Source of the DNA: Comamonas sp. Y33R10-2
GTDB taxonomy: Bacteria; Pseudomonadota; Gammaproteobacteria; Burkholderiales; Burkholderiaceae_C
DNA: 64,000 nt
Assembly: GCF_019355935.1 (NCBI RefSeq)
Contig: NZ_CP079925.1
Span: forward strand, 3,596,001 to 3,660,000
Direction: 5' to 3'
Under the pieces are notes generated by a model. It saw only the letters and a program-made list of their open reading frames with translations, searched no databases and was not told where the DNA came from. The position numbers and the translations under genes were made by a program. Positions 1 through 64,000 of the stretch are shown piece by piece. The stretch's first letter is position 1. Each line of letters begins with the position of its first letter.

Positions 1-112
1 TTGCGGAGCTCACTGCATCATTCACGACAGTTTTTGCATCGCCTGCCATATCTTTGGCCGTATTTTTCAGGTCTTCCACCGTGTCTTTAACGTCTTTTGC
101 AGCTTGGTTCAT
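1..112 (-). CDS. small amphipathic stress-type protein, 3' end outside the window
   Basis: Thirty-seven codons are visible, beginning MNQAAKDVKD at an ATG read on the minus strand. The peptide is Ala/Lys/Asp rich with repeated A-K-D-x-x-x units and no hydrophobic core, so it should form a long amphipathic helix like CsbD- or LEA-type stress proteins of beta-proteobacteria. The neighbouring DUF1328 gene is often found beside such small stress proteins, which fits but does not prove the role. No family can be named from this fragment. Confidence 0.6.
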   Translation of the reverse strand, partial: MNQAAKDVKDTVEDLKNTAKDMAGDAKTVVNDAVSSA

Positions 113-275
113 AGTTTTAAACTCCCAAAAATTTAAGCATTATTACGAAGGCGTGCGCTCATATGACTTATGAACATTGCTACTTCTGAAGCGTGAAGCT
201 TAGAGAGATGATGGCCAATAGTCATGGATTGCGCAATGCATAAAAACAAAGTTCTACACATTGGACCAGCGCAGC

Positions 276-437
276 TTATTTTTTCATGAGTCCAACCAAG
301 AAGGTTATGACGGCCATCGCGAGGAAAACGAAGAACAGTATTTTGGCGATACCCACAGCGCTGGCTGCGATGCCTCCAAAGCCGAAGACAGCGGCAATTA
401 AGGCAATAACGATGAAGACAATAGCGTAGTGCAGCAT
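276..437 (-). CDS. DUF1328 (UPF0391/YtjA-type) small membrane protein
   Basis: A 53-residue protein starting [10 protein letters not shown] and ending GLMKK. It has two hydrophobic helices (about 3-20 and 30-50) joined by a Gly/Ala-rich turn ([15 protein letters not shown]), the hallmark of the DUF1328 family, and the length matches the family exactly. A strong AGGAGA ribosome-binding site lies just before the ATG. Its function is unknown; homologues are stress-induced inner-membrane proteins. It is too short for many gene finders, and a longer meaningless frame covers the same DNA. Confidence 0.88.
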
Positions 438-594
438 GGTTTTCTCCTAGCAAGTGCAGGCTTAGAGGCAGTTGCCCAAAGCCATGTACTTACTGTAGAG
501 GCGCTGTGCAAAGGGTTCTGACAGGCAAGAGCCTTTAACGAGCGTATGGCTGCCTTAGAGGAGCGTAGGACAAGCTTCTGCAGTGCGCTTCGTT

Positions 595-1944
595 TTATGC
601 ATTGGACGCTGCAAGTGGAATGACCGCAGAAATAGTCGTTCCCTTAGTGGGTTGTGAAGCCACAGTGAGGCGCCCGCCTACGGCTTCTACTCTGTGTTTC
701 ATGCCTGTTAGCCCGTGAGAGTTAGGGCGCATGCTGGCTAGCTCAAACCCTTGACCATCATCCTGAATCTGCACAGCTACATAGGTGGGGTAGTTGTGAA
801 CGCTGACCATGACATGGCTGGCTTTTGCATATTTGCCAATATTGGTCAGTGATTCTTGAACGATACGGTAAACCGTCAATTGGGTGGACTCTGACAAATC
901 AACTGACTCTAAGCTGCATTCCACATCAATGTTGCTGCGCTCACCGAACTCACGGGTCAAGATTTCCAACGAGGTGGTTAGGCCTAGATTGGACAGAGAG
1001 GAGGGGCGCAGATCCTCAATAATTCGGCGTTTGAGTGCAATTCCGCTGTTGAGTGTTTCGACAAGATGAACAACGCGCTCCGAAACTTCAGGCGCTGACA
1101 GGTCAATCTTGGACTTCAGCCTTGCCACATCCAGCTTAGCTGCGGTTAGAAGAGAGCCCAGTTCATCATGCAGCTCTCGCGCTAAGTGAGCCCGTTCATC
1201 TTCGCGTACTTGCTGCAAGTGGGTGGCAAGTTCGGCGAGCGTTGCTGTACGTTCGTTGACCACTTCTTCAAGTCGATTGCGTTCTTCAAGTTGAATTTCT
1301 TGCTCGCGCTGATGAGAGTGCTGCAGGGCATTGGCTTGGCGCAAATACATGAAGAAGCCAAGAATGCCTAGTGCTGTGACCGTAGCAATTCCGATACGCG
1401 ATAGGCTGAGTGTTTCTTCGATATCAGCGAGGTTGGCTTTGGCGTTCTGGTCAATGTTGCTGCGCAAAGTTGTGACGTGAGTGCGGATCGCCTCCATGTT
1501 TTCTATACCAACATCGGTAAACATCACAAAACGCCAAGCCTCATGGTTGCCTTGGCGATATAGGCGCAAGCTCAACTCCATCTCGCTGGTTTTACGCTCC
1601 ACTTGCCTAGCCAGTGGCGTGAAGGTCGCCAGCTCCTTGGGGTCCATGAGGAAAGTGCGTCGCAGCTCATCCATGCTGGCACCAATACCTACGTTGGCTG
1701 AGTTGTATGGCTGCAGATAGCGTTCTTCCCCTGTAAGAAGGTAGCCACGTAAGCCGGTTTCTGCATCCAGTATTTGTTGCATTAACAAATTAAGCTTGGA
1801 TCTCGTGCTTTGTGTTTTAGTCAGCGTATCTAGGGCTTGCAAAGACTTTTTATAGCCAGCTTCATTAATACTGACCATTAAGACGGCCGCAATGATCGCT
1901 ATCGTCAGGCTGACTGCAATTTTGCGGATATGGGTCCTGCGCAT
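595..1944 (-). CDS. CHASE3-domain sensor histidine kinase (NarX/DegS class)
   Basis: A 449-residue membrane kinase. It has an N-terminal membrane helix (about 8-25), a periplasmic CHASE3 domain with the typical DAETGLRGYLLTGEE stretch (60-74), a second membrane helix (about 183-201), a coiled linker, a HisKA_3 dimerisation domain with phospho-acceptor His259 in ARELHDELG, and a HATPase_c domain with DDGQGFE and HGLTGMKHR boxes. HisKA_3 kinases pair with LuxR-type regulators, and such a regulator starts 133 bp away in the opposite direction. The signal sensed is unknown. The pair probably acts as a two-component system driven from the shared promoter region. Confidence 0.93.
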   Translation of the reverse strand: MRRTHIRKIAVSLTIAIIAAVLMVSINEAGYKKSLQALDTLTKTQSTRSKLNLLMQQILDAETGLRGYLLTGEERYLQPYNSANVGIGASMDELRRTFLMDPKELATFTPLARQVERKTSEMELSLRLYRQGNHEAWRFVMFTDVGIENMEAIRTHVTTLRSNIDQNAKANLADIEETLSLSRIGIATVTALGILGFFMYLRQANALQHSHQREQEIQLEERNRLEEVVNERTATLAELATHLQQVREDERAHLARELHDELGSLLTAAKLDVARLKSKIDLSAPEVSERVVHLVETLNSGIALKRRIIEDLRPSSLSNLGLTTSLEILTREFGERSNIDVECSLESVDLSESTQLTVYRIVQESLTNIGKYAKASHVMVSVHNYPTYVAVQIQDDGQGFELASMRPNSHGLTGMKHRVEAVGGRLTVASQPTKGTTISAVIPLAASNA

Positions 1945-2077
1945 CTACATCCTCTCACCTACAAGGCAATTACCTGATATTCTGCATAATCCTATCGTCA
2001 ATGACTGACATCATAGTGCGGTCTTGAATGTTTCATGCGCTTGAGGCTAGGCGCAACTTCATAAAAAAGAGGCTTTC

Positions 2078-2710
2078 ATGATAAAAGTAGGCATAGTTGA
2101 TGATCATGCGATTGTTCGCTCTGGATTGCGCCAATTTCTGTCTGAGCATGTAGACCTGAGGGTCGTTGGAGAGGCCGGCAATGGACGAGAGGCCATTGAT
2201 TTGGTGCGAGAGCAAGAAATTGATGTGCTTTTGATGGACTTGTCCATGCCAGGGCAAAGTGGCATTGATGCATTAGCAATGCTTCGGGCGAAAGCTCCTG
2301 ATATGGGGATCTTGATCCTCAGTGGCTACCCTGAGGAGCACTATGCGATCAACTTGATTCGTCAAGGCGCTAGTGGATACCTGAACAAAGAGTGTGACCC
2401 TCAAGATATTGCTGAAGCGATTCGTACGGTTGCTTTGGGTCGACGTTATTTGACGCCTGCAGTGGCAGACCTTTTGGCGCAGCAACTCAACCGCAAGGAT
2501 GATGTTCCTGCGCATGAACAGCTGTCTGAACGAGAGTTTCAGGTGTTTTTGAAACTAGCCCGCGGAGAGACTGCAGGCGATATTGCCAAGTCACTTTCAT
2601 TGAGTGTCAAGACGGTAAGTACCTATAGAACAAGATTAATGGAGAAAATGGGTCTCTCTTCTAATAGCGATTTGACGTATTACGCATTAAAAAATCGTTT
2701 GATCGATTAA
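2078..2710 (+). CDS. NarL/FixJ-family response regulator
   Basis: A 210-residue regulator with a receiver domain (1-120: acidic pocket Asp8-Asp9, phospho-acceptor Asp54, Ser82, Lys104) and a C-terminal LuxR-type helix-turn-helix (about 145-205, LSEREFQVFLKLARGETAGDIA). It is divergent from the CHASE3 kinase, its likely cognate partner. The start is fixed by an AAAAAAGAGG-type Shine-Dalgarno a few bases upstream. It ends in a perfect intrinsic terminator. Target genes cannot be deduced. Confidence 0.93.
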   Translation: MIKVGIVDDHAIVRSGLRQFLSEHVDLRVVGEAGNGREAIDLVREQEIDVLLMDLSMPGQSGIDALAMLRAKAPDMGILILSGYPEEHYAINLIRQGASGYLNKECDPQDIAEAIRTVALGRRYLTPAVADLLAQQLNRKDDVPAHEQLSEREFQVFLKLARGETAGDIAKSLSLSVKTVSTYRTRLMEKMGLSSNSDLTYYALKNRLID

Positions 2711-2712
2711 TG

Positions 2713-2746
2713 AAAAAGAGGCTTGGATTTTCCAAGCCTCTTTTTT
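2713..2746. terminator. bidirectional intrinsic terminator
   Basis: Perfect 15-bp stem AAAAAGAGGCTTGGA with a 3-nt loop, followed by a T run on the plus strand and preceded by an A run. It can stop the response regulator from the left and the broken receiver gene from the right. Confidence 0.9.
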
Positions 2747-2767
2747 AGAATTAAGAATTCGGTTTGC

Positions 2768-3192
2768 TTAAGCTTTAGCTGTGTTGAGATCAATACAGAA
2801 ATCGATGAGAGCATCGATTTCATTCGATTTATCAAACACTGCATCAGCGTTTAGAGCAAGGCATCGCTCTCGGACATCTGCAGTTGCATAGTTGCATAGT
2901 TGCTAAGCACCAGCATTTTTTGTGATGCCGTGCGATGTTTGAAGTCGCTGACGATGCCAAGACCACTGCCTTCGCGCAAGAACAAATCCACGATGACGAG
3001 ATCCCATGCATCTGGGTTGCTGTTAAGCCATTGCGATGCGTCCGATTCAGTCTCGGCGATACCAACAGCTTCGACATCTGCAAGCTCCGCCAACGTCGCA
3101 ATCAGGTTCTCGCGAATCGTAGGGTTGTCCTCAACGAAAAAGGTGCGCAGTTTCACAGTGGTGGATTTTTTTTGGGCTAAACCCGAGGTCAC
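2768..3192 (-). pseudogene. single-domain response regulator, frameshifted by an 8-bp tandem duplication
   Basis: The reading frame begins as a receiver domain (FFVEDNPTIRENL with acidic pair, LVIVDLFLREGSG with the phospho-acceptor Asp, then KMLVLSNYAT) but stops early at 2851. Removing one copy of the 8-bp unit at 2883-2890 restores a frame that continues NYATADVRERCLALNADAVF, then DKSNEIDALIDF, to a stop at 2768. This adds the missing Lys-containing beta5 segment (VFDKS) and last helix, giving about 138 residues. The translation start may be the ATG at 3192 or the GTG that begins MKLRTFFVEDN. It is either a pseudogene, a phase-variable gene, or a sequencing or assembly error. Confidence 0.85.
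2883..2903. repeat. 8-bp tandem repeat (GTTGCATA, about 2.6 copies) causing a frameshift
   Basis: Two full copies and five bases of a third lie inside the receiver gene. Because the unit is not a multiple of three, each gain or loss changes the reading frame. One copy fewer gives an intact response regulator. Confidence 0.9.
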
Positions 3193-3276
3193 ATCACTGC
3201 TGCTCAGGTCTTGTATGGTGAAATAAATTACGATTTAAGCAATTTCATTGTAATGTTAATTTAAGTAAAAACAGTG

Positions 3277-4023
3277 TCAGTGTCTGCACACGTCACAGGT
3301 TTTAACCCTTGTGATTTTCATCGTACTCCACTCCAAAGTGCGAGCGTCAAGCATCTGAAGTCGTCCGACAGAAGATTGGCCAAAACCGACAATCAGTTTT
3401 AAAGCTTCTGCTGCTTGTTGGGTACCTATTAGGCCAACAAGGGGGGCAAAAACCCCCATGGTCGAGCACTGGATTTCTTCAAATTCAGCCTCTGGTGGAA
3501 AGACGCAGGCGTAACAAGGGCTGTCAGGATTGCGTGGGTCAATGACCATGAGTTGCCCGTCCACCCGAATGGCTGCGCCTTCAATCAAGGGAATACGGTG
3601 GCGCACGCAGGCTGCATTGATGGTTTGACGTGTTTTGTAGTTATCCGTGCAGTCCAGAACGACAGTTGCTGTAGGCAGCAATTCATTGAGCAAGGCGTCA
3701 GTTGCTCGCTCCTGAATGCAGCGAATGTCGACTTCGGGATTGATGGCGTGGATTGCCGTGCGAATGGATTCGACTTTAGGCATACCAACGCGATCAGTTG
3801 TGTGGGCAATCTGGCGCTGTAAATTTGTCACGTCTACGGTGTCGTTGTCAACGATAGTCATGCGGCCTACCCCGGCAGAGCCGAGGTACAGCGCAGCAGG
3901 GGAGCCGAGGCCACCGGCACCAATGATCACCACATGCGCAGCCAAAATGCGCTCTTGGCCTTCAATACCGATTTCGTCGAGCATGATGTGGCGGGAGTAG
4001 CGCAGCAATTGATCGTCGTTCAT
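3277..4023 (-). CDS. moeB: molybdopterin-synthase adenylyltransferase (MoeB/ThiF family)
   Basis: A 248-residue E1-like enzyme that adenylates the C-terminal glycine of MoaD so it can receive sulfur for molybdopterin synthesis. Visible are the ATP-binding loop IGAGGLGSPAALYLG, the Asp-containing segment IVDNDTVDVTNLQRQ, the conserved cysteine region CSTMGVFAPL, and two CxxC pairs (CYAC, CDVC) that bind zinc. I chose the ATG at 4023 (MNDDQLLRYSRHI) because the family starts there and GGAAAC precedes it. A longer in-frame extension upstream is unconvincing. It supplies cofactor for the molybdoenzymes in this window, although it lies behind ctpA and its terminator. A ThiF role cannot be excluded. 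Confidence 0.9.
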   Translation of the reverse strand: MNDDQLLRYSRHIMLDEIGIEGQERILAAHVVIIGAGGLGSPAALYLGSAGVGRMTIVDNDTVDVTNLQRQIAHTTDRVGMPKVESIRTAIHAINPEVDIRCIQERATDALLNELLPTATVVLDCTDNYKTRQTINAACVRHRIPLIEGAAIRVDGQLMVIDPRNPDSPCYACVFPPEAEFEEIQCSTMGVFAPLVGLIGTQQAAEALKLIVGFGQSSVGRLQMLDARTLEWSTMKITRVKTCDVCRH

Positions 4024-4046
4024 CGGCTTGTTTCCATGATCCAAAG

Positions 4047-4066
4047 AAAAAACCGGGCAAGCCCGG
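4047..4066 (-). terminator. intrinsic terminator after ctpA
   Basis: CCGGGC/GCCCGG stem followed on the minus strand by six T residues. It lies between the ctpA stop and the moeB start, so moeB depends on read-through or its own promoter. Confidence 0.8.
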
Positions 4067-4096
4067 CTGATTGTGAGTAGGGTTGGTAACCCGAGC

Positions 4097-5608
4097 TTAT
4101 TTTTTGCTCTTGTCAGATTCGCTCTTTTCAGGCGACTTCTTGACTGCAGGCTTTTTATCCGCATCGGCTGCATCGTCAGACTTGTCTTCCACTTTGCGCT
4201 CTGTCAGTGTTTTGCTGACTTGAACGGTCTGGCCTTTGAGCTTGTTCAGCGCTTGCTGCAGCTGGAAGTCTTTGTCAGAGCCAAACTCTGGCAAGCGGCG
4301 TTCAGACACAGGCTTTTTAGCTTCTTCTTCCAAACGCTTGCGGGCTTCTTCACGCGCTTTTTCCAGTGCGTCGTTTTTGACTTCAGCGCCTTGACCGCTG
4401 GAGAGGTGCTTTTCCAGATCGGCTTCACGCATGCCCAGAGCGGCAAAGAGATTGCCCTCGGCGGTTTCGTCCACCATCAGGTCGGGGACGATGCCCTTGG
4501 CCTGAATAGACTTGCCGCTAGGTGTGTAGTAACGCGCCGTGGTCAGTTTGAGTGCAGTTTCTGGGCCCAGGGGGCGAACCGTCTGGACGGAGCCCTTGCC
4601 GAAAGACTGGCTACCCATCACGGTAGCGCGCTTGTGATCTTGCAAAGCACCTGCAACGATTTCGCTGGCGGAGGCAGAACCTTCATTCACCAACACAACT
4701 AGTGGCAGCTTCTTCAGAGCTGCAGGCAATCGCTGCAGTGGGTCGCCAAAGCCACGTTGAGCGTAGAACTCTGGCGATGCCTTATAGACAGCTTTGCTTT
4801 CAGCCAATTGACCGTTGGTTGAGACCACAGGCACATCGGGTGGCAAGAAGGCGGCAGAGATAGCCACCGCTGCATCGAGCAGGCCACCTGGGTCGTTGCG
4901 TAGGTCAAGCACCAGACCCTTGAGGTTGGGCTCTTGTTTGTAGACTTCTTCGACCTTGCGGACAAAGTCATCGACCGTGCGTTCTTGGAACTGGCTCAAG
5001 CGAATCCATGCGTAGCCGGGCTCGACAACCTTGCCCTTTACGGACTGAGTTTTGATTTCTTCACGCGTGATCGTGACGGGGAAGCTGCGGCTTTCGTCCT
5101 TGCGCATGATGTTCAGACGCACCTTGGTATTGGGCTCGCCGCGCATGCGTTTGACGGCGTCATTGAGCGTCAGGCCCTTGACGGCAGTGTCATCGATCTT
5201 GGTGATGAGGTCGCCAGTTTTGAGACCAGCGCGGAAGGCCGGCGAGCCTTCGATGGGGGAGACGATCTTGATCAGGCCATCTTCCATGGTGATCTCAATG
5301 CCTACGCCAACGAACTTGCCGGAAGTGCCTTCCTTGAATTCTTTGTACGTCTTCTTGTCGAAGTACTGAGAGTGGGGGTCCAAGCTGGAGACCATGCCAG
5401 AGATGGCATCGGTAATCAGCTTTTTGTCGCTGACCGGCTCTACATAATCGGTTTTGATCAGACCAAAAACGGCTGACAGCTGCTGGATTTCTTCAAGTGG
5501 CAGAGGTGTTACACCGCCGCGAGCTAGCGTCTGCAGGGATACGGTCGTCAACGCACCTGCGAGAACGCCTACAGAGATCCAGCCTGCAATTTTGATTTTT
5601 TGACCCAT
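4097..5608 (-). CDS. ctpA: C-terminal processing peptidase, S41 family
   Basis: A 503-residue secreted serine protease of the CtpA/Prc type. It has an N-terminal signal or anchor helix (about 5-28), a PDZ domain (about 100-170, GVGIEITMEDG to MRGEPNTKV) and the S41 catalytic core with the Ser-Ala-Ser-Ala-Ser run at 311-315 (nucleophile probably Ser313) and Lys338 in SFGKGSVQ. The C-terminus is a highly charged Lys/Asp tail from about residue 450. These proteases trim or degrade periplasmic proteins from the C-terminus, including peptidoglycan hydrolases. It lies 131 bp downstream of gpmA on the same strand and ends in an intrinsic terminator. Confidence 0.95.
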   Translation of the reverse strand: MGQKIKIAGWISVGVLAGALTTVSLQTLARGGVTPLPLEEIQQLSAVFGLIKTDYVEPVSDKKLITDAISGMVSSLDPHSQYFDKKTYKEFKEGTSGKFVGVGIEITMEDGLIKIVSPIEGSPAFRAGLKTGDLITKIDDTAVKGLTLNDAVKRMRGEPNTKVRLNIMRKDESRSFPVTITREEIKTQSVKGKVVEPGYAWIRLSQFQERTVDDFVRKVEEVYKQEPNLKGLVLDLRNDPGGLLDAAVAISAAFLPPDVPVVSTNGQLAESKAVYKASPEFYAQRGFGDPLQRLPAALKKLPLVVLVNEGSASASEIVAGALQDHKRATVMGSQSFGKGSVQTVRPLGPETALKLTTARYYTPSGKSIQAKGIVPDLMVDETAEGNLFAALGMREADLEKHLSSGQGAEVKNDALEKAREEARKRLEEEAKKPVSERRLPEFGSDKDFQLQQALNKLKGQTVQVSKTLTERKVEDKSDDAADADKKPAVKKSPEKSESDKSKK

Positions 5609-5647
5609 AGCACCCCTTTATCCGTTCGCAATATACACCTTGGACGA

Positions 5648-5679
5648 CACAAGGCCTATGTAGTTCCATAGGCCTTGTG
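5648..5679. other. 13-bp perfect stem-loop between gpmA and ctpA
   Basis: CACAAGGCCTATG, a 6-nt loop, then the exact complement. There is no long T run on either side, so it is not a clear terminator. It may be an attenuator, processing signal or mRNA stabiliser between the two minus-strand genes. Confidence 0.7.
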
Positions 5680-5739
5680 CTGTGTCAGTCCATGTTCATG
5701 CAGCCACAGCAGCTTGAATCATGAGCGGTGCAAGTAGTC

Positions 5740-6483
5740 TCAGGCCTTGCCCTGAGAGGCGACCGCAGCGGCTGCCTTGGCTGCCGCTTCGGCATCGCCC
5801 AGGTAGTAGTGGCGGATTGGCTTGAGATCGGCATCCAGTTCATAAACCAACGGGATGCCGTTGGGGACGTTGACACCGACAATTTTGTCGTCAGCGATAT
5901 TGTCCAGATACTTAATCAGCGCGCGGATGGAGTTGCCATGTGCGGTGATAACGATGCGCTTGCCGGCCAAAATGGCGGGGGCAATAGAGTCGTTCCAGAA
6001 AGGTACGACGCGGGCAACAGTGTCTTGCAGGCACTCTGTCAGCGGAATTTGCTCGGGCTGCAGCTTGGCGTAGCGCAAGTCGCCGCGCTCGCTACGCTCA
6101 TCAGTAGCTTCCAGTGCAGGAGGCGGCACATCGTAGCTGCGGCGCCAGACCAGTACTTGGTCCTCACCGTACTTCTTGGCCGTGTCCGCCTTGTTCAGGC
6201 CTTGCAGACCGCCGTAATGGCGTTCGTTCAGGCGCCAGTCGTGCACCACGGGCAGCCAAGTGCGGTCCATTTCATCTTGCACATGCCAGAGGGTGCGAAT
6301 GGCACGCTTGAGCATGCTGGTGTAGGCCACATCGAAGTCAAAGCCTTCTGCCTTGAGCAGTTGGCCGGCCTGTTTGGCCTGTTCGACGCCGGTGGCAGTC
6401 AGATCCACATCGGTCCAGCCGGTGAAGCGGTTTTCAAGGTTCCAGGTGGATTCACCGTGGCGGATCAGAACGAGCTTGTACAT
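5740..6483 (-). CDS. gpmA: 2,3-bisphosphoglycerate-dependent phosphoglycerate mutase
   Basis: A 247-residue cytosolic glycolytic enzyme interconverting 3- and 2-phosphoglycerate. The phosphohistidine motif LIRHGEST sits at residues 6-13 (His9), NRFTGWTDV and [10 protein letters not shown] follow, and the second histidine is in [12 protein letters not shown]. The length is typical of the family. I chose the ATG at 6483 ([11 protein letters not shown]), preceded by GAGAGA; an upstream in-frame extension of 14 residues has no homology support. Confidence 0.96.
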
Positions 6484-6770
6484 GGATTCTCTCAAGGTAG
6501 CAAAGCAGTAATGACACAAAGTCAAAACCCAACATTCTAGAGGCTAGGACTTTGTCCAAGCGCGATAGAAGGACAGTCACTTCAGGCCAATAGCAGGGCT
6601 AAAGCCTATTCCAGTGAGACTTTTCAGGAATTGATGAGGGTGCGCACTTTCAAGGATGGCCTTGTCAATAGGGGGTATGGACTTGTCAGGCGCGGGTCTG
6701 TGCAGGACTGCGCGGGCTAAGCGGCGGGCCTGCCTCTAAAATCAGCGGGTTTGCCATCCCAAGGAATGAC

Positions 6771-7178
6771 GTGAAATTCATCATCGATAACTGGTATTTG
6801 ATCCTGATTGCTGTGGCTTCGGGTGTGATGCTGCTCTTGCCCGCTCTGCGCGGTGCTGCTGGCGGTTCTTTGTCGGCTGCTGCTGCCGTGCATCTGATCA
6901 ACCGTGAAAAAGCCGTGGTGATTGATGTGCGCGAGGCCGAAGAGTTTGCGGCTGGCCGAATCAATGCTGCCAAAAATCTGCCTTTGAACCAGTTGGAAGA
7001 AAAGCTGGCTGCGACCGTCAAGAACAAGCAATTGCCCTTGGTGCTGGTTTGTGCTTCGGGCGCTCGCGCAGTGCGCGCTGAAGGCATTGCCAAGAAGCTG
7101 GGCTATGAAAAGGCTCAAGCCCTGGCCGGCGGCATGAAAGCCTGGCGCGATGCAGGCTTGCCTGTTGAAAAAGCCTGA
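6771..7178 (+). CDS. membrane-anchored rhodanese-like sulfurtransferase
   Basis: A 135-residue protein with one N-terminal membrane helix (about 7-25) and a single rhodanese domain (about 35-130). The active-site cysteine is Cys94 in LVCASGARA, and VIDVREAEEF is the typical entry motif. It starts at GTG, fixed by an AAGGA ribosome-binding site at 6761. Genes in this rhodanese-grxC-secB-gpsA order are common in beta-proteobacteria. The sulfur acceptor is unknown. Confidence 0.92.
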   Translation: MKFIIDNWYLILIAVASGVMLLLPALRGAAGGSLSAAAAVHLINREKAVVIDVREAEEFAAGRINAAKNLPLNQLEEKLAATVKNKQLPLVLVCASGARAVRAEGIAKKLGYEKAQALAGGMKAWRDAGLPVEKA

Positions 7179-7251
7179 TTCAGCCCTAGCTAAGAGTTCT
7201 TCAATGCGGCGCAGCAAAAGCGTGCCGCCAGTCATATAAGGAAGTTGCCCC

Positions 7252-7509
7252 ATGCAAGCCGTGAAGATGTACACCACCGCCGTCTGCCCTTATTGCGTAC
7301 GTGCCAAGCAAGTTCTGCACGCCAAGGGTGTTGAGAACATTGAAGAAATTCGCATTGATTTCGACAACGAAGCGCGCAAGCACATGATGGAAATCACGGG
7401 CCGCCGCTCCGTGCCCCAGATCTTTATTGGCGAAACCCATGTGGGTGGCTGCGACGATTTGATGGCTTTGGATGCCAAGGGCGAGTTGCTGCCCCTGCTG
7501 CAAAGCTAA
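7252..7509 (+). CDS. grxC: glutaredoxin 3
   Basis: An 85-residue thioredoxin-fold protein with redox motif CPYC (residues 12-15), cis-Pro motif SVPQIFI and glutathione-binding GGCDDL. It reduces disulfides with glutathione in the cytoplasm. It lies 73 bp after the rhodanese gene on the same strand and probably belongs to the same transcription unit as secB. Confidence 0.95.
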   Translation: MQAVKMYTTAVCPYCVRAKQVLHAKGVENIEEIRIDFDNEARKHMMEITGRRSVPQIFIGETHVGGCDDLMALDAKGELLPLLQS

Positions 7510-7710
7510 TCACTTACCCTGTAAAAATGCGAGCAAGTGGCATGATTTTTCGCTTTGGGCCTGTGCTGACCATAGGCTTGCGAGCAGTCGCTGCATAATG
7601 CAAATCGCTATTTCATGGAAATGCCTGCTATGAGACTAGCCCGGTGCTAACACTCACTGCAGGCATTTGCATTTTTCTCGCAAGAATTTTTCTGAAAGAC
7701 CAAGTTCATC

Positions 7711-8172
7711 ATGGCCGAACAAGACAACAGCCCCGTGTTCCAGATCCAGCGCGTCTACCTGAAGGATCTGTCCTTGGAGCAGCCTAACTCTCCCGCCATC
7801 TTGTTGGAGCAAGAGCAGCCTAGCGTTGACATTCAACTGGGCGTGGAAGCCACTCCCGTGGCTGAAGGCGTGTACGAAGTGGCTGTGACCGCGACTGTGC
7901 AAACCAAGATTCAGGATAAGACTGTGTTCTTGGTCGAAGCCAAGCAAGCCGGTATCTTCGAAATTCGCAACGTGCCCGAAGACCAAATGGGTGGCGTCAT
8001 CGGTATTGCTTGCCCGCAGATCATTTACCCCTACCTGCGCGGTAACGTGGCTGACATCGTGACTCGTGCAGGCTTTCCTCCCGTGCACCTGGCTGAAATC
8101 AACTTTCAAGCCATGTACGAGCAGCAACAAGCCGCTGCAGCCGCTCAAACTGAAGGCCAACTGCCCCAGTAA
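7711..8172 (+). CDS. secB: protein-export chaperone SecB
   Basis: A 153-residue cytosolic chaperone that keeps preproteins unfolded and hands them to SecA. The core from [18 protein letters not shown] through [15 protein letters not shown] and [12 protein letters not shown] matches the SecB family throughout, ending in a Gln/Ala-rich tail. It is followed by an intrinsic terminator and then gpsA, the classic secB-gpsA neighbourhood. Confidence 0.97.
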
Positions 8173-8225
8173 GCAGCGCTTTTTTGATCTGAAGGGCCCT
8201 GTGGGACAATCAGATCAAGGCACCC

Positions 8226-8250
8226 AAAAAGAGGCCCTTGCGGCCTTTTT
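8226..8250 (+). terminator. intrinsic terminator after secB
   Basis: GGCC/GGCC core with flanking A and T runs (AAAAAGAGGCC, loop CTTGC, GGCCTTTTT), 54 bp after the secB stop and ahead of the gpsA start. Confidence 0.75.
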
Positions 8251-8291
8251 CGCATATCTGGCCTGCGTTATTTGCTATGAATTCCAAAGCT

Positions 8292-9308
8292 ATGAATATT
8301 CTTGTCATCGGAGCTGGCGCTTGGGGTACGGCCATGGCCGTCAGCGCGGCAACCCATTCAGACCAGCGCTCAGTCAGCCTCTGGGCGCGTGATGCGGCGC
8401 AGGCCCAGCTGATGCAGGCCGAGCGGGCAAACAGCCGCTATTTGCCCGGTATCCGCTTTCCGGAGCCTCTGGCGGTGGTCAGCGGTGATGTGATGGCGCA
8501 TGCCGCGGCAGCTGACTTGATCGTTTTGGGCACACCCATGGCCGCACTGCGCCAGTGGCTGGGTTTGCTCAAAGACTGCAGCGCACCGGTGGTCTGGTTG
8601 TGCAAAGGCTTTGAGGCCGTGGCGGCTGATGGCTCTGGCTCTGGCGCAGGCTATGGCTTGATGGCGCACGAGGTTTGCCAGCAGGTCGCGCCGCAGCTCA
8701 AAAGCGGCGCATTGAGCGGCCCCAGCTTTGCTGCCGAGGTGGCGCGCCAGCAGCCCACAGCATTGGTTGCGGCCAGTGCGCACGAGGGTGTGAGCGAGTT
8801 GCTGGTCGCAGCCTTTCACGGTGACGCCATGCGCGTTTATGCCAATAGCGACATCGTGGGCGTGGAAGTGGGCGGCGCGGTCAAGAATGTGCTGGCTATT
8901 GCCACCGGCTTGTGCGACGGGCTGGAGCTGGGCCTGAACGCCCGCGCAGCGCTGGTAACACGTGGCTTGGCGGAGATGACGCGCTTGGGCGTGGCGCTGG
9001 GTGCGCAGGCTGAGACCTTTATGGGCTTGTCCGGTCTGGGTGATTTGGTGCTGACTGCAACGGGCGATTTGTCCCGCAACCGCAAAGTGGGTTTGCTGCT
9101 GGCGCAGGGCAAGACGCTGGAGCAGGCCGTGGCATCACTAGGCCATGTGGCAGAAGGCGTTTACAGCGCCCGCACCGTGCTTGCGCGAGCGCGCCAAGTG
9201 GGGGTGGAGATGCCGATTACGGAGACGGTGGTCGCCTTGCTCGATGGCACATTGCCGGTGACGGAGGCCGTCAAGCACTTGATGGCACGTGATGCCCGCG
9301 GTGAGTGA
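8292..9308 (+). CDS. gpsA: NAD(P)+-dependent glycerol-3-phosphate dehydrogenase
   Basis: About 338 residues. It makes sn-glycerol 3-phosphate from dihydroxyacetone phosphate for phospholipid synthesis. The N-terminal nucleotide-binding loop is [12 protein letters not shown], the catalytic lysine region is [13 protein letters not shown], and [19 protein letters not shown] is the family signature. I prefer the ATG at 8292 (MNILVIGAG), where homologues start; an ATG at 8277 adds five residues and neither has a good ribosome-binding site. It converges on the DMT transporter gene. Confidence 0.95.
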
Positions 9309-9313
9309 AGTAT

Positions 9314-9406
9314 AAAAAAGATAGCTGCTACTTGGCGTGATTCGTTGATTTCAGACACTTTTATCGCTGAAGCTCAATCATTGAAGGCACAGGCAGCTAT
9401 TTTTTT
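9314..9406. terminator. long-loop inverted repeat between convergent genes
   Basis: AAAAAAGATAGCTGC at the left and GCAGCTATTTTTTT at the right form a stem around a roughly 64-nt spacer, with T runs outward on both strands. It can end both gpsA and the DMT transporter transcript. TAGCTGC/GCAGCTA ends of this sort recur in comamonad intergenic regions. Confidence 0.65.
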
Positions 9407-9416
9407 GAGGTACGTT

Positions 9417-10307
9417 TTAGCGCCGTTCTCTGATACTTAGCCAGGCACTTGCTGCTCCGCACAGTGCAATGACCGCCATGCCCATCACCGCCCATTGATC
9501 AGGGACATGGCCATAAACCAGCCAGCCAGCGAGCAAAGCGCAGGGAATTTGGCTGTACAAAAAAGGCGTGATGGTCGCGGGCTCAGCTTTTTCATAGGCT
9601 TTGAGCAGCATCAAATGCCCAATGGTGCTGCCCACTCCCATGGCAATGGCAGCCAGCCACAGCGCTGTGGTATCAGGCAACTGCCACACCCAAGGCAGGG
9701 CCATGCATGACACGCTCAGCGCCAGCAAGCTGGTGTAGATCTGTGTGGTGACCGGGCTTTCTTTGCCCGCCATTTTGCTGCTTAAAATTTGATAGGCCGT
9801 ATTGGCCACGAGTTGCAGCGCCGGCCACACCAAGGCCCAGCCGCTGAACTGATCGCCACCGGGGCGCAGAATAATCAAGGTGCCGGCAAAGCCCAGCGCT
9901 ACCAACACCCAGCGCAGCGGGCTGACTTTCTGGCCCAGCCAGATGGCGGCAACGAGGGTCAGAGCCAAGGGCGCTAGCGCCACGATGGCGGTGAACTCCG
10001 CCAGCGGCAGATAACGCAGGCTGAGCATGGCCAGCACATTGCTCATGCAAAACAACATAGCGCGCAGCAACTGAAAGCCGGGGCGCTGGGTGCGAAAAAC
10101 GGCCAGCCCATGCCGGGTCAGGCCAAAGCCCACCGTCAGGGCGGACTGCAGCACGTAGCGCAGCCACAGCGCCATCAACAGCGGCAGCCATGCGCCTGCG
10201 TATTTCGCACCGGTATCCAAAATCGAAAAGAAGGCGCAAGCCAGCACCGTATAGCCAATGCCCGTCAGCGTGTGGCGATGGGCGGCAGGGGCTGAGTGCT
10301 GTGACAT
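9417..10307 (-). CDS. EamA/DMT-family transporter
   Basis: A 296-residue inner-membrane protein with about ten hydrophobic helices arranged as two EamA repeats. The first repeat runs from about 15 to 145 and ends with the conserved LALAPLAL-type and GFAGTLIILRPG segments. The second begins near 158. I start at the ATG at 10307, with AGGA nine bases upstream. The substrate is unknown; family members export amino acids or metabolites. It is not obviously linked to its neighbours lysA and gpsA. Confidence 0.88.
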   Translation of the reverse strand: MSQHSAPAAHRHTLTGIGYTVLACAFFSILDTGAKYAGAWLPLLMALWLRYVLQSALTVGFGLTRHGLAVFRTQRPGFQLLRAMLFCMSNVLAMLSLRYLPLAEFTAIVALAPLALTLVAAIWLGQKVSPLRWVLVALGFAGTLIILRPGGDQFSGWALVWPALQLVANTAYQILSSKMAGKESPVTTQIYTSLLALSVSCMALPWVWQLPDTTALWLAAIAMGVGSTIGHLMLLKAYEKAEPATITPFLYSQIPCALLAGWLVYGHVPDQWAVMGMAVIALCGAASAWLSIRERR

Positions 10308-10358
10308 GAACAAGTCCTGGCTAGGGAGACAAGGAGGCAGCTTTAGGCGTTTTTGCCC

Positions 10359-10397
10359 TGAAGTCCATACAAATCAAGGACAAGCTGCTATTGAAAT
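10359..10397 (-). repeat. AT-rich comamonad mini-repeat (copy 1)
   Basis: Read on the minus strand: AATAGCAGCTTGTCCTTGAT then TTGTATGGACTTCAGG. The core GTCC...GGAC is an imperfect palindrome. Similar elements occur near 15.66, 18.61, 27.17, 36.87, 43.07 and 60.52 kb. Confidence 0.6.
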
Positions 10398-10446
10398 CAG
10401 CAAACAGTCTGAAAGCTGGACGCAAGGCCAAAGCCAGAGACAGCAA

Positions 10447-10538
10447 GCAAGAGCCGCCTCGCAGCGATGCTGTCGTCCCCCTCCCATAGCGCGAAGCGCG
10501 TAGAGAGAGGGGGAAGGCGCGCAGCGCTTCAGGGGGTG
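10447..10538 (-). repeat. GC-rich 3'-end repeat (copy A), after lysA
   Basis: Starting 7 nt after the lysA stop. On the minus strand it reads CACCCCCTGAAGCGCTGCGC, then GCCTTCCCCCTCTCT, an inner GCGC hairpin, GGGAGGGGGACG and GCGAGGCGGCTCTTGC. The CCCCCT and AGGGGG blocks pair around the inner hairpin. Related copies follow scpA, soxY, fccB and the second FCSD gene. Confidence 0.8.
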
Positions 10539-10545
10539 TTAGCTA

Positions 10546-11793
10546 TTACAAGCCCAACTCCAGCGCCAGCAGCTCGTCCACCGTCTGGCGGCGGCGAATC
10601 AGTTGGGCTTTGCCGCCATCGACCAGCACTTCAGCAGCCAGCGGGCGGGTGTTGTAGTTGCTAGACATGGACGAGCCATAAGCGCCCGTGTCGTGAATCA
10701 CCAGTAGATCGCCCACCGATGCACCGGCCAGCAAGCGCGGCAGCACCACGCCGCCGTCGCCTTGGGTGAACACGTCGCCGGATTCGCACAGCGGGCCTGC
10801 CACCACGCTGTCTTGCGCGGGCAGGCTTTGGCCGTCGCGGCGCAGCACTTCCATGCCGTGGTAGCTGCCGTACATGCTGGGGCGCATCAGCTCGTTAAAG
10901 CCGGTATCGACCAGCACAAAGTGGTTGCTGCCCGCATTCTTGGTGGCGCGCACGGTGCCTAGCAGCACGCCAGACTCGGCGACCAGGAAGCGACCGGGTT
11001 CGAGTTCGAGCCCCAGCTTGTGGCCGACCACGACCTCGGCTTGCTGGCGCGCCGCGTCCCACAGGCCGTGGTAGTGGGCGGTGTCGATAGTGGCATCGCC
11101 TTGCTTGTAAGGGATGGACAGGCCGCCACCGGCACTGATGGCGTGCAGGTCCACGCCTGCCGCCTTGGTTCGCTCCACCAGCTTGACCATGGCGCCGCAC
11201 ACTTCTTGCAGGTGGGCGTAGTCCACGCCAGAGCCAATGTGCATATGCAGGCCTGCCAGCACCAAGCCGCCTGCCTTGATGGCCTCAAGCGCCAGTTCCA
11301 GCTCGGTATGCCAAATGCCGTGCTTGCTGTGCTCGCCACCGGTATTGGTCTTGTTGCTGTGGCCGTGGCCAAAGCCGGGGTTGATGCGCAGCCACACATG
11401 GTGGCCCTTGGAGACAGCCGCCAGCTGGTTCAGCATGTCGATGGAGCCTGCGTTCACGGGCACTTGGTGCTCCAACACGGTGGCCAGAGTCGCTTCGTCC
11501 ATCACATCGGCGGTGTAAACGATGTCGCTGGGCTCGCCAAAGCCGCCTTGGTAGCCCGCTGCAATGGCGCGCAAAATTTCGCCGCGCGAGACGGAATCGA
11601 CCTTCACGCCTTGCGCGCGCATCAGCTTGAGGATGTGGATGTTGGAGCAGGCCTTTTGCGCAAAGCGCACCGTGTCAAAGGCTTGCAACTGGGCAATGCG
11701 CTCGCGGATGGTGGCGGCGTCGTACACCCACAGCGGCGTGCCGAATTCGTCAGCCAAGTTCCAGAGTTGAGCGGGAGTGAAGGGGTTGGCCAT
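10546..11793 (-). CDS. lysA: diaminopimelate decarboxylase
   Basis: A 415-residue PLP enzyme catalysing the last step of lysine synthesis (meso-diaminopimelate to lysine plus CO2). It has the alanine-racemase-like barrel with the PLP-binding lysine in RFAQKACSN (about residue 46), the HIGSG phosphate loop, the GGGLSIPY motif, and the C-terminal domain with CESGDVF and DTGAYGSSMSSNYN. A divergent LysR gene upstream with palindromic sites between them is the standard lysR-lysA arrangement, implying DAP- and lysine-responsive control. The GC-rich repeat follows its stop. Confidence 0.96.
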   Translation of the reverse strand: MANPFTPAQLWNLADEFGTPLWVYDAATIRERIAQLQAFDTVRFAQKACSNIHILKLMRAQGVKVDSVSRGEILRAIAAGYQGGFGEPSDIVYTADVMDEATLATVLEHQVPVNAGSIDMLNQLAAVSKGHHVWLRINPGFGHGHSNKTNTGGEHSKHGIWHTELELALEAIKAGGLVLAGLHMHIGSGVDYAHLQEVCGAMVKLVERTKAAGVDLHAISAGGGLSIPYKQGDATIDTAHYHGLWDAARQQAEVVVGHKLGLELEPGRFLVAESGVLLGTVRATKNAGSNHFVLVDTGFNELMRPSMYGSYHGMEVLRRDGQSLPAQDSVVAGPLCESGDVFTQGDGGVVLPRLLAGASVGDLLVIHDTGAYGSSMSSNYNTRPLAAEVLVDGGKAQLIRRRQTVDELLALELGL

Positions 11794-11843
11794 GGCGTGC
11801 TTTGTGAAAATAGAAAAACTGGACGCATGATGCGTGGTTTTAT

Positions 11844-11892
11844 CTATTCAGTCGAATAGCTTGTTTTATGAGGTTCATTCATATTCGATATG
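11844..11892. promoter_or_regulatory. two dyads in the lysA/lysR intergenic region, likely LysR sites
   Basis: CTATTC-AGTC-GAATAG (11844-11859) and CATAT-TCG-ATATG (11880-11892) are perfect interrupted palindromes between the divergent starts. LysR-type regulators bind such dyads, so these are candidate recognition and activation sites. Confidence 0.5.
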
Positions 11893-11900
11893 CTTTAGAG

Positions 11901-12827
11901 ATGAATGAACAAGACGCAGCGCTGCGTATCACCCATCGCCACATCGAAATCTTTCGCGCCGTGATGACCGCTGGCAGTGTGACCGGAGCGGCTCAGCTTC
12001 TCTACACCTCGCAGCCCACCGTCAGCCGCGAGTTGGCGCGCATGGAGCAATTATTGGGCTACGCCCTTTTTGAGCGGGTGCAGGGCAGGCTGCGGGCCAA
12101 TGCGCGGGCCTTGCTGCTGTGGGATGAAGTGCAGCGCAGCTGGCAGGGCTTGGAGCGGGTGGTTGACCGGGCGGTAGAGCTAGGCCGCCCCCATGCCGCC
12201 CACATCAGCGTGCTGTGCCTGCCTGCGCTCAGCCACGCCTTGCTACCGGGCGCATTGGCGCGGCTGCAAGCCAGTCAGGGCGAGGTGGCTGTCAGTGTGA
12301 CTACGCAAGAAGCGCCACTGTTGCAAGAGTGGATGGCCGCCCAGCGTTTTGACTTGGGGCTGTCTGAGTTGGCAGATGCGCCACCGGGCACGCGCAGCCA
12401 GCCCTTGCCGGCTATGGATGAGGTGGCGGTGCTGCCGGTGAACCACCCGCTGGCGAGCAAGGCCGTCTTGACCGAGCAGGATTTTGAAGACCAGCCCTTC
12501 ATCAGCTTGGCGCGAGATGACCCATACCGCTCGCAAATTGATGCGGTATTTGCAGCGGCTAACGTGCGCCGTCAGCTGAGTTTAGAGACCGCCAGCGCGG
12601 TCGCGGTGTGCGCCATGGTCCAGCATGGGCTGGGGCTGGCCATCGTCAACCCGCTCACGGCGCGGGCCTGTGCGGGCCCGCAACTGGTGGTGCGGGCGTT
12701 GACGTTCTCCATTCCTTTTCAGGTGCATATGCTGCTGCCGCTGCACCGACCCGGCAATGTTGGTACATCGGCGCTGGTGCAGGCGCTGGAGCAAGAGGCG
12801 CAGACCTTGGCTTACAGAGGAGGCTGA
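11901..12827 (+). CDS. lysR: LysR-type regulator of lysA
   Basis: A 308-residue LysR-family protein. The N-terminal winged helix (about 8-68) contains FRAVMTAGSVTGAAQLLYTS and QPTVSRELARMEQLLG; an effector-binding periplasmic-binding-protein fold follows (about 95-295). I chose the ATG at 11901 (MNEQDAALRITHRHIE), because the upstream in-frame residues overlap the palindromic promoter DNA. Its divergent position next to lysA makes it the probable activator of lysine synthesis. Confidence 0.9.
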   Translation: MNEQDAALRITHRHIEIFRAVMTAGSVTGAAQLLYTSQPTVSRELARMEQLLGYALFERVQGRLRANARALLLWDEVQRSWQGLERVVDRAVELGRPHAAHISVLCLPALSHALLPGALARLQASQGEVAVSVTTQEAPLLQEWMAAQRFDLGLSELADAPPGTRSQPLPAMDEVAVLPVNHPLASKAVLTEQDFEDQPFISLARDDPYRSQIDAVFAAANVRRQLSLETASAVAVCAMVQHGLGLAIVNPLTARACAGPQLVVRALTFSIPFQVHMLLPLHRPGNVGTSALVQALEQEAQTLAYRGG

Positions 12828-12926
12828 ATGAGCCGATAGAGATTGGATTGGTTTGCTGTCACTCACTTCGATTGGATTTCTTATGTTGCAGTGCACAATC
12901 AGATGCTTGTAAGCAAGGAGTCCTGC

Positions 12927-13295
12927 ATGGCCCAATCCCCCATTCTTTACCGCACTGCCAGCGAGTTGCTGGGTATCAGCATGGCTGCTCCGCAAGTCAT
13001 TCAGCACCGGCTCACGCGCATGGCGCTCAGCGGGCCAGTGCTATCGGCGCGAGATCAGCAAGAGTTCACCCGCATGGTGCAGGAAAAGCAGGCGGCCTTT
13101 AGCCAAGCCTGGTGGACTATGGGGGCAGAGATGTTCACAGTGCAGCAGCAGATGTGCCAAGCGTGGCTGCAAAACCCTTGGGCAGCAGGTCGTAATCTGC
13201 CCGCAGCCATGGATAAGGCTGCAGCCAAAAGCCTGGCCCCCATTCGCCGCAAAGCGCAGGCCAATGCCAAGCGCTTGTCAAAAACGAGCGTTTAA
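12927..13295 (+). CDS. phasin-like polyhydroxyalkanoate granule-associated protein
   Basis: A 122-residue helical protein starting MAQSPILYRT, with AAGGAG seven bases upstream fixing the start. It contains no signal peptide or membrane helix, is rich in Ala, Gln and Met, and has a C-terminal basic tail (RRKAQANAKRLSK), all resembling phasin-family proteins that coat PHA granules. It lies 99 bp downstream of lysR with no evident functional link. The family call rests on composition and layout, not on a decisive motif. Confidence 0.6.
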   Translation: MAQSPILYRTASELLGISMAAPQVIQHRLTRMALSGPVLSARDQQEFTRMVQEKQAAFSQAWWTMGAEMFTVQQQMCQAWLQNPWAAGRNLPAAMDKAAAKSLAPIRRKAQANAKRLSKTSV

Positions 13296-13336
13296 CTAGG
13301 CTGGCTAGTCCCCAATCGGCTTTAGACCGTAGACTT

Positions 13337-14818
13337 TTACACCTTCAGCCGCTCAATCAAGCGCTGGCTGCTGTCATCAAGCCCTGTCAGCTCTACGCTG
13401 CAGCCATGCTGGCGCAGGCGCGCTATCACTTTTTCTAGCGCACCCACGGCGGTAATGTCCCAAAAGTGGGCGCCGCTCACATCAATACGCACCTGCTTGC
13501 CAGCTGCGGCGCGCACATCAAAAGCCTCGATCAGCGCGTCGGCAGAGGCAAAGAACACTTGGCCGCTCACCATCCATGTATAAATCTCGCCAGCTTCATC
13601 AGTGCTGGCTTGCACCTTCAGCATATTGGCCACCTTGAAGGTGAAAAACACGCCAGACAGCAGCACACCGGCAATCACGCCCGTTGCCAGGTTGTGGGTG
13701 GCGATGGTGATGACCACGGTCACCAGCATGGCCGAGCTAGACAGATGCGGGTGGCGCACCAAATTGCCCAGCGACTTCCAGTCAAAGGTCGAGACCGACA
13801 CCATCACCATAATGGCCACCAGAGCAATCACCGGCACTTGCGAGACCCAAGGCTTGAGCGCCACCATCAAAATCAGCAAAAACACCCCGGCAAACAAGGT
13901 GGACAGGCGGCCCCTGCCGCCGTATTTCACATTACCCACGGCCTGACCAATCATTCCGCAGCCCGCAATGCCGCCAAACATGCCGGAGGCCACATTAGCC
14001 ATACCAAGACCAGTGCACTCACGGCTTTTGTTGCTGGGCGTGTCCGTTAAATCATCCACCACGGCGGCGGTGAGCACGGATTCCAGCAGGCCCACCATGG
14101 CGATCGCCAGCGCTGGCAGGGCGATGATGCGCAGGGTCTCGATGCTGGCGGGAATCTCCGGCAGGCCAAACAGCGGCAAGCTGTCTGGCAGGTGGCCCAA
14201 ATCGGCCACCGTTTTGAGCGGCAGGCCCATGAAGACGCTCATCAGCGTCAGCACCAGCACGCAAATTAAGGGCGATGGGATGGCGCTTAGCGCCTTTATG
14301 CCTAGCCGCTGCCCCACCAAAGGCAGGCCGTAAATCAACACCAGCCCCAGCGCCAGCATGACCCAAGTCGCCATATTGGCGCCTTGCAAATGCGGCAGTT
14401 GGGCCGAGAAAATCAAAATCGCCAGAGCATTGACAAAACCGGTGCGCACGGAGCTGGAGACAAAGCGCACCAGGGAACCCATCTTGCACAGGCCAAAGGC
14501 GATTTGCATGGCCCCGGCTAGCAAACCCGCCGCCAGCAGGTACTGCAGCCCGTGCGATGCCACCAGCGGCGCAGCCACCAAAGCCACCGATCCCGCAGCC
14601 GCAGACACCATAGCCGGGCGCGCACCAAACACCGCAATCACGATGCTGATGATGAAAGACGCGTACAGCCCCACAGCCGGATCCACGCCCGCCACAAAGG
14701 AAAAAGCAATGACTTCAGGGATCAGCGCAAACGTGGCCACAGCGCCAGCCAGCAGCTCACGCGGCACGCTAGGCGCCCATTCGGCGCGCCATCGGTTCAA
14801 AGAAAAAGTGGAGTTCAT
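13337..14818 (-). CDS. SulP-family anion transporter with STAS domain
   Basis: A 493-residue inner-membrane transporter with about 11-14 helices (20-380) and a C-terminal STAS domain (about 400-490, VRIDVSGAHFWDITAVGALE). The N-terminal GAVATFALIPEVIAFSFVAG and GLYASF segments are SulP signatures. Bacterial SulP proteins carry sulfate, bicarbonate or dicarboxylates; the substrate cannot be assigned. I start at the ATG at 14818 (MNSTFSLNRW), although no strong ribosome-binding site is seen there. Confidence 0.92.
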   Translation of the reverse strand: MNSTFSLNRWRAEWAPSVPRELLAGAVATFALIPEVIAFSFVAGVDPAVGLYASFIISIVIAVFGARPAMVSAAAGSVALVAAPLVASHGLQYLLAAGLLAGAMQIAFGLCKMGSLVRFVSSSVRTGFVNALAILIFSAQLPHLQGANMATWVMLALGLVLIYGLPLVGQRLGIKALSAIPSPLICVLVLTLMSVFMGLPLKTVADLGHLPDSLPLFGLPEIPASIETLRIIALPALAIAMVGLLESVLTAAVVDDLTDTPSNKSRECTGLGMANVASGMFGGIAGCGMIGQAVGNVKYGGRGRLSTLFAGVFLLILMVALKPWVSQVPVIALVAIMVMVSVSTFDWKSLGNLVRHPHLSSSAMLVTVVITIATHNLATGVIAGVLLSGVFFTFKVANMLKVQASTDEAGEIYTWMVSGQVFFASADALIEAFDVRAAAGKQVRIDVSGAHFWDITAVGALEKVIARLRQHGCSVELTGLDDSSQRLIERLKV

Positions 14819-14945
14819 ATCGCAGCAGCAAGTGATGCGCTGCATTGGCAAAGCAGGCAGCGCCGGTGGGCGATGTTAAGCATTGCCGATGATTTTTGCT
14901 GCGCGAGGGTCAGCGCGCTTGAGAGGTTGCCTATGAAGTCGCTTG

Positions 14946-15395
14946 TCAGGTCGGGCGCTTAAAACAAACCATCTTGGGCCTAAACCGCTGCACCACCTCA
15001 CCGCGCTGGTTCCTGGTGTGGGCCAACACCCGCACCTTGGCGCGGTTCGGTTTGGATTGGGAGGGGATGATCTCCACAATCTCAGACTCCACCTGCAGCA
15101 CATCGCCGGGGCGCGTGGGCAGGGGCCAAGCCAGCTCCTCCATGCCGCCGCCAATGATTCCGTCGGCCAGCGGAATGCTTTGCGTCACCAGCAGCATGCT
15201 GATCGATGCCGTATGCCAGCCGCTGGCGGCCAGCCCCTGAAAAAAGGTGTTCTTGGCCGCTTCAGGGTCAAGGTGAAAAACCTGCGGGTCGAACTGCTGG
15301 GCATAGGCAATGATCTGCGCCTCATCCAGCGGGTAACCTTGGCTCACAAACTTTTGACCGACGTACAAATCGTCCAGATACAGCTTTTCGCTCAT
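14946..15395 (-). CDS. MaoC-like hot-dog dehydratase
   Basis: A 149-residue single hot-dog domain protein. It carries the MaoC/R-hydratase pattern: FDPQVFHLDPEAA, then the catalytic-type segment GLAASGWHTASI, then RPGDVLQVESEIVEI. Such proteins hydrate enoyl-CoA or related thioesters, for example in PHA or fatty-acid metabolism. It is divergent from a small hypothetical gene and gives no pathway context of its own. Confidence 0.88.
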   Translation of the reverse strand: MSEKLYLDDLYVGQKFVSQGYPLDEAQIIAYAQQFDPQVFHLDPEAAKNTFFQGLAASGWHTASISMLLVTQSIPLADGIIGGGMEELAWPLPTRPGDVLQVESEIVEIIPSQSKPNRAKVRVLAHTRNQRGEVVQRFRPKMVCFKRPT

Positions 15396-15507
15396 GCTCG
15401 CTTCCCCTTTGGTCTTGGCATTAGTGACATGTCAGTATGCGCGGGCTTTGGCCAAGCAGGTGTTGCGCAGGTGCCAGCGCGTTCGCGCTCCAGCTATGCT
15501 TGGCCCC

Positions 15508-15909
15508 ATGATTTTTGAGTTTGAAGATTCCGAGGTCGCTGAGGTTACTCAGCAAGGCGATGCGCTGCATATTCGCTTTTCTGCCGCCCGTTTATATGAC
15601 GCAGGCCGCACCGGTGCAGGCGAAGGCCAGTGGCAGCCTTTGCTATTGATTTGCAAGCAGGTAGTCGATATAAATAAAGGACTTGAGCCTGATTTGACTG
15701 AAGTTTTGAGCTCCGTAGGCTGTGTGCAACGAGCGCAATTGCTGCTGGACGGCCAGCGCCTGCGCAGCCTGCCCATGCCGTTTGAAAGCGATGCTGTGTT
15801 TGCGCTTGAGTTGGAGTTTGCCGGCGGCCTTTTCTGCCAGCTAAAAGGGCAGGGGCTGGAGTTGCGAGAACTGCCTAGTCAGTGCGCCGTGGGCTCTTAT
15901 CAGTGTTGA
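15508..15909 (+). CDS. hypothetical cytosolic protein carrying a mini-repeat in its coding region
   Basis: A 133-residue protein starting MIFEFEDSEV. It is acidic and beta-rich, without signal peptide or membrane helices; I recognise no family. Residues about 45-63 (LLLICKQVVDINKGLEPDLT) are encoded by a copy of the AT-rich mini-repeat found elsewhere only between genes, so this segment may be an insertion tolerated in frame. The first ATG at 15394 overlaps the divergent MaoC gene, so the ATG at 15508 is preferred. Confidence 0.7.
   Translation: MIFEFEDSEVAEVTQQGDALHIRFSAARLYDAGRTGAGEGQWQPLLLICKQVVDINKGLEPDLTEVLSSVGCVQRAQLLLDGQRLRSLPMPFESDAVFALELEFAGGLFCQLKGQGLELRELPSQCAVGSYQC
15641..15697. 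repeat. AT-rich mini-repeat (copy 2), inside a coding sequence
   Basis: The core AGTCGATATAAATAAAGGAC differs by one base from the reverse complement of the copy at 27.17 kb (AGTCCATATAAATAAAGGAC). It lies in frame inside the hypothetical gene. Confidence 0.65.
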
Positions 15910-16017
15910 GTGAGGCTGGATAAGGGCGAGCTACGGCATTGAGGCATTTTGGTTTTGAATCCGTGCCTTAACGACTGAGTTCAGTGTGCGCCGCAGGCGA
16001 TTCGCTGGAACGAATTG

Positions 16018-16311
16018 TTATGCCTTTATGGCCTTGAAAGAAGCAAAGAAAGACTCGGCTGCAGTCCATACCACAGCGAGGGCGCCCAAAAAAATCGAGA
16101 TCCGTTGATCCGCCAGCTTCCCCAATGCAGCATCCTCGGCTGTTAATGAGAAATACCCTAAATGGATACCAACAACCGCGCCTGCCCACGCGAGCAGGAC
16201 AACGGCGACTTGGTTCAGCGACGGCACTTTTTTATAGTAAAAAAAGCTCACCGCCAGAAACAGCAGGCTAGCAGTGGCGCCAACGTAAAGGCCAATGAGA
16301 TTTGGATTCAC
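16018..16311 (-). CDS. small membrane protein, unknown function
   Basis: A 97-residue protein with three predicted membrane helices (about 4-24, 32-52 and 73-92) and a Lys-containing loop (YYKKVPSLNQ). I recognise no family. Its ATG overlaps the stop of the glycine-zipper gene by four bases (ATGA), so the two are translationally coupled and probably act together. Confidence 0.72.
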   Translation of the reverse strand: MNPNLIGLYVGATASLLFLAVSFFYYKKVPSLNQVAVVLLAWAGAVVGIHLGYFSLTAEDAALGKLADQRISIFLGALAVVWTAAESFFASFKAIKA

Positions 16312-16574
16312 TTGGCGCCCTTGTCGCGAGAACCGTTGCCAAGGAAAGCGCCAATGACGCCACCGAATAGCGCGCCGCCAATCCCGGGGGCAATCAGATT
16401 GCCGATGACAGCCCCGCCCACAGTTGCAGCCAATACCTGCGCATTCTTGTCACCGGCCGTGACGACGACCTTCTTCTCGCTGACCTTCGCCACTTTAGAA
16501 GTCTCAACTCCTTGCCGGGGCTTCTGCTGTGTAGTCTTCTTCTTGATACTGTTTCGAGGATTGCTATTGGGCAT
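16308..16574 (-). CDS. glycine-zipper membrane protein
   Basis: An 88-residue protein with a basic, Lys/Gln-rich N-terminal half and a hydrophobic Gly/Ala segment (about 48-82) with regular GxxxG spacing: GGAVIGNLIAPGIGGALFGG. Glycine-zipper segments of this kind insert into membranes or drive helix packing. It is the first gene of a two-gene unit with the three-helix protein. Neither has a named function. Confidence 0.72.
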   Translation of the reverse strand: MPNSNPRNSIKKKTTQQKPRQGVETSKVAKVSEKKVVVTAGDKNAQVLAATVGGAVIGNLIAPGIGGALFGGVIGAFLGNGSRDKGAK

Positions 16575-16670
16575 ATTTGGCTCGTCTTACCAAGCAGAAA
16601 TTTGAGGCATAACTAGATTTAGGCGACACCTAAAAATGATCGTCGTTCTTATAACTCAGGGCCGCACTAT

Positions 16671-18427
<1,757 letters not shown>

Positions 18428-18603
18428 GGTGTTGTCTCCTGAAATGCTTTGAGGCTTTCCCTGCCGTCTTGGTGAGCAGGTATGAATTGTTCGCGAGTCT
18501 ATGTCATGCTGCACCTGCACAACAACTGCCAAAGCTACATTCTCGTTACCGAGGTTGTGCTGCATAAGATATGGGTAACCGCAAAACCGTGTGTGAGTTG
18601 CTA

Positions 18604-18644
18604 ATTTTGATAGCATTCAGTCCTTATTGATACTGCACTTGCAG
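18604..18644 (+). repeat. AT-rich mini-repeat (copy 3)
   Basis: TTTTGATAGCATTCAGTCCT followed by TATTGATACTGCACTTGCAGG, directly before the pabB start. It probably overlaps the pabB promoter or 5' leader. Confidence 0.6.
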
Positions 18645-18656
18645 GCGATTTGACTC

Positions 18657-19841
18657 GTGAAAACCGTTTTAGACTTCACCAATCCTTGGCAGGCCGATGC
18701 AGCCCGCTTGCAGCATGGCTTTGGCGTGCCTGAAAAAGTTTTGCAGGCGCACAGTCCTGAGGACATACCCGCCGTTTTGGAGGCTGTGCAGCAAGCCGCC
18801 GAGCAAGGAAAGTGGTGCATAGGCTGGCTGGCGTATGAGGCAGCTAGCGCCTTTGATAGCGCCTATGCCAAGGCAGTACACAGTGCAACGCCCGGCCAGC
18901 CACTGGCTTGGTTTGGCGTACATGCCGCGCCGCAGGCGGCGCAAGCCGCACCAACTCACCTGACGACCCGGCCTGTGCAGTGGCAAACCGCCCTGAGTCG
19001 CGATAAGTTTGATGCGCATATTGCGCGCATTCATGCTGCTATCGCGGCCGGTGAGTGCTATCAAATTAATTACACAGCTCCCGTATCTGCAGAGCTTCCC
19101 GGGACTGAATCGCTTGATTCGTCAGAGCTGGCGCAGGCCCTGTTTGCGCGCTTGCAGCAGGCCCAGCCCGGCGGCTATGCCGCGCTGGTCGATAGCGGCG
19201 ATATGCAGGTGCTGTCGGTATCGCCGGAGTTGTTTTTTGACTGGGATGGCGAGCAGATTCTGACCCGCCCCATGAAGGGCACAGCCGCCCGTGGCCAAAC
19301 GCCCGAGGCCGATGCGCTGGCAGCGCAGACCATGCGCGAGTCCGTCAAAGAGCGGGCCGAGAACGTGATGATTGTGGATTTGCTGCGCAACGACCTCTCG
19401 CGCATCGCCCAGCCGCATAGCGTGAAGGTGCCGCAGCTGTTTCAGGTGCAGGCGCTGCCAGCGGTGTGGCAAATGACATCCGATGTGGTGGCCCGCACCC
19501 GCGCCGGTGTGCGGCTGGTCGATGTGTTTGGCGCGCTGTTTCCCTGTGGCTCGATTACCGGCGCGCCCAAGCGCCAAGCCATGCGGCTAATTCGCGAGCT
19601 GGAACCCCAGCCGCGCGGCGTGTACTGCGGCGCGCTAGGCGTGGTGCGACCGGGCACTGCGCCGGGGCGCATTCATGCGACGTTCAACGTGCCTATTCGC
19701 ACGGTGGTGATGCAAGGCTCGCAACTGACTTGCGGCATTGGCAGCGGTATTACGGCCAGCGCCAATGCGGCTGATGAATGGATGGAGTGGCAGCACAAGC
19801 AAGTGTTTTTGAAGGTGTTGGAAGGTTCACGTTCAAGCTAA
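18657..19841 (+). CDS. pabB: aminodeoxychorismate synthase component I
   Basis: A 394-residue chorismate-utilising enzyme of folate synthesis. It carries the chorismate-binding core: PMKGTAARG, ERAENVMIVDLLRNDLSRI, FPCGSITGAPKRQAMRLI and a final CGIGSGITASANAADEW. It is shorter than anthranilate synthase and has the PabB-type sequence PMKGT. It starts with GTG. The pabC-like gene follows after 9 bp, so the two steps from chorismate to 4-aminobenzoate are encoded together. Confidence 0.93.
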   Translation: MKTVLDFTNPWQADAARLQHGFGVPEKVLQAHSPEDIPAVLEAVQQAAEQGKWCIGWLAYEAASAFDSAYAKAVHSATPGQPLAWFGVHAAPQAAQAAPTHLTTRPVQWQTALSRDKFDAHIARIHAAIAAGECYQINYTAPVSAELPGTESLDSSELAQALFARLQQAQPGGYAALVDSGDMQVLSVSPELFFDWDGEQILTRPMKGTAARGQTPEADALAAQTMRESVKERAENVMIVDLLRNDLSRIAQPHSVKVPQLFQVQALPAVWQMTSDVVARTRAGVRLVDVFGALFPCGSITGAPKRQAMRLIRELEPQPRGVYCGALGVVRPGTAPGRIHATFNVPIRTVVMQGSQLTCGIGSGITASANAADEWMEWQHKQVFLKVLEGSRSS

Positions 19842-19850
19842 AGGGCGAAA

Positions 19851-20480
19851 ATGAAGACACAGTTTGAAATTCTCGAAACATTGGCCCTGAAAGATGGCCG
19901 CTGGCAAAACTGGCCGTTGCACTGGGCGCGGCTGCAAATTACGGCCCAGCATTTTCGCTATCCGTTAATGCAAATGCAGCTAGAAAGCGATATGGCTCAT
20001 CTGGCGCAAAAGTACGCCGAGGGCGAATGGCGCGTGCGGCTGGCGCTGGCTGCCAGCGGCGCTGTGCAGTTCACGGTGGCGCAACTGTTGCCCAGCGCCG
20101 AGCCGGTAAAACTGCAACTGGCGCGCCAGCCCATACTTAACGAGATTGCGCACAGCGATGTGGTGCGCTTCAAAACCACGGTGCGTCAGCATTACGCGTT
20201 TTTTGAGCCCAAAAGTGCAGAGGTGTTTGACACCATTTTGTTCAATGAAAGCGGCCAGATCACCGAGGGCACGCGCGGCAATATTGCAATGCAAATCGAT
20301 GGACATTGGGTTACGCCGCCTTTGCTGTGCGGGCTGCTGCCGGGTGTGGGCCGTGCACTGGCATTGTCTGAGGGACGCTTGGTTGAGAAGGTGGTGCTCA
20401 TCGACGACCTGCGCCGCATCACTGGCTGGGCTTTTGTTAATAGCCTGCGTGGCTGGCTGGATGCCCGTTTGATTGCATAG
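19851..20480 (+). CDS. pabC: aminodeoxychorismate lyase-like class IV PLP protein
   Basis: A 209-residue aminotransferase class IV enzyme. The probable PLP lysine is in VVRFKTTVRQHY, and the conserved LFNESGQITEGTRGNI and TPPLLCGLLPGVGR stretches form the cofactor and substrate sites. It should release pyruvate from aminodeoxychorismate to give 4-aminobenzoate. It is somewhat shorter than E. coli PabC. The 9-bp gap after pabB supports the role. Confidence 0.88.
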   Translation: MKTQFEILETLALKDGRWQNWPLHWARLQITAQHFRYPLMQMQLESDMAHLAQKYAEGEWRVRLALAASGAVQFTVAQLLPSAEPVKLQLARQPILNEIAHSDVVRFKTTVRQHYAFFEPKSAEVFDTILFNESGQITEGTRGNIAMQIDGHWVTPPLLCGLLPGVGRALALSEGRLVEKVVLIDDLRRITGWAFVNSLRGWLDARLIA

Positions 20481-20530
20481 CCTGTGTTTGTTATCGTGGG
20501 TGCATCTGCAACCCTGGAGGAGCCCGAACC

Positions 20531-21103
20531 ATGGAAGACGAAGACTTTGATGCGCTCTATCTGGATTTGATGAAAGAGTTCTTGTCCACCGCCACCCCTG
20601 TGCAGTGGCTGGCCGTAGTCACCACCATGAACTACGACAACGGCAGCGCGCTGCCGGACTGGATCAGCAAGTACCCCAATCTGGAGCCCGCCGTGGCCAA
20701 GGCGTTGTACTGGTATCAGCAGCCGGGCTACTTTCAGCACTATGCATCGCAGGACAAAGTGCCCAGCATCAACCGCAAAGGCTGGGCGCGGGTACAGGCG
20801 CTGAGCCAGCGGTTTGCAGATGGCAATCTGGCCCCCGCAACCATTGGCTGGGACCCGGCTAATGATTTGGCATCACCCACCGGCAACGAAAAGCACCCCG
20901 GCTACGACTGGACCAGCGAGGCCGTCAAGGGCAGCGAAGCGCAATGGCCGATTCCTGCCGTCATGCTGGAAGCTGTGCCCGGCACGCAACCCGATATCTA
21001 CGCCTATGTCGACGAGCAGGGCTGGGAAGACGGCATGCCCCCTCATGTACAGGACGAGCTCAATGCAGCTATGGATGGGGAAGAGTCGGATGATGAAGAT
21101 TGA
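20531..21103 (+). CDS. DUF4274-like protein
   Basis: A 190-residue acidic cytosolic protein. The N-terminal region (about 20-70) contains QWLAVVTTMNYDNGSALPDW followed by KALYWYQQPGYF, the pattern of DUF4274 proteins. The C-terminus is strongly acidic (DGEESDDED). GGAGGAG-type sequence precedes the ATG. Function unknown; such proteins sometimes act as immunity partners to toxins, but no toxin gene is adjacent. Confidence 0.7.
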   Translation: MEDEDFDALYLDLMKEFLSTATPVQWLAVVTTMNYDNGSALPDWISKYPNLEPAVAKALYWYQQPGYFQHYASQDKVPSINRKGWARVQALSQRFADGNLAPATIGWDPANDLASPTGNEKHPGYDWTSEAVKGSEAQWPIPAVMLEAVPGTQPDIYAYVDEQGWEDGMPPHVQDELNAAMDGEESDDED

Positions 21104-21198
21104 AAGCTGCTTTAGGTATCTTTATTTGATACCTTTTTGAAAGATTAACGAAATTTAGATTGATTGTTCTACTATTTATCTACCACAACTTTTGAGGT

Positions 21199-21723
21199 AT
21201 GACCATGAACTCCCAAGCCGTTTCAAGCCACAAGCCTTCTTCAGCCTTTATCGGCGCTTCCTGGGCCGCGCTGCTGCTGGGCATCATCGCCTTCATGGCC
21301 GGGTTGTGGAATGCCAATATGCAGCTCAATGAAAAAGGCTTTTATTTCGCGGTGCTGGTGCTGGGCTTGTATTCGGCCATCTCTTTGCAAAAAGTGGTGC
21401 GTGACCGGCTGGAAGGTGTGGCCGTGACCGGTATTTACTACGGCATCAGCTGGGTGGCGCTGCTGATTGCGGTGGCGCTGCTGGGAACGGGCTTGTTCAA
21501 TGCCACGTTGCAGCTGAGCGAAAAAGGTTTCTACGGCATGGCTTTTGCGCTGGCCTTGTTTGGTGCCATTGCGGTGCAGAAGAACACCCGCGATAACTTT
21601 GGTGCGGATGATGGCGCAACAGTCTTCAAACGCAGCAAGGGTGAACGTAACGGCCCCACGCTGGTGGCTACAGACCCAGCTAAGCCCGCAGATGCTCAGG
21701 ATGTAGCGGTTAACAATCGCTGA
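21199..21723 (+). CDS. YiaA/YiaB-family inner-membrane protein
   Basis: A 174-residue protein with four membrane helices arranged as two copies of the YiaAB two-helix unit (about 17-62 and 81-126). Each copy includes a similar N-x-x-L-x-E-K-G-F-Y segment ([10 protein letters not shown] and [10 protein letters not shown]). An AGGT-type ribosome-binding site lies near the first ATG. E. coli members are linked to envelope stress; the molecular role is unknown. Confidence 0.85.
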
Positions 21724-21764
21724 ACTGCTTCACCCGTCGCACTTTACCCTCAGCTTCTCCCTCC

Positions 21765-22436
21765 TCAACAGGCGCCCTTGGTTGGCGCCTGATTTGCGTT
21801 TTGCTGCAGTATTTGACGGTCCACAAACTGCTCAAAGACTTGGTTAAGCGTTGCAGGGGCTTGCGCATCCAGTGGCCAGTTTTGCAACTGCGCAAGGCCC
21901 AGCACAGCTGCCTCAAAGCTGGAGAGCTGGCCGGGCAGGTGAGCTTTGCGAATAGCGTAACCAGAGTCCCCCACCTCCCGCAAAGCCACGCGGGGTAAGC
22001 TTTGCAGGGCGGGGTTGAGGTAGAGCATCTTGCGGCTTTTGCGCCAAGTGCCGTCGATGATGACCAGTCGCAACTGCTCAGGCGGCAGCGGCCAAGGCTG
22101 GGGCAGGGCGCTGGCCTGTGCAAGGCCCAGCGTCGCATCTTGCTCAGCAGTGTCGGGGTAGAGCAGCAGGCTTTGGCGCGGGACTTGCCCGTCCCAGCTG
22201 CCTTGCAGCGCTTGCTGAAGTTCTGCGCCATCAAACTGCTCGCGCACCATGATCCGGCTGCGCGGCAGGCAAAGGTGCAGCAAATGGCCTGTGCCCTTGG
22301 CCTCGTGCACTTCCATGGGGTGCATGAGGATGAGCACTTCGACCTGATGCTCCACAGACTGAGCCAGTGCGCAAATGCAGGTGCGCTGCGCGCGGTGGCA
22401 GTGGGGGCAGCGAGGGCGTTGTTCAGTTTTGCTCAT
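21765..22436 (-). CDS. tapT: DTW-domain tRNA-uridine aminocarboxypropyltransferase
   Basis: A 223-residue protein with a zinc-type N-terminus (CPHCHRAQRTCIC, residues 10-22), the MHPMEVHEAKGTGHL segment, and the DTW signature as IIDGTWRKSRKML. TapT/TuaA-type enzymes add the acp group to uridine 47 of tRNA using S-adenosylmethionine. The usual DxTW has Gly at the second position here. It is a single gene converging with yiaA. Confidence 0.85.
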   Translation of the reverse strand: MSKTEQRPRCPHCHRAQRTCICALAQSVEHQVEVLILMHPMEVHEAKGTGHLLHLCLPRSRIMVREQFDGAELQQALQGSWDGQVPRQSLLLYPDTAEQDATLGLAQASALPQPWPLPPEQLRLVIIDGTWRKSRKMLYLNPALQSLPRVALREVGDSGYAIRKAHLPGQLSSFEAAVLGLAQLQNWPLDAQAPATLNQVFEQFVDRQILQQNANQAPTKGAC

Positions 22437-22513
22437 GATTTGAGAGCTGTAAGTTCTTTAGTTGTATGGGCAAAAAGCTGTTTTTACTTGAATCCCATAT
22501 CTCTGAAACAACA

Positions 22514-22542
22514 ACGCCCGCAAGCATGGGCTGCGGGCGTTA
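22514..22542 (-). terminator. intrinsic terminator after the CHMI-like gene
   Basis: AACGCCCGCA and TGCGGGCGTT form a perfect 10-bp stem with a 9-nt loop, followed on the minus strand by TGTTGTTT. Confidence 0.8.
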
Positions 22543-22562
22543 TTGATCAAAGCGGATGGCTT

Positions 22563-22928
22563 TTACAAGCGGCCCTTGAAGTAAGTGCCTTTGTCCATAT
22601 CCACCACATCCACGCTCAGCTGCACCACTACGCCAGCAGGCTGGGGCACGAGACGGCGCAGCACTTCGGCCATGCCATCCGACATTTGCTTTTTAGCTTC
22701 TGTACTGCGGCCGGCCATCAACTTCAGCTCAACATGTACAAAGCCGCGGCCCTCAGGCTGGTTGCCGATGTAGACCTTGTCCATGTCCAGACGGGCAATG
22801 CGCGACTTCACATCAGCTTCGTCGGGGACGGTGGGGTGTGCGCAGACCACAGCGTTGATCTCACGCATCAGCTCGCGCTCGTTTAGGCCGGTCAGGTTGT
22901 TGGTGTATTCAATGTGCAGATGAGGCAT
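22563..22928 (-). CDS. 5-carboxymethyl-2-hydroxymuconate isomerase-like tautomerase
   Basis: A 121-residue tautomerase-superfamily protein beginning MPHLHIEYTNNL, with Pro directly after Met. This becomes the catalytic N-terminal proline base. The length and spread of conserved residues fit the CHMI (HpcD) family. There is no homoprotocatechuate pathway nearby, so the substrate is uncertain. The ATG at 22928 is required to expose the proline. It is 32 bp downstream of panD on the same strand. Confidence 0.82.
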   Translation of the reverse strand: MPHLHIEYTNNLTGLNERELMREINAVVCAHPTVPDEADVKSRIARLDMDKVYIGNQPEGRGFVHVELKLMAGRSTEAKKQMSDGMAEVLRRLVPQPAGVVVQLSVDVVDMDKGTYFKGRL

Positions 22929-22960
22929 GGTGTTCTCTAGCGGGGGTAACAAACCCTGTT

Positions 22961-23341
22961 TTACAGCATCTGGGTGGGCACTTTGTGGCGCAGCTCGACT
23001 TGTTTGTTGCTGTCGTCCACAAATACCAGCTGGGGCTTGTGCTCGGCCACGTCCTTTTCATGCACTTGGGCGAAGGAGGCAATGATGAGCAAGTCACCCA
23101 CGCAGGCGCGGCGTGCTGCGGAGCCGTTGACGGAGATCATGCCCGTGCCGCGCTCGCCCTTGATGGCATAGGTCACAAAGCGCTCGCCGTTGTCGATATT
23201 CCAGATATGGACTTGTTCGTTTTCGACAATATTGGCGGCGTCCAGCAAGTCTTCATCAATCGCGCAGGAGCCTTCGTAGTGCAGCTCGCATTGCGTGGTT
23301 TTGACGCGGTGGATTTTGGATTTGAGCAGGGTGCGGAACAT
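22961..23341 (-). CDS. panD: aspartate 1-decarboxylase proenzyme
   Basis: A 126-residue proenzyme that cleaves itself between Gly24 and Ser25 (YEGSCAID) to form the pyruvoyl cofactor, then decarboxylates aspartate to beta-alanine. Catalytic Lys9 and the [19 protein letters not shown] segment are present. It supplies beta-alanine to PanC, so all pantothenate-specific enzymes except ketopantoate reductase lie within 7 kb. Confidence 0.96.
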
Positions 23342-23610
23342 GGATTTTGTCTCTCTGGGTCGCTTTGTGTGTTTTGAATGGTGCAGGCCTGTGCTTGCAA
23401 AAAACCACGCAAGTCTAAATGCGATCGGGGAAACCCATGTAGTCCTCTGAGGTCATTGAAAGAGAAATGTCGCCTAACTGCATTCCCGTTGTCGATAGCC
23501 GTGGCCACGGTCTGCGAAGACCGACGTAACAACTGCTCATAAAACTGTTGTTTTGTTGCAAACATCAGGGTTGTAACCCATGTTTCATTTTCACTTTGTT
23601 TAATGACTTC

Positions 23611-23664
23611 AGTCCCCGGCGAGGTCGTGCTTCTAAGCCTGTCCTTTCCCGCTCTGCCGGGACT
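23611..23664 (+). other. stem-loop in the porin leader
   Basis: AGTCCCCGGC (23611-23620) can pair with GCCGGGACT (23656-23664), followed by TTCTCATTTTC, 30 bases before the porin start. It could be an attenuator or an mRNA-stability element. The rest of the 350-bp gap between panD and the porin shows no gene. Confidence 0.45.
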
Positions 23665-23693
23665 TTCTCATTTTCATAAACATAGTGAACAGC

Positions 23694-24722
23694 ATGAAAC
23701 GATCCTTCCTCGCCCTTGCCGCTTTGACTGCCTCTGCCGGCGCAATGGCCCAATCCAGCGTCATCGTCTTCGGCGTGGCCGATGTTTCGGTGGCTCATAT
23801 CTCCACATCGAGCAAGAGCGTGTCCGGTCTGGCCAATGGCGGCAACTCCAGCAGCCGTTTGGGCTTTCGCGGTGTGGAAGATCTGGGTGGCGGCCTGAAG
23901 GCGGGCTTCTGGCTTGAGGGCAGCTTGAGCGTTGATGACGGCACGGCTGCCGGCTTCAAGTTCGACCGCCGCTCCACGGTCAGCCTGATGGGTAACTTTG
24001 GTGAAGTGCGTCTGGGTCGCGACAAAACGCCGGCCTACCAGAACCTGGAGACCTTTCACGCTTTTGGCGACACCGGCATGGGTGGCATCAACGGTCACAA
24101 CCTGATCAGCAGCTCTGCAGCCGGTACGGCTGAAGGCTCCAACCCCAAGCGTGTCTCCAACGGCATCAGCTATCTGCTGCCCAAGCTGGGCGGCGTTTAC
24201 GGTCAGGTGACGCACAGCTTCGGCGAGCAGTCCAGCAACAGCAGTCTGGCCAGCAATACCGGCCTGCGTCTGGGTTATGCCAACGGCCCCGTGAATATGG
24301 CCGCAGCCTACAAAATTGCCCGAGGTGGTAGCGCCGCAACTGGCGTGGACTACAAGACGTTCAATATCGGCGCTTCCTACGAATTTGGCGTAGTCACGCC
24401 CATGCTGCTGCTGGCTTCCGAGCGCGGCAACAACAAGCGTGTGGACCTGTACAGCGTGGGCGTGAAGATGCCTTTGGGCGCTGGCGAGTTGCGTGCCGCT
24501 TACAGCTGGTACAAGGACAAAAAGCAAAGCGATGCGGGCTCTCAGCGTCTGGCACTGGGCTATGGCTACAAGCTGTCCAAGCGCACTGAAATCTACGCTG
24601 CCGTAGCACGCATGAGCAATGACGACAAGGCCAGTCGCAAACTAGGTTCTTCACTGAGCCCCACGCCCGTGGTGGGCAAGAGCATGACAGGCTACGAGAT
24701 TGGCCTGCGCCACAACTTCTAA
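23694..24722 (+). CDS. general porin, Burkholderiales (Gram-negative OmpC-like) type
   Basis: A 342-residue outer-membrane beta-barrel. The signal peptide MKRSFLALAALTASAGAMAQ is followed by SSVIVFGVADVSVAH, the usual first strand. The L3-type region and C-terminal YEIGLRHNF with terminal Phe are porin hallmarks recognised by the BAM complex. I choose the ATG at 23694 because the GTG nine bases upstream would extend the signal peptide. It probably gives passive diffusion of small solutes. A hairpin at 24734-24766 and a terminator follow. Confidence 0.93.
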   Translation: MKRSFLALAALTASAGAMAQSSVIVFGVADVSVAHISTSSKSVSGLANGGNSSSRLGFRGVEDLGGGLKAGFWLEGSLSVDDGTAAGFKFDRRSTVSLMGNFGEVRLGRDKTPAYQNLETFHAFGDTGMGGINGHNLISSSAAGTAEGSNPKRVSNGISYLLPKLGGVYGQVTHSFGEQSSNSSLASNTGLRLGYANGPVNMAAAYKIARGGSAATGVDYKTFNIGASYEFGVVTPMLLLASERGNNKRVDLYSVGVKMPLGAGELRAAYSWYKDKKQSDAGSQRLALGYGYKLSKRTEIYAAVARMSNDDKASRKLGSSLSPTPVVGKSMTGYEIGLRHNF

Positions 24723-24827
24723 GCAAGCGGCCATGAGAGTGTTGCGGCAGTTGCCGGGCACTCTCAGGCTTAAAACTTGCAAGGTTTGGCCTCCGGGTGG
24801 GGAAGCCATCCGACTCTTCGCAAGCTT

Positions 24828-24851
24828 GCCCCGCACCTGCGGGGCTTTTTT
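24828..24851 (+). terminator. intrinsic terminator downstream of the porin
   Basis: GCCCCGCA, loop CC, TGCGGGGC, then TTTTTT. Perfect 8-bp stem about 105 bp after the porin stop. Confidence 0.88.
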
Positions 24852-25046
24852 ATATCTGCTCGTTTAGGGCAGATCCAGCACGCAACCATCACCAATGCGG
24901 TCGCGCCAGACGCAGATTTGGCTGGCGGCAGGTTGCCGGTCAGACAGGGTGGTGGCGATGCAGTGGCAGAGGCAGCCCAGCGTGGGCTTGCCCAAAGCAG
25001 AACTTCATCGGAAAAGTGATGCTCAAGCGGGTCACGCAGCCATTGA

Positions 25047-25112
25047 AGGCTGGCCGGCCCGGCCGCCTTCGCCTTGCAAGGCGTAGAAAATCTCTTTGAT
25101 GCTTTATGTCAT
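25047..25112 (-). pseudogene. queE: queE (7-carboxy-7-deazaguanine synthase) remnant
   Basis: On the minus strand an ATG at 25112 reads M-T-stop-SIKEIFYALQGEGGRAGQP. The segment KEIFYALQGEG is the N-terminal signature of QueE, the radical-SAM enzyme of the queuosine/7-deazapurine pathway. Codon 3, usually Tyr in homologues, is TAA here. After GQP the frame meets several stops and the expected FxRxxGCNLxCxxCDT motif is missing. The stretch 24852-25046 shows no convincing gene in any frame; it may hold further decayed DNA. An intact queE would be expected elsewhere in the genome if the pathway operates. Confidence 0.7.
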
Positions 25113-25154
25113 CGTTGGATCAAAAACTCGTACACCCTAGGTCAGAGGCAGCAT

Positions 25155-25230
25155 GCAAGCGCCGCCGCGCAGCGAGGCTGTTGTCCCTTGTGTCCTGTTT
25201 AAGGGGAAGCGGCGTAGCCGCTTAGGGGGA
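25155..25230 (-). repeat. GC-rich 3'-end repeat (copy B), after scpA
   Basis: Shorter variant starting 5 nt after the scpA stop: CTCCCCCTAAGCGGCTACGC then CGCTTCCCC on the minus strand, containing a GCGGCTACGCCGC hairpin, and ending GCCTCGCTGCGCGGCGGCGC. Confidence 0.7.
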
Positions 25231-25235
25231 GTCAA

Positions 25236-26093
25236 TTACACAGGGGTATAGGCCAGACGCACGTAAATAGGCGCATAGGCCTCGGCCTGGGTGATCTCGA
25301 TCAGCGTTTCCTTGGCCAGCTCCAGCATGGCGATAAAGGTCACCACCAGCACGGTTGAGCCCTTTTCGGGATTGAAGATGCGCTCAAACTCTACAAAGCG
25401 CTGACCTTGCAGCTGCTTGAGGATCTGGCTCATGTACTCGCGTACCGAAAGCTCTTCACGCGTGATCTTGTGGGTTTGCACCAGCTTGGCACGCTTCAAA
25501 ATGTCGCGCCAAGCGGCTTGCAGCTCGCTGATCTCTACATCGGGAAAGCGCGGCTGCAGGCTTTGCTCAATATGAACCGTGGCTTTGAGGAAGTCGCGCC
25601 CGTACGTTGGCACCTGACCCAGTTGCATCGCTGCGAGCTTGATCTGCTCGTACTCCAGCAGGCGGCGCACCAGCTCGGCGCGGGGGTCTTCGGCCTCTTC
25701 GCCGCCTTCTTGCTTTTTAGGCGGCAGCAGCATGCGAGATTTGATCTCGATGAGCATGGCTGCCATCAGCAAGTATTCGGCTGCCAACTCCAGGTTGCGC
25801 CCGCGCACTTCATCCACATAGGTCATGTACTGGCGCGTGACGTCCAGCATAGGAATGTCGAGGATGTTGAAGTTCTGCTTGCGAATCAGATAGAGCAGCA
25901 AGTCCAGCGGGCCTTCAAAGGCTTCGAGAAAGACTTCCAGCGCTTCTGGCGGGATATACAAATCCTGCGGCAGCGCAAACAGTGGCTCGCCGTACAGGCG
26001 CGCCAAAGCCACCTGATCGATCACGGAAGGCGTCGAGTCAGGTGTGTCCGGGTTCGGACTCGGTAAGACGGCTTGGTTTTCAGCCTCGCTCAT
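25236..26093 (-). CDS. scpA: segregation and condensation protein A (kleisin)
   Basis: A 285-residue kleisin that bridges the heads of SMC in the chromosome-condensation complex with ScpB. The N-terminal signature FEGPLDLLLYLIRKQNFNILDIP (from about residue 57) and RNLELAAEYLLMAAMLIEIKSR are family-diagnostic, and the C-terminal winged-helix region is present. The first 40 residues are a variable, proline-rich extension. No scpB or smc is adjacent. DUF3460 lies 81 bp upstream on the same strand. Confidence 0.94.
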   Translation of the reverse strand: MSEAENQAVLPSPNPDTPDSTPSVIDQVALARLYGEPLFALPQDLYIPPEALEVFLEAFEGPLDLLLYLIRKQNFNILDIPMLDVTRQYMTYVDEVRGRNLELAAEYLLMAAMLIEIKSRMLLPPKKQEGGEEAEDPRAELVRRLLEYEQIKLAAMQLGQVPTYGRDFLKATVHIEQSLQPRFPDVEISELQAAWRDILKRAKLVQTHKITREELSVREYMSQILKQLQGQRFVEFERIFNPEKGSTVLVVTFIAMLELAKETLIEITQAEAYAPIYVRLAYTPV

Positions 26094-26127
26094 TGCTTGC
26101 TATTCTTGCTATGGAATATAGAGCTGT

Positions 26128-26149
26128 AAGCGCTTGATGAATAAGCGCT
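26128..26149. repeat. AGCGCT inverted mini-repeat
   Basis: AAGCGCTT, spacer GATGAAT, AAGCGCT forms a short hairpin in the 80-bp gap upstream of scpA. Elements of this form (TAGCTxxAAGCGCTTGATG type) are common between comamonad genes; one copy is seen here. Confidence 0.5.
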
Positions 26150-26174
26150 AGAGGCTGATTTCATCTGAAACTAA

Positions 26175-26381
26175 TCAGGATGGATTGGCTTGGTACACGT
26201 AAGGGCCTTGCTCCACGCGGCCAGCGCGCAGGTCATCCCATACTTCGGCGCTGATGTTTTTGTCCCACAGCAGAGCGCGGCCAGCCAGTTGTTGTTGTTC
26301 CAGCTCGGGCTTTTGCTTCTTCAAATCATTGATGAAGTTGGTGGTGTCGGAACGGTAATCGGGGCGACGGAAGAAAGACAT
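26175..26381 (-). CDS. DUF3460 family protein
   Basis: A 68-residue protein starting MSFFRRPDYRSDTTNFIND, the conserved opening of DUF3460 proteins of beta-proteobacteria, and containing GRALLWDK near the middle. The ATG at 26381 lies in the start consensus of the family; the upstream in-frame extension is not conserved. Function unknown. It is commonly found next to scpA or panC in this lineage and is probably cotranscribed with scpA here. Confidence 0.85.
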   Translation of the reverse strand: MSFFRRPDYRSDTTNFINDLKKQKPELEQQQLAGRALLWDKNISAEVWDDLRAGRVEQGPYVYQANPS

Positions 26382-26558
26382 ATGTGTGAAACCTCTCAGA
26401 TGGCAGGATTTTAGCCGCTCAAGTGCTGCTGGGGAGTAAGTGGCACTTTTGGCGCGGCGAACGTGTTTTGACAAGCGTTGACGAAGCGCTGCGCTGCACC
26501 CACCTGCATGCTGTAAAAATCAGCTTTCTGTCCTTGTAATCATGGATGATTTATCACT

Positions 26559-27065
26559 ATGAAATTATTTTCCCGTGTAACTGCTGCCTTGGCTGCTGCT
26601 GCGATTAGCGCTTTGGCTTTGCTCGGCTGCGATGAGCAAAAGATTAAAGAGCTGGAGGAAGGCCTTTCCACTGAAGCCGATGTGCGCGCCCAGTTTGGCG
26701 AGCCCGAGCGCGTGTGGAGTGAGCAAGACGGCTCGCGCACTCTGGAATACAACCGCCAGCCAGCGGGTGCCAGAAATTACATGATCACCATTGGCTCAGA
26801 CGGCAAAATGAGCGCTTTGCGCCAAGTGCTGGCGCCGCATAACTTTGCCAAAGTGGTGGCGGGCATGGAAGAAGGCGAGGTGCGCCGCATGCTTGGCAAG
26901 CCGGCCAAAACGATGACCTTCGCGCGCAAGCAAGAAACGGATTGGGATTGGAACTACATTGACCCTCCGACACGCGAGATGGAGTTCACCGTCACCTTCG
27001 GGCCTGATGGCCGGGTGCTGCGCACGCTGAACCGCGAGCGCCTGCCTGACGAGCCGCGCCGCTAA
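26559..27065 (+). CDS. BamE/SmpA-fold lipoprotein
   Basis: A 168-residue outer-membrane lipoprotein candidate. The signal peptide ends in the lipobox LALLGC (Cys24 by position), followed by two related segments of the SmpA/OmlA fold: LSTEADVRAQFGEPERVW and MEEGEVRRMLGKPAKTM. The duplication of the T/E-x-x-x-V-x-x-x-F/L-G-x-P pattern suggests two BamE-like units. It may be a BamE paralogue or an unrelated envelope protein. It ends at a strong terminator. Confidence 0.78.
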   Translation: MKLFSRVTAALAAAAISALALLGCDEQKIKELEEGLSTEADVRAQFGEPERVWSEQDGSRTLEYNRQPAGARNYMITIGSDGKMSALRQVLAPHNFAKVVAGMEEGEVRRMLGKPAKTMTFARKQETDWDWNYIDPPTREMEFTVTFGPDGRVLRTLNRERLPDEPRR

Positions 27066-27090
27066 ACAGCTTTAAGCCGAAGGCTAGCCA

Positions 27091-27125
27091 AGCCATGTCT
27101 GCGTGATTGCAGACATGGCTTTTTT
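27091..27125 (+). terminator. intrinsic terminator after the lipoprotein gene
   Basis: AGCCATGTCTGC, loop GTGATT, GCAGACATGGCT, then TTTTT: a perfect 12-bp stem. Confidence 0.92.
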
Positions 27126-27161
27126 CATGGCTGAAGCGATCCGCATGCGAGCTGGTTGCTT

Positions 27162-27217
27162 CAATTTTAATAGCTACTGGTCCTTTATTTATATGGACTT
27201 AAAGCGTAAAAGGCTTT
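27162..27217 (+). repeat. AT-rich mini-repeat (copy 4)
   Basis: AATTTTAATAGCTACTGGTC then CTTTATTTATATGGACTTAA then AGCGTAAAAGGC. The core GTCC...GGAC is an imperfect palindrome. This is the clearest copy. The rest of the 328-bp gap 27066-27393 holds only the terminator and presumed promoter of the YitT gene. Confidence 0.7.
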
Positions 27218-27393
27218 GAAAAATTCAAAAAACACAGGCTGAAATACACCTCAATATTTGTTGCATTGCAGCAAATGATGCGCCTAAGACATGGCTTCAT
27301 TCGTAAAATCAAGGGGTTTCCCGGAGCTACCCGCGCCGGTTGGCCTAGGTCTTTATCGAGACTCTGGGCAATCCCATTGCTGTCTTATCCGAC

Positions 27394-28092
27394 ATGTCCA
27401 CACCGCTATCAACCCCCGCCAACTCTGGCCTAGTCAGCAGCGTCGATGCTGCGGCTTCGAATGCCAGCCCCGCTGCCCCCCTCCCAGCGATGACTGCGGC
27501 TTTGCGCCATGGCCGCTTTGAGGATGCGCAGGCACTCTTTACCGGCTCACTTTTTGTCTCCATTGCCATGATGCTGTTTGCCCAAGCGGGCCTGCTGACT
27601 GGCAGCACAGCCGGCATTGCCTTCTTGCTGCACTATGGAACGGGCTTGCCTTTTGGCGCCACCTTCTTCGTCATCAACATCCCGTTTTACTGGTTTGCCT
27701 GGAAGCGCATGGGCCCAGAGTTCACGATCAAGACCTTTATCTCAGTGGCCATGCTGGCGCTGATGGCGGACGTGGGCCCGCGCTTTATTCATATCGATTA
27801 TCTGAACCCGCTGTATGCCGCCGTAGTCGGTGGTTTGCTGATGGGCTCGGGCTGCTTGTTTTTGGCCCGTCACCGCTCCAGCTTGGGAGGCGCGACCATC
27901 GTGTCGCTGTACCTGCAGGAGCGCTACGGCATTCGCGCGGGCAAGGTGCAGATGATGATTGACTGCACCGTGGTGCTGCTGGCGTTGGCCATGGTGCCGT
28001 TTGATCGCGTGGCGTACTCGGTACTGGCAGCCGTGATCATGAGTTTGTTTTTGTGGATTAGTCACCGCCCCGGACGCTATCAGGGTAACTAA
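27394..28092 (+). CDS. YitT-family membrane protein
   Basis: A 232-residue inner-membrane protein with five to six helices from about residue 50. Features of the YitT/DUF161 family are the early SxGTAGIAFLLHY-like segment (LLTGSTAGIAFLLHYGTGLP), NIPFYWFAWKRMG, and GGLLMGSGCLFLARHRSSLGG. The first 40 residues are a low-complexity Ser/Ala/Pro extension, so the true start could lie further in. Transport substrate unknown. A strong terminator follows. Confidence 0.86.
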   Translation: MSTPLSTPANSGLVSSVDAAASNASPAAPLPAMTAALRHGRFEDAQALFTGSLFVSIAMMLFAQAGLLTGSTAGIAFLLHYGTGLPFGATFFVINIPFYWFAWKRMGPEFTIKTFISVAMLALMADVGPRFIHIDYLNPLYAAVVGGLLMGSGCLFLARHRSSLGGATIVSLYLQERYGIRAGKVQMMIDCTVVLLALAMVPFDRVAYSVLAAVIMSLFLWISHRPGRYQGN

Positions 28093-28104
28093 GCGAGCCC
28101 CATT

Positions 28105-28144
28105 AAAAAGCCCCGCCTCGGTGAAAACCGGGCGGGGCTTTTTT
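28105..28144. terminator. intrinsic terminator after the YitT gene
   Basis: AAAAAGCCCCGCC pairs with GGCGGGGCTTTTTT around a short inner CGG/CCG hairpin. It can act on both strands because of the A run on the left. Confidence 0.9.
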
Positions 28145-28151
28145 GTGACTA

Positions 28152-28273
28152 AGAGCGGCTAACACAACGCAGCAAATCGAAGATTTGCGATTGAGACGAG
28201 GCGCGAAGCCGCAGCCAGTACAAGCGTACGACAAGGCGAAGCAACGACGTATCAAGGGTTGTGTTGCGGCTCT
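28152..28273. repeat. 122-bp palindromic element, MITE-like
   Basis: The outer ends AGAGCGGCTAACACAAC and GTTGTGTTGCGGCTCT are imperfect inverted repeats. Inside are smaller dyads (GCAAATC-GAAG-ATTTGCG and GTACAAGCGTAC). It lies between the YitT terminator and the soxZ stop and has no coding potential. It looks like a non-autonomous mobile or REP-type element. Confidence 0.6.
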
Positions 28274-28295
28274 AACTGGAAATTAGACGCTGCTA

Positions 28296-28625
28296 TCAGG
28301 CGACGGTAATCGTCTTTTGCGCGCTCAGTGTTTGGCCCTGCTCGTCTTTCCAGAACATGTTCAGCTCGCCGCTTTCGCGGGCGAGAAAGGTGAACTCGAT
28401 ATAAGGGTTCTGAGAAATCGAAGCACCCGGCTCCCAGCTGAACAGCAAGGTGTTGCCCAGCTTGGCTTCAAAGCGATTAACGATATTGCGCGGGCGCGCT
28501 TTGCCGGTCGCAGGGTCAATGCGCAGGCCGGTTTCCATCACATGCTCCATCTGGGCGCGTACGCGCAGCACTTCGCCCTTTTTAGGAGTGGCGTTGCTGA
28601 CCCAGATGCGGGGTGGTTTGCTCAT
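28296..28625 (-). CDS. soxZ: SoxZ, sulfur-carrier partner protein
   Basis: A 109-residue immunoglobulin-like protein that pairs with SoxY to carry sulfur intermediates in the periplasm. It matches SoxZ along its length (RIWVSNATPKKGEVLRVRAQ, HVMETGLRID, SWEPGASISQNPYIEFTFLA). The start is MSKPPRIW at 28625. It has no signal peptide, as expected because SoxZ is exported with SoxY. It is the last gene of the sulfur block, separated from soxY by a GC-rich repeat. Confidence 0.94.
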   Translation of the reverse strand: MSKPPRIWVSNATPKKGEVLRVRAQMEHVMETGLRIDPATGKARPRNIVNRFEAKLGNTLLFSWEPGASISQNPYIEFTFLARESGELNMFWKDEQGQTLSAQKTITVA

Positions 28626-28690
28626 CAAGATTCCTTTCAGTTCAAGCATCCATTCGGTATGGATGTCTGAATTCGTTATGGGCCTTAAGC

Positions 28691-28787
28691 CAGCAGCCGC
28701 CGCGCCAAGGCCGCCCTGCCGCGCTGGCGGTGTCCCGCTCCCGCGTAGCGAGAGAGGGGGAAGGCGCGAAGCGACTCAGGGGGGGTG
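28691..28787 (-). repeat. GC-rich 3'-end repeat (copy C), between soxY and soxZ
   Basis: Begins 7 nt after the soxY stop; CACCCCCCCTGAGTCGCTTC then GCGCCTTCCCCCTCTCT, an inner CGCTACGCG hairpin and GGGAGCGGGACACCGCC. Confidence 0.75.
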
Positions 28788-28794
28788 TCTAGAT

Positions 28795-29283
28795 TTACAT
28801 GCCGCAGCCGCTGGCGGCCACAGTCACTGCCTGTTTGGCGATTAGCACCTTGCCGCTTTTCATGCGCGCCATGGCGTGTACGGTTTGTGACTGCGACAGG
28901 CGAATGCGAACCGCTGCCTCCGCCGTGCCGGCCGCTGCCGTGAATTGCATACGGCAAGACAGGGGCAGGGGGTTCAGATCGGCCAGCACGATGATCTCTT
29001 CGCACCAGTCTTGCTCGGTAATGGGCAGCGTCACCTTGACTTTGACGGGCACGGCGCTGGGGTTGTCTGCCAGCACGGGGACATCCAGCAGCAGGCCTTC
29101 GGTTTGTGGCGTGGACTTGCCGGTAAACAAGGTGACTTGCCTTCGAAACTCAGCAGGGTTGGGGGCCAAAGCCCCGACCAGCGGCGTCTTGGCCTGCGCC
29201 AGTGCAGCTGCAGGCAGCGCCAGAGTAGCCCCTGTGGCCGCCGCGCCCAGAACCAGACTTCTACGGGTGGTGTGCTTGAACAT
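28795..29283 (-). CDS. soxY: SoxY-like sulfur-carrier protein with atypical C-terminus
   Basis: A 162-residue periplasmic protein. A twin-arginine signal (TRRSLVLGAA, cleavage near ALAQA) precedes a SoxY domain. The sulfur-binding cysteine of SoxY sits in a terminal GGCGG; here the protein ends ASGCGM, keeping Cys two residues from the end but not the flanking glycine pattern. The carrier function is therefore likely but not certain. It precedes soxZ and follows the second flavoprotein gene; the start is the ATG at 29283. Confidence 0.88.
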   Translation of the reverse strand: MFKHTTRRSLVLGAAATGATLALPAAALAQAKTPLVGALAPNPAEFRRQVTLFTGKSTPQTEGLLLDVPVLADNPSAVPVKVKVTLPITEQDWCEEIIVLADLNPLPLSCRMQFTAAAGTAEAAVRIRLSQSQTVHAMARMKSGKVLIAKQAVTVAASGCGM

Positions 29284-29356
29284 GTCTCTTCTTGTATCGA
29301 ATGCCGCTTGCAAGCAAACAGCGGTTAAAACGGGCAGGGTCCCAGTGAGAGACGCC

Positions 29357-29409
29357 GAGCAAGAGCCGCCTTGCGGCGAGGGCGTCGTCTCCCTTAGCCC
29401 CTCAGAGGG
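29357..29409 (-). repeat. truncated GC-rich repeat (copy D)
   Basis: Abuts the stop of the second FCSD-like gene; contains CCTCTGAGGGGCTAAGGGAG and CGCCGCAAGGCGGCTCTTGC but lacks the inner hairpin of the other copies. Confidence 0.6.
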
Positions 29410-30762
29410 TTACGTGCCCAAGAAGTCGCTGAACTTGCTATTAATCCAAGCAAAGTCTTCTTTGACCAGATCAGGTGTGCGCACATCCATATCAATCTGG
29501 GTCTGATTGACCTGACCATTGGTGTCCACCTCGTATTCAAACTTGACCGAGATTTCTTCTTGCGGCTCGCCGTTGACCATCATGTAGCAGAGGTTGTCGG
29601 GCAGGCGGGCGACGACTTCCTTGCCAGAGACGCGCTCGGCAATGTTTTGGGCGACGATCTTGCCCACATAGTTGGCAACGTGGCCACTCTTGGGGTAGTG
29701 GCCGAACTGGGGCGAAATCGCTCCCATCAGATCGCCCACAAAGTACACGCGGTCATCGGTCTTGGCGTGGAACAGGCGGTTGTGCATGTCTGCCCAGCCT
29801 GTGGGCTTGCCGGTGGTTGCATCTTTGCCGATCAGGTCAGCCTGCCACACCATGTCCGCGGCTTGGTGCGGGGGCATGAGGATGGCGTCATCAAACTTGA
29901 AGTCACCAGCAGCTGTCTTGATTTGCTTGTTGAACGGGTCGACTTCCTTGATGCCGGCGTTGGGTACGTGGGTGATGATGTCTGCGTACAGCTCATCAAA
30001 CGCTTGCTTGTAGCCCACGCCAATGGGGGCGATCTTGGGCTTGGGGTCGAGGATGACGATCTTGCCGGGGATCTTGTTTTTCTTGATGTGCCAAGCAATC
30101 AAACAAGCGCGCTCGTATGGCGAAGGAGGGCAGCGGTGGGGAGGAGGCGGCAGCGTCATCACCAGCGTGCCGCCCTTGAAGTTTTGCACCTTGCTCTTGA
30201 GCGAGAGCATCTCTTGGTTAGGGATGTAGGCGTTGGGGAAATGTGTGCGCGTGTACTCAATGGCGCGCTGGTCGTTGCCAAACCAAGCTTCGTAATCGTT
30301 GCGAATACCGCCCGACAGAATCAAAAAGTCATATTCGATCAGGCCGTGGGCGGTGCGTACCTGCTTCTTGTCGCGCTCAAAACCGTTTACTTCGGTTTGC
30401 AGCAAGGTGTAGCCGTACTTGTTGGCCGGGTGCAGCATGTCGCGGTTGACGAAATCGGTGTTCACGATATCGACCAGCCATTTGTTGCTCATGGGGCCGG
30501 ACCAGAAGGTGGCATTGCGCTCGAGCAGCACCACGTCCGAGTTTGGGATCAGCTCGCGCAGATAGCGCGCAGCCGTCATACCGCCCCAGCCGCCACCGCA
30601 GATGACGATGCGTGGGCCCTTGCCCTTGCGCGGCAGGATGGGGGACTGGCTGGAGATGATGCTGGGCGCAGCCATTGCGGGGCTGGCCATTGCGCCCAAA
30701 GTGGCTGCGGCTGTGCCCAGTGTCAGGGCGGGAGGGGTTATCAGAAAGTGGCGACGTTGCAT
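29410..30762 (-). CDS. FCSD-like flavoprotein lacking the covalent-FAD cysteine
   Basis: A 450-residue FAD/NAD(P)-fold protein of the sulfide dehydrogenase flavoprotein family. A signal peptide or Tat-like leader (MQRRHFLITPP to about 32) is followed by the FAD loop IVICGGGWGGMTAARYL (52-68). The redox-disulfide cysteines are present as Cys211 (HRCPPSPYER) and Cys392 (NLCYMMVNG). At the position of the cysteine that binds FAD covalently in flavocytochrome c (Y-T-C-x-x-S-N), this protein has Gly89 (FWSGPMSN). It lies upstream of soxYZ, which suggests sulfide or sulfane oxidation with a non-covalent FAD, like SoxF relatives. Confidence 0.88.
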   Translation of the reverse strand: MQRRHFLITPPALTLGTAAATLGAMASPAMAAPSIISSQSPILPRKGKGPRIVICGGGWGGMTAARYLRELIPNSDVVLLERNATFWSGPMSNKWLVDIVNTDFVNRDMLHPANKYGYTLLQTEVNGFERDKKQVRTAHGLIEYDFLILSGGIRNDYEAWFGNDQRAIEYTRTHFPNAYIPNQEMLSLKSKVQNFKGGTLVMTLPPPPHRCPPSPYERACLIAWHIKKNKIPGKIVILDPKPKIAPIGVGYKQAFDELYADIITHVPNAGIKEVDPFNKQIKTAAGDFKFDDAILMPPHQAADMVWQADLIGKDATTGKPTGWADMHNRLFHAKTDDRVYFVGDLMGAISPQFGHYPKSGHVANYVGKIVAQNIAERVSGKEVVARLPDNLCYMMVNGEPQEEISVKFEYEVDTNGQVNQTQIDMDVRTPDLVKEDFAWINSKFSDFLGT

Positions 30763-31078
30763 CTTTTAAGACTCCTTATGGGTGATCACCTGCATGCGAG
30801 GCGCTGGCGCTGGTGGCACGGCGCTGCCTCGCTTGGATTGCGATGAGGTATTGGAAACAAACGCAGGCCTGCAGGCGGCTGGCGCAGAGCTTGCGGCAAC
30901 CAATAAGGAGCAAGAAAAGAAGAGTCTTTCTGAGCCGACACGCGGCATCAGCAACAGCGGCTGTTTAATCGATTGTAGTGAGGCAGCAAGCCTGAATGCT
31001 GCTTCAAGCTTGCACAGTGCTGAGTTGGGACAAGCCCGGTGCGCCAAGATCCCTATGGTTTGGCGTTGGGCCTCGTCT
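30763..31078. other. gap between the YeeE and second FCSD-like genes, possible small secreted peptide
   Basis: A 60-codon minus-strand frame (30766-30948) starts MPRVGSERLFFSCSLLVAAS, shows a signal-peptide-like start and ends PRMQVITHKES just before the flavoprotein ATG. The ribosome-binding site of the flavoprotein (AAGGAG) lies inside it. There is no good ribosome-binding site for the small frame and no recognised family, so it is only a candidate. Nothing else is visible here. Confidence 0.3.
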
Positions 31079-32104
31079 TCAAGCGCGATTGCGACGCGCA
31101 GTCAGCGCAAGCATTGCGCCCAGCCCAATACCGAACACGGCCGGAAAACTTGCCAGCGACAGTGTGGACACGCCCGACAAACCTTGGCCAATCGAGCAGC
31201 CGGCAGCCAGCGCACCGCCAAAGCCCATGAGCAGACCACCGCCTGCGCTAGCAGCTAGCCGCGCAGGCGAGTCAAAGCCTTCCCAGCGTGCCGTACGGCT
31301 TGCGATGGCGCAGGCAAAAGCACCGGCGAGTACACCCGCTGTGAGCGTCATGCCAATGCTCAGCTCGCGGCCCACAGAAAGTTGTAGGTACAGCATGCTC
31401 TCGGCAATCGGGCCGATAAAACTCAAGCTTGTCAGCTTGGTGGGTTCGAACTCATCTACGCCGATATGCGCCGTAATCCACCAGCCTGCAGCAACCAATA
31501 AGCCAATCACGATGGCACAGATGAACTGCACAGGGCTGCGGCGCAGCGCAGGATGTTTAAATGCATAGAAGGCAAGTAGCAGGGCAATTGCAGCGGCCAG
31601 CAGCAGTGCGTTGACGGGCTGCAAATAAGCGCTAAGCGTTGATTGCGCCAAAGTGATGGGTGTCAGCGACTGAATCCATAGGCGCACAGGCGTCAACACT
31701 CCTGTCATCGCCATCTGCGTGCCCAGCGCCAGAAACACCACCGTGACCAATGAGCGCAGATTGCCCCCGGCTAGCAACACCAGCGAGCGTGCTCCGCAGG
31801 CCCGTGCCAGCACCATGCCCACGCCAAACACCGCGCCGCCAAGCACAACGCCGAATACGGAAAAACTAGTGCGAGCGATGGCCGCTTGGCTGAAGTCAAT
31901 CCAGCTCAAGGCTTGCATGCCTTGCGAGGCCAGCAAAGCCACGGCTAAAGCCAGTGCAAAGGCTTGCAAGGCAGGTGCTGAGCCATTGGCAACTTCCGCG
32001 TCTTGCCCTAGTCGCTGGCGCAGCCCGCGCAGCAAACAAAAACGCCCTAGTCGCGCAGCCACACCAAACGCTACGCCCAGAAAAAAAATAGACCAAAACA
32101 ACAT
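31079..32104 (-). CDS. YeeE/YedE-family thiosulfate transporter
   Basis: A 341-residue inner-membrane protein with about nine helices in two YeeE/YedE (DUF395) repeats. Cysteines that pass thiosulfate through the TsuA channel are seen in GRFCLLRG (about residue 17-24), ARACGARS and AAGCSIGQGLSG (near 295). The start is MLFWSIFFLGVAFG at 32104. In a block with fccAB and soxYZ it most likely takes up thiosulfate or another sulfur compound. It lies between fccB and the second flavoprotein. Confidence 0.9.
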   Translation of the reverse strand: MLFWSIFFLGVAFGVAARLGRFCLLRGLRQRLGQDAEVANGSAPALQAFALALAVALLASQGMQALSWIDFSQAAIARTSFSVFGVVLGGAVFGVGMVLARACGARSLVLLAGGNLRSLVTVVFLALGTQMAMTGVLTPVRLWIQSLTPITLAQSTLSAYLQPVNALLLAAAIALLLAFYAFKHPALRRSPVQFICAIVIGLLVAAGWWITAHIGVDEFEPTKLTSLSFIGPIAESMLYLQLSVGRELSIGMTLTAGVLAGAFACAIASRTARWEGFDSPARLAASAGGGLLMGFGGALAAGCSIGQGLSGVSTLSLASFPAVFGIGLGAMLALTARRNRA

Positions 32105-32176
32105 ATGCGCAGGAATTGAGTTGCTTAATGCATTCACAGATGCTTGCAATGGACGCGTTACTGAAGGGGCCACCCA

Positions 32177-32269
32177 GCAAGGGCCGCCCCGCAGCGATGG
32201 TGGCGTCCCCCTCCCGCAGTGCAAAGCACGAAGAGAGAGGGGGAAGGCGCGTCAGCGCCTCAGGGGGTG
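32177..32269 (-). repeat. GC-rich 3'-end repeat (copy E), after fccB
   Basis: Starts 7 nt after the fccB stop; CACCCCCTGAGGCGCTGACG then CGCCTTCCCCCTCTCT, a GTGCTTTGCAC hairpin, GGGAGGGGGACGCC and GCGGGGCGGCCCTTGC. Close to copy A. Confidence 0.8.
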
Positions 32270-32276
32270 TATGGAA

Positions 32277-33554
32277 TCAAGCTCCCCAGATGTCCGCGCT
32301 GATGGCCTTGTACCAAGCCGCGCCGTAATCGGCCTCGGCCTTGCGGAAGGCGGCATTGCCATCCATGGGGCTGACGCCGCCCGAGTTGGCAACTTCAATC
32401 AGTTTGCCAGCTTGTGACTTGTAGACGCCGGCCACGGAGATGCCGTAGTCATTGCCAATCAAGCTGTAGCAGGTGTTGGCAAAAGCTGCGTTGGGCAGGG
32501 GCTGGCCTGTCAACTCCGCAGCAATGGCGGCTGCTGCCACCTTGCCTTGGGTGTTGGCAGCAAAGCCCGACTTGGGCATGGGCGCTGCAATGGTGGCGTC
32601 GCCCAGCACGTACACGTCTTTGACGCGGCTGGACTCAAAGCTCTCAGGCTTGATGGGCACCCAGCCACTGGCGTCAGTAACACCTGCGCGGTCGGCGATG
32701 AAGCCGGCCTTCTGCGGTGGAATGACGTTGAGCACATCGGCCTTGTGCTTGGTGCCGAAAGCGGTTTCCACTTCCAGATTCTTCGCATCCACGCGAGTGA
32801 CCTTGCCGTCGTCCGACTGCTTGACCCACTCAATCATGTCGCCGTACAGGGCTTTGTAGCCTTGCAAGAACAGGCCTTGCTTGGAGAAAGCGTCCTTGTC
32901 GTCCAGCAGCAAAATCTTGCTCTTGGGCTTATGGGCTTTGAGGTAGTGGGCCACCATGGCGGCGCGCTCGTAGGGGCCGGGCGGGCAGCGGAAGGGGTTG
33001 GCGGGGATCACCATCACAAACTTGCCGCCATCGGGCATGGCTTCCAACTGTTTCTTTAGCAGCTGGGTTTGCGCACCGGCTTTCCACGCGTGGGGTGCCA
33101 GTTGCGAGGCCGCTTCGTCATAGCCTTCCAGTGCGTTCCAGCGCATGTCGATACCGGGCGACAGCACCAGCTTGTCATAGCTCAGCGCTTGACCGTTGGA
33201 GAGCAGCAGTCGTTTGGAATCGGTCAGCACATTGTCGGCACGGGCATGCACCACGTTCACGCCCACTTTGCGCAGGCCGTCGTAGCTGTGGCCGATGCTG
33301 TCCCAAGTGCGTAGGCCTGCCAAATACAGGTTGGAGAAGGGGCAGGTGTAGAAACGCTCGGCAGGCTCGACCAGCGTAATTTGAATGTGAGGGGCAAACT
33401 TGCGCAGGTAGCGTGCGGCCGTGGCACCGCCAAAGCCGCCCCCGACGATGACTACGTGGGCATCAGCTGCCTTGGCTTGCACGATGGAGGGGAGAGCCAA
33501 GCTGACTGCGCCAGCCGCTGCGCCACCGATGATTTGACGACGATTGATCTGCAT
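32277..33554 (-). CDS. fccB: flavocytochrome c sulfide dehydrogenase, flavoprotein subunit
   Basis: A 425-residue periplasmic FAD protein that oxidises sulfide to sulfane sulfur and passes electrons to its cytochrome partner. A Tat-type signal (NRRQIIGGAAAGAV) is followed by the FAD loop VVIVGGGFGGATAARYL. All three diagnostic cysteines of the Allochromatium enzyme are present: Cys71 (FYTCPFSN, covalent FAD), Cys190 (FRCPPGPYER) and Cys362 (NTCYSLIGNDYG), the last two forming the redox disulfide. Its ATG directly follows the fccA stop (TAAATG), which supports a two-subunit enzyme. Confidence 0.95.
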   Translation of the reverse strand: MQINRRQIIGGAAAGAVSLALPSIVQAKAADAHVVIVGGGFGGATAARYLRKFAPHIQITLVEPAERFYTCPFSNLYLAGLRTWDSIGHSYDGLRKVGVNVVHARADNVLTDSKRLLLSNGQALSYDKLVLSPGIDMRWNALEGYDEAASQLAPHAWKAGAQTQLLKKQLEAMPDGGKFVMVIPANPFRCPPGPYERAAMVAHYLKAHKPKSKILLLDDKDAFSKQGLFLQGYKALYGDMIEWVKQSDDGKVTRVDAKNLEVETAFGTKHKADVLNVIPPQKAGFIADRAGVTDASGWVPIKPESFESSRVKDVYVLGDATIAAPMPKSGFAANTQGKVAAAAIAAELTGQPLPNAAFANTCYSLIGNDYGISVAGVYKSQAGKLIEVANSGGVSPMDGNAAFRKAEADYGAAWYKAISADIWGA

Positions 33555-33917
33555 TTATGGGGCCTTCTTGCTGAACCACTGGGCCAGCGCTTTGAGTTGT
33601 TCGTCGTCATAGCCCTTGGCCAGACGGGTCATGACGGTGGCATCCTTGGCGGTACTGGCCTTGAAGGCTTGCAGGCGTTGCAGCAGATGCGCTTCAGGCA
33701 GGCCGCGCAGCTGGGGCATGCCGCCCGTCGATCGGCCATCAGGCCCGTGGCAGTTGGCGCAGCTCGCTGCCAGCACGGCCACATCTTGCGCACGTAAGGC
33801 GGATGCAGGGGCGGTGATTGGCGCAGCAGCGCTTGCCAGTGCTGAGAGTGGTGCACTCATGGCGAGCGCCAGCCAGAGCACGGGGCGTGCAGAGGTGAGC
33901 AAAGATTTCGATCGCAT
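33555..33917 (-). CDS. fccA: c-type cytochrome, sulfide dehydrogenase cytochrome subunit
   Basis: A 120-residue secreted cytochrome c553-like protein. The signal peptide (MRSKSLLTSARPVLWLALAM) is followed by one CxxCH heme site (SCANCHGPDG) and a distal Met in a GMPQLRGL-type segment or later in DATVMTRLAKGYDDEQL. It accepts electrons from FccB, whose start abuts its stop. I use the ATG at 33917, with GGAAG upstream; an ATG 84 bases further upstream gives an implausible leader. Confidence 0.92.
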   Translation of the reverse strand: MRSKSLLTSARPVLWLALAMSAPLSALASAAAPITAPASALRAQDVAVLAASCANCHGPDGRSTGGMPQLRGLPEAHLLQRLQAFKASTAKDATVMTRLAKGYDDEQLKALAQWFSKKAP

Positions 33918-34166
33918 GGGGCTTCCCTGTTTGCCGCGCTGGGTGCGCTGGCTGTTTTTGGACTCTGTGCTTGGTGGCGTAGCTGTGTTGAATGCGTACA
34001 TTCACTGGAGCCAAAACCTCGCAAGAACGGCGAGTAGCTCTGGATTCTAGAAAGCATGTAGCGATGCATCGTGCAATAGCCCGCAGCTGTAACAGGAAGT
34101 TATTGGTTATTTAGTTATGCCAAGCGCTTGTGCTTGCATCTGTGAATGTGAGGCTTGTGAAGTCAT

Positions 34167-34210
34167 AAAAAAACCGCATTCTGCTATTGAATAGATAGCA
34201 GAATGCGGTT
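34167..34210 (-). terminator. intrinsic terminator after the small lipoprotein gene
   Basis: AACCGCATTCTGCTAT and its exact complement form a 16-bp stem with a 7-nt loop; on the minus strand it is followed by seven T residues. Confidence 0.9.
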
Positions 34211-34234
34211 GATTTTGTTGGGCTACAGCCTGTT

Positions 34235-34582
34235 TTAATACGTGGGCTGAATTGCTGATGGTGGCGCGATTGGTTCGGTTGTTACCGTTGTTGGTAATGG
34301 CGCATCAGCCGCCGCTGCCGTAGGGTTAGCTGCATCGCGGTACTGAATATGGATGCCGCTGTTGTCCGGCTTGTCGTCATCCATCAAGGCATCGGCCGCT
34401 TTGCCAACGCCCTTGCCCACTATTTTTGCGGTGCCAATGGCGGCATCCGCAGCCAAACCCACAGCGCCCGCCGTCACGCTGATGGCGGTACTGGTGACAG
34501 CCACTACAGCGCAGCCCGAGAGAGTGATGCACAAAAAAGCCCCTGTGGCCAGCAGTCTCAGGGGCTTGTTCGCGCGTTGCAT
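34235..34582 (-). CDS. NF038104-type small lipoprotein
   Basis: A 115-residue lipoprotein starting MQRANKPLRLLATG. The lipobox ITLSGC is followed by AVVAVTSTAISVTAGAVG and AADAAIGTAKIVGKGVGKA, a Val/Ala/Gly helix pattern typical of this small lipoprotein family. The C-terminus is Pro/Thr-rich. Function unknown. It follows metG by 17 bp and is probably cotranscribed with it. Confidence 0.78.
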   Translation of the reverse strand: MQRANKPLRLLATGAFLCITLSGCAVVAVTSTAISVTAGAVGLAADAAIGTAKIVGKGVGKAADALMDDDKPDNSGIHIQYRDAANPTAAAADAPLPTTVTTEPIAPPSAIQPTY

Positions 34583-34599
34583 GGTGAACGCGCGTGGCA

Positions 34600-36747
34600 T
34601 CAATGAATCCGCATGCCAGGAGTGGCGCCGGGGAAGGGCTCCAGCACGTAAATGCCGGGGTTGGCCTTCTCATCCGCGTGGCTGGCTGCCAGCACCATGC
34701 CTTCGGAAATGCCGAACTTCATCTTGCGCGGGGCCAGATTGGCTACGGTCACAGTCAGCTTGCCCACTAGTTGCTCTGGCTGGTACATGCTGCTGATGCC
34801 GCTGAACACATTGCGGGTCTTGGGCTGGCCGGCTTCGTCCTTTTCGCCCACATCCAGTGTCAGCTGCAGCAGCTTGGTCGAGCCTTCAACGGCCTTGCAT
34901 TCCAAAATCTTGGCAATGCGCAGGTCGATCTTCATGAAGTCGTCAATGCCAATGGTTTCGGCCAGTGGTTCGCCACCGGGGGCATTGGGGTCGATCACGG
35001 GTTCGGCCTTTTTTGCCGCCTTCTTTTCAGCCTTGACGGGCTCGGCTGCGGGAGCAGCTTGACCTGCAGGGGCTTCAAACAGTGACTCGAGCTGCTTGGG
35101 GTCGACGCGCTGCATCAGGTGCTGGTACACGCCAATTTGATGGCCTTTGCCCAGCGGCTTGACCACATCGGCAAAGCTTTCTGGCGGCACGATGAGGAAG
35201 TTCGCCACTTCGGCAGCCACGCTTGGCAGGATGGGCGACAGGTAGATGGTCAGAATGCGGAAGGCTTCGATGCAGGTCGTGCACACATCGTGCAGGCGTG
35301 CGTCCATACCTTCTTTTTTGGCCAGCTCCCAGGGCTTGTTGGCGTCCACATAGCTGTTGACCTTGTCGCACAGCGTCATGATGTCGCGCGCAGCACGGGC
35401 GGTGTCGCGGGCTTCGTAAGAGGCGACGATGGAGGCTTGCTGCTCGCGCAGCGCGGCCAGCAATGTCTGCCCGTCTTCGGAGACTTGGCCCAGCTTGCCT
35501 TCAAAGCGCTTGCTGATGAAGCCAGCGGCGCGGCTAGCGATGTTGACGTATTTTCCGATCAGATCGGAGTTCACGCGCAGCATGAAGTCTTCAGGTGTGA
35601 AGTCGATGTCTTCGTTCTTGCCATTGAGCTTGGCGCCGAGGTAATAACGCAGCCACTCGGGATTCATCTTGAGGGCCAAGTACTTCAGTGGGTCCAAACC
35701 CGTGCCGCGGCTCTTGCTCATCTTTTCGCCGTTGTTGACGGTCAAAAAGCCATGCACGCAGATTTTGGTGGGCGTCTTGCGGCCGCTGAACTTCAGCATC
35801 GCAGGCCAGAACAGTGTGTGGAAAGTGATGATGTCTTTGCCGATGAAGTGGTACTGCTCCAAATCGGGGTCGGCCATATAGGCTTCGTAGTCTTCGCCGC
35901 GCTGGACCAGCAGGCCCTTGAGCGAAGCCAGATAGCCCACAGGCGCATCCAGCCAGACGTAGAAGTACTTGCCCGGCGCATCGGGAATCTCGATACCGAA
36001 ATAAGGCGCGTCGCGGCTGATGTCCCAGTCGTCCAGACCTTCGCTGGTCGATCCATCGGGGTTGGTGCGCACGCCAAACCATTCCTTGATCTTGGCGGCC
36101 ACTTCAGGCTGCACATGCTTGCCGTTTTGTGTCCACTCGGTCAGGAACTCGACCGCACGTGGGTCGGACAGCTTGAAGAAGAAGTGCTCAGACGTCTTCA
36201 TCACCGGCTTGGCACCCGACAGGGCCGAGAACGGGTTGATCAGGTCGGTGGGCGCATACACGGCACCGCAAGACTCGCAGTTGTCGCCGTACTGGTCCTT
36301 GGCGTGGCAGCGGGGGCATTCGCCCTTGATGAAACGGTCGGGCAGGAACATGTTCTTCTCGGGGTCGAAAAACTGCTCGATGGTGCGGGTTTCGATGAAG
36401 CCAGCGGCCTTCAGGTCCAGATAGATTTGCTTGGACAGCTCGTGGTTTTCCGGGCTGTCGGTGTTGCTCCAGTTGTCGAAAGCGACGTGAAAGCCGTCGA
36501 GGTACTGCTTGCGACCGGCGGCAATGTCGGCCACGAACTGCTGGGGCGTCTTGCCGGCTTTTTCGGCGGCAATCATGATGGGCGCGCCGTGGGCGTCATC
36601 GGCGCCCACGAAGTTGACCGCGTTGCCCTGCATTCGCTGTGCACGCACCCAGGTGTCGGCCTGGATGTATTCCATGATGTGGCCGATGTGGAAATTGCCG
36701 TTGGCGTACGGCAGGGCGGTGGTAACGAAGAGTTTGCGTGCGGTCAT
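34600..36747 (-). CDS. metG: methionyl-tRNA synthetase
   Basis: A 715-residue class I aminoacyl-tRNA synthetase. It has the HIGH motif (FHIGHIMEY, residues 19-27), a knuckle zinc site ([18 protein letters not shown]), the KMSKS loop ([10 protein letters not shown]), the anticodon-binding helical domain, and a C-terminal Trbp111-like tRNA-binding domain (from about 600, [20 protein letters not shown]) joined by a Lys/Ala-rich linker. I choose the ATG at 36747 ([17 protein letters not shown]), because upstream residues are not conserved. Confidence 0.97.
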
Positions 36748-36860
36748 GAGGGAGCGGCTTTCACAGAGAGCCTGCCATTCTAAAAGGGCTTGGCTCAACG
36801 CTGTGGAAATGGGGTTTGCGGATGATCTTGATGCCAAGGGCTGGCATCAAGAAGAGTTAG

Positions 36861-36900
36861 ATTTTGATAGTTGCTTGTCCTTGATTTCATTAGACTTCAG
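36861..36900 (+). repeat. AT-rich mini-repeat (copy 5)
   Basis: ATTTTGATAGTTGCTTGTCC then TTGATTTCATTAGACTTCAG, nearly identical to copy 1 read on the other strand. It lies upstream of metG; the remainder of the 239-bp gap has no gene. Confidence 0.65.
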
Positions 36901-36986
36901 TATGAAATCCATCTGAACTCTATGAATATCAAGGGCTAGTAGCTTTGATTTAGATAGCGCGAGCTTTCAACAAGCGTATCAGTGCA

Positions 36987-38732
36987 TCAGCGTACCGATG
37001 GCCCTTTGTTGCGGTACATGTCTTGATCCGCCATTTTGAGCAAGGTTTGCGAGTCTTGTGCATCGCGCGGGTAAACGGCTTGACCCACGGATGCGCCTAC
37101 GGTGACTAGCTCGCCTTCGGGCAGGCCTTGCAGCGTGATCAGGGGCTGCTGCAGCGCAAGGTCAATCTTCAGGCGCACGGCCTGAATTTGCTCTTCATCA
37201 AAAACGCCGCGCAAGATGATGATGAATTCATCGCCGCCGAGGCGGGCCACCACATCGTCAGGGCGCAGCAGGTTGCGCATGCGCAGCGTAACTTCGGCCA
37301 AGGCCAAGTCCCCGTTGTCGTGGCCCCAGCGGTCGTTGAGCGGCTTGAAACGGTTCAAGTCCACAAACAGCAAAGTGAACGGAGCGGCAGTTGCTTGACC
37401 GGGTAGAGGGCGGGTGAGCGTGCTCAAAATATGCTGCAGCGCGCTGCGGTTGCTGGCACCTGTCAGCGGGTCGGTGAACAGGCTGTGGCGCATGCGATGA
37501 AAGTTTTGGGCCAGCTCGCCAATCTCGTCGCGGCGCTGCACTTCAATCGGAGTATCGATTTCACCTTGACCGACGCGGCGCACAGCGCGGGTGAGCGAGC
37601 GCATATCGTTGGCGACGGCGCCAAAAATGCGCGTGCCGATGAAGACCGCCACTATCAGCGCCAGTAGCCCCAGCCCGCCCACCAGCATCATGTGGCGGTA
37701 GACGCCGGCCAACATGTCTTTATGCGGCACAGCAATCACGGCGAGCCAGTCTTGACCGGCACCATTGCTCAGGCGGCGGTAGGCGATGCGTATTTTGTTG
37801 TGAACGGCGTCTTCAAGCACCCCTGTGTGAGGGCTGTCGTCGGGGATGCTTGCGTGAAAGACACCCTGAATTTTTTCGTAAACAGCCTGAATCAACGGGT
37901 CTTGGCTGTTCGCCGCGCTCATTCTTTCCATCTTGCCGTCGGGCTGCAAAAGGATGTTTGCCATGCCGGTCGCGGCAATCAGGGAGCCATCCGCTTCGAT
38001 GATGAAGGCGCGGCCATGTTCGCTGAGGTGGAGTTTGGCGATAAAGCTGTTGAGGGCTTTGAGTGAGATGTCGGTTGCCACCACGCCTTGAAGTTGGCCT
38101 TGGGGCGAGAGAATGCGCTGGGCGCGGGTCAGCACCAGATCTTGCGCGCTGAAGTCGATGTAAACCGGCGTCCAGATGGAGCCTTCGGTCTGTGCGGCCA
38201 GCTTGAACCAAGGGCGCTGGCGTGGATCAAAAAGTGTGTTCTCGGTGTATTCGATGACAGGTTCGGCGTTAATACCTGTGAGCTTGTAATAGCTGCGGTG
38301 ATCGCCGGCCTGCGTTTTAAGTCTTAGCTGCCCTAGCTGTGGCTGCAGGCGCTTGAGGGCAATGCTTTGACCGGCTACGTTGCCGTAATACACATAGTCA
38401 TTGGGCTGGGTGTGTAGCGAAGTGGCCACCCATAGGCGCGAGATCAGAGACTGAGTATGTGAGCTGATGTCGTCATCAACTGGCTGACCGCTGGGAAAAG
38501 CGGCCTCAAGCACGGCGCTTGAACTGTACAAATGCCGGTCCACGATGAGGGCGATGCGCTCGACCTTTTCTTCCATCACCTGCTCGGACAGGGCGGAGAC
38601 TGTGTTGCTACCTGTCCAATACCAAAGCATACCCAGCGCCGATGTCAGCAGCGCAATAAGCGCCACAAAAGGCAAGATGAGTGAGAGCTTGAGCGATGTG
38701 GAGCCGCGAATAGATGAAGTGGGTTTAGTCAC
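36987..38732 (-). CDS. Cache-HAMP-GGDEF diguanylate cyclase
   Basis: A 581-residue membrane enzyme. It has an N-terminal helix (about 15-35), a periplasmic dCache ligand-binding domain (about 40-335), a second helix (about 345-365), HAMP (about 370-420, with DEIGELAQNF) and a GGDEF domain (about 420-575) with the intact active-site motif ARLGGDEFIIIL. An RxxD product-inhibition site was not identified. It should make cyclic di-GMP in response to a periplasmic small molecule. It stands alone on the minus strand. Confidence 0.94.
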   Translation of the reverse strand: MTKPTSSIRGSTSLKLSLILPFVALIALLTSALGMLWYWTGSNTVSALSEQVMEEKVERIALIVDRHLYSSSAVLEAAFPSGQPVDDDISSHTQSLISRLWVATSLHTQPNDYVYYGNVAGQSIALKRLQPQLGQLRLKTQAGDHRSYYKLTGINAEPVIEYTENTLFDPRQRPWFKLAAQTEGSIWTPVYIDFSAQDLVLTRAQRILSPQGQLQGVVATDISLKALNSFIAKLHLSEHGRAFIIEADGSLIAATGMANILLQPDGKMERMSAANSQDPLIQAVYEKIQGVFHASIPDDSPHTGVLEDAVHNKIRIAYRRLSNGAGQDWLAVIAVPHKDMLAGVYRHMMLVGGLGLLALIVAVFIGTRIFGAVANDMRSLTRAVRRVGQGEIDTPIEVQRRDEIGELAQNFHRMRHSLFTDPLTGASNRSALQHILSTLTRPLPGQATAAPFTLLFVDLNRFKPLNDRWGHDNGDLALAEVTLRMRNLLRPDDVVARLGGDEFIIILRGVFDEEQIQAVRLKIDLALQQPLITLQGLPEGELVTVGASVGQAVYPRDAQDSQTLLKMADQDMYRNKGPSVR

Positions 38733-38823
38733 TGGTTAGCAAAGGGGACGAGTGATTAAATTGAAACAAAGTGTCTCACACATCATTCGTCGACTCCATG
38801 TTTCATTTGGATTGGCCTAGGCG

Positions 38824-40113
38824 TCATTGCCAGCCAAAGAAGCGGGTCAAGTCTGCACTGCGAGCCAGCGCATCTTTGCGACCCAGAGCCATTAATTCAC
38901 GGGTATAGCCTTGTTCAAACAGCAAGTAGCTGGCTAATGCGCCATCGCGTTCACTGCCCTCGGCTGCGTGGGTGGCGTTGGCGGCTGCGGCACGCACGCC
39001 CAAGGTGGCCAACAGTGTTCGTACAGGTCGGGGCAGCTTGTCGATGTGGCGGCTGGCAATCTCGTCAATGCGCTCGCTGGGGGTGATGGCCAGCACTTCA
39101 ACAGGGCGCAGCCGGCTGTGAATGCGCTCGGCAGGCGAGATCAGGCTGAGCGTGTGGTTGATGCGCTCGGCGCGTTCAATATCTACGGCCAGCGTATCTA
39201 AAAAGATGCTCGACAGCGCGTGGCCTGCCACCTGTGCCAGCGTGGGGTAGTTGGTATCGCCTTGCGGCCCGCTGCTCGGGGGCTCATGCCGCCGGCCAGC
39301 GCCCACCACTAGTATCTTGCTGGCACCTAAATGAATGACGGGGGACAAAGGCGCGGTTTGGCGCATGGAGCCATCGCCAAAGTATTCAAGGTGCTCATCA
39401 ATGGTCAGCGCCATGGCCGGGAAGATGAAGGGCAGAGCCGATGACGCCAAAAGGTGATCAGCAGTGAGTTCTGTTTGCTCAGCCATGCGCTGGTCACGAA
39501 CCCAAGGGCTGATGGCCTCGCGCGTCTGAAAAAAGGTGATGTGCTGGCCGCTGCTGTAGCTCGATGCGGTGATGGCCAGAGCGTGCAGGTGGCCGCTTTG
39601 GATTAGCTGGGGAATGCGCTCAAAGCGCATGAGATCGCTGTTCATCAGCGCTTGCAGGGGGCTGTTGTCCAGCAGGGAGTGGGGGCGCATGTGCTTCCAG
39701 CGGGCCAGTGCCCAGCCAAGAGACAGCAAAGTCAGCCAGTGCGCGCCGCTGCGCAGCATGCTCAGGGAGTCGGCTTTGTAGATCTGCTCGGTGTGCATAT
39801 GACCCCAAACATGGGTCATGCGCCGCACGGCCGTATCAAAAGAGTCAGCGTTGCAGGCTAATGCTGCAACATTGATAGCGCCAGCCGAGGTGCCCGCAAG
39901 GATGGGAAAGGGGTTTGGCCCATGCTGCTGGCCTTGCTCGCGCCGCAGGCTGGCAATGGCTTGGAGCACGCCTACCTGATAGGCAGCGCGGGCCCCGCCG
40001 CCACTTAGCAATAGGCCAATCGGCCCGATGCTGGAAGCTGGGCCCATAGCGTTTTGCCGATCTACATCGGCAAGACTGGGGGGGAAGGTGGGTGAAAACT
40101 GCTCTGCCGCCAT
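38824..40113 (-). CDS. patatin-like phospholipase
   Basis: A 429-residue cytosolic serine lipase. The oxyanion loop is LLLSGGGARAAYQVG (about 34-48), the nucleophile is Ser76 in AGTSAGAINVAAL, and the catalytic Asp is in YFGDGSMRQTAPLSP. The Ser-Asp dyad is complete, so it should hydrolyse phospholipids or acyl chains. The C-terminal 150 residues have no recognised domain. It has no obvious operon partners. Confidence 0.9.
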   Translation of the reverse strand: MAAEQFSPTFPPSLADVDRQNAMGPASSIGPIGLLLSGGGARAAYQVGVLQAIASLRREQGQQHGPNPFPILAGTSAGAINVAALACNADSFDTAVRRMTHVWGHMHTEQIYKADSLSMLRSGAHWLTLLSLGWALARWKHMRPHSLLDNSPLQALMNSDLMRFERIPQLIQSGHLHALAITASSYSSGQHITFFQTREAISPWVRDQRMAEQTELTADHLLASSALPFIFPAMALTIDEHLEYFGDGSMRQTAPLSPVIHLGASKILVVGAGRRHEPPSSGPQGDTNYPTLAQVAGHALSSIFLDTLAVDIERAERINHTLSLISPAERIHSRLRPVEVLAITPSERIDEIASRHIDKLPRPVRTLLATLGVRAAAANATHAAEGSERDGALASYLLFEQGYTRELMALGRKDALARSADLTRFFGWQ

Positions 40114-40209
40114 GCCTGCAGTGTGCCCGCGGCGGGACGCAGGCGGTAGCTGGGTATCTGCTAAGTTGGCGTGAGAGGCAGAGTTTGGGAGGGTGAATTT
40201 AAGCCAGCA

Positions 40210-40779
40210 TTAGCTCTTTTTAAGGCTCTTGGCGATCAAGGTGGCGATGGCTTTGCCGTCTAGCACCACGGTTTGATGCTCTTTGGCGCAGCTGGCGGCT
40301 TTATCGCCCAGCGGCTGCAGCGCCACATAAATGGCCAAGTCAGCTTCATGCTTGGCTTGGGCGGCTTGCAGCTCGCGCAGCGGCTCCACGCCGTGGGTTG
40401 CAGCCTTCCAGCGGCGGGCGCTCACAACGCTGGTTTGGCCGTTGCGGCTCAGCAGCAGGTCGGCGCCGGGCTGGTTTAGGCGCTGGACTTCATAGCCTTC
40501 AGCTTGCCAGCTTGTTTGCAGCTGGGCGCTGAAGTCGGGCCAGCTTTGCGCAGCCATGACTTGCTGGATTTCGTCAAGCTGAGCGGGGTTGGGGGCGCGC
40601 ATTTGCCTGTAAAAAGCAATACAGCCCACGACGAAAAACGGAAAGGCACCTAAAGCAGCAAAGGGCGAGATGTCCTTGGGGAATATGGCCAGCGATGCGG
40701 CAACGACTGCGGCGCAGATCGCAAAGCTAATCCACCAGCGCGAGCGCATCAGGACTGCAAACAGGGAGTTTTCGGCCAT
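40210..40779 (-). CDS. membrane protein with restriction-endonuclease-like (Mrr_cat) domain
   Basis: A 189-residue protein with two N-terminal membrane helices (about 12-30 and 38-56) followed by a cytosolic domain. This domain carries the D-x(n)-(E/Q)-x-K-like pattern of PF04471: EVQRLNQPGADLLLSRNG, then SVVSARRWKAATHGV and later LAIYVALQPLGDKAASCA. The usual QxK is replaced by SARRWKA, so nuclease activity is doubtful. Its role is unknown. The ATG at 40779 is weakly supported by GAAG upstream; a GTG twelve bases earlier is possible. Confidence 0.75.
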   Translation of the reverse strand: MAENSLFAVLMRSRWWISFAICAAVVAASLAIFPKDISPFAALGAFPFFVVGCIAFYRQMRAPNPAQLDEIQQVMAAQSWPDFSAQLQTSWQAEGYEVQRLNQPGADLLLSRNGQTSVVSARRWKAATHGVEPLRELQAAQAKHEADLAIYVALQPLGDKAASCAKEHQTVVLDGKAIATLIAKSLKKS

Positions 40780-40954
40780 CTTCAATTTCACGGGCGGTCT
40801 CTTAAATTCTTGGCAAGGCCTGCATTGTCTCTTGTGTGCAAGTGCATGTGGGAAATCTCAGCCCAGTAATCCTAGAGATGGCTGGCATGCACTAAGGTTG
40901 GCCTGCTTCGCTAGACTAGTCGCCATTAAAGAAACTTCTAGAAGACTGAATCCC

Positions 40955-42046
40955 ATGGCTGTTACCGAACAAGCGCTGCTGAGCGCATTCGCCGGCGTGC
41001 TCGATCCGCACACAGGCAAGGACTTTGTGAGCGCCCGTGCTCTGCGCAATCTGCAGATCACTGGTGACGACGTCTCGTTTGATGTGGAAATGGGCTACCC
41101 AGCCAAGAGTCTGCATGCCGGCTTGCGCAGTGCATTCATCGCTGCAGCCAAGGCGGTTGATGGCGTGGGCAATGTCTCGGTCAACATCACCACCAAGGTG
41201 GCATCGCACGCCGTTCAGCGCGGTGTGCAACTGCTACCCGGTGTGAAGAATATTATTGCTATCTCGTCCGGCAAGGGCGGCGTGGGCAAGAGCACGACCA
41301 CAGCCAATCTGGCGCTGGCGCTGGCTGCCGAAGGTGCCCGCGTAGGCATTTTGGATGCCGATATTTACGGCCCCAGCCAGCCCATGATGATGGGCGTGTC
41401 CGGCAAGCCGCCAAGCCAAGACGGCAAGACCATGGACCCGCTGCAAAACCACGGCGTGCAAGTCATGTCGATTGGTTTGCTGGTCAACAACGACCAAGCC
41501 ATGATCTGGCGCGGCCCTATGGCCACGCAAGCGCTGGAGCAAATGCTGCGCCAAACCAATTGGGACAATCTGGACTATTTGCTGATCGACATGCCACCCG
41601 GCACGGGCGACATCCAGCTGACGCTGGCGCAAAAGGTGCCTATGACCGGTGCCGTGGTTGTGACCACGCCGCAAGACATCGCGCTGATCGATGCCAAAAA
41701 GGGCATTCAGATGTTTGAGAAGGTGGGTGTGCCCATTCTCGGCTTGGTCGAAAACATGGCCGCTCACGTCTGCACCAACTGCGGCCACATTGAGCATATT
41801 TTTGGCGCAGATGGCGGCAAGAAGATGGCTGGCGAGCAGAACATCGACTATCTGGGCGCATTGCCCTTGTCGCTGCAAATTCGTCTGCAAGCCGATAGCG
41901 GAACGCCCACGGTGGTGGCTGAACCTGAGAGCGAAGCCGCACTGCTGTACAAAAAGGTCGCCCGCGATCTGGCAGTAAAAGTGGCTTTGAAGGCCAAGGA
42001 CTTCTCCAGCAAGTTCCCAACCATCACTGTCAGCAGCAAGACCTGA
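40955..42046 (+). CDS. apbC: Mrp/ApbC-family iron-sulfur cluster carrier
   Basis: A 363-residue P-loop ATPase that carries [4Fe-4S] clusters to apoproteins. A DUF59-like N-terminal domain (1-90) precedes the deviant Walker A SSGKGGVGKSTT (about 104-115), DADIYGPSQP, and the cluster-binding CxxC in HVCTNCGHIEHIFG. The start is MAVTEQALLSAF at 40955. It is adjacent to a LysR gene but is a general housekeeping function. Confidence 0.95.
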   Translation: MAVTEQALLSAFAGVLDPHTGKDFVSARALRNLQITGDDVSFDVEMGYPAKSLHAGLRSAFIAAAKAVDGVGNVSVNITTKVASHAVQRGVQLLPGVKNIIAISSGKGGVGKSTTTANLALALAAEGARVGILDADIYGPSQPMMMGVSGKPPSQDGKTMDPLQNHGVQVMSIGLLVNNDQAMIWRGPMATQALEQMLRQTNWDNLDYLLIDMPPGTGDIQLTLAQKVPMTGAVVVTTPQDIALIDAKKGIQMFEKVGVPILGLVENMAAHVCTNCGHIEHIFGADGGKKMAGEQNIDYLGALPLSLQIRLQADSGTPTVVAEPESEAALLYKKVARDLAVKVALKAKDFSSKFPTITVSSKT

Positions 42047-42105
42047 CCTAAGCCCTGATCTTGATGAGCCTGCTGTGATCGGTACGGCTCGTTGCACCAC
42101 CCGCC

Positions 42106-43050
42106 ATGAACTTGCTCGCTGCCATGCGTTACTTGGTGTCGCTGGACGAGCACCGCCACTTTGGCCGTGCCGCTCAGGCTTGCCACATCACGCAGCCAGC
42201 GCTCTCTAACGCGCTGCGTGCGCTAGAGGCTGAGTTTGGCGTGATGATTGTGCAGCGCGGCCGGGTTTATGCCGGCCTGACCGCTGAAGGCTTGCAAGTG
42301 CTGCAAACCGGGCAAGAGATGCTGCAAAAAGAGGCGCATCTGCGGCAAACCTTGTCCGCCCAAGCAGGCTGCTTGCAAGGGCGCTTGCGCATGGCGGCTG
42401 TGCCCACCGCCATGCCCATGCTGGTGCGATTTGCCGCGCTGCTGCGCAGCCAGCACCCGGGCGTGGTGCCGGTGCTGCAAGCTATGAGTTCCCCCGAGTT
42501 AGAGCGTGGGCTTGAGGATTTAAGTTTGGATGTGGCGCTGGGTTACAGCGACCGTATTCGCAATGCGCGCACCCAGTGCCAAGCGCAATACCAAGAGCAG
42601 TATTACTGGTTGAGTCGCGTGGCCAATGCGCCTGCGGCCGAGGCTGCTTTGCAGTGGGGCGATGCTTTGCCATGGGCCAAGGTGGAGCAGAGCAATCTTT
42701 GCTTGCTGACCCCTGAGATGCACAACCGCCAATTGGTGGAGCGCACTTTTCAATCCCTAGGCCTGCCGCTGCGCGTAGCAATGGAGACCAATTCTGTGCA
42801 AGCCTTGCTGCAGGCGGTGGTTGATGCCGGCATGAGCAGCATTGTGCCCGGCGCGGTGCTAGCAACGGCTCAAGCCACGCCGGGCTTGCAGGCAATGGCC
42901 TTGGTTGAGCCTGTGGTGAGCAGTGAAGTGGCCTTTATCTATCAGCAAGAACAGGCCGCGATGCCCGTCCTGCAAGCTGCGCTGGCACTGATGGGGGATG
43001 CTGCTTGGCGTGCGCAATGCCAGTTGCATGCCGGTGCGCTGGTGCATTAA
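42106..43050 (+). CDS. LysR-family transcriptional regulator
   Basis: A 314-residue regulator. The winged helix is at 1-62 (HFGRAAQACHITQPALSNAL, RALEAEFG), and the effector domain spans about 90-295. It lies 155 bp upstream of the FdhF/YdeP-type oxidoreductase on the same strand, and LysR genes often accompany that enzyme in beta-proteobacteria, so it is a candidate regulator of it. The effector is unknown. Confidence 0.88.
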   Translation: MNLLAAMRYLVSLDEHRHFGRAAQACHITQPALSNALRALEAEFGVMIVQRGRVYAGLTAEGLQVLQTGQEMLQKEAHLRQTLSAQAGCLQGRLRMAAVPTAMPMLVRFAALLRSQHPGVVPVLQAMSSPELERGLEDLSLDVALGYSDRIRNARTQCQAQYQEQYYWLSRVANAPAAEAALQWGDALPWAKVEQSNLCLLTPEMHNRQLVERTFQSLGLPLRVAMETNSVQALLQAVVDAGMSSIVPGAVLATAQATPGLQAMALVEPVVSSEVAFIYQQEQAAMPVLQAALALMGDAAWRAQCQLHAGALVH

Positions 43051-43105
43051 TAGCTATTAAAAGGCTTTATGTGCAATCAATATAAGGACTGATTGCTCTC
43101 ATTTT
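43051..43105 (-). repeat. AT-rich mini-repeat (copy 6)
   Basis: Read on the minus strand: AATGAGAGCAATCAGTCCTT, then ATATTGATTGCACATAAAGCC and TTTTAATAGCTA. It shares CAGTCCTTAT...TTGCACxTxxAG with copy 3. It lies directly after the LysR stop. Confidence 0.55.
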
Positions 43106-43205
43106 TATATTGAATGATGGCATTGCCTTAAGTGATTTGACGCAGACCCTGGCTGCGATTGAAATGCAAGACTAAGGCCATCGCGCAGATGGCGGAGAGC
43201 TTGCG

Positions 43206-45506
43206 ATGAACGAACAAAAAATTGCCTTCTACAAAGGCCCCGCGGGTGGCTGGGGTGCGCTTAACAGTGTCAAGAACACGTTGCTGCACCAGGATATTCC
43301 GCTCAAGGGCGCGAAAACGCTGCTCTCGGCCAATCAGCCCGATGGTTTTGACTGCCCGGGCTGCGCATGGCCTGACCGCAACCATGCATCCACATTTGAG
43401 TTTTGTGAAAATGGCGTCAAAGCGGTAGCGGCTGAAGCCACCGCTCGCCGCGCAGGCCCTGAGCTGTTTGCCCAATACACAGTCAGCGAGCTGGCGGCGC
43501 AAAGTGACTATTGGCTGGAAGACCAAGGCCGCCTGATCGAGCCTATGGTGTATGACGCGGCCAGTGACCGTTACCGTCCGATTGGCTGGGACGATGCGTT
43601 TGCCATCATCGCCAAGCACCTGAAGGCGCTGCCGGATCCGAATCAGGCGATTTTCTACACATCAGGCCGCGCCAGTAACGAGGCCGCGTTTTTGTACCAA
43701 TTGTTTGTGCGTGCGTACGGCACCAACAATTTCCCCGATTGCTCCAACATGTGCCATGAGCCTAGCGGCACCGCCATGCGAGAGCAGCTGGGTGTGGGCA
43801 AGGGGACGGTGGAACTGGTCGATTTTGAAAAGGCGGATGCCATCTTCATCTTTGGCCAAAACCCCGGCACCAACCATCCGCGCATGCTGGCGGAGCTGCG
43901 TGCGGCGCACAAACGCGGTGCTCGTATTGTCAGCTTTAACCCGCTGCGCGAGCGTGGTCTGGAGCGCTTTGCGGACCCGCAGGACAAGCTGGAGATGGCA
44001 ACGTTGGGCTCCTCGCCCATCAGCACGCATTACTTTCAGCTGCGCATAGGCGGCGATTTGGCTGCGCTCAGTGGCATGGTTAAACATGTGCTGGAGCAAG
44101 AAGCTGAGCGCGGCAATGTGCTGGACCACGCGTTTATTGCCGAGCACTGCGTTGGCCTGAGCGAGCTGCAAGCCAGCGTGCAGTCTGAGAGTTGGCAGGC
44201 GCTGCAAGAAGCCTCTGGCCTGACGCAGGCGCAGATGCGGGCAGCGGCCGATATTTACTTGGGCGCGAACAGCGTGATTGCCTGCTGGGGCATGGGCATT
44301 ACCCAGCACGAGCATTCGGTGGCCACCATTCAGATGATTAACAACTTGCTGCTGCTGCGCGGCCATATTGGCCGCCCGGGGGCTGGGCCTTGCCCGGTGC
44401 GCGGGCACAGCAATGTGCAGGGTGACCGCACCATGGGCATTTGGGAAAAGCCGCCAGCGGCCTTGCTCGATCGCATTCGGGATGTGTATGGCTTTGAGCC
44501 GCCGCGCGACTATGGGGTGGATGCGGTCGAGGCGATTAAGCAAATGCGCGCAGGCCAAGGCAAGGTGTTTTTTGCCTTGGGCGGCAACTTTGCAGCGGCG
44601 ACGCCAGATACCTATGAAACGTGGAAGGCGCTGCAGCGCTGTGATTTGACCGTGCATGTCACTACCAAGCTCAACCGCAGCCATGTTGTGCATGGCAAGC
44701 AGGCGCTGATCTTGCCTTGTCTGGGCCGCACCGAGATTGATATGCAAGGCGGCCAGCCGCAGGGCGTGACGGTGGAAGATTCGATGAGCATGGTGCATCT
44801 CTCCATGGGCATTAACCCACCAGCGTCGCCGCATTTGCTGTCTGAGCCCGCCATCGTGGCGCGGCTGGCGCATGCCACCTTGGGCGCAAGCAGCCACATT
44901 GATTGGCTGAGCTTGGCGCAGGACTACGCGCTGATTCGCGATGAGATTGAAAAAGTCTTTCCTGACTTTGCCAATTTCAACCAGCGCGTTGCCGTGCCAG
45001 GAGGCTTTCGCCTGCGCAATACCGCCAGTGAAAGAAACTGGCTAACGGCAACAGGCAAGGCCGCATTCTTTGCCCATGCACTGCCCAAAGAAACAGCGCA
45101 GCAGCGCGCACAAAAGCGGATGCCAGAGCAGCAGGTTTTTACCCTGCAAACCACGCGCTCGCATGACCAGTACAACACCACCATCTATGGCATGGACGAC
45201 CGCTATCGCGGCGTTTACGGCCAGCGCCGCGTGTTGTTCATGAATGCTGAAGATATTCGCGCACTGGGTATGCAGGATGGCGATTGGGTCAACATCCAAA
45301 CCGTGTGGGATGACGGCCAAGAACGCCGCGCGGATGGCTTCAAGCTCGTTGCCTATGACACACCCCGCGGCAACTTGGCCGCTTACTACCCGGAGACCAA
45401 CCCCTTGGTGCCGTTGACAGCGGTGGCGGTGCGGGCGGGCACGCCCACTTCTAAATCGATTCCGGTGATTTTGGAGCGGGCGACGGCTCCAGATTCGGAT
45501 GCCTAG
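43206..45506 (+). CDS. FdhF/YdeP-family molybdopterin oxidoreductase
   Basis: A 766-residue formate-dehydrogenase-like molybdoenzyme of the YdeP type. The N-terminal cysteines (CPGCAWPDRN, residues 50-59, and Cys67 in FEFCENG) may bind an Fe-S cluster. Cys183 in NMCHEPSG aligns with the selenocysteine of E. coli FdhF (U-H-G-P-S) and is the probable molybdenum ligand. IFGQNPGTNHPRM and GRPGAGPCPVRGHSNVQGDR are cofactor-binding segments. The physiological reaction is unknown. It starts at ATG 43206 after weak GGAGAG. FdhD, which sulfurates such enzymes, is not seen here. Confidence 0.9.
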   Translation: MNEQKIAFYKGPAGGWGALNSVKNTLLHQDIPLKGAKTLLSANQPDGFDCPGCAWPDRNHASTFEFCENGVKAVAAEATARRAGPELFAQYTVSELAAQSDYWLEDQGRLIEPMVYDAASDRYRPIGWDDAFAIIAKHLKALPDPNQAIFYTSGRASNEAAFLYQLFVRAYGTNNFPDCSNMCHEPSGTAMREQLGVGKGTVELVDFEKADAIFIFGQNPGTNHPRMLAELRAAHKRGARIVSFNPLRERGLERFADPQDKLEMATLGSSPISTHYFQLRIGGDLAALSGMVKHVLEQEAERGNVLDHAFIAEHCVGLSELQASVQSESWQALQEASGLTQAQMRAAADIYLGANSVIACWGMGITQHEHSVATIQMINNLLLLRGHIGRPGAGPCPVRGHSNVQGDRTMGIWEKPPAALLDRIRDVYGFEPPRDYGVDAVEAIKQMRAGQGKVFFALGGNFAAATPDTYETWKALQRCDLTVHVTTKLNRSHVVHGKQALILPCLGRTEIDMQGGQPQGVTVEDSMSMVHLSMGINPPASPHLLSEPAIVARLAHATLGASSHIDWLSLAQDYALIRDEIEKVFPDFANFNQRVAVPGGFRLRNTASERNWLTATGKAAFFAHALPKETAQQRAQKRMPEQQVFTLQTTRSHDQYNTTIYGMDDRYRGVYGQRRVLFMNAEDIRALGMQDGDWVNIQTVWDDGQERRADGFKLVAYDTPRGNLAAYYPETNPLVPLTAVAVRAGTPTSKSIPVILERATAPDSDA

Positions 45507-45786
45507 CATGCTTGACGATGTGCCATTCGCTGCGCGCTTGCTGATGACGCTGGCCCAGTTGCAGGGCGCTAGCTCAGAGGCGGTTTCATTGCCGCGTCTG
45601 GGCAAGCATCTGGGGCAAAGCGCCAGCGTGCTGATGCGCGAGCTAAGCGCTTTGGGTGATGCACAGCTGGGCGGTGTGCGCGGCCCGGGCTGGGTACATA
45701 TCCACCATGTGGATGGGCACTGGCGAGCTGGGCTGACGGATGCCGGGCGTGCCGTGGTGCAGCACTGGCTGGCCGCGCAAAGTTAG
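45499..45786 (+). CDS. small winged-helix-like protein
   Basis: A 95-residue protein whose ATG overlaps the stop of the molybdoenzyme by 8 bases, so it is cotranscribed and probably coupled. A second ATG at 45508 is equally possible. ARLLMTLAQLQGASSEAVSL, RLGKHLGQSASVLMRELSAL and a wing-like VRGPGWVHIHHVDGHWRAGL suggest a winged-helix DNA-binding fold like small MarR/Rrf2 proteins. No family is certain. It could be a regulator or an accessory protein of the molybdoenzyme. Confidence 0.7.
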   Translation: MPSMLDDVPFAARLLMTLAQLQGASSEAVSLPRLGKHLGQSASVLMRELSALGDAQLGGVRGPGWVHIHHVDGHWRAGLTDAGRAVVQHWLAAQS

Positions 45787-45788
45787 CA

Positions 45789-48098
45789 TCAAACTAGTGT
45801 TTTTAGCTTTGATGAATGAAGCGCCTGCAGCACCTTGTCTGGGGTGAAGGGCACTTCGTAAAAGCGCTGGCCTGTGGCGTCAAACAAGGCATTGGCCAGT
45901 GCGGCAGGGCCGGGCACGGAGGCCGATTCTCCGGCGCCCAAGGGCGGCTCGCTTTGCCTGTCCATGAGCAAAACCTCAATCGGCGGAATTTGCTGAAAGC
46001 CGATGATGGGGTAGCTGCCCCACTCACGGCTGGCTGCGCCTTGTGCGTTGAACTGGACTTGCTCCATCAGGCTGCGGCTTAGGGTCTGGATGACGTTGCC
46101 GTGAATTTGGTGCTGCACGCCAGCGGGGTTGACCATCATTCCCGTGTCTTGCCCTAAAACGATGCGTTTGACGGTGATGACGCCCGTTTCTGGGTGAACG
46201 CTGATGTCAATCACCCATGCCGCCCAAGCTGCACCAAAACCGGGAAAGCGGCTGTGAATATAGCGAGCGTAGGCTACGCCTCGGCCATGCAGCAGACCGT
46301 CTTCTGCGGGGGTGCCTCGGCTGCCGGCTGCGCCCGCAAGCCAGCTGGCTTTATCGGCAGTGGCTTGAATGAGCTCAATGGCGCGCTGGTCGTCTAAGTT
46401 CTGAATGCGGTAAGCCACAGGGTCTGCATGGGCGGCGTGGGCTAGCTCATCAATCATGCAGTCATGCGCAAAGGAGTTGGGCATGGCAGATACCCCGCGA
46501 ATCCACGAGGAGCGCACCAGCGGCGCCATATCGTGGCAGCGCACTTGCTGGCTGGGGTAGCGGTAGGGCGGCACGGCAGTGCGGTCGCCCATCTCCAGAG
46601 TTCGCGGCACACCTGAGACTTTGCCCGTCAGCAGCAGGGCCATCAGGGGCGCGTCGTTGGAGGGGTAGCTCACTGCAAAATCGTAGTTCAGCAGCTTGCC
46701 TTGTGCATCGATGCAGGCCTGCACATCCATGAGCTGGGCTGTGCCCTTGGGGTCCCATTGATTTTCTTGTTCTCGCGTGAGTTGCACACGCACCGGGGTG
46801 CCAACGGCCATCGATAAAAGAGCTGCATCGGCGCAGACATCGTCAGCGCAATTGCGGCCGTAGCAGCCTGCAGCTTCCATGCGCACAATTTCAATGTTTC
46901 CCTCGCCGAGCTGCACCAAACGGTTGAGGTCGGTGCGCAGCATGTGCGGGTTTTGGGTTCCGGCCCAGATGGTGAGTTGGCCTTTTTGAAAGCTGGCGAC
47001 TGCGCAAGATGGGCCAATGGAGGCGTGCATCTGGTAAGGCCAGACATAGCTGCGCTTGAGGGCGATGCTCTCACCGGCGCTGCTTGCGACCGGCTGATCC
47101 ACCAAAGGGCGCAAGCTGCTGGGGTTGGCGCGAATGGCTTTGCTAAGGTCGCCAAGGTCAGGCGCTGGTGGAATACTTTTCCACTGCACTTTAAGAGTGC
47201 GCATGGCTTCAATGGCTTGCTCTTCGCGGTCTGCGACCACGCCCACGAAGTCACCCTGAACCACGACTTGGACGCGCCCGGCCAGGTGCTCTACCGATGA
47301 GTGATCCACATTCAGCAGGCATTGGCCGATGAAGTCACCACCATCGCGCCCGGGGTGAGGGGGGCGAATGACACGGCCGTGGCGCATGCCGGGCAGGCGC
47401 ACATCGTGCACAAAGCTCAGTTGCCCTGTGGCCTTGGCGGGGATGTCAACGCGGGCGGTGCTGCGACCGACGATTTGATATTCCTCACTGGGCTTGAGCT
47501 TAACTTCCTGGTCTGGCGCTGCCAGCGTGAGTGGTGTGTTGGGCTGCTGGGCCAGCAATTGCCCAAAGCTGATCTGCCGCTCATCGTTAGGGCGTTTGAG
47601 GTAGATATTGCCTTGGCGTGTGCTTAGATATTGGACTTGGCAGTCAAAATGTATGGCAGCTAGAGCCAGCAAATGCTCGCGTGCCTGAGCGGCGGCGCGG
47701 CGCAGTGGAATGGCGGAGATTTGAATGCTGGCGCTGGCAATCGTAGGCCCTTGATTGGGCGCGGCACTGGTGTGGCCGAGCACCATGTGCACCTGCGGTA
47801 TCTCCACGCTGAGCTCTTCAGCCACGATTTGCGTAAGCGCTGTGCGTATGCCGGTGCCTAAGTCCACGTGGCCGTTGAAGGCCAGAATCTGCCAGTCATC
47901 TGCGCTGGCTTTCGGGGCGTTGCCCGTGCCTGCCAAGATCGCCACAAAAATCTCTGCATTCGACTGCACATAGTCTGTTGCACTGCCGGGTTGACCTGCT
48001 GCGGGCTTAGGTGGGGCCACAGGCTGGCGAACCACGAGCAAGGTTGCAGGACGTGAGTGCAACTGCTGGTGCAGAGCTTGCGGGTCAGGGAGATTCAT
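45789..48098 (-). CDS. molybdenum-binding catalytic subunit of nicotinate dehydrogenase (NicB/IorB-like)
   Basis: About 769 residues of the aldehyde-oxidase/isoquinoline-oxidoreductase large-subunit family. The N-terminal molybdopterin half contains FNGHVDLGTGIRTALTQ, followed by a hammerhead domain (PAKATGQLSFVHDV to about 290). The second half contains the pterin-loop-like AAGCYGRNCADDVC, SSWIRGVSAMPN and the catalytic glutamate motif EPPLGAGES near the C-terminus. It has no heme or [2Fe-2S] site, so it needs NicA and a cytochrome partner. It is the last gene of the nicE-nicD-nicX-nicF unit, after a 130-bp gap with a stem-loop. I infer it hydroxylates nicotinate at C6. Start taken as the ATG at 48098; a GTG six codons upstream is possible. 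Confidence 0.85.
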   Translation of the reverse strand: MNLPDPQALHQQLHSRPATLLVVRQPVAPPKPAAGQPGSATDYVQSNAEIFVAILAGTGNAPKASADDWQILAFNGHVDLGTGIRTALTQIVAEELSVEIPQVHMVLGHTSAAPNQGPTIASASIQISAIPLRRAAAQAREHLLALAAIHFDCQVQYLSTRQGNIYLKRPNDERQISFGQLLAQQPNTPLTLAAPDQEVKLKPSEEYQIVGRSTARVDIPAKATGQLSFVHDVRLPGMRHGRVIRPPHPGRDGGDFIGQCLLNVDHSSVEHLAGRVQVVVQGDFVGVVADREEQAIEAMRTLKVQWKSIPPAPDLGDLSKAIRANPSSLRPLVDQPVASSAGESIALKRSYVWPYQMHASIGPSCAVASFQKGQLTIWAGTQNPHMLRTDLNRLVQLGEGNIEIVRMEAAGCYGRNCADDVCADAALLSMAVGTPVRVQLTREQENQWDPKGTAQLMDVQACIDAQGKLLNYDFAVSYPSNDAPLMALLLTGKVSGVPRTLEMGDRTAVPPYRYPSQQVRCHDMAPLVRSSWIRGVSAMPNSFAHDCMIDELAHAAHADPVAYRIQNLDDQRAIELIQATADKASWLAGAAGSRGTPAEDGLLHGRGVAYARYIHSRFPGFGAAWAAWVIDISVHPETGVITVKRIVLGQDTGMMVNPAGVQHQIHGNVIQTLSRSLMEQVQFNAQGAASREWGSYPIIGFQQIPPIEVLLMDRQSEPPLGAGESASVPGPAALANALFDATGQRFYEVPFTPDKVLQALHSSKLKTLV

Positions 48099-48185
48099 GA
48101 ATACGGGCGGGTGCAAAACGGGGCGAGTCTTCAGCAGGGGCTGAAGCTGATTTGAGGCAGAGGTACAGATGTGCAGAGCTAGGCA

Positions 48186-48219
48186 GCACGAGCAAGCCTC
48201 TTATCAAGGCTTGCCGTGC
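48186..48219 (-). other. stem-loop between nicF and the molybdenum-subunit gene
   Basis: GCACG-A-GCAAGCC pairs with GGCTTGC-CGTGC (12 bp with one bulged base) in the 130-bp gap. No T run follows on the minus strand, so it may be a processing or stability site rather than a terminator. Confidence 0.6.
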
Positions 48220-48228
48220 CCTCAACTC

Positions 48229-48882
48229 TTACTGGCTAAGTGCGCTGGTCTGCGCAATGGCCTGCACCATGGGCATGACGGCAGCGTATTTTTGCGCCAT
48301 GTCGAACAGGTTGGCTTCATGCGGGCCAATAGCGCGGTCGCCGCAGCAGTCAGAAACGACCAGAGGTCTGAAGCCGGACTGCATGGCATCGACCACGCTA
48401 GAGCGCACGCAGCCGCTGGTCACGCAGCCAGCTACCAGCAAAGTCTGCACGCCGCGCTGAGCCAGCCATGGGGCGAGCATGGTGCCAAAGAAGGCCGAAG
48501 GCGTGCTCTTGCGCACCACATATTCGCCAGCAGCAGGAGCGAGTTCATCGACGATGGCGCTGGCGGGGCTGTCCTCTTTGAGGGTGAGCATGCCGGGCAC
48601 TTTGAGGCAGAAGATGTTGCTGTCTGCATCGTCGTCTGAAAACACAATGCGGCTGTGCGCCACCGGCCAGCCTTGGGCGCGGGCGTGCGCCAGCAGGTAC
48701 TGGGTTTGCTCAATGGCTTGGGGGATATTGCCACCGCCGAACACGGCAGGGTCTGCAAAGCCGTTCACGAAGTCGATGATGAGCAGGCCAAACGGGGCTT
48801 TCAGGGGCAGTGGTGTGCCAAAGCCCTGACGTGCATAGGCGGAGATGTCGCCCGAAATATTCTCACTGGGAATGGTTTGCAT
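48229..48882 (-). CDS. nicF: maleamate amidohydrolase
   Basis: A 217-residue isochorismatase-fold enzyme that hydrolyses maleamate to maleate and ammonia. The catalytic triad is visible as Asp37 (IIDFVNGF), Lys125 (VVRKSTPSAF) and Cys158 (VTSGCVRSS), with the family cis-peptide VAGCVTSGC. I use the ATG at 48882; a TTG twelve bases upstream is also possible. It follows nicX by 36 bp in the nicotinate operon and completes nitrogen release from the ring. Confidence 0.93.
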   Translation of the reverse strand: MQTIPSENISGDISAYARQGFGTPLPLKAPFGLLIIDFVNGFADPAVFGGGNIPQAIEQTQYLLAHARAQGWPVAHSRIVFSDDDADSNIFCLKVPGMLTLKEDSPASAIVDELAPAAGEYVVRKSTPSAFFGTMLAPWLAQRGVQTLLVAGCVTSGCVRSSVVDAMQSGFRPLVVSDCCGDRAIGPHEANLFDMAQKYAAVMPMVQAIAQTSALSQ

Positions 48883-48918
48883 GGGGGTGCTCAAAAATAG
48901 GGGCTCAAAAATCGGAGC

Positions 48919-49992
48919 TCACAAGAATTTCTTGCGGCGACTCGCTTGTGCAAGGCCGAAATCGTCTTGCACCACGCCGTCAATCACGGTGTATTCCGCG
49001 TCAATGGCGACGGAGCAGTTGCGCATGGGGATGTCGATGTGACACGCCGTGGTGCGGCTGCCTCCCGCTTCGTTGTTGGGGCCCATGGACCACAGGAAGT
49101 TGCCCTCAAAGGCGCGCGCATCCATGCCAATATGGGTTTCCTTGTTGTAGTGAGCCAGCATGGACCAGTGCGCCCGTGGCTGCAGACCCCAGCCGATATG
49201 CGAGACGGCATAGGCTTGCGGGTCTTCATACGATGCCATGTACTCCTTGAGCAAATCGGCCTGCAGGCCGCCTTGAATGCTGGTGACAAAGCCGTCTTTG
49301 ACCAGCAACTCAATGGGCTCGCTCACATAGTCTTTCATGGGCAAGAGAATGTCGCCTCTGTCCAAAATGATGCGACCTTGGCTTTGACCTTCGTTAGGCC
49401 AGGTCAGCACAAAGCCGCTGGGCCAGTGGTCCCAGCGGCCGGGCTCATCGACAAAACCGTATTCGCTGATGGCGGGGAACTCGCCGAGCTGGCATAGCAA
49501 ATCGGTGCCAGCAGCCGAGGTAATGCGCATTTGCTTGGCGGCTGAAATGCGCTTTGCCGCGGCTTGTACCCGCAGGCGATCGGCTTCGGTGGGCACGAGG
49601 CGACACAGCACTTCCGGGGGCTCAATGGCCAGCAAAATTTTGGTGCCGGTCTTCAAGATGTCGTGCTGCTCGGGGGAGAACAACAAGGTCATCAAGTCCA
49701 GCACCAGATCGCTTTCCTTGAGGGCGGCGATGGCGGCGTTATTGCCGGTCAGCGGCGTGACGCCAAGGTAGGCCAGAGAGTCCCGGCTCAGCGATTTCTC
49801 GGCATTGACGGGCGGAAGATCCAATCGATTGAGGCGCGCACCCATATCGCTGGCGGCGGTGATGGCGCAGCGCAGTGTTTGTGGGTGCGTGTCTGCACCG
49901 GTCAGAATCGTTACCGTCTGTCCGGGCTGCATTTTGGAGAGGCTCAGTACCTGTTTCCAGGCGTTCACAAGGTCGATATCACTGACGGACAT
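48919..49992 (-). CDS. nicX: 2,5-dihydroxypyridine 5,6-dioxygenase
   Basis: A 357-residue mononuclear Fe(II) dioxygenase opening 2,5-dihydroxypyridine to N-formylmaleamate. His265 (VSHIGWG), His318 and Asp320 (ACHIDIP) fall at exactly the numbers I recall for the iron ligands of Pseudomonas putida NicX, and Glu177, His189 and Arg293 are also at the recalled positions of pocket residues. This gapless match supports both the start and the function. Position 105 is Phe; I recall a His there in the P. putida enzyme but cannot confirm it. It lies between nicD and nicF. Confidence 0.95.
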   Translation of the reverse strand: MSVSDIDLVNAWKQVLSLSKMQPGQTVTILTGADTHPQTLRCAITAASDMGARLNRLDLPPVNAEKSLSRDSLAYLGVTPLTGNNAAIAALKESDLVLDLMTLLFSPEQHDILKTGTKILLAIEPPEVLCRLVPTEADRLRVQAAAKRISAAKQMRITSAAGTDLLCQLGEFPAISEYGFVDEPGRWDHWPSGFVLTWPNEGQSQGRIILDRGDILLPMKDYVSEPIELLVKDGFVTSIQGGLQADLLKEYMASYEDPQAYAVSHIGWGLQPRAHWSMLAHYNKETHIGMDARAFEGNFLWSMGPNNEAGGSRTTACHIDIPMRNCSVAIDAEYTVIDGVVQDDFGLAQASRRKKFL

Positions 49993-50022
49993 GCTGCTTT
50001 CCTGTCGTTCTCGGTGGAGTGG

Positions 50023-50862
50023 TTAGCGCACTGGGGCGCCCAGGAAATCACCAAACGCGGCGTAAAAGCCGGCTTCGTTATCCCAAGGGATCATGTGACC
50101 TGCATTGGCAACTCTGGTGTGCAGAGTTTGTGGGGCCAGTTGCTGCCATTCAGCGACATCACTGTCGCGAACCACATCACCGCGCTCAGCCGTAATGAGC
50201 AGCATGGGCAGCTTGATGCTTGGCAGGTTGGCGTGGATGTCGTCGGCTCCAAAGTCTTCAAAGCTTTGCACAATGGCGCTCTCATAGCAGGTGTGCAGCC
50301 ATTGCGCGCGCAGCTGGCGTTGCTCCAGCGTCCAGCTGGGGCAGAACTTGAGCATGTCTTGTGCATCCATGCCTTCATTGGCTTGGCGAATCGAGTCCAC
50401 ATACCAAGGCAAAGCCGCAGGGTAAGCGCGGCGCTCGGGGCCGGAAACGGGAGGGTCCACAATCACCAGCTTGCTCAGACCTGCAGGCTGGCTGCTGGCT
50501 GCGCGAATGGCAATGCGACCGCCCATGGAGTGGCCGACCAGTGCGTAGTTTTGCAGTCCTAGGGCTTGGGCAAACTCCACGACATCGGCCGCTTGTGCGT
50601 TCAGGCCGTAGTCCAGTCCGGGGCCTGAGGAGGAAAGTCCGCGCCCGCGCACATCAAGCACGTAGGTGTCGAACTGCTGGCCAAGGTGTTCGGCCACAAA
50701 GCCCCATGTCACCGCTGGGCTGGTGATGCCGGGGATCAGGATGACGGCGGAGCGCTGCGCGCGCGTGCCATCGCTGCCGCCATAGCGCAGATAGTGCTGA
50801 CGGATGCCATTGGCGTGAATTTGAGCGCCATATTGAAAGCAAGACTGAGAAGCTTGTGTCAT
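50023..50862 (-). CDS. nicD: N-formylmaleamate deformylase
   Basis: A 279-residue alpha/beta-hydrolase producing maleamate and formate. The nucleophile is Ser112 in VGHSMGGRIA, the oxyanion region is IPGITSPAVTWG, and the catalytic His is in NAGHMIPWDN near the C-terminus. The order nicE-nicD-nicX-nicF with gaps of 18-36 bp shows a tight operon. No formate dehydrogenase of the usual type accompanies it. Confidence 0.93.
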   Translation of the reverse strand: MTQASQSCFQYGAQIHANGIRQHYLRYGGSDGTRAQRSAVILIPGITSPAVTWGFVAEHLGQQFDTYVLDVRGRGLSSSGPGLDYGLNAQAADVVEFAQALGLQNYALVGHSMGGRIAIRAASSQPAGLSKLVIVDPPVSGPERRAYPAALPWYVDSIRQANEGMDAQDMLKFCPSWTLEQRQLRAQWLHTCYESAIVQSFEDFGADDIHANLPSIKLPMLLITAERGDVVRDSDVAEWQQLAPQTLHTRVANAGHMIPWDNEAGFYAAFGDFLGAPVR

Positions 50863-50880
50863 TGAATGCTCCTCTTGTGC

Positions 50881-51651
50881 TTACAGCTTTTCGGGTGCGT
50901 ATGCACCAGACAGCAATGCGCCGGCGCCGGGCACCACAGGATCAAGACCTAGCTCTGTGAGGATGGAGTAGGTGGTGGCGATGGCGGCCGTCAGCACGGG
51001 CTTGCCAGTCATTGCCTCGACCTCAGAGACGGCAGGAAGAGATGGCATTTGCACGCAGGCAGACAAAACGATGACGTCTGCATCTGCATAGTTCATGCTG
51101 GCCACGATGCCGGGCAGCTTGGCGGGGTCGTGACGGCCCACGTCCAGGTTGTCTGGGATTTCTAGAGCGCGCCAGTCAACGATCTCGAAGCCTTCAGCGG
51201 CGATGTAGTCCATGACCAGTTTGGTCAAAGGAATCATGTAAGGCGCAACCAAGGCGATTTTTTTGGCCTTCATCACTTTGAGTGCCTCTACCAAAGCGCC
51301 AGCACTGGTAATGACGGGAGCAGTTGCGCCGTTGTCCACAGTGCGCTCGGTCAGGCGCTTTTGCGATTCACGGTGATAGCCGTGACCCATGGCCATGATG
51401 GCGACCAAGCAGGCATAGCCCAGAACATCTACGCGCGCATCGCTCAGTTCTAGCGCGCAGCGGTCGCTTTCAGCATCCATGGCGGCCAGCTCTTCCTTGA
51501 CGACCTTCTTCATGCGCATGCGGCTGGAGTGAAAGGTGAAGCGGTCGTTGGGGCGCAGTGTGGAGTGGGCGTTCAGCATGGCCGGAACTTCAGTCTCCAT
51601 CGTGGTGTTGGAGCTGGGAACGATCTGGCCGATACGGTATGTCTTAGTCAT
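50881..51651 (-). CDS. nicE: maleate cis-trans isomerase
   Basis: A 256-residue Asp/Glu-racemase-fold enzyme turning maleate into fumarate, the entry to the TCA cycle. The two catalytic cysteines are Cys81 (GYACLVAIM) and Cys199 (LSACVQMPS). PSSNTTMETE at the N-terminus is the substrate-binding signature. It is the first gene of the minus-strand operon and starts 17 bases from a palindromic candidate NicR operator. Confidence 0.95.
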   Translation of the reverse strand: MTKTYRIGQIVPSSNTTMETEVPAMLNAHSTLRPNDRFTFHSSRMRMKKVVKEELAAMDAESDRCALELSDARVDVLGYACLVAIMAMGHGYHRESQKRLTERTVDNGATAPVITSAGALVEALKVMKAKKIALVAPYMIPLTKLVMDYIAAEGFEIVDWRALEIPDNLDVGRHDPAKLPGIVASMNYADADVIVLSACVQMPSLPAVSEVEAMTGKPVLTAAIATTYSILTELGLDPVVPGAGALLSGAYAPEKL

Positions 51652-51667
51652 TTCTCAATCGCTTAAT

Positions 51668-51683
51668 GAAGTGTGTACGCTTC
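51668..51683. promoter_or_regulatory. candidate NicR operator at the nicE promoter
   Basis: GAAGTGTGTACGCTTC, a 16-bp near-palindrome with one mismatched pair class, 17 bases before the nicE start. It shares GTxTACGCTT with the site near nicC. Confidence 0.55.
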
Positions 51684-51803
51684 TATTAAGCAATTAAAGT
51701 GCCATGTTATGCGCTCTAATTTTATATAAAAAGTTCATTATTAGTGCATAAGGGCACCAGTATGGTGCGATTATTTATAGTCTATTCACTGATTTGGTGA
51801 TTT

Positions 51804-51833
51804 TTGATAAAAAACAAATAGAGCGTATACGCT
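51804..51833 (+). promoter_or_regulatory. nicC promoter with overlapping candidate NicR operator
   Basis: TTGATA (51804-51809), 16-nt spacer, TATACG (51826-51831). The perfect palindrome AGCGTATACGCT (51822-51833) covers the -10 element, the arrangement expected for repression by a MarR-type protein. The surrounding 51652-51926 region is AT-rich and has no gene. Confidence 0.6.
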
Positions 51834-51878
51834 TTAAGTTTGTGGAAAGTTGGCACGCTTCATGCTGATAGTGATTAA

Positions 51879-53084
<1,206 letters not shown>

Positions 53085-53097
53085 ATAAGCCGCTTTA

Positions 53098-53148
53098 GGC
53101 CAATTTATTGGCCATAGCTGTGGCAAAGGTCCTCAAGCCTTTGCCACA
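53098..53148 (+). other. two stem-loops between nicC and nicA
   Basis: GGCCAA-TTTA-TTGGCC (53098-53113) and TGTGGCAAAGG, 8-nt loop, CCTTTGCCACA (53119-53148). Both are perfect; neither has a clear T run. They may set the nicC to nicAB expression ratio. Confidence 0.65.
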
Positions 53149-53180
53149 CTTAGCCCTGTGATTAGCAGGGAGTGAATTGA

Positions 53181-53732
53181 ATGTGTGAGAGTGGGTATCA
53201 GTTGACTGACGCAGCGCAAATACGATCGGATAGCGAGCAGCAAGCGCCTTGCATCCCGTTATATGTGAACGGGAAAAGGTGTGAGGTTCAGGCATCGCCG
53301 CGCACGGCCTTGCTGCATGTGCTGCGCAACGATCTTGAACTCAACGGCCCCAAATATGGCTGCGGTTTGGGTGAGTGCGGTGCCTGCACGGTTTTGGTCG
53401 ATAGCGTGGCGGCTCGCTCTTGCGTGGTACCTCTGCGTGTCGCAGTGGGCCGTGAAGTAACTACGCTTGAAGGCCTTGGTAGTTTTGAGCAGCCGGGCCC
53501 GACCCAGCAAGCTTTTATCCAGTGTCAGGCAGCGCAATGCGGCTACTGCCTGAACGGAATGATCATGACGGTAGAGGCCTTGCTGCGCCGCAACCCCAAT
53601 CCGTCAGAAGAAGAAATTCGCAGCGAACTGCACTACAACCTTTGCCGCTGCGGAACCCATGTCGAAATCATGCAGGCGGCATTAATGGCTGTGCAACTGC
53701 GCCAGCGCGCTCAACAAGCAAAGGGGTTGTGA
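53181..53732 (+). CDS. nicA: nicotinate dehydrogenase [2Fe-2S] subunit
   Basis: A 183-residue small subunit of the molybdenum hydroxylase. The plant-type cluster ligands are in YGCGLGECGACTVLV with a later Cys (about 60-81), and the second cluster ligands are in QCGYCLNG and NLCRCGTH, four cysteines in each set. It has a 25-residue N-terminal extension compared with the shortest relatives. AGGGAG precedes the ATG. Its stop overlaps the nicB ATG by one base (TGATG), so they are translationally coupled. It passes electrons from the molybdenum site towards the hemes. Confidence 0.94.
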   Translation: MCESGYQLTDAAQIRSDSEQQAPCIPLYVNGKRCEVQASPRTALLHVLRNDLELNGPKYGCGLGECGACTVLVDSVAARSCVVPLRVAVGREVTTLEGLGSFEQPGPTQQAFIQCQAAQCGYCLNGMIMTVEALLRRNPNPSEEEIRSELHYNLCRCGTHVEIMQAALMAVQLRQRAQQAKGL

Positions 53733-56614
53733 TGAGTGATATTGCTGCGCGCATGCCCCGCCTTGATGTTGCGACCGGCCGTGATCTGCCTTCGGATATG
53801 TTGCATGGCAAAGTCCTGCACCCGTCTCAGATGAGTTGGAGCGGCCTGCGCTATGAAGGCCGTGAGCTTTGCGCGGTGAATGGCGAGGAAGTCCGCCGCA
53901 TGCCCGGCGTGGTGGCGCTCGTTCAGCAAGATCATTTTGTTGGCGTGGTGGCGATGACGCCAGTGCACGCCAGTCAAGCCAGCGAACGCTTGGCTTTGCA
54001 ATGGTCACGCCCAGATTCTTTGGCCGCAAAGCGAGCGCCGAGTCCACCGCTTGAGACGAATGCGTATACATGGCGCATCGCTTCAGCGAAGGCCAATGCC
54101 AATGACAAGGCCATCGTCTGGGTTCTCAATGATCGAGCCAGCGTGTGGATTGCGCCAGTTACGCCGGATTTCAAGCAAGCGCTGCAAGCGGAGCTGGCAA
54201 GCCTATTGGCCATGCCGCTGCAGTCGTTGGATATTTTTGAGGATGCATCAAGCGCACCCGTAGCGCGCGAGATGGATTTGCTCGATGCCGCTGCGGATGC
54301 GGCACTGCTATCCAAACATGTGCAGCGCCCGGTGTCAGTGCAGTGCACTGAACATGCCGGTGATGATCAAGTCTTGACTCTGAAGGTGGCCGATGCTGGT
54401 GCTGCTGGAGCAGGTATTGCTTCCCCCATTGTGTGGGCATCAGATGCGCCTTGGTCGCAGCGGCCTAGCCGGGCGCGCTTGCTGACTCAAAAGAGTCTGA
54501 TTGAAGCCGTTGCTGGCGCTAGCGTTCAAGAAGCTGGCAGTGTGGGGCGTGCGCTTATCAACAGCAGCCTGTCGGTAGCCAGTGTTCATGATCTCAATGC
54601 CGCGCAGGTGTTTGCCCATGAAAGTGAACTGGCGCAAATAGCAGTGCAGCAAGGGCAGCACCCTATCGAGGCGCGACTAGAGCAGATGCCAAAGGGGCGA
54701 GGCCGCGACCTTGCATTGGCTGTGTTGGAGCAGTCGGGTGGCTTGCTCAAAGATCCCAATGATGACGCGGTGCAGATACCCGGTTATCTATCGGGTCGAG
54801 GTTTTGCGAGCTCTCAAGTGGAGTGCCTGGATGCCAAGGGCGAACCCCAAACGGTTTGGAGCGCTTGGGTGGCTGACGTGGCAGTGAATGTCAGCACCGG
54901 TGATATTTCGGTCACTCGAGTGGTGGCAGGCCATGATGTGCAAAGCCTGCAAGTTGCCCAGCAGGCAAGCATGCAAGTCATCAGCAGCCAGAATGCGCCG
55001 CAGATGCTCGAAGGCGCGCAAAAGCTATTGCTGGATGGCTTTGCTGCAGAGGACTGGCGCGCAGACAATTCTCAGTCCAATGCGTTGGCCAGCATAGTGG
55101 GGCAAAAGGTGGGCACTGATGTGCTCAAAGCCTCGCCGGGCGATGTGGTGGCGCATGGCCGTTTGGCAGATGAAGGCGTCACCACGCTGCCTGCTGCTGC
55201 TGCCATTGCCAATGCGGTGCAGCAAGCCACGGGTGTGCGACTGCGCACAGTGCCGCTAGATCCACAAGCGCTGCGTTTGGCTTTGAGCTTGGAGCCTAAG
55301 CCGAGCAAAGCGTTGGCAGCCAAGCGTTTAGGCTGGCTGGGTGCAGGAGCCGCTGCCGTGGTGGGCATGGCGGCTATGGCTTGGCCGTTCAAACCTGCTT
55401 TGCCTTTGACCGATGGAGCCGATGTCAGTTTGTACTCTGCACAGGCTCTGGAGCGCGGGCGACTGGTGGCTGCTGCGGGTGACTGCATTGTCTGCCACAC
55501 CGCCCCCGGCGGTAAAGAAAATGTGGGCGGTCTGGGCTTGCCCACGCCGTTCGGCACCATCTTCACCACCAACATCACGCCGGATAACGAGACTGGCATT
55601 GGCCGCTGGTCATACGCCGCGTTTGAGCGCGCTATGCGCCATGGTGTGCATCAAGATGGGCGTCAGCTCTACCCTGCGTTTCCCTACACTGCGTTTGCCA
55701 AGATGAACGAGGGTGATATGCAGGCTTTGTATGGCTACCTCATGTCTCAGCCGGCAGTGAAGGCAGAAGCGCCAAAGACCGAGCTGGTCTTTCCCTACAG
55801 TGTTCGCAGCTCACTGGCAGGTTGGAATTTGTTGTTTCACGATGCCAAGCCCTTTGAGGCTGATCGCAGCAAAAGCGTTGAATGGAATCGCGGCTCGTAT
55901 TTGGTCAATGGTGCTGGCCACTGCTCGGCATGCCATACCCCGCGCAATGCCTTGGGTGCAGAAAAAAGCGGTATTCAAAACTACTTGGCAGGTGGTGAGG
56001 CGGAAGGCTGGACTGCACCTGCGATCAACAAACTAGGCAGCGGCCCGAGCCCGTGGAGCAAAGACGATCTGGTTCGCTATATGCGCACAGGTTATTCGGC
56101 CAATCACGGCGTTGCCGCAGGCCCTATGGCGCCTGTCATTCATGGCTTGGCGCAGTTGCCTCAAAGTGATGTGCAGAGCATTGCCACGTATTTGCTGGAC
56201 TTGCCCGGTCAGCCAAAGCAGGTGGATGCCGCTTTAACGGTCAATGCAGCGCCTGCCGCAGCAGCACCTGTGAAAGACCAAAGCCTGCGCAATGGCGAGC
56301 GCATGTACCAAAACGCGTGTGCGGTGTGTCATGAAGCAGGTGCCGGTCCCACGCTGTTTGGTGTCAAGCCTGACCTGAGCAAAAACACTAGCTTGTATGC
56401 CAGCACGCCGCAAAACCTGATTCAGGTGGTGCTGCACGGAATTCAAGAGCCCGCCAATGACGCACTCGGTCATATGCCGGGTTTCAAAGACAGTTTTGAC
56501 AATCAGCAAATCGATGATCTGCTGGGGTATTTGCGTGGGCGATTTGCCCCAGAGGAGAAGGCTTGGCCAGACAGCAAACCACTGATTGAACAACTGCGCA
56601 CGCCTTTGCATTAA
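53732..56614 (+). CDS. nicB: NicB-like triheme cytochrome with a degenerate molybdenum-hydroxylase domain
   Basis: A 960-residue protein. Residues 1-525 resemble the second part of the molybdenum subunit at 45.8-48.1 kb, starting at its hammerhead domain. Matching landmarks are DAAADAALLSKHVQRPVSV against DVCADAALLSMAVGTPVRV, FAHESELAQIAVQQGQHPIEA against FAHDCMIDELAHAAHADPVAY, and IANAVQQATG against LANALFDATG. The first ~200 residues of the domain, the pterin loop (GCYGRN becomes SAPVAREM) and the GAGES motif (becomes ADEGV) are missing or altered. A membrane helix follows (about 531-552), then three heme sites: CIVCH (585), CSACH (731), CAVCH (863). I infer that it relays electrons and anchors the complex, while catalysis is done by the other subunit. 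The symbol follows P. putida NicB, which is longer. An upstream in-frame ATG at 53522 lies inside nicA. Confidence 0.87.
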   Translation: MSDIAARMPRLDVATGRDLPSDMLHGKVLHPSQMSWSGLRYEGRELCAVNGEEVRRMPGVVALVQQDHFVGVVAMTPVHASQASERLALQWSRPDSLAAKRAPSPPLETNAYTWRIASAKANANDKAIVWVLNDRASVWIAPVTPDFKQALQAELASLLAMPLQSLDIFEDASSAPVAREMDLLDAAADAALLSKHVQRPVSVQCTEHAGDDQVLTLKVADAGAAGAGIASPIVWASDAPWSQRPSRARLLTQKSLIEAVAGASVQEAGSVGRALINSSLSVASVHDLNAAQVFAHESELAQIAVQQGQHPIEARLEQMPKGRGRDLALAVLEQSGGLLKDPNDDAVQIPGYLSGRGFASSQVECLDAKGEPQTVWSAWVADVAVNVSTGDISVTRVVAGHDVQSLQVAQQASMQVISSQNAPQMLEGAQKLLLDGFAAEDWRADNSQSNALASIVGQKVGTDVLKASPGDVVAHGRLADEGVTTLPAAAAIANAVQQATGVRLRTVPLDPQALRLALSLEPKPSKALAAKRLGWLGAGAAAVVGMAAMAWPFKPALPLTDGADVSLYSAQALERGRLVAAAGDCIVCHTAPGGKENVGGLGLPTPFGTIFTTNITPDNETGIGRWSYAAFERAMRHGVHQDGRQLYPAFPYTAFAKMNEGDMQALYGYLMSQPAVKAEAPKTELVFPYSVRSSLAGWNLLFHDAKPFEADRSKSVEWNRGSYLVNGAGHCSACHTPRNALGAEKSGIQNYLAGGEAEGWTAPAINKLGSGPSPWSKDDLVRYMRTGYSANHGVAAGPMAPVIHGLAQLPQSDVQSIATYLLDLPGQPKQVDAALTVNAAPAAAAPVKDQSLRNGERMYQNACAVCHEAGAGPTLFGVKPDLSKNTSLYASTPQNLIQVVLHGIQEPANDALGHMPGFKDSFDNQQIDDLLGYLRGRFAPEEKAWPDSKPLIEQLRTPLH

Positions 56615-56835
56615 ACGTGCAGCGCAGTTGCGGCAACCTTGTTGTTGCTGCTAAAAAAGGCTTTGTGAACAGAGCCTGAAATTCCATCTGAATGGGTGGC
56701 AAGCTGGTATGAGAATTGCGTGCTGAAACTCTACTTTTAACCAGATAGCTACTCGACAGAAATAGATCTTTGAACGCAGGCACTTATCTCAGCTTGAGGG
56801 CTGAAAAAGAGACTGGTTTCAAAAGTGAAGAGGGA

Positions 56836-56855
56836 GGTAGCTAGAGATAGCTACC
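56836..56855. promoter_or_regulatory. palindrome upstream of nicT
   Basis: GGTAGCTA-GAGA-TAGCTACC, perfect 8-bp arms, 68 bp before the nicT start. TAGCTACT also occurs at about 56746. It may be a hairpin in the leader or a regulator site; it does not resemble the GTATAC sites. No gene is present in 56615-56923. Confidence 0.45.
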
Positions 56856-56923
56856 GGAGCGAGTGGCGAGAATGGGCGTGGGCCCGCTCACTGGATTTTC
56901 AACGACTCAAAGGGATGGACTTC

Positions 56924-58240
56924 ATGTCATCTGGACTTATCTCAGTAGAACAAGGTCTGCAAACTGCAGGCGTAGGGAAATTTCAGTACCGGCTTTTTGT
57001 AATTTTTGGCTTGGTATGGCTCGCAGATGCGATGCAGGTGCTGTCCATCGGCTTTAGCGCGCCATCAATTGCCAAGAGCTTTGGCATCACTGTGCCTGAA
57101 GCTTTGCAAACCGGTACGTTCTTCTTTATCGGTATGCTGCTGGGGGCCTTTGCCTTCGGTCGTCTGGCTGACCGTATTGGTCGCCGTCCAGTGCTGCTGG
57201 TGGCGGTGGTGATTGATGCTTGTGCGGGTGTTGCATCAGCGTTTGCACCTGATTTGACGTGGCTGCTGGTACTGCGCTTTTTGACCGGTATCGGTGTGGG
57301 CGGAACACTGCCTGTGGACTACACCATGATGGCCGAGTTCTTGCCTAGCAAGCGCCGTGGTCGCTGGTTGGTGTGGCTGGAGTCGTTCTGGGCCATTGGT
57401 ACCATTTTCTTGGCTGTGCTGGCACTGATCGCCGTGAGCTGGGGTGAAGATGCTTGGCGCCTGATTTTCTTCGTGACCGGCGTTCCTGCTTTGATTGGTG
57501 TGGCTCTGCGTTTCTACATTCCTGAGTCGCCGATGTTCCTCAACCGCAACGGCAAGTCCAAAGAGGCTCGCGCAGTGCTTCAGCGCGTGGCGGATGTGAA
57601 CGGTGCCAAGGTGCAGATCCCTGAATTGCAGCCTGAAAAGCAAGAGCGCAAATCCGTTTTTGCCCTGTTCAATGCTGAACTGCGCCGCCGCAGCATCGCC
57701 TTGTTTGCCGCTTGGGGCTTGATCTCGATTGCCTACTACGGCGTGTTTGTTTACCTGCCTGTGAAGCTGGGCACCGAAGGCTTTGCGTTTATGCGTGGTC
57801 AGGTGTTCTTGGTGATTTTGGCGCTGGTGCAGCTGCCCGGTTTTGCTCTGTCCGCCTACGGTGTGGAGCGCTGGGGCCGCAAGCCAACGCTGATTGGCTT
57901 CTTGCTGCTGAGCGCTGTGGGTTGCATGTTGTATAGCTTGGGTACATCGCCCGCATTGGTGGTGGGCTCTACGCTTCTGATGAGCTTTGCTTTGCTGGGT
58001 ACTTGGGGCGCTTTGTATGCCTTCACGCCTGAGGTCTATCCTACGGAGCTGCGTGCCAGCGGCATGGGCATGTCGGGTGCTGTGGCTCGCTTTGGTGGTC
58101 TGTTTGCGCCGGCCATCATTGCACCTGTGATGAGCACGCACTTCACGCTGGCTTTGGCGATGCTGGCAGCCATGCTGGTGGGCGGCGCCATCGCGATTGC
58201 TGCGGTGGATGTGGAGTCTCGCGACCGCGTTCTGGATTAA
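56924..58240 (+). CDS. nicT: MFS transporter, probable nicotinate/6-hydroxynicotinate importer
   Basis: A 438-residue permease with 12 membrane helices of the aromatic-acid:H+ symporter/sugar-transporter type. The cytoplasmic loop 2-3 motif is GRLADRIGRRP, and PESPMFL follows helix 6. I use the second Met (56924), which places AAAGGG nine bases upstream, not the ATG at 56915. The gene follows nicB, faces nicR and ends at a strong terminator. The context indicates uptake of nicotinate, but substrate choice is an inference from the cluster. Confidence 0.9.
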   Translation: MSSGLISVEQGLQTAGVGKFQYRLFVIFGLVWLADAMQVLSIGFSAPSIAKSFGITVPEALQTGTFFFIGMLLGAFAFGRLADRIGRRPVLLVAVVIDACAGVASAFAPDLTWLLVLRFLTGIGVGGTLPVDYTMMAEFLPSKRRGRWLVWLESFWAIGTIFLAVLALIAVSWGEDAWRLIFFVTGVPALIGVALRFYIPESPMFLNRNGKSKEARAVLQRVADVNGAKVQIPELQPEKQERKSVFALFNAELRRRSIALFAAWGLISIAYYGVFVYLPVKLGTEGFAFMRGQVFLVILALVQLPGFALSAYGVERWGRKPTLIGFLLLSAVGCMLYSLGTSPALVVGSTLLMSFALLGTWGALYAFTPEVYPTELRASGMGMSGAVARFGGLFAPAIIAPVMSTHFTLALAMLAAMLVGGAIAIAAVDVESRDRVLD

Positions 58241-58280
58241 TTGAGTAAGCCGAGTGAGCGGCTTTTAAAAGCTTCTAATA

Positions 58281-58315
58281 AATGCCTGCTGGCCTTGTGC
58301 CAGCAGGCATTTTTT
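58281..58315 (+). terminator. intrinsic terminator between nicT and nicR
   Basis: AATGCCTGCTGG, 7-nt loop, CCAGCAGGCATT, then TTTT. Perfect 12-bp stem; its A/T ends allow use from both sides. Confidence 0.92.
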
Positions 58316-58344
58316 GTATCCACTTTAAGAGTTCGCTCCAAGAT

Positions 58345-58806
58345 TTAATCCTGAGGGTCATCGAGCATTTTTTTGAGCAAAAAATCCAGCGCAAATCGCT
58401 CGGCAGGGTTGAGTTTTCCATAAGTACTCTCTGTGATTTGCATGGCAATGGGCTCGACTACTTTGATCAGCTCCAGCCCCTTAGGCGTCAGCGTGAGAAC
58501 CACTTTGCGCTTGTCGTTGGCGTCAAGATCCACATTCAGAAGATCGCGTTGTTTGAGACGATCAACGACCCCGCGAATGGTGGCTTGATCGATGACCGCC
58601 GCTTTGACGATTTCGGCCAAAGAGCTGCCGCTGTGCTCGCGAACGGTGCACAGCACCACGAACTGCGCCGTGGTGAGCTGTGCGTTAGGAATTGACTGTT
58701 GAAAAAACGATGAATGCCGCTGATAAGCGCGTCGCAGCAAATGCCCGATTTGTGCGGAAACTTGATAGTTTTCTTGTGGGGATGCGTGGTTGGCTTCTTG
58801 ACTCAT
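58345..58806 (-). CDS. nicR: MarR-family regulator of nicotinate genes
   Basis: A 153-residue MarR protein. The winged helix-turn-helix spans about 45-110 (TTAQFVVLCTVREHSGSSLA, then KAAVIDQATIRGVVDRLKQR and the wing DLDANDKRKVVLTLTP), between dimerisation helices. In P. putida, NicR represses nic operons until 6-hydroxynicotinate binds. Position beside nicT and the palindromes at nicE/nicC support the same role here. Confidence 0.9.
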   Translation of the reverse strand: MSQEANHASPQENYQVSAQIGHLLRRAYQRHSSFFQQSIPNAQLTTAQFVVLCTVREHSGSSLAEIVKAAVIDQATIRGVVDRLKQRDLLNVDLDANDKRKVVLTLTPKGLELIKVVEPIAMQITESTYGKLNPAERFALDFLLKKMLDDPQD

Positions 58807-58830
58807 GGTGGCGCGAAAAAGATGTGGGGT

Positions 58831-58845
58831 CTCTATTGAATAGAG
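58831..58845. promoter_or_regulatory. palindrome at the nicR promoter
   Basis: CTCTATT-G-AATAGAG, a perfect 15-bp palindrome, 25 bases upstream of the nicR start in AT-rich DNA. Possible autoregulatory site; the sequence differs from the nicE/nicC candidates. Confidence 0.45.
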
Positions 58846-59095
58846 TGATATATCTTTAATTATTTAAAAATGCATTGTTTTTACATATAAACATAACTTA
58901 GTAAATAAGTGTTTGCGCTTTATTTTTAAAATTTTCTTCCGTCAAGCACAGCAGGCTTAAATAAGGCACGCCAAGGTGCATGCGCGTTAAAAAATCGCTC
59001 ACTTGTCGCGGTTATATTGGCCGCATCCTTTTTTCAAAACCGATGACCGGCCTTGTTCGGTATTGCGGTTTTTTGCGGGTTCTGTGTTCTCACGT

Positions 59096-60025
59096 ATGAC
59101 TTCTAAAACAACTGCCATCACCCCCATGGGCTCGCATCTACGCTTGCTGGGCATGGCCTTGCTGTGGGGCGCTTCATGGCCTGCCGGGCGCATCCTCGCA
59201 CTCAATATGTCGCCGTTGGCAGCATCTGGTTTGCGCTTTGTGTTGGCTGTGAGCTTGCTGCTGCCTTGGCTGTATTGGTCTGGCGGTTTGCCTGCCATCA
59301 AGAAGTGGTCGCTCAAAACTTGGCTAGGCATGTTGGCTGCAGGGGCCACGGGCGTCTTTGGCTATGCCGCTTTTTTCTTGAGCGGTTTGCAGCACCTGCC
59401 AGCAAGCAAGGCGGCGTTGGTGATTACGCTCAACCCCGTGGTGACTTTGCTGTTGGCTGTGTGGCTGTTTAAAGAGCGTATTAACAAAGTGATCGCCTTG
59501 GGCATGGCTGTGGCGGCTTGTGGTGCTGTGGTTGTCATCTCGCACGGTAAGCCGCTTGAGCTGCTCAATGGCACCGTGGGCATGGGCGAGATGCTGATCT
59601 TGGGCTGCGTTGCCTGCTGGGTTTGCTATACCCTCATCGGGCGCGCCATGCTAGCGGGCGTAGATGCGCTGGCAGCGACCACGGTCACTGCTATTTTTGG
59701 TGCCATCTTGCTGCTGATTGCGAGCTGGGTGGTTGAAGGCCCGCAGGGCTTGGCCTCGGCTTTTCACGCCGATCATCAGGCGTGGGTGGCCATGATTTTT
59801 ATGGGCTACGGCTCCACTGCCATCGCCTACGCTTGGTATTTTTCGGGTGTCAAAGCCTTGGGCGCAGGCGCCGCATCGGGCTACATCACGCTGGTGCCCG
59901 TGATTGGCGTGATCCTGTCAGCCCTTTTGCTTGGTGAGGCCGTAGATGGCTCCATGCTGCTGGGCGGTGCTTTGGCGATTGCCGGCACGGCGGTGATGAA
60001 CTGGGGACGGCGCCAGCAGGGTTGA
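59096..60025 (+). CDS. EamA/DMT-family transporter
   Basis: A 309-residue inner-membrane protein with ten helices in two EamA repeats (about 12-140 and 155-300). LLGMALLWGASWPAGRILAL and GVFGYAAFFLSGLQHLPASKAA are typical first-repeat segments. Start at the ATG 59096 (MTSKTTAITP); no clear ribosome-binding site. It is outside the nic operons and its substrate is unknown. It shares only the fold with the transporter at 9.4 kb. Confidence 0.87.
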   Translation: MTSKTTAITPMGSHLRLLGMALLWGASWPAGRILALNMSPLAASGLRFVLAVSLLLPWLYWSGGLPAIKKWSLKTWLGMLAAGATGVFGYAAFFLSGLQHLPASKAALVITLNPVVTLLLAVWLFKERINKVIALGMAVAACGAVVVISHGKPLELLNGTVGMGEMLILGCVACWVCYTLIGRAMLAGVDALAATTVTAIFGAILLLIASWVVEGPQGLASAFHADHQAWVAMIFMGYGSTAIAYAWYFSGVKALGAGAASGYITLVPVIGVILSALLLGEAVDGSMLLGGALAIAGTAVMNWGRRQQG

Positions 60026-60044
60026 TGCCGTCCCTTCAGCAGAT

Positions 60045-60464
60045 TTAGCGTGATGCTTTTTCTGTCTCAGCTTCAAGTGCGGATAAGGATGCGGTTGAGG
60101 AGGCAGCTTCAGATGCAGCCAGATGCTCTGCCAGCTTGGTTTCTAGCGTACCGATCTGAATTTTGAGCTGGCGCATGCTGCTTTGCATGGTCACGCCTAG
60201 CAGGCGGCGCATGGCTTCAAAAAATAGCGCCATGAAAATGACGCTAGGCAACACGCCCCAACGCAGCCAGCCTGATGCATGGTTGACCCACGACACTACG
60301 CAAACCACCACGGCCATGGCGATGGCAAAGTAGTTCCACTTTCTTGAAGTCTGCATTTTCTTTGCATACTTTTCGGCGGTAGCTTCGAGTTGCTGCTCGG
60401 TGACTTTGAGCTTGGCAATGGACGCCTGAATTTCTTCAAGGCTAGTAGGTGTGGCGGATGACAT
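60045..60464 (-). CDS. hypothetical two-helix membrane protein with coiled coils
   Basis: A 139-residue protein. An N-terminal coiled-coil (about 8-38), two membrane helices (about 43-60 and 68-84) and a C-terminal coiled-coil (about 92-115) with an Ala/Ser/Glu tail. No family recognised. It converges with the DMT transporter. Confidence 0.72.
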   Translation of the reverse strand: MSSATPTSLEEIQASIAKLKVTEQQLEATAEKYAKKMQTSRKWNYFAIAMAVVVCVVSWVNHASGWLRWGVLPSVIFMALFFEAMRRLLGVTMQSSMRQLKIQIGTLETKLAEHLAASEAASSTASLSALEAETEKASR

Positions 60465-60509
60465 AAAAAGGCTGAAAAAATGTGGCGCAAGCGTTGCGCT
60501 GGCGCTGTT

Positions 60510-60567
60510 TAAATTTGATAGCTATAAGTCCAATATTAATATTGACTTTAGCCACTTTTTGCTTGAT
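60510..60567 (+). repeat. AT-rich mini-repeat (copy 7)
   Basis: AATTTGATAGCTATAAGTCC then AATATTAATATTGACTTTAG then CCACTTTTTG. The core AAGTCCAATATTAATATTGACTT is an almost perfect palindrome, upstream of the two-helix protein gene. Confidence 0.65.
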
Positions 60568-60671
60568 TTTTACTAAGTTTCGTCGCTTCACGCAGTGGTG
60601 AGCGGCAAGGCCTGAATCGCGCCGATGTTAGACGCTTCTTTTCAGCCCCATGCGGTCAACGGCAAGGCCGC

Positions 60672-61433
60672 TCAATGTGCAAAGAACAGGCGCGGCACTG
60701 AGGCGCTGAGCATGGCGATGCCCGAGCAGATCAGCAGGCCCAGCACAATTTGGCGAAAGAGCGCATCGCTCACGCCTTTGTAAACGCGGGTGCCAAAAAT
60801 CACGGGTACGAGCACTGCCGGCAGCACAACGACAAACCAGTGCCACATGGCGGGCTTGACGATGCCTGTGGCCAGATAACTGGCCATGGTGAAGGCCAGC
60901 ACAGAGAGGTTGAAGTTTTGGATGACAGTGCGCTGCACATGGCGCTCAAAGCCGCGCAACGTGCACCACAGCGTAGGCACTGTACCGCTAAAGCCGCCCA
61001 GCCCAGCCATTGCGCCGCCAATCATGCCAGCCACCGCATCCGTAAAACGCGCCAGCAGGCCGCCACCTAAAGTGAGTTTGGGCAGGTGGGCGCTGAGCAG
61101 CATGGCCGGGCACCACAAGATCAGCAGCAGACCCAGACAGAACTTGAACCAGTCCATATTCATGTGCGGCATGATGCCCACGCCGATGGGGATGCCGAGC
61201 AGCCCGCCTGCGATAAAGGGCAGCAAAGACTTCCAGTGAAATTCGCGGCGCACGGTGAAGGCTGCAATGATTTGCCCGGTGAGTGAGCCAAACACCGAGA
61301 GTACGGCGGCCACTTGCGGCTCAAGCACCCACGCCCAAAACGACATGGCGACCATGCCAAAGGCAAAACCCGACAGCCCCTGCACAAACCCCGCCACTGC
61401 AGCCCCTAAGACCACGACCAGCAATACTTCCAC
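60672..61433 (-). CDS. TauE/SafE-family membrane exporter
   Basis: A 253-residue inner-membrane protein with about eight helices in two TauE/SafE repeats. The first repeat has FVQGLSGFAFGMVAM and the second AMAGLGGFSGTVPTLW, the paired glycine-rich family motifs. Members export sulfite, sulfoacetate or other organic anions. It starts with GTG at 61433; no ATG alternative keeps the first helix. There is no link to the sulfur block 28 kb away. Confidence 0.88.
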   Translation of the reverse strand: MEVLLVVVLGAAVAGFVQGLSGFAFGMVAMSFWAWVLEPQVAAVLSVFGSLTGQIIAAFTVRREFHWKSLLPFIAGGLLGIPIGVGIMPHMNMDWFKFCLGLLLILWCPAMLLSAHLPKLTLGGGLLARFTDAVAGMIGGAMAGLGGFSGTVPTLWCTLRGFERHVQRTVIQNFNLSVLAFTMASYLATGIVKPAMWHWFVVVLPAVLVPVIFGTRVYKGVSDALFRQIVLGLLICSGIAMLSASVPRLFFAH

Positions 61434-61537
61434 TTTGTTGTCTCCACTTTGAGTGGCAGGAATTATCGGTGCCAGCTCATGGGCATCGCATACGCAGTTT
61501 TCGCAAGGGGATGGGTGGCTGCGCTATGGTTGAGCCC

Positions 61538-64000
61538 ATGCAAGCATCATCTATTTGGGTTCTGGGGCTGCGCAACCTCTGGCGCGATTTACGCGCGGGA
61601 GAGCTGCGCCTGATTATGGTCGCCGTGTTGCTGGCGGTGGCTGCGCTCACATCAGTGGGTTTTTTTGCCGATCGCTTGCAAGCCGGTTTGCAGCGCGATG
61701 CCCGCCAGTTGCTGGGCGGTGATGTGGTGGTGGTGAGTGACAACCCCACACCGCCTGTCTTTGTGCAGAAGGCGCATGCGATGAAGCTGCAGACGGCGGC
61801 CACCGCCAGCTTTCCCACCATGGCGCGAGCCGATGAGTCCAAGGGCGGAGCCAGTCGCTTGGTGGCGCTCAAAAGTGTGGAGGCCGGCTATCCGCTGCGC
61901 GGCGTGATTGAGCTTAACCAAGGCGCAGGTCAGCCTGCGTTAGAGGTGAGAGCCATTCCTGAAAGCGGCCATGTCTGGGTGGATGCACCACTGCTGGAAG
62001 CGCTGGGCTTGAAGCTGGGCGATAGATTGCTTTTGGGGGATGCCAGCTTTCACATCTCTCACATCATCGCCATCGAGCCAGACCGTGGCTCAGGCTTTAT
62101 GAGCTTTGCACCGCGCGTGATGGTCAATAGTGACGATTTGCTCGCAACCAAGCTGGTGCAACCTGCCAGCCGCATCACGTATCGCTTAGCCGTTGCATCT
62201 GTTGCAGAGATGGGGCGTGAGGGCGAACAAGCGGCGCAGAACTATTTGAATTGGGCCCAAGAGCAGGCTAAGACTGAGCATGGCCTGCGCATTGAGTCGC
62301 TAGAAAGTGGCCGCCCTGAAATGCGCCAGACCTTGGACAGGGCCGAGAAATTTTTGAGCCTGGTGGCGCTGCTGTCTGCCTTGCTCTCTGCCGTTGCTGT
62401 GGCGTTGGCTGCGCGTGCGTTTGCCAACAGTCACTTGGATGCATCGGCCATGTTGCGTGTGCTGGGTCAAAGCCAGCGCCGCATTGCCATGACCTATGTG
62501 GTGGAGTTTGTCTGTGTGGGCTTGGCCGCCAGCCTTGCGGGTGTGCTGCTGGGCTGGGGCGTGCACCATGTCTTTGTCTTGCTGCTGGCGGGGCTGGTCG
62601 ATGCCAGCTTGCCTGCCGCTGGCATGGCACCCGCCTTGCTGGGCATGGGCATGGGATTGACCTTGCTGCTGGCTTTTGGTCTGCCGCCGGTTTTGCAATT
62701 GGCACAAGTGCCGCCGCTGCGCGTAATGCGGCGTGATTTGGGTGCGGTTAAACCCGCTTCATGGCTGGTGCTGGCAGTGGGTGTGGCGGGCTTTGCTGCG
62801 TTACTGCTGGCAGCGAGCCGAGACATCAAGTTGGGGCTGATTGCTGTGGGGGGCTTTGCCGCTGCCACCCTGCTGTTTGCGGGGCTGGCTTGGCTGGCTG
62901 TGAAGCTGCTGCGCCGCGTAGTTAATGAAGCCACCGCACCGCGCTGGCTGGTGATGGCGACGCGCCAGATTTCTGCCAAGCCGGTGTATGCCGTGGTGCA
63001 GGTCAGCTCGCTGGCGGTGGGCTTGCTGGCGCTGGTGCTGCTGGTCTTACTGCGCACGGATTTGATCGCCAGCTGGCGCAAGGCTACGCCGGCTAATGCC
63101 CCCGATCGTTTTGTCATCAATGTGCAGCCCGATCAGGCGCAGGATTTTCAGGCCACGCTCAAAAAAGCGGGCGTGCAAAGCTACGACTGGTACCCCATGA
63201 TTCGCGGCCGCCTGATCGCGGTCAATGGCAAGGAAGTGCGCCCCGATGACTATGCCGAAGACCGCGCCAAGCGGATGGTGGACAGAGAGTTCAACATCTC
63301 CACCGCTGAAACCATGCCAGAGCACAACCAAATTACAGGTGGCAACTGGACTGCGGGAGAAAAGGGCGCCATCAGCTTAGAAGAAGGCATTGCCAAGACG
63401 CTGGGCCTGAAGCTGGGCGATACCTTGCGCTTTGATGTGGGCGGTGAAGAAAACGAGGCGCGCATTACCAGCTTGCGCAAGGTGGACTGGAGTTCTATGC
63501 GGGCCAACTTCTTTGTCATCTACCCGGTCCAGCAGCTTGAAAACGTGGCTGTCACCTACTTGGCGGCCTACCGAGCGCCTGCGCAGCAGGGCTTTGATAA
63601 CGCGCTGGTCAACCAATTTCCCAACATCACCAATGTGGACTTGAGCAGCACGCTGGTGCAGGTGCAGCAGGTGATGGATCAGGTCATTCGTGCGGTGGAG
63701 TTTTTGTTTGGCTTCACGCTGGTGGCCGGGCTGGTGGTGTTGTTCGCCTCCGTCACGGGCACGCGCGAGGAGCGTGCGCGTGAATACGCCATCATGCGCG
63801 CCGTGGGTGCCAGGTCTGGCTTGCTGCAGCAGGTGCAAAGTGCAGAGTTGGCAGGCGTGGGTTTGATGGCCGGTTTTCTGGCCAGCTGCGTGGCGCTGGC
63901 GGTGGGCTGGGCACTGGCGCGCTGGGTGTTTGACTTTGAATGGGCGCTAATTTGGTGGGCGCCCATAGCGGGCGCTTTGGCGGGCGCGCTGCTGGCTTGG
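61538..64000 (+). CDS. FtsX-type ABC transporter permease (YbbP-like), 3' end outside the window
   Basis: The open frame runs 821 codons to the window edge without a stop. It begins MQASSIWVLGLRNLWRDLRA, with a membrane helix (about 24-42), a MacB-type periplasmic domain (about 43-255), then clustered helices (about 268-420 region and a further pair near 455-510), a second periplasmic domain (about 520-705) and FtsX helices near the end (FLFGFTLVAGLVVLFASVTG, AREYAIMRAVGA). This double-FtsX layout is that of E. coli YbbP. The partner ATPase YbbA and the esterase TesA would normally be adjacent; they are not seen upstream here. Confidence 0.9.
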   Translation, partial: MQASSIWVLGLRNLWRDLRAGELRLIMVAVLLAVAALTSVGFFADRLQAGLQRDARQLLGGDVVVVSDNPTPPVFVQKAHAMKLQTAATASFPTMARADESKGGASRLVALKSVEAGYPLRGVIELNQGAGQPALEVRAIPESGHVWVDAPLLEALGLKLGDRLLLGDASFHISHIIAIEPDRGSGFMSFAPRVMVNSDDLLATKLVQPASRITYRLAVASVAEMGREGEQAAQNYLNWAQEQAKTEHGLRIESLESGRPEMRQTLDRAEKFLSLVALLSALLSAVAVALAARAFANSHLDASAMLRVLGQSQRRIAMTYVVEFVCVGLAASLAGVLLGWGVHHVFVLLLAGLVDASLPAAGMAPALLGMGMGLTLLLAFGLPPVLQLAQVPPLRVMRRDLGAVKPASWLVLAVGVAGFAALLLAASRDIKLGLIAVGGFAAATLLFAGLAWLAVKLLRRVVNEATAPRWLVMATRQISAKPVYAVVQVSSLAVGLLALVLLVLLRTDLIASWRKATPANAPDRFVINVQPDQAQDFQATLKKAGVQSYDWYPMIRGRLIAVNGKEVRPDDYAEDRAKRMVDREFNISTAETMPEHNQITGGNWTAGEKGAISLEEGIAKTLGLKLGDTLRFDVGGEENEARITSLRKVDWSSMRANFFVIYPVQQLENVAVTYLAAYRAPAQQGFDNALVNQFPNITNVDLSSTLVQVQQVMDQVIRAVEFLFGFTLVAGLVVLFASVTGTREERAREYAIMRAVGARSGLLQQVQSAELAGVGLMAGFLASCVALAVGWALARWVFDFEWALIWWAPIAGALAGALLAW

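What the first reader, a model, noticed from the sequence alone, without database searches (positions are those of the whole stretch)
45789..56614. Nicotinate dehydrogenase split into a catalytic Mo subunit and a cytochrome carrying a decayed Mo domain
Seen directly: the triheme NicB-like protein (53732-56614) has about 525 N-terminal residues that align with the second part of the Mo subunit at 45789-48098, but it lacks the first Mo half, the pterin-loop motif (GCYGRN replaced by SAPVAREM) and the GAGES motif (ADEGV instead). The separate subunit keeps GHVDLGTGI, GCYGRN and GAGES. Known: P. putida NicB is a single protein of about 1187 residues combining an active Mo domain and three hemes. 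Inference: a heterotrimer in which a pseudo-Mo domain serves as a docking scaffold between NicA, the catalytic subunit and the hemes. I recall a three-gene nicotinate dehydrogenase reported from Comamonas testosteroni, so the subunit split may be known, but the pseudo-enzyme origin of the cytochrome subunit seems underappreciated.
Basis: partly seen in the sequence, partly recalled or inferred. Interest (0 to 1): 0.78.

Follow-up and report, generated by a model that had tools for sequence, protein, structure and literature searches.

The report
Cytochrome subunit carrying a dead molybdenum-enzyme domain
In this bacterium the enzyme that starts vitamin B3 (nicotinate) breakdown seems to be made from two gene copies that each kept a different half of one ancestral fused protein, so the electron-carrying subunit still bears a non-catalytic molybdenum domain, probably kept as a docking platform.

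Summary

The three-protein split is already in print (NicA/NicB1/NicB2). I found no statement that NicB2 carries a dead Mo domain, but two key papers are not held. The C. testosteroni JA1 enzyme fits a different type, NdhSLM, by subunit size.

New here: fused NicB and the split exclude each other (0 of 62 fused loci have a second Mo gene in the DNA held; 14 of 17 split loci have one, the other 3 on short or edge contigs). NicB1 sits inside fused NicB on a quick tree, and decay is graded. Best reading: a fused NicB duplicated and each copy lost a different half. The dead domain evolves fast but under purifying selection (dN/dS 0.25-0.45), probably as a cytoplasmic dock for NicB1-NicA. Docking, topology and a single split are inferred.

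The parts
45789..48098 (-). nicB1: catalytic Mo subunit, 769 aa from ATG at 48098 (ORF open from TTG at 48116)
   Evidence: MoCoBD_2 and MoCoBD_1; 62-75% identity to the other 119 listed homologues; all three motifs in 118 of 120 listed
47847..47876 (-). NicB1 motif NGHVDLGTGI (P0002 residues 81-90), in the N-terminal Mo half that NicB2 lacks
46851..46868 (-). NicB1 motif GCYGRN (P0002 residues 417-422); not kept in NicB2
45924..45938 (-). NicB1 motif GAGES with the catalytic Glu (P0002 residues 727-731; role of this Glu recalled from the family)
48229..48894 (-). nicF-like (isochorismatase family, maleamate amidase)
   Evidence: order as in the Delftia nic operon
48919..49992 (-). nicX-like (2,5-dihydroxypyridine dioxygenase)
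   Evidence: 50% identity to the annotated Pantoea enzyme
50023..50862 (-). nicD-like (alpha/beta hydrolase, N-formylmaleamate deformylase)
   Evidence: order
50881..51651 (-). nicE-like (maleate isomerase, Amdase family)
   Evidence: order
51882..53084 (+). nicC-like FAD monooxygenase
   Evidence: 60% identity to the Pantoea nic-cluster enzyme
53181..53732 (+). nicA: [2Fe-2S] subunit; its stop overlaps the nicB2 start by one base
   Evidence: Fer2 and Fer2_2; sequence
53732..56614 (+). nicB2: pseudo-Mo domain, hydrophobic segment and triheme cytochrome c, 960 aa
53732..55306 (+). pseudo-Mo domain of NicB2 (residues 1-525)
   Evidence: profile match to NicB1 242-772; fold; motif loss in listed homologues
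55157..55219 (+). NicB2 residues 476-496, the block replacing the GxGE loop; commonest pattern G-x-L-x-[LV]-D-G-V-x-T-LPAAAAIANA
   Evidence: Gly482 where NicB1 has Glu730, 120 of 120; T485-A495 each 120 of 120
55334..55396 (+). hydrophobic segment about 50 residues before heme 1 (about residues 535-555), K/R-rich on its N side: possible N-in/C-out anchor
   Evidence: aligned with the N-terminal segment of 8gy3_A; hydropathy (weak) and charge
55484..55498 (+). heme 1 CxxCH (585-589)
55922..55936 (+). heme 2 CxxCH (731-735)
56318..56332 (+). heme 3 CxxCH (863-867)
56825..58240 (+). nicT-like MFS transporter
   Evidence: order
58345..58806 (-). MarR regulator (NicR/BpsR-like by position)
   Evidence: order

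Best explanation
A split nicotinate dehydrogenase. NicB1 (Mo, active) with NicA ([2Fe-2S]) hydroxylates nicotinate in the cytoplasm. NicB2 is a former full NicB whose Mo domain lost its N-terminal half and its cofactor/catalytic motifs; it is now a non-catalytic domain joined through a membrane anchor to a periplasmic triheme cytochrome. History: a fused Mo-cytochrome NicB was duplicated; one copy lost the cytochrome (NicB1), the other lost Mo function (NicB2), leaving each dependent on the other. The dead domain stays because it tethers NicB1-NicA to the membrane cytochrome, either by replacing one partner of an ancestral Mo-Mo dimer or by direct docking. Shown: architecture, motif loss, fold, complementarity, purifying selection. 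Supported but not settled: NicB1 descending from fused NicB. Inferred: a single duplication, topology, docking, electron route.
For: Mutual exclusion in 80 loci of one genome scan: 62 fused NicB, none with a second Mo ORF in the DNA held (48 of the 62 hold more than 8 kb upstream and 9 kb downstream); 17 NicB2, 14 with separate NicB1 and 3 (L079, L081, L082) on short or edge contigs; 1 Ndh type. In 61 genomes (own included) NicB2 occurs in 9; a NicB1 of 74% identity or more in 8 of those and 0 of the other 52. Mo tree rooted on NdhL: NicB1 (26 rows) one group (SH-aLRT 91, not starred) inside fused NicB, next to three Burkholderia/Paraburkholderia fused genes (99*). Halomonas-type pseudo-Mo domains fall among fused NicB and NicB1 rather than beside NdhL (nodes 89-90), on a stem of 2.62 changes per column. 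Graded decay: Pfam MoCoBD_1 113.8 bits in a fused NicB; 39.0, 24.4 and 20.9 in three chosen Halomonas-type NicB2; none reported in the window or Paraburkholderia protein. dN/dS 0.25-0.45 pseudo-Mo, 0.10-0.21 cytochrome, 0.13-0.24 NicB1. Charge pattern around the segment in most members of every class. TRR[QN]LLK: 12 of 12 distinct NdhL, 0 of 120 NicB1, 0 of 48 fused NicB.
Against: All trees are quick ones. NicB2 is not one group on the cytochrome tree (3 changes; one origin not rejected, AU p 0.24), and NicB2 cytochromes do not sit with the Burkholderia fused genes that NicB1 joins on the Mo tree. With pseudo-Mo rows added, support for NicB1 as one group falls to 17, and placing pseudo-Mo outside fused+NicB1 is not rejected (p 0.18). 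The anchor is weakly hydrophobic in NicB2 (KD19 of 1.6 or more in 29 of 120 and 5 of 64; fused 43 of 48, NdhM 12 of 12), no more so than stretches inside the Mo-like domain itself (56 of 120, 18 of 64). This topology puts Fe-S clusters and hemes on opposite membrane faces with no known carrier between. Docking has no direct evidence: no complex was modelled. Burkholderia-type NicB2 align to the window protein only from about residue 291, so much of the domain is dispensable there.
Confidence: 0.57

Rival explanations
1. The NicB2 N-terminal domain is a passive relic: a leftover passenger in front of the cytochrome, with no present function.
For: It evolves about twice as fast as the cytochrome and NicB1; Burkholderia-type proteins have lost its N-terminal part; the Ndh-type cytochrome does without it.
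Against: dN/dS 0.25-0.45 in 15 pairs of genomes, none near 1; an 11-residue block (T485-A495) invariant in 120 of 120 rows; at least 436 residues precede heme 1 in all 29 NicB2 loci (ORFs as read), and the ANA...ATG helix pattern is found in 27 of 29.
Confidence: 0.2
2. The pseudo-Mo domain has a new biochemical role, for example binding nicotinate or 6-hydroxynicotinate as a sensor, or holding NicB1 for cofactor insertion, rather than docking.
For: In the window's type the former catalytic loop is rebuilt into a near-invariant DGVxTLPAAAAIANA block rather than simply drifting.
Against: Part of that block is the same helix that follows GxGES in NicB1 (AAIANA), so it may be structural only; the loop is variable in Halomonas- and Burkholderia-type NicB2; the whole N-terminal Mo half that would close a pocket is missing.
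Confidence: 0.1
3. NicB1 belongs to another enzyme (it is called an aldehyde dehydrogenase in one Delftia annotation) and NicA-NicB2 act alone.
For: It lies on the opposite strand about 5.6 kb away; Delftia nicB1 is called 'an aldehyde dehydrogenase'.
Against: NicB2 has no recognisable Mo site; NicB1 is about 55% identical to the Mo domain of three fused NicB; co-occurrence; it follows the nicE-D-X-F row in the published Delftia order and in a Paraburkholderia plasmid.
Confidence: 0.04

Closest known systems
NicA/NicB1/NicB2 of Delftia acidovorans Cs1-4 (PMC4572682, passages read), Burkholderia gladioli and Bordetella (PMC10269826, passages read)
   Same: Same three proteins; the Delftia gene order as listed there (marR, nicT, nicB2, nicA, nicC, nicE, nicD, nicX, nicF, nicB1) is that of the window
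   Different: The passages say nothing of a dead Mo domain in NicB2; Burkholderia-type NicB2 keeps even less of it
Fused NicB (Pseudomonas, Bradyrhizobium, Pantoea, Mesorhizobium loci; P. putida KT2440 NicB itself recalled, not fetched)
   Same: Mo domain, anchor and three hemes; median length 1185 aa in 48 proteins
   Different: One protein with an intact Mo site and no second Mo gene in the DNA held (62 of 62 loci)
NdhS/NdhL/NdhM (Comamonas testosteroni JA1 enzyme, by subunit size only; PMC10331938, passages and section 10 read)
   Same: Fe-S, Mo and triheme subunits; Mo subunit about 51% identical to NicB1
   Different: Cytochrome only 439-442 aa with no Mo-like domain; Mo subunit starts with a Tat-like TRR[QN]LLK (12 of 12 distinct); genes adjacent
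Gluconobacter membrane-bound aldehyde dehydrogenase, PDB 8gy3
   Same: Best solved relative by sequence of the cytochrome part (8gy3_A, E 2e-90) and of NicB1 (8gy3_C), and top of the fold match for the NicB2 Mo-like part
   Different: Its cytochrome chain (444 aa) carries no Mo-like domain

Membership tests
Tripartite nicotinate dehydrogenase NicA/NicB1/NicB2 | Three genes (Fe-S, Mo, cytochrome) inside a nic cluster in the published Delftia order | tested here: met
Tripartite nicotinate dehydrogenase NicA/NicB1/NicB2 | 6-hydroxylation of nicotinate | not testable with these tools
   needs a growth or enzyme assay
Xanthine oxidase family, catalytic Mo subunit (NicB1) | MoCoBD domains plus GxGE loop with catalytic Glu | tested here: met
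Xanthine oxidase family, catalytic Mo subunit (NicB2 N-terminal domain) | Same fold and sequence ancestry | tested here: met
   Pfam MoCoBD_1 above cut-off in relative P0263 (39.0 against 27), below cut-off in P0248 and P0300
Xanthine oxidase family, catalytic Mo subunit (NicB2 N-terminal domain) | Cofactor motifs and catalytic Glu | tested here: not met
   0 of 120 and 0 of 64 listed carry any of three motifs; Gly at the Glu position in 120 of 120 of the window's type; Halomonas type variable there without gaps: D 27, G 18, E 8, A 5, S 4, N 1, unread 1 of 64
Fused NicB (P. putida type) | Intact Mo domain and three hemes in one chain | tested here: not met
   N-terminal Mo half and motifs missing in NicB2
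NdhSLM (JA1 type) | Tat-like Mo subunit and a cytochrome of about 47 kDa without extra domain | tested here: not met
   NicB2 is 101.7 kDa; TRR[QN]LLK in 0 of 120 listed NicB1; apart from NicB2, the best other listed NicB1 relative in this genome is 26% identical
Membrane c-type cytochrome subunit (8gy3_A, fructose and alcohol dehydrogenase type) | Three CxxCH, aligned over the length of the chain | tested here: met
Membrane c-type cytochrome subunit (8gy3_A, fructose and alcohol dehydrogenase type) | Hydrophobic anchor before the first heme | tested here: inconclusive
   segment present and flanked by charge but weakly hydrophobic in NicB2

The most novel reading that the evidence does not exclude
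A fused molybdo-cytochrome was split by duplication and complementary loss, and the dead Mo domain became a cytoplasmic adaptor that is needed only where the catalytic subunit stays inside the cell. Where the Mo subunit is exported by Tat (NdhSLM), the cytochrome has no such domain. If so, fused NicB and the split enzyme both pass electrons from cytoplasmic Fe-S clusters to periplasmic hemes through a single anchor, by a route I have not seen described.
Probability: 0.26. Interest if true: 0.7.

Novelty: new variant of a known kind. Interest (0 to 1): 0.5.

Why it matters
If right, it is a widely distributed case of a two-domain redox enzyme divided between two duplicates, with different stages of decay alive in Halomonas, Comamonas and Burkholderia relatives. 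It sharpens the annotation of NicB2 (often just 'c-type cytochrome') and NicB1 ('aldehyde dehydrogenase' in places), separates this enzyme from the C. testosteroni JA1 enzyme with which it is easily confused, and predicts that a construct with only nicA and nicB2 would be inactive. It also exposes an open question for fused NicB: how electrons reach hemes that seem to lie across the membrane.

Tried and rejected
Rejected: NicB2 N-terminus as an unrelated domain. NicB2 as a full NicB truncated in this one genome only (184 of 184 listed homologues lack the motifs). E481 of 'ADEGV' as a retained catalytic Glu: it is one residue off, and Asp in 118 of 120 rows. JA1 NdhSLM as the same system.

Led nowhere: first genome-contig scan with P0001 alone (no relative). 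Pseudomonas BYT-1 plasmid hit (L068): an ORF with no N-terminal Mo half beside transposases, set aside. Control for 'Tat export goes with a plain cytochrome': 20 further Mo-subunit loci; 11 of 20 flagged Tat-like by my simple rule, none with a NicB2-like cytochrome beside it (one, L166, has a 312-aa ORF with two CxxCH), so the control is uninformative. My first Tat rule found only 9 of 12 NdhL (and 4 of 120 NicB2); the explicit motif finds 12 of 12 distinct NdhL and 0 of 120 NicB1, 0 of 48 fused, 0 of 184 NicB2, while a looser RR.[FLM]L finds 1 of 48 fused. Paper searches for a dead Mo domain: nothing on it in the listings. PNAS 2008 (P. putida nic cluster) and J Bacteriol 2018 (Bordetella) are not held, so a statement there cannot be excluded. 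A search for the 8gy3 paper did not list it.

Rows dropped: the protein lists are the best 120 of 567, 7826 and 176 hits; of P0244-P0310 I counted P0244-P0307 (64 of 67) as Halomonas type and left out P0308-P0310. For the trees I removed 19 fused loci as near-duplicates and two NicB1 rows (L117 cut by the locus end, L067 read in two frames). For one search I also left out L120 and L146 (long branches) and thinned to 22 fused, 16 NicB1, 5 NdhL and 7 pseudo-Mo rows, all of Halomonas type. The genome sets overlap: equal contig lengths suggest that L079 is G036, L081 is G014 and L151 is from G025's genome; G014 does hold NicB1, on another contig.

Full report
What is there. The window holds a nic (nicotinate) cluster. 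On the minus strand, from right to left: nicE, nicD, nicX, nicF and nicB1. On the plus strand: nicC, nicA, nicB2 and an MFS transporter, followed by a MarR regulator on the minus strand. The gene order agrees with that listed for Delftia acidovorans Cs1-4 (PMC4572682, passage) and with an annotated Paraburkholderia plasmid apart from the transporter and regulator. nicA and nicB2 overlap by one base. The finding's coordinates are right, but its Mo gene is on the minus strand.

Graded decay. Pfam MoCoBD_1 scores 113.8 bits in a fused NicB (P0311), 39.0, 24.4 and 20.9 in three chosen Halomonas-type NicB2, and is not reported for the window or the Paraburkholderia protein (cut-off 27). Two Halomonas-type NicB2 still read GLGRHCGDDAAVDAAL where NicB1 reads GCYGRNCADDVCADAAL. 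Burkholderia-type NicB2 (807 aa in Paraburkholderia) align to the window protein only from about residue 291.

Complementarity. 62 carry a fused NicB and none of the 62 has a second Mo ORF in the DNA held; 48 of them hold more than 8 kb upstream and 9 kb downstream. 17 carry NicB2: 14 have a separate NicB1, and the other 3 lie on short or edge contigs (L079, L081, L082). 1 is of Ndh type. In 61 genomes, own included, NicB2 is in 9 and NicB1 (74% identity or more; in G029 in two pieces of 77 and 66%) in 8 of these and in 0 of the other 52; the ninth, G036, has NicB2 at a contig end. The two sets overlap in part. In 369 genomes of the class the pseudo-Mo domain matched in 4; two are NicB2 (own genome and G423), the other two are partial matches.

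History. On a quick Mo tree rooted on NdhL all 26 NicB1 form one group (SH-aLRT 91, not starred) within fused NicB, joined to three Burkholderia/Paraburkholderia fused genes (99*). So NicB1 most likely descends from a fused NicB that lost its cytochrome. When Halomonas-type pseudo-Mo domains are added, they fall among fused NicB and NicB1 (nodes 89-90), on a stem of 2.62 changes per column, far longer than other stems; support for NicB1 as one group drops to 17; grouping pseudo-Mo with NicB1 is not rejected (p 0.43), nor is a place outside fused+NicB1 (p 0.18). On the cytochrome tree NicB2 needs 3 label changes, one origin is not rejected (p 0.24), and NicB2 does not sit with the Burkholderia fused genes. 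One duplication followed by complementary loss is the simplest reading; several splits, or an older split, are not excluded.

Constraint. In six same-genus genomes (five for NicB1; the window's own genes not among them) dN/dS is 0.25-0.45 for the pseudo-Mo domain, 0.10-0.21 for the cytochrome and 0.13-0.24 for NicB1 (Nei-Gojobori). Median pairwise identity in 120 rows each is 53%, 75% and 73%. The domain is less constrained than its neighbours, but constrained. Residues T485-A495 are each invariant in 120 of 120.

Topology (inferred). A segment about 50 residues before heme 1 in NicB2, fused NicB and NdhM has its N side more positive in 119 of 120 and 62 of 64 NicB2, 40 of 48 fused and 12 of 12 NdhM. 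In 8gy3_A the aligned segment is at the chain start. It is clearly hydrophobic in NdhM (12 of 12) and fused NicB (43 of 48) but only in 29 of 120 and 5 of 64 NicB2, no more than stretches inside the Mo-like domain (56 of 120, 18 of 64). c-type hemes are attached in the periplasm (established knowledge), so a segment that exports them must be there, and what precedes it should be cytoplasmic. The motif TRR[QN]LLK is in 12 of 12 distinct NdhL, 0 of 120 NicB1 and 0 of 48 fused NicB. These are simple rules, not a trained predictor. A control with 20 further Mo loci was uninformative.

How it probably works. NicB1 and NicA hydroxylate nicotinate in the cytoplasm, where NicT delivers it and NicC uses the product. 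NicB2's dead domain holds them at the membrane, and electrons end on the triheme. The first part rests on motifs and pathway knowledge; docking is inference; how electrons cross is unexplained, and the same puzzle applies to fused NicB.

What is known. The tripartite NicA/NicB1/NicB2 make-up is in print for Burkholderia gladioli and Bordetella (PMC10269826, passages) and Delftia (PMC4572682, passages). A review of nicotinate dehydrogenase (PMC10331938, passages and section 10) does not describe a dead Mo domain in what I read. It gives the C. testosteroni JA1 enzyme as 21, 82 and 46 kDa, which fits NdhSLM of same-genus genomes (20.7-22.5, 82.0-84.5 and 46.7-47.7 kDa) and not NicB2 (101.7 kDa). 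Searches showed no report of the dead domain; two of the most relevant primary papers are not held.

Odds.

Noticed in passing
window 43206-45506 (+): FdhF/YdeP-family molybdopterin oxidoreductase next to nicB1, of another Mo-enzyme superfamily.
   Followed up: no
G000:C1:3585926-3588004, outside the window: A further Mo-hydroxylase large subunit, 26% identical to NicB1, about 8 kb before the window.
   Followed up: no
L067 (G029), NicB1 region 10411-12918: NicB1 is read in two overlapping frames, as by a frameshift in that assembly or gene; left as it is and dropped from the tree.
   Followed up: no
L068 (Pseudomonas sp. BYT-1 plasmid) 8650-10995: NicB ORF with intact later Mo part and hemes but no N-terminal half, near IS elements: looks like a remnant, not a NicB2.
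   Followed up: partly
L088, titled Frankia sp. RB7: Its fused NicB pairs with a Bradyrhizobium one on both trees (100*), suggesting transfer or a mislabelled/contaminated assembly.
   Followed up: no
P0098 and P0102 (NicB2, 1123 and 1125 aa): NicB2 homologues about 165 residues longer than the window's, with hemes later in the chain; extra sequence not examined.
   Followed up: no
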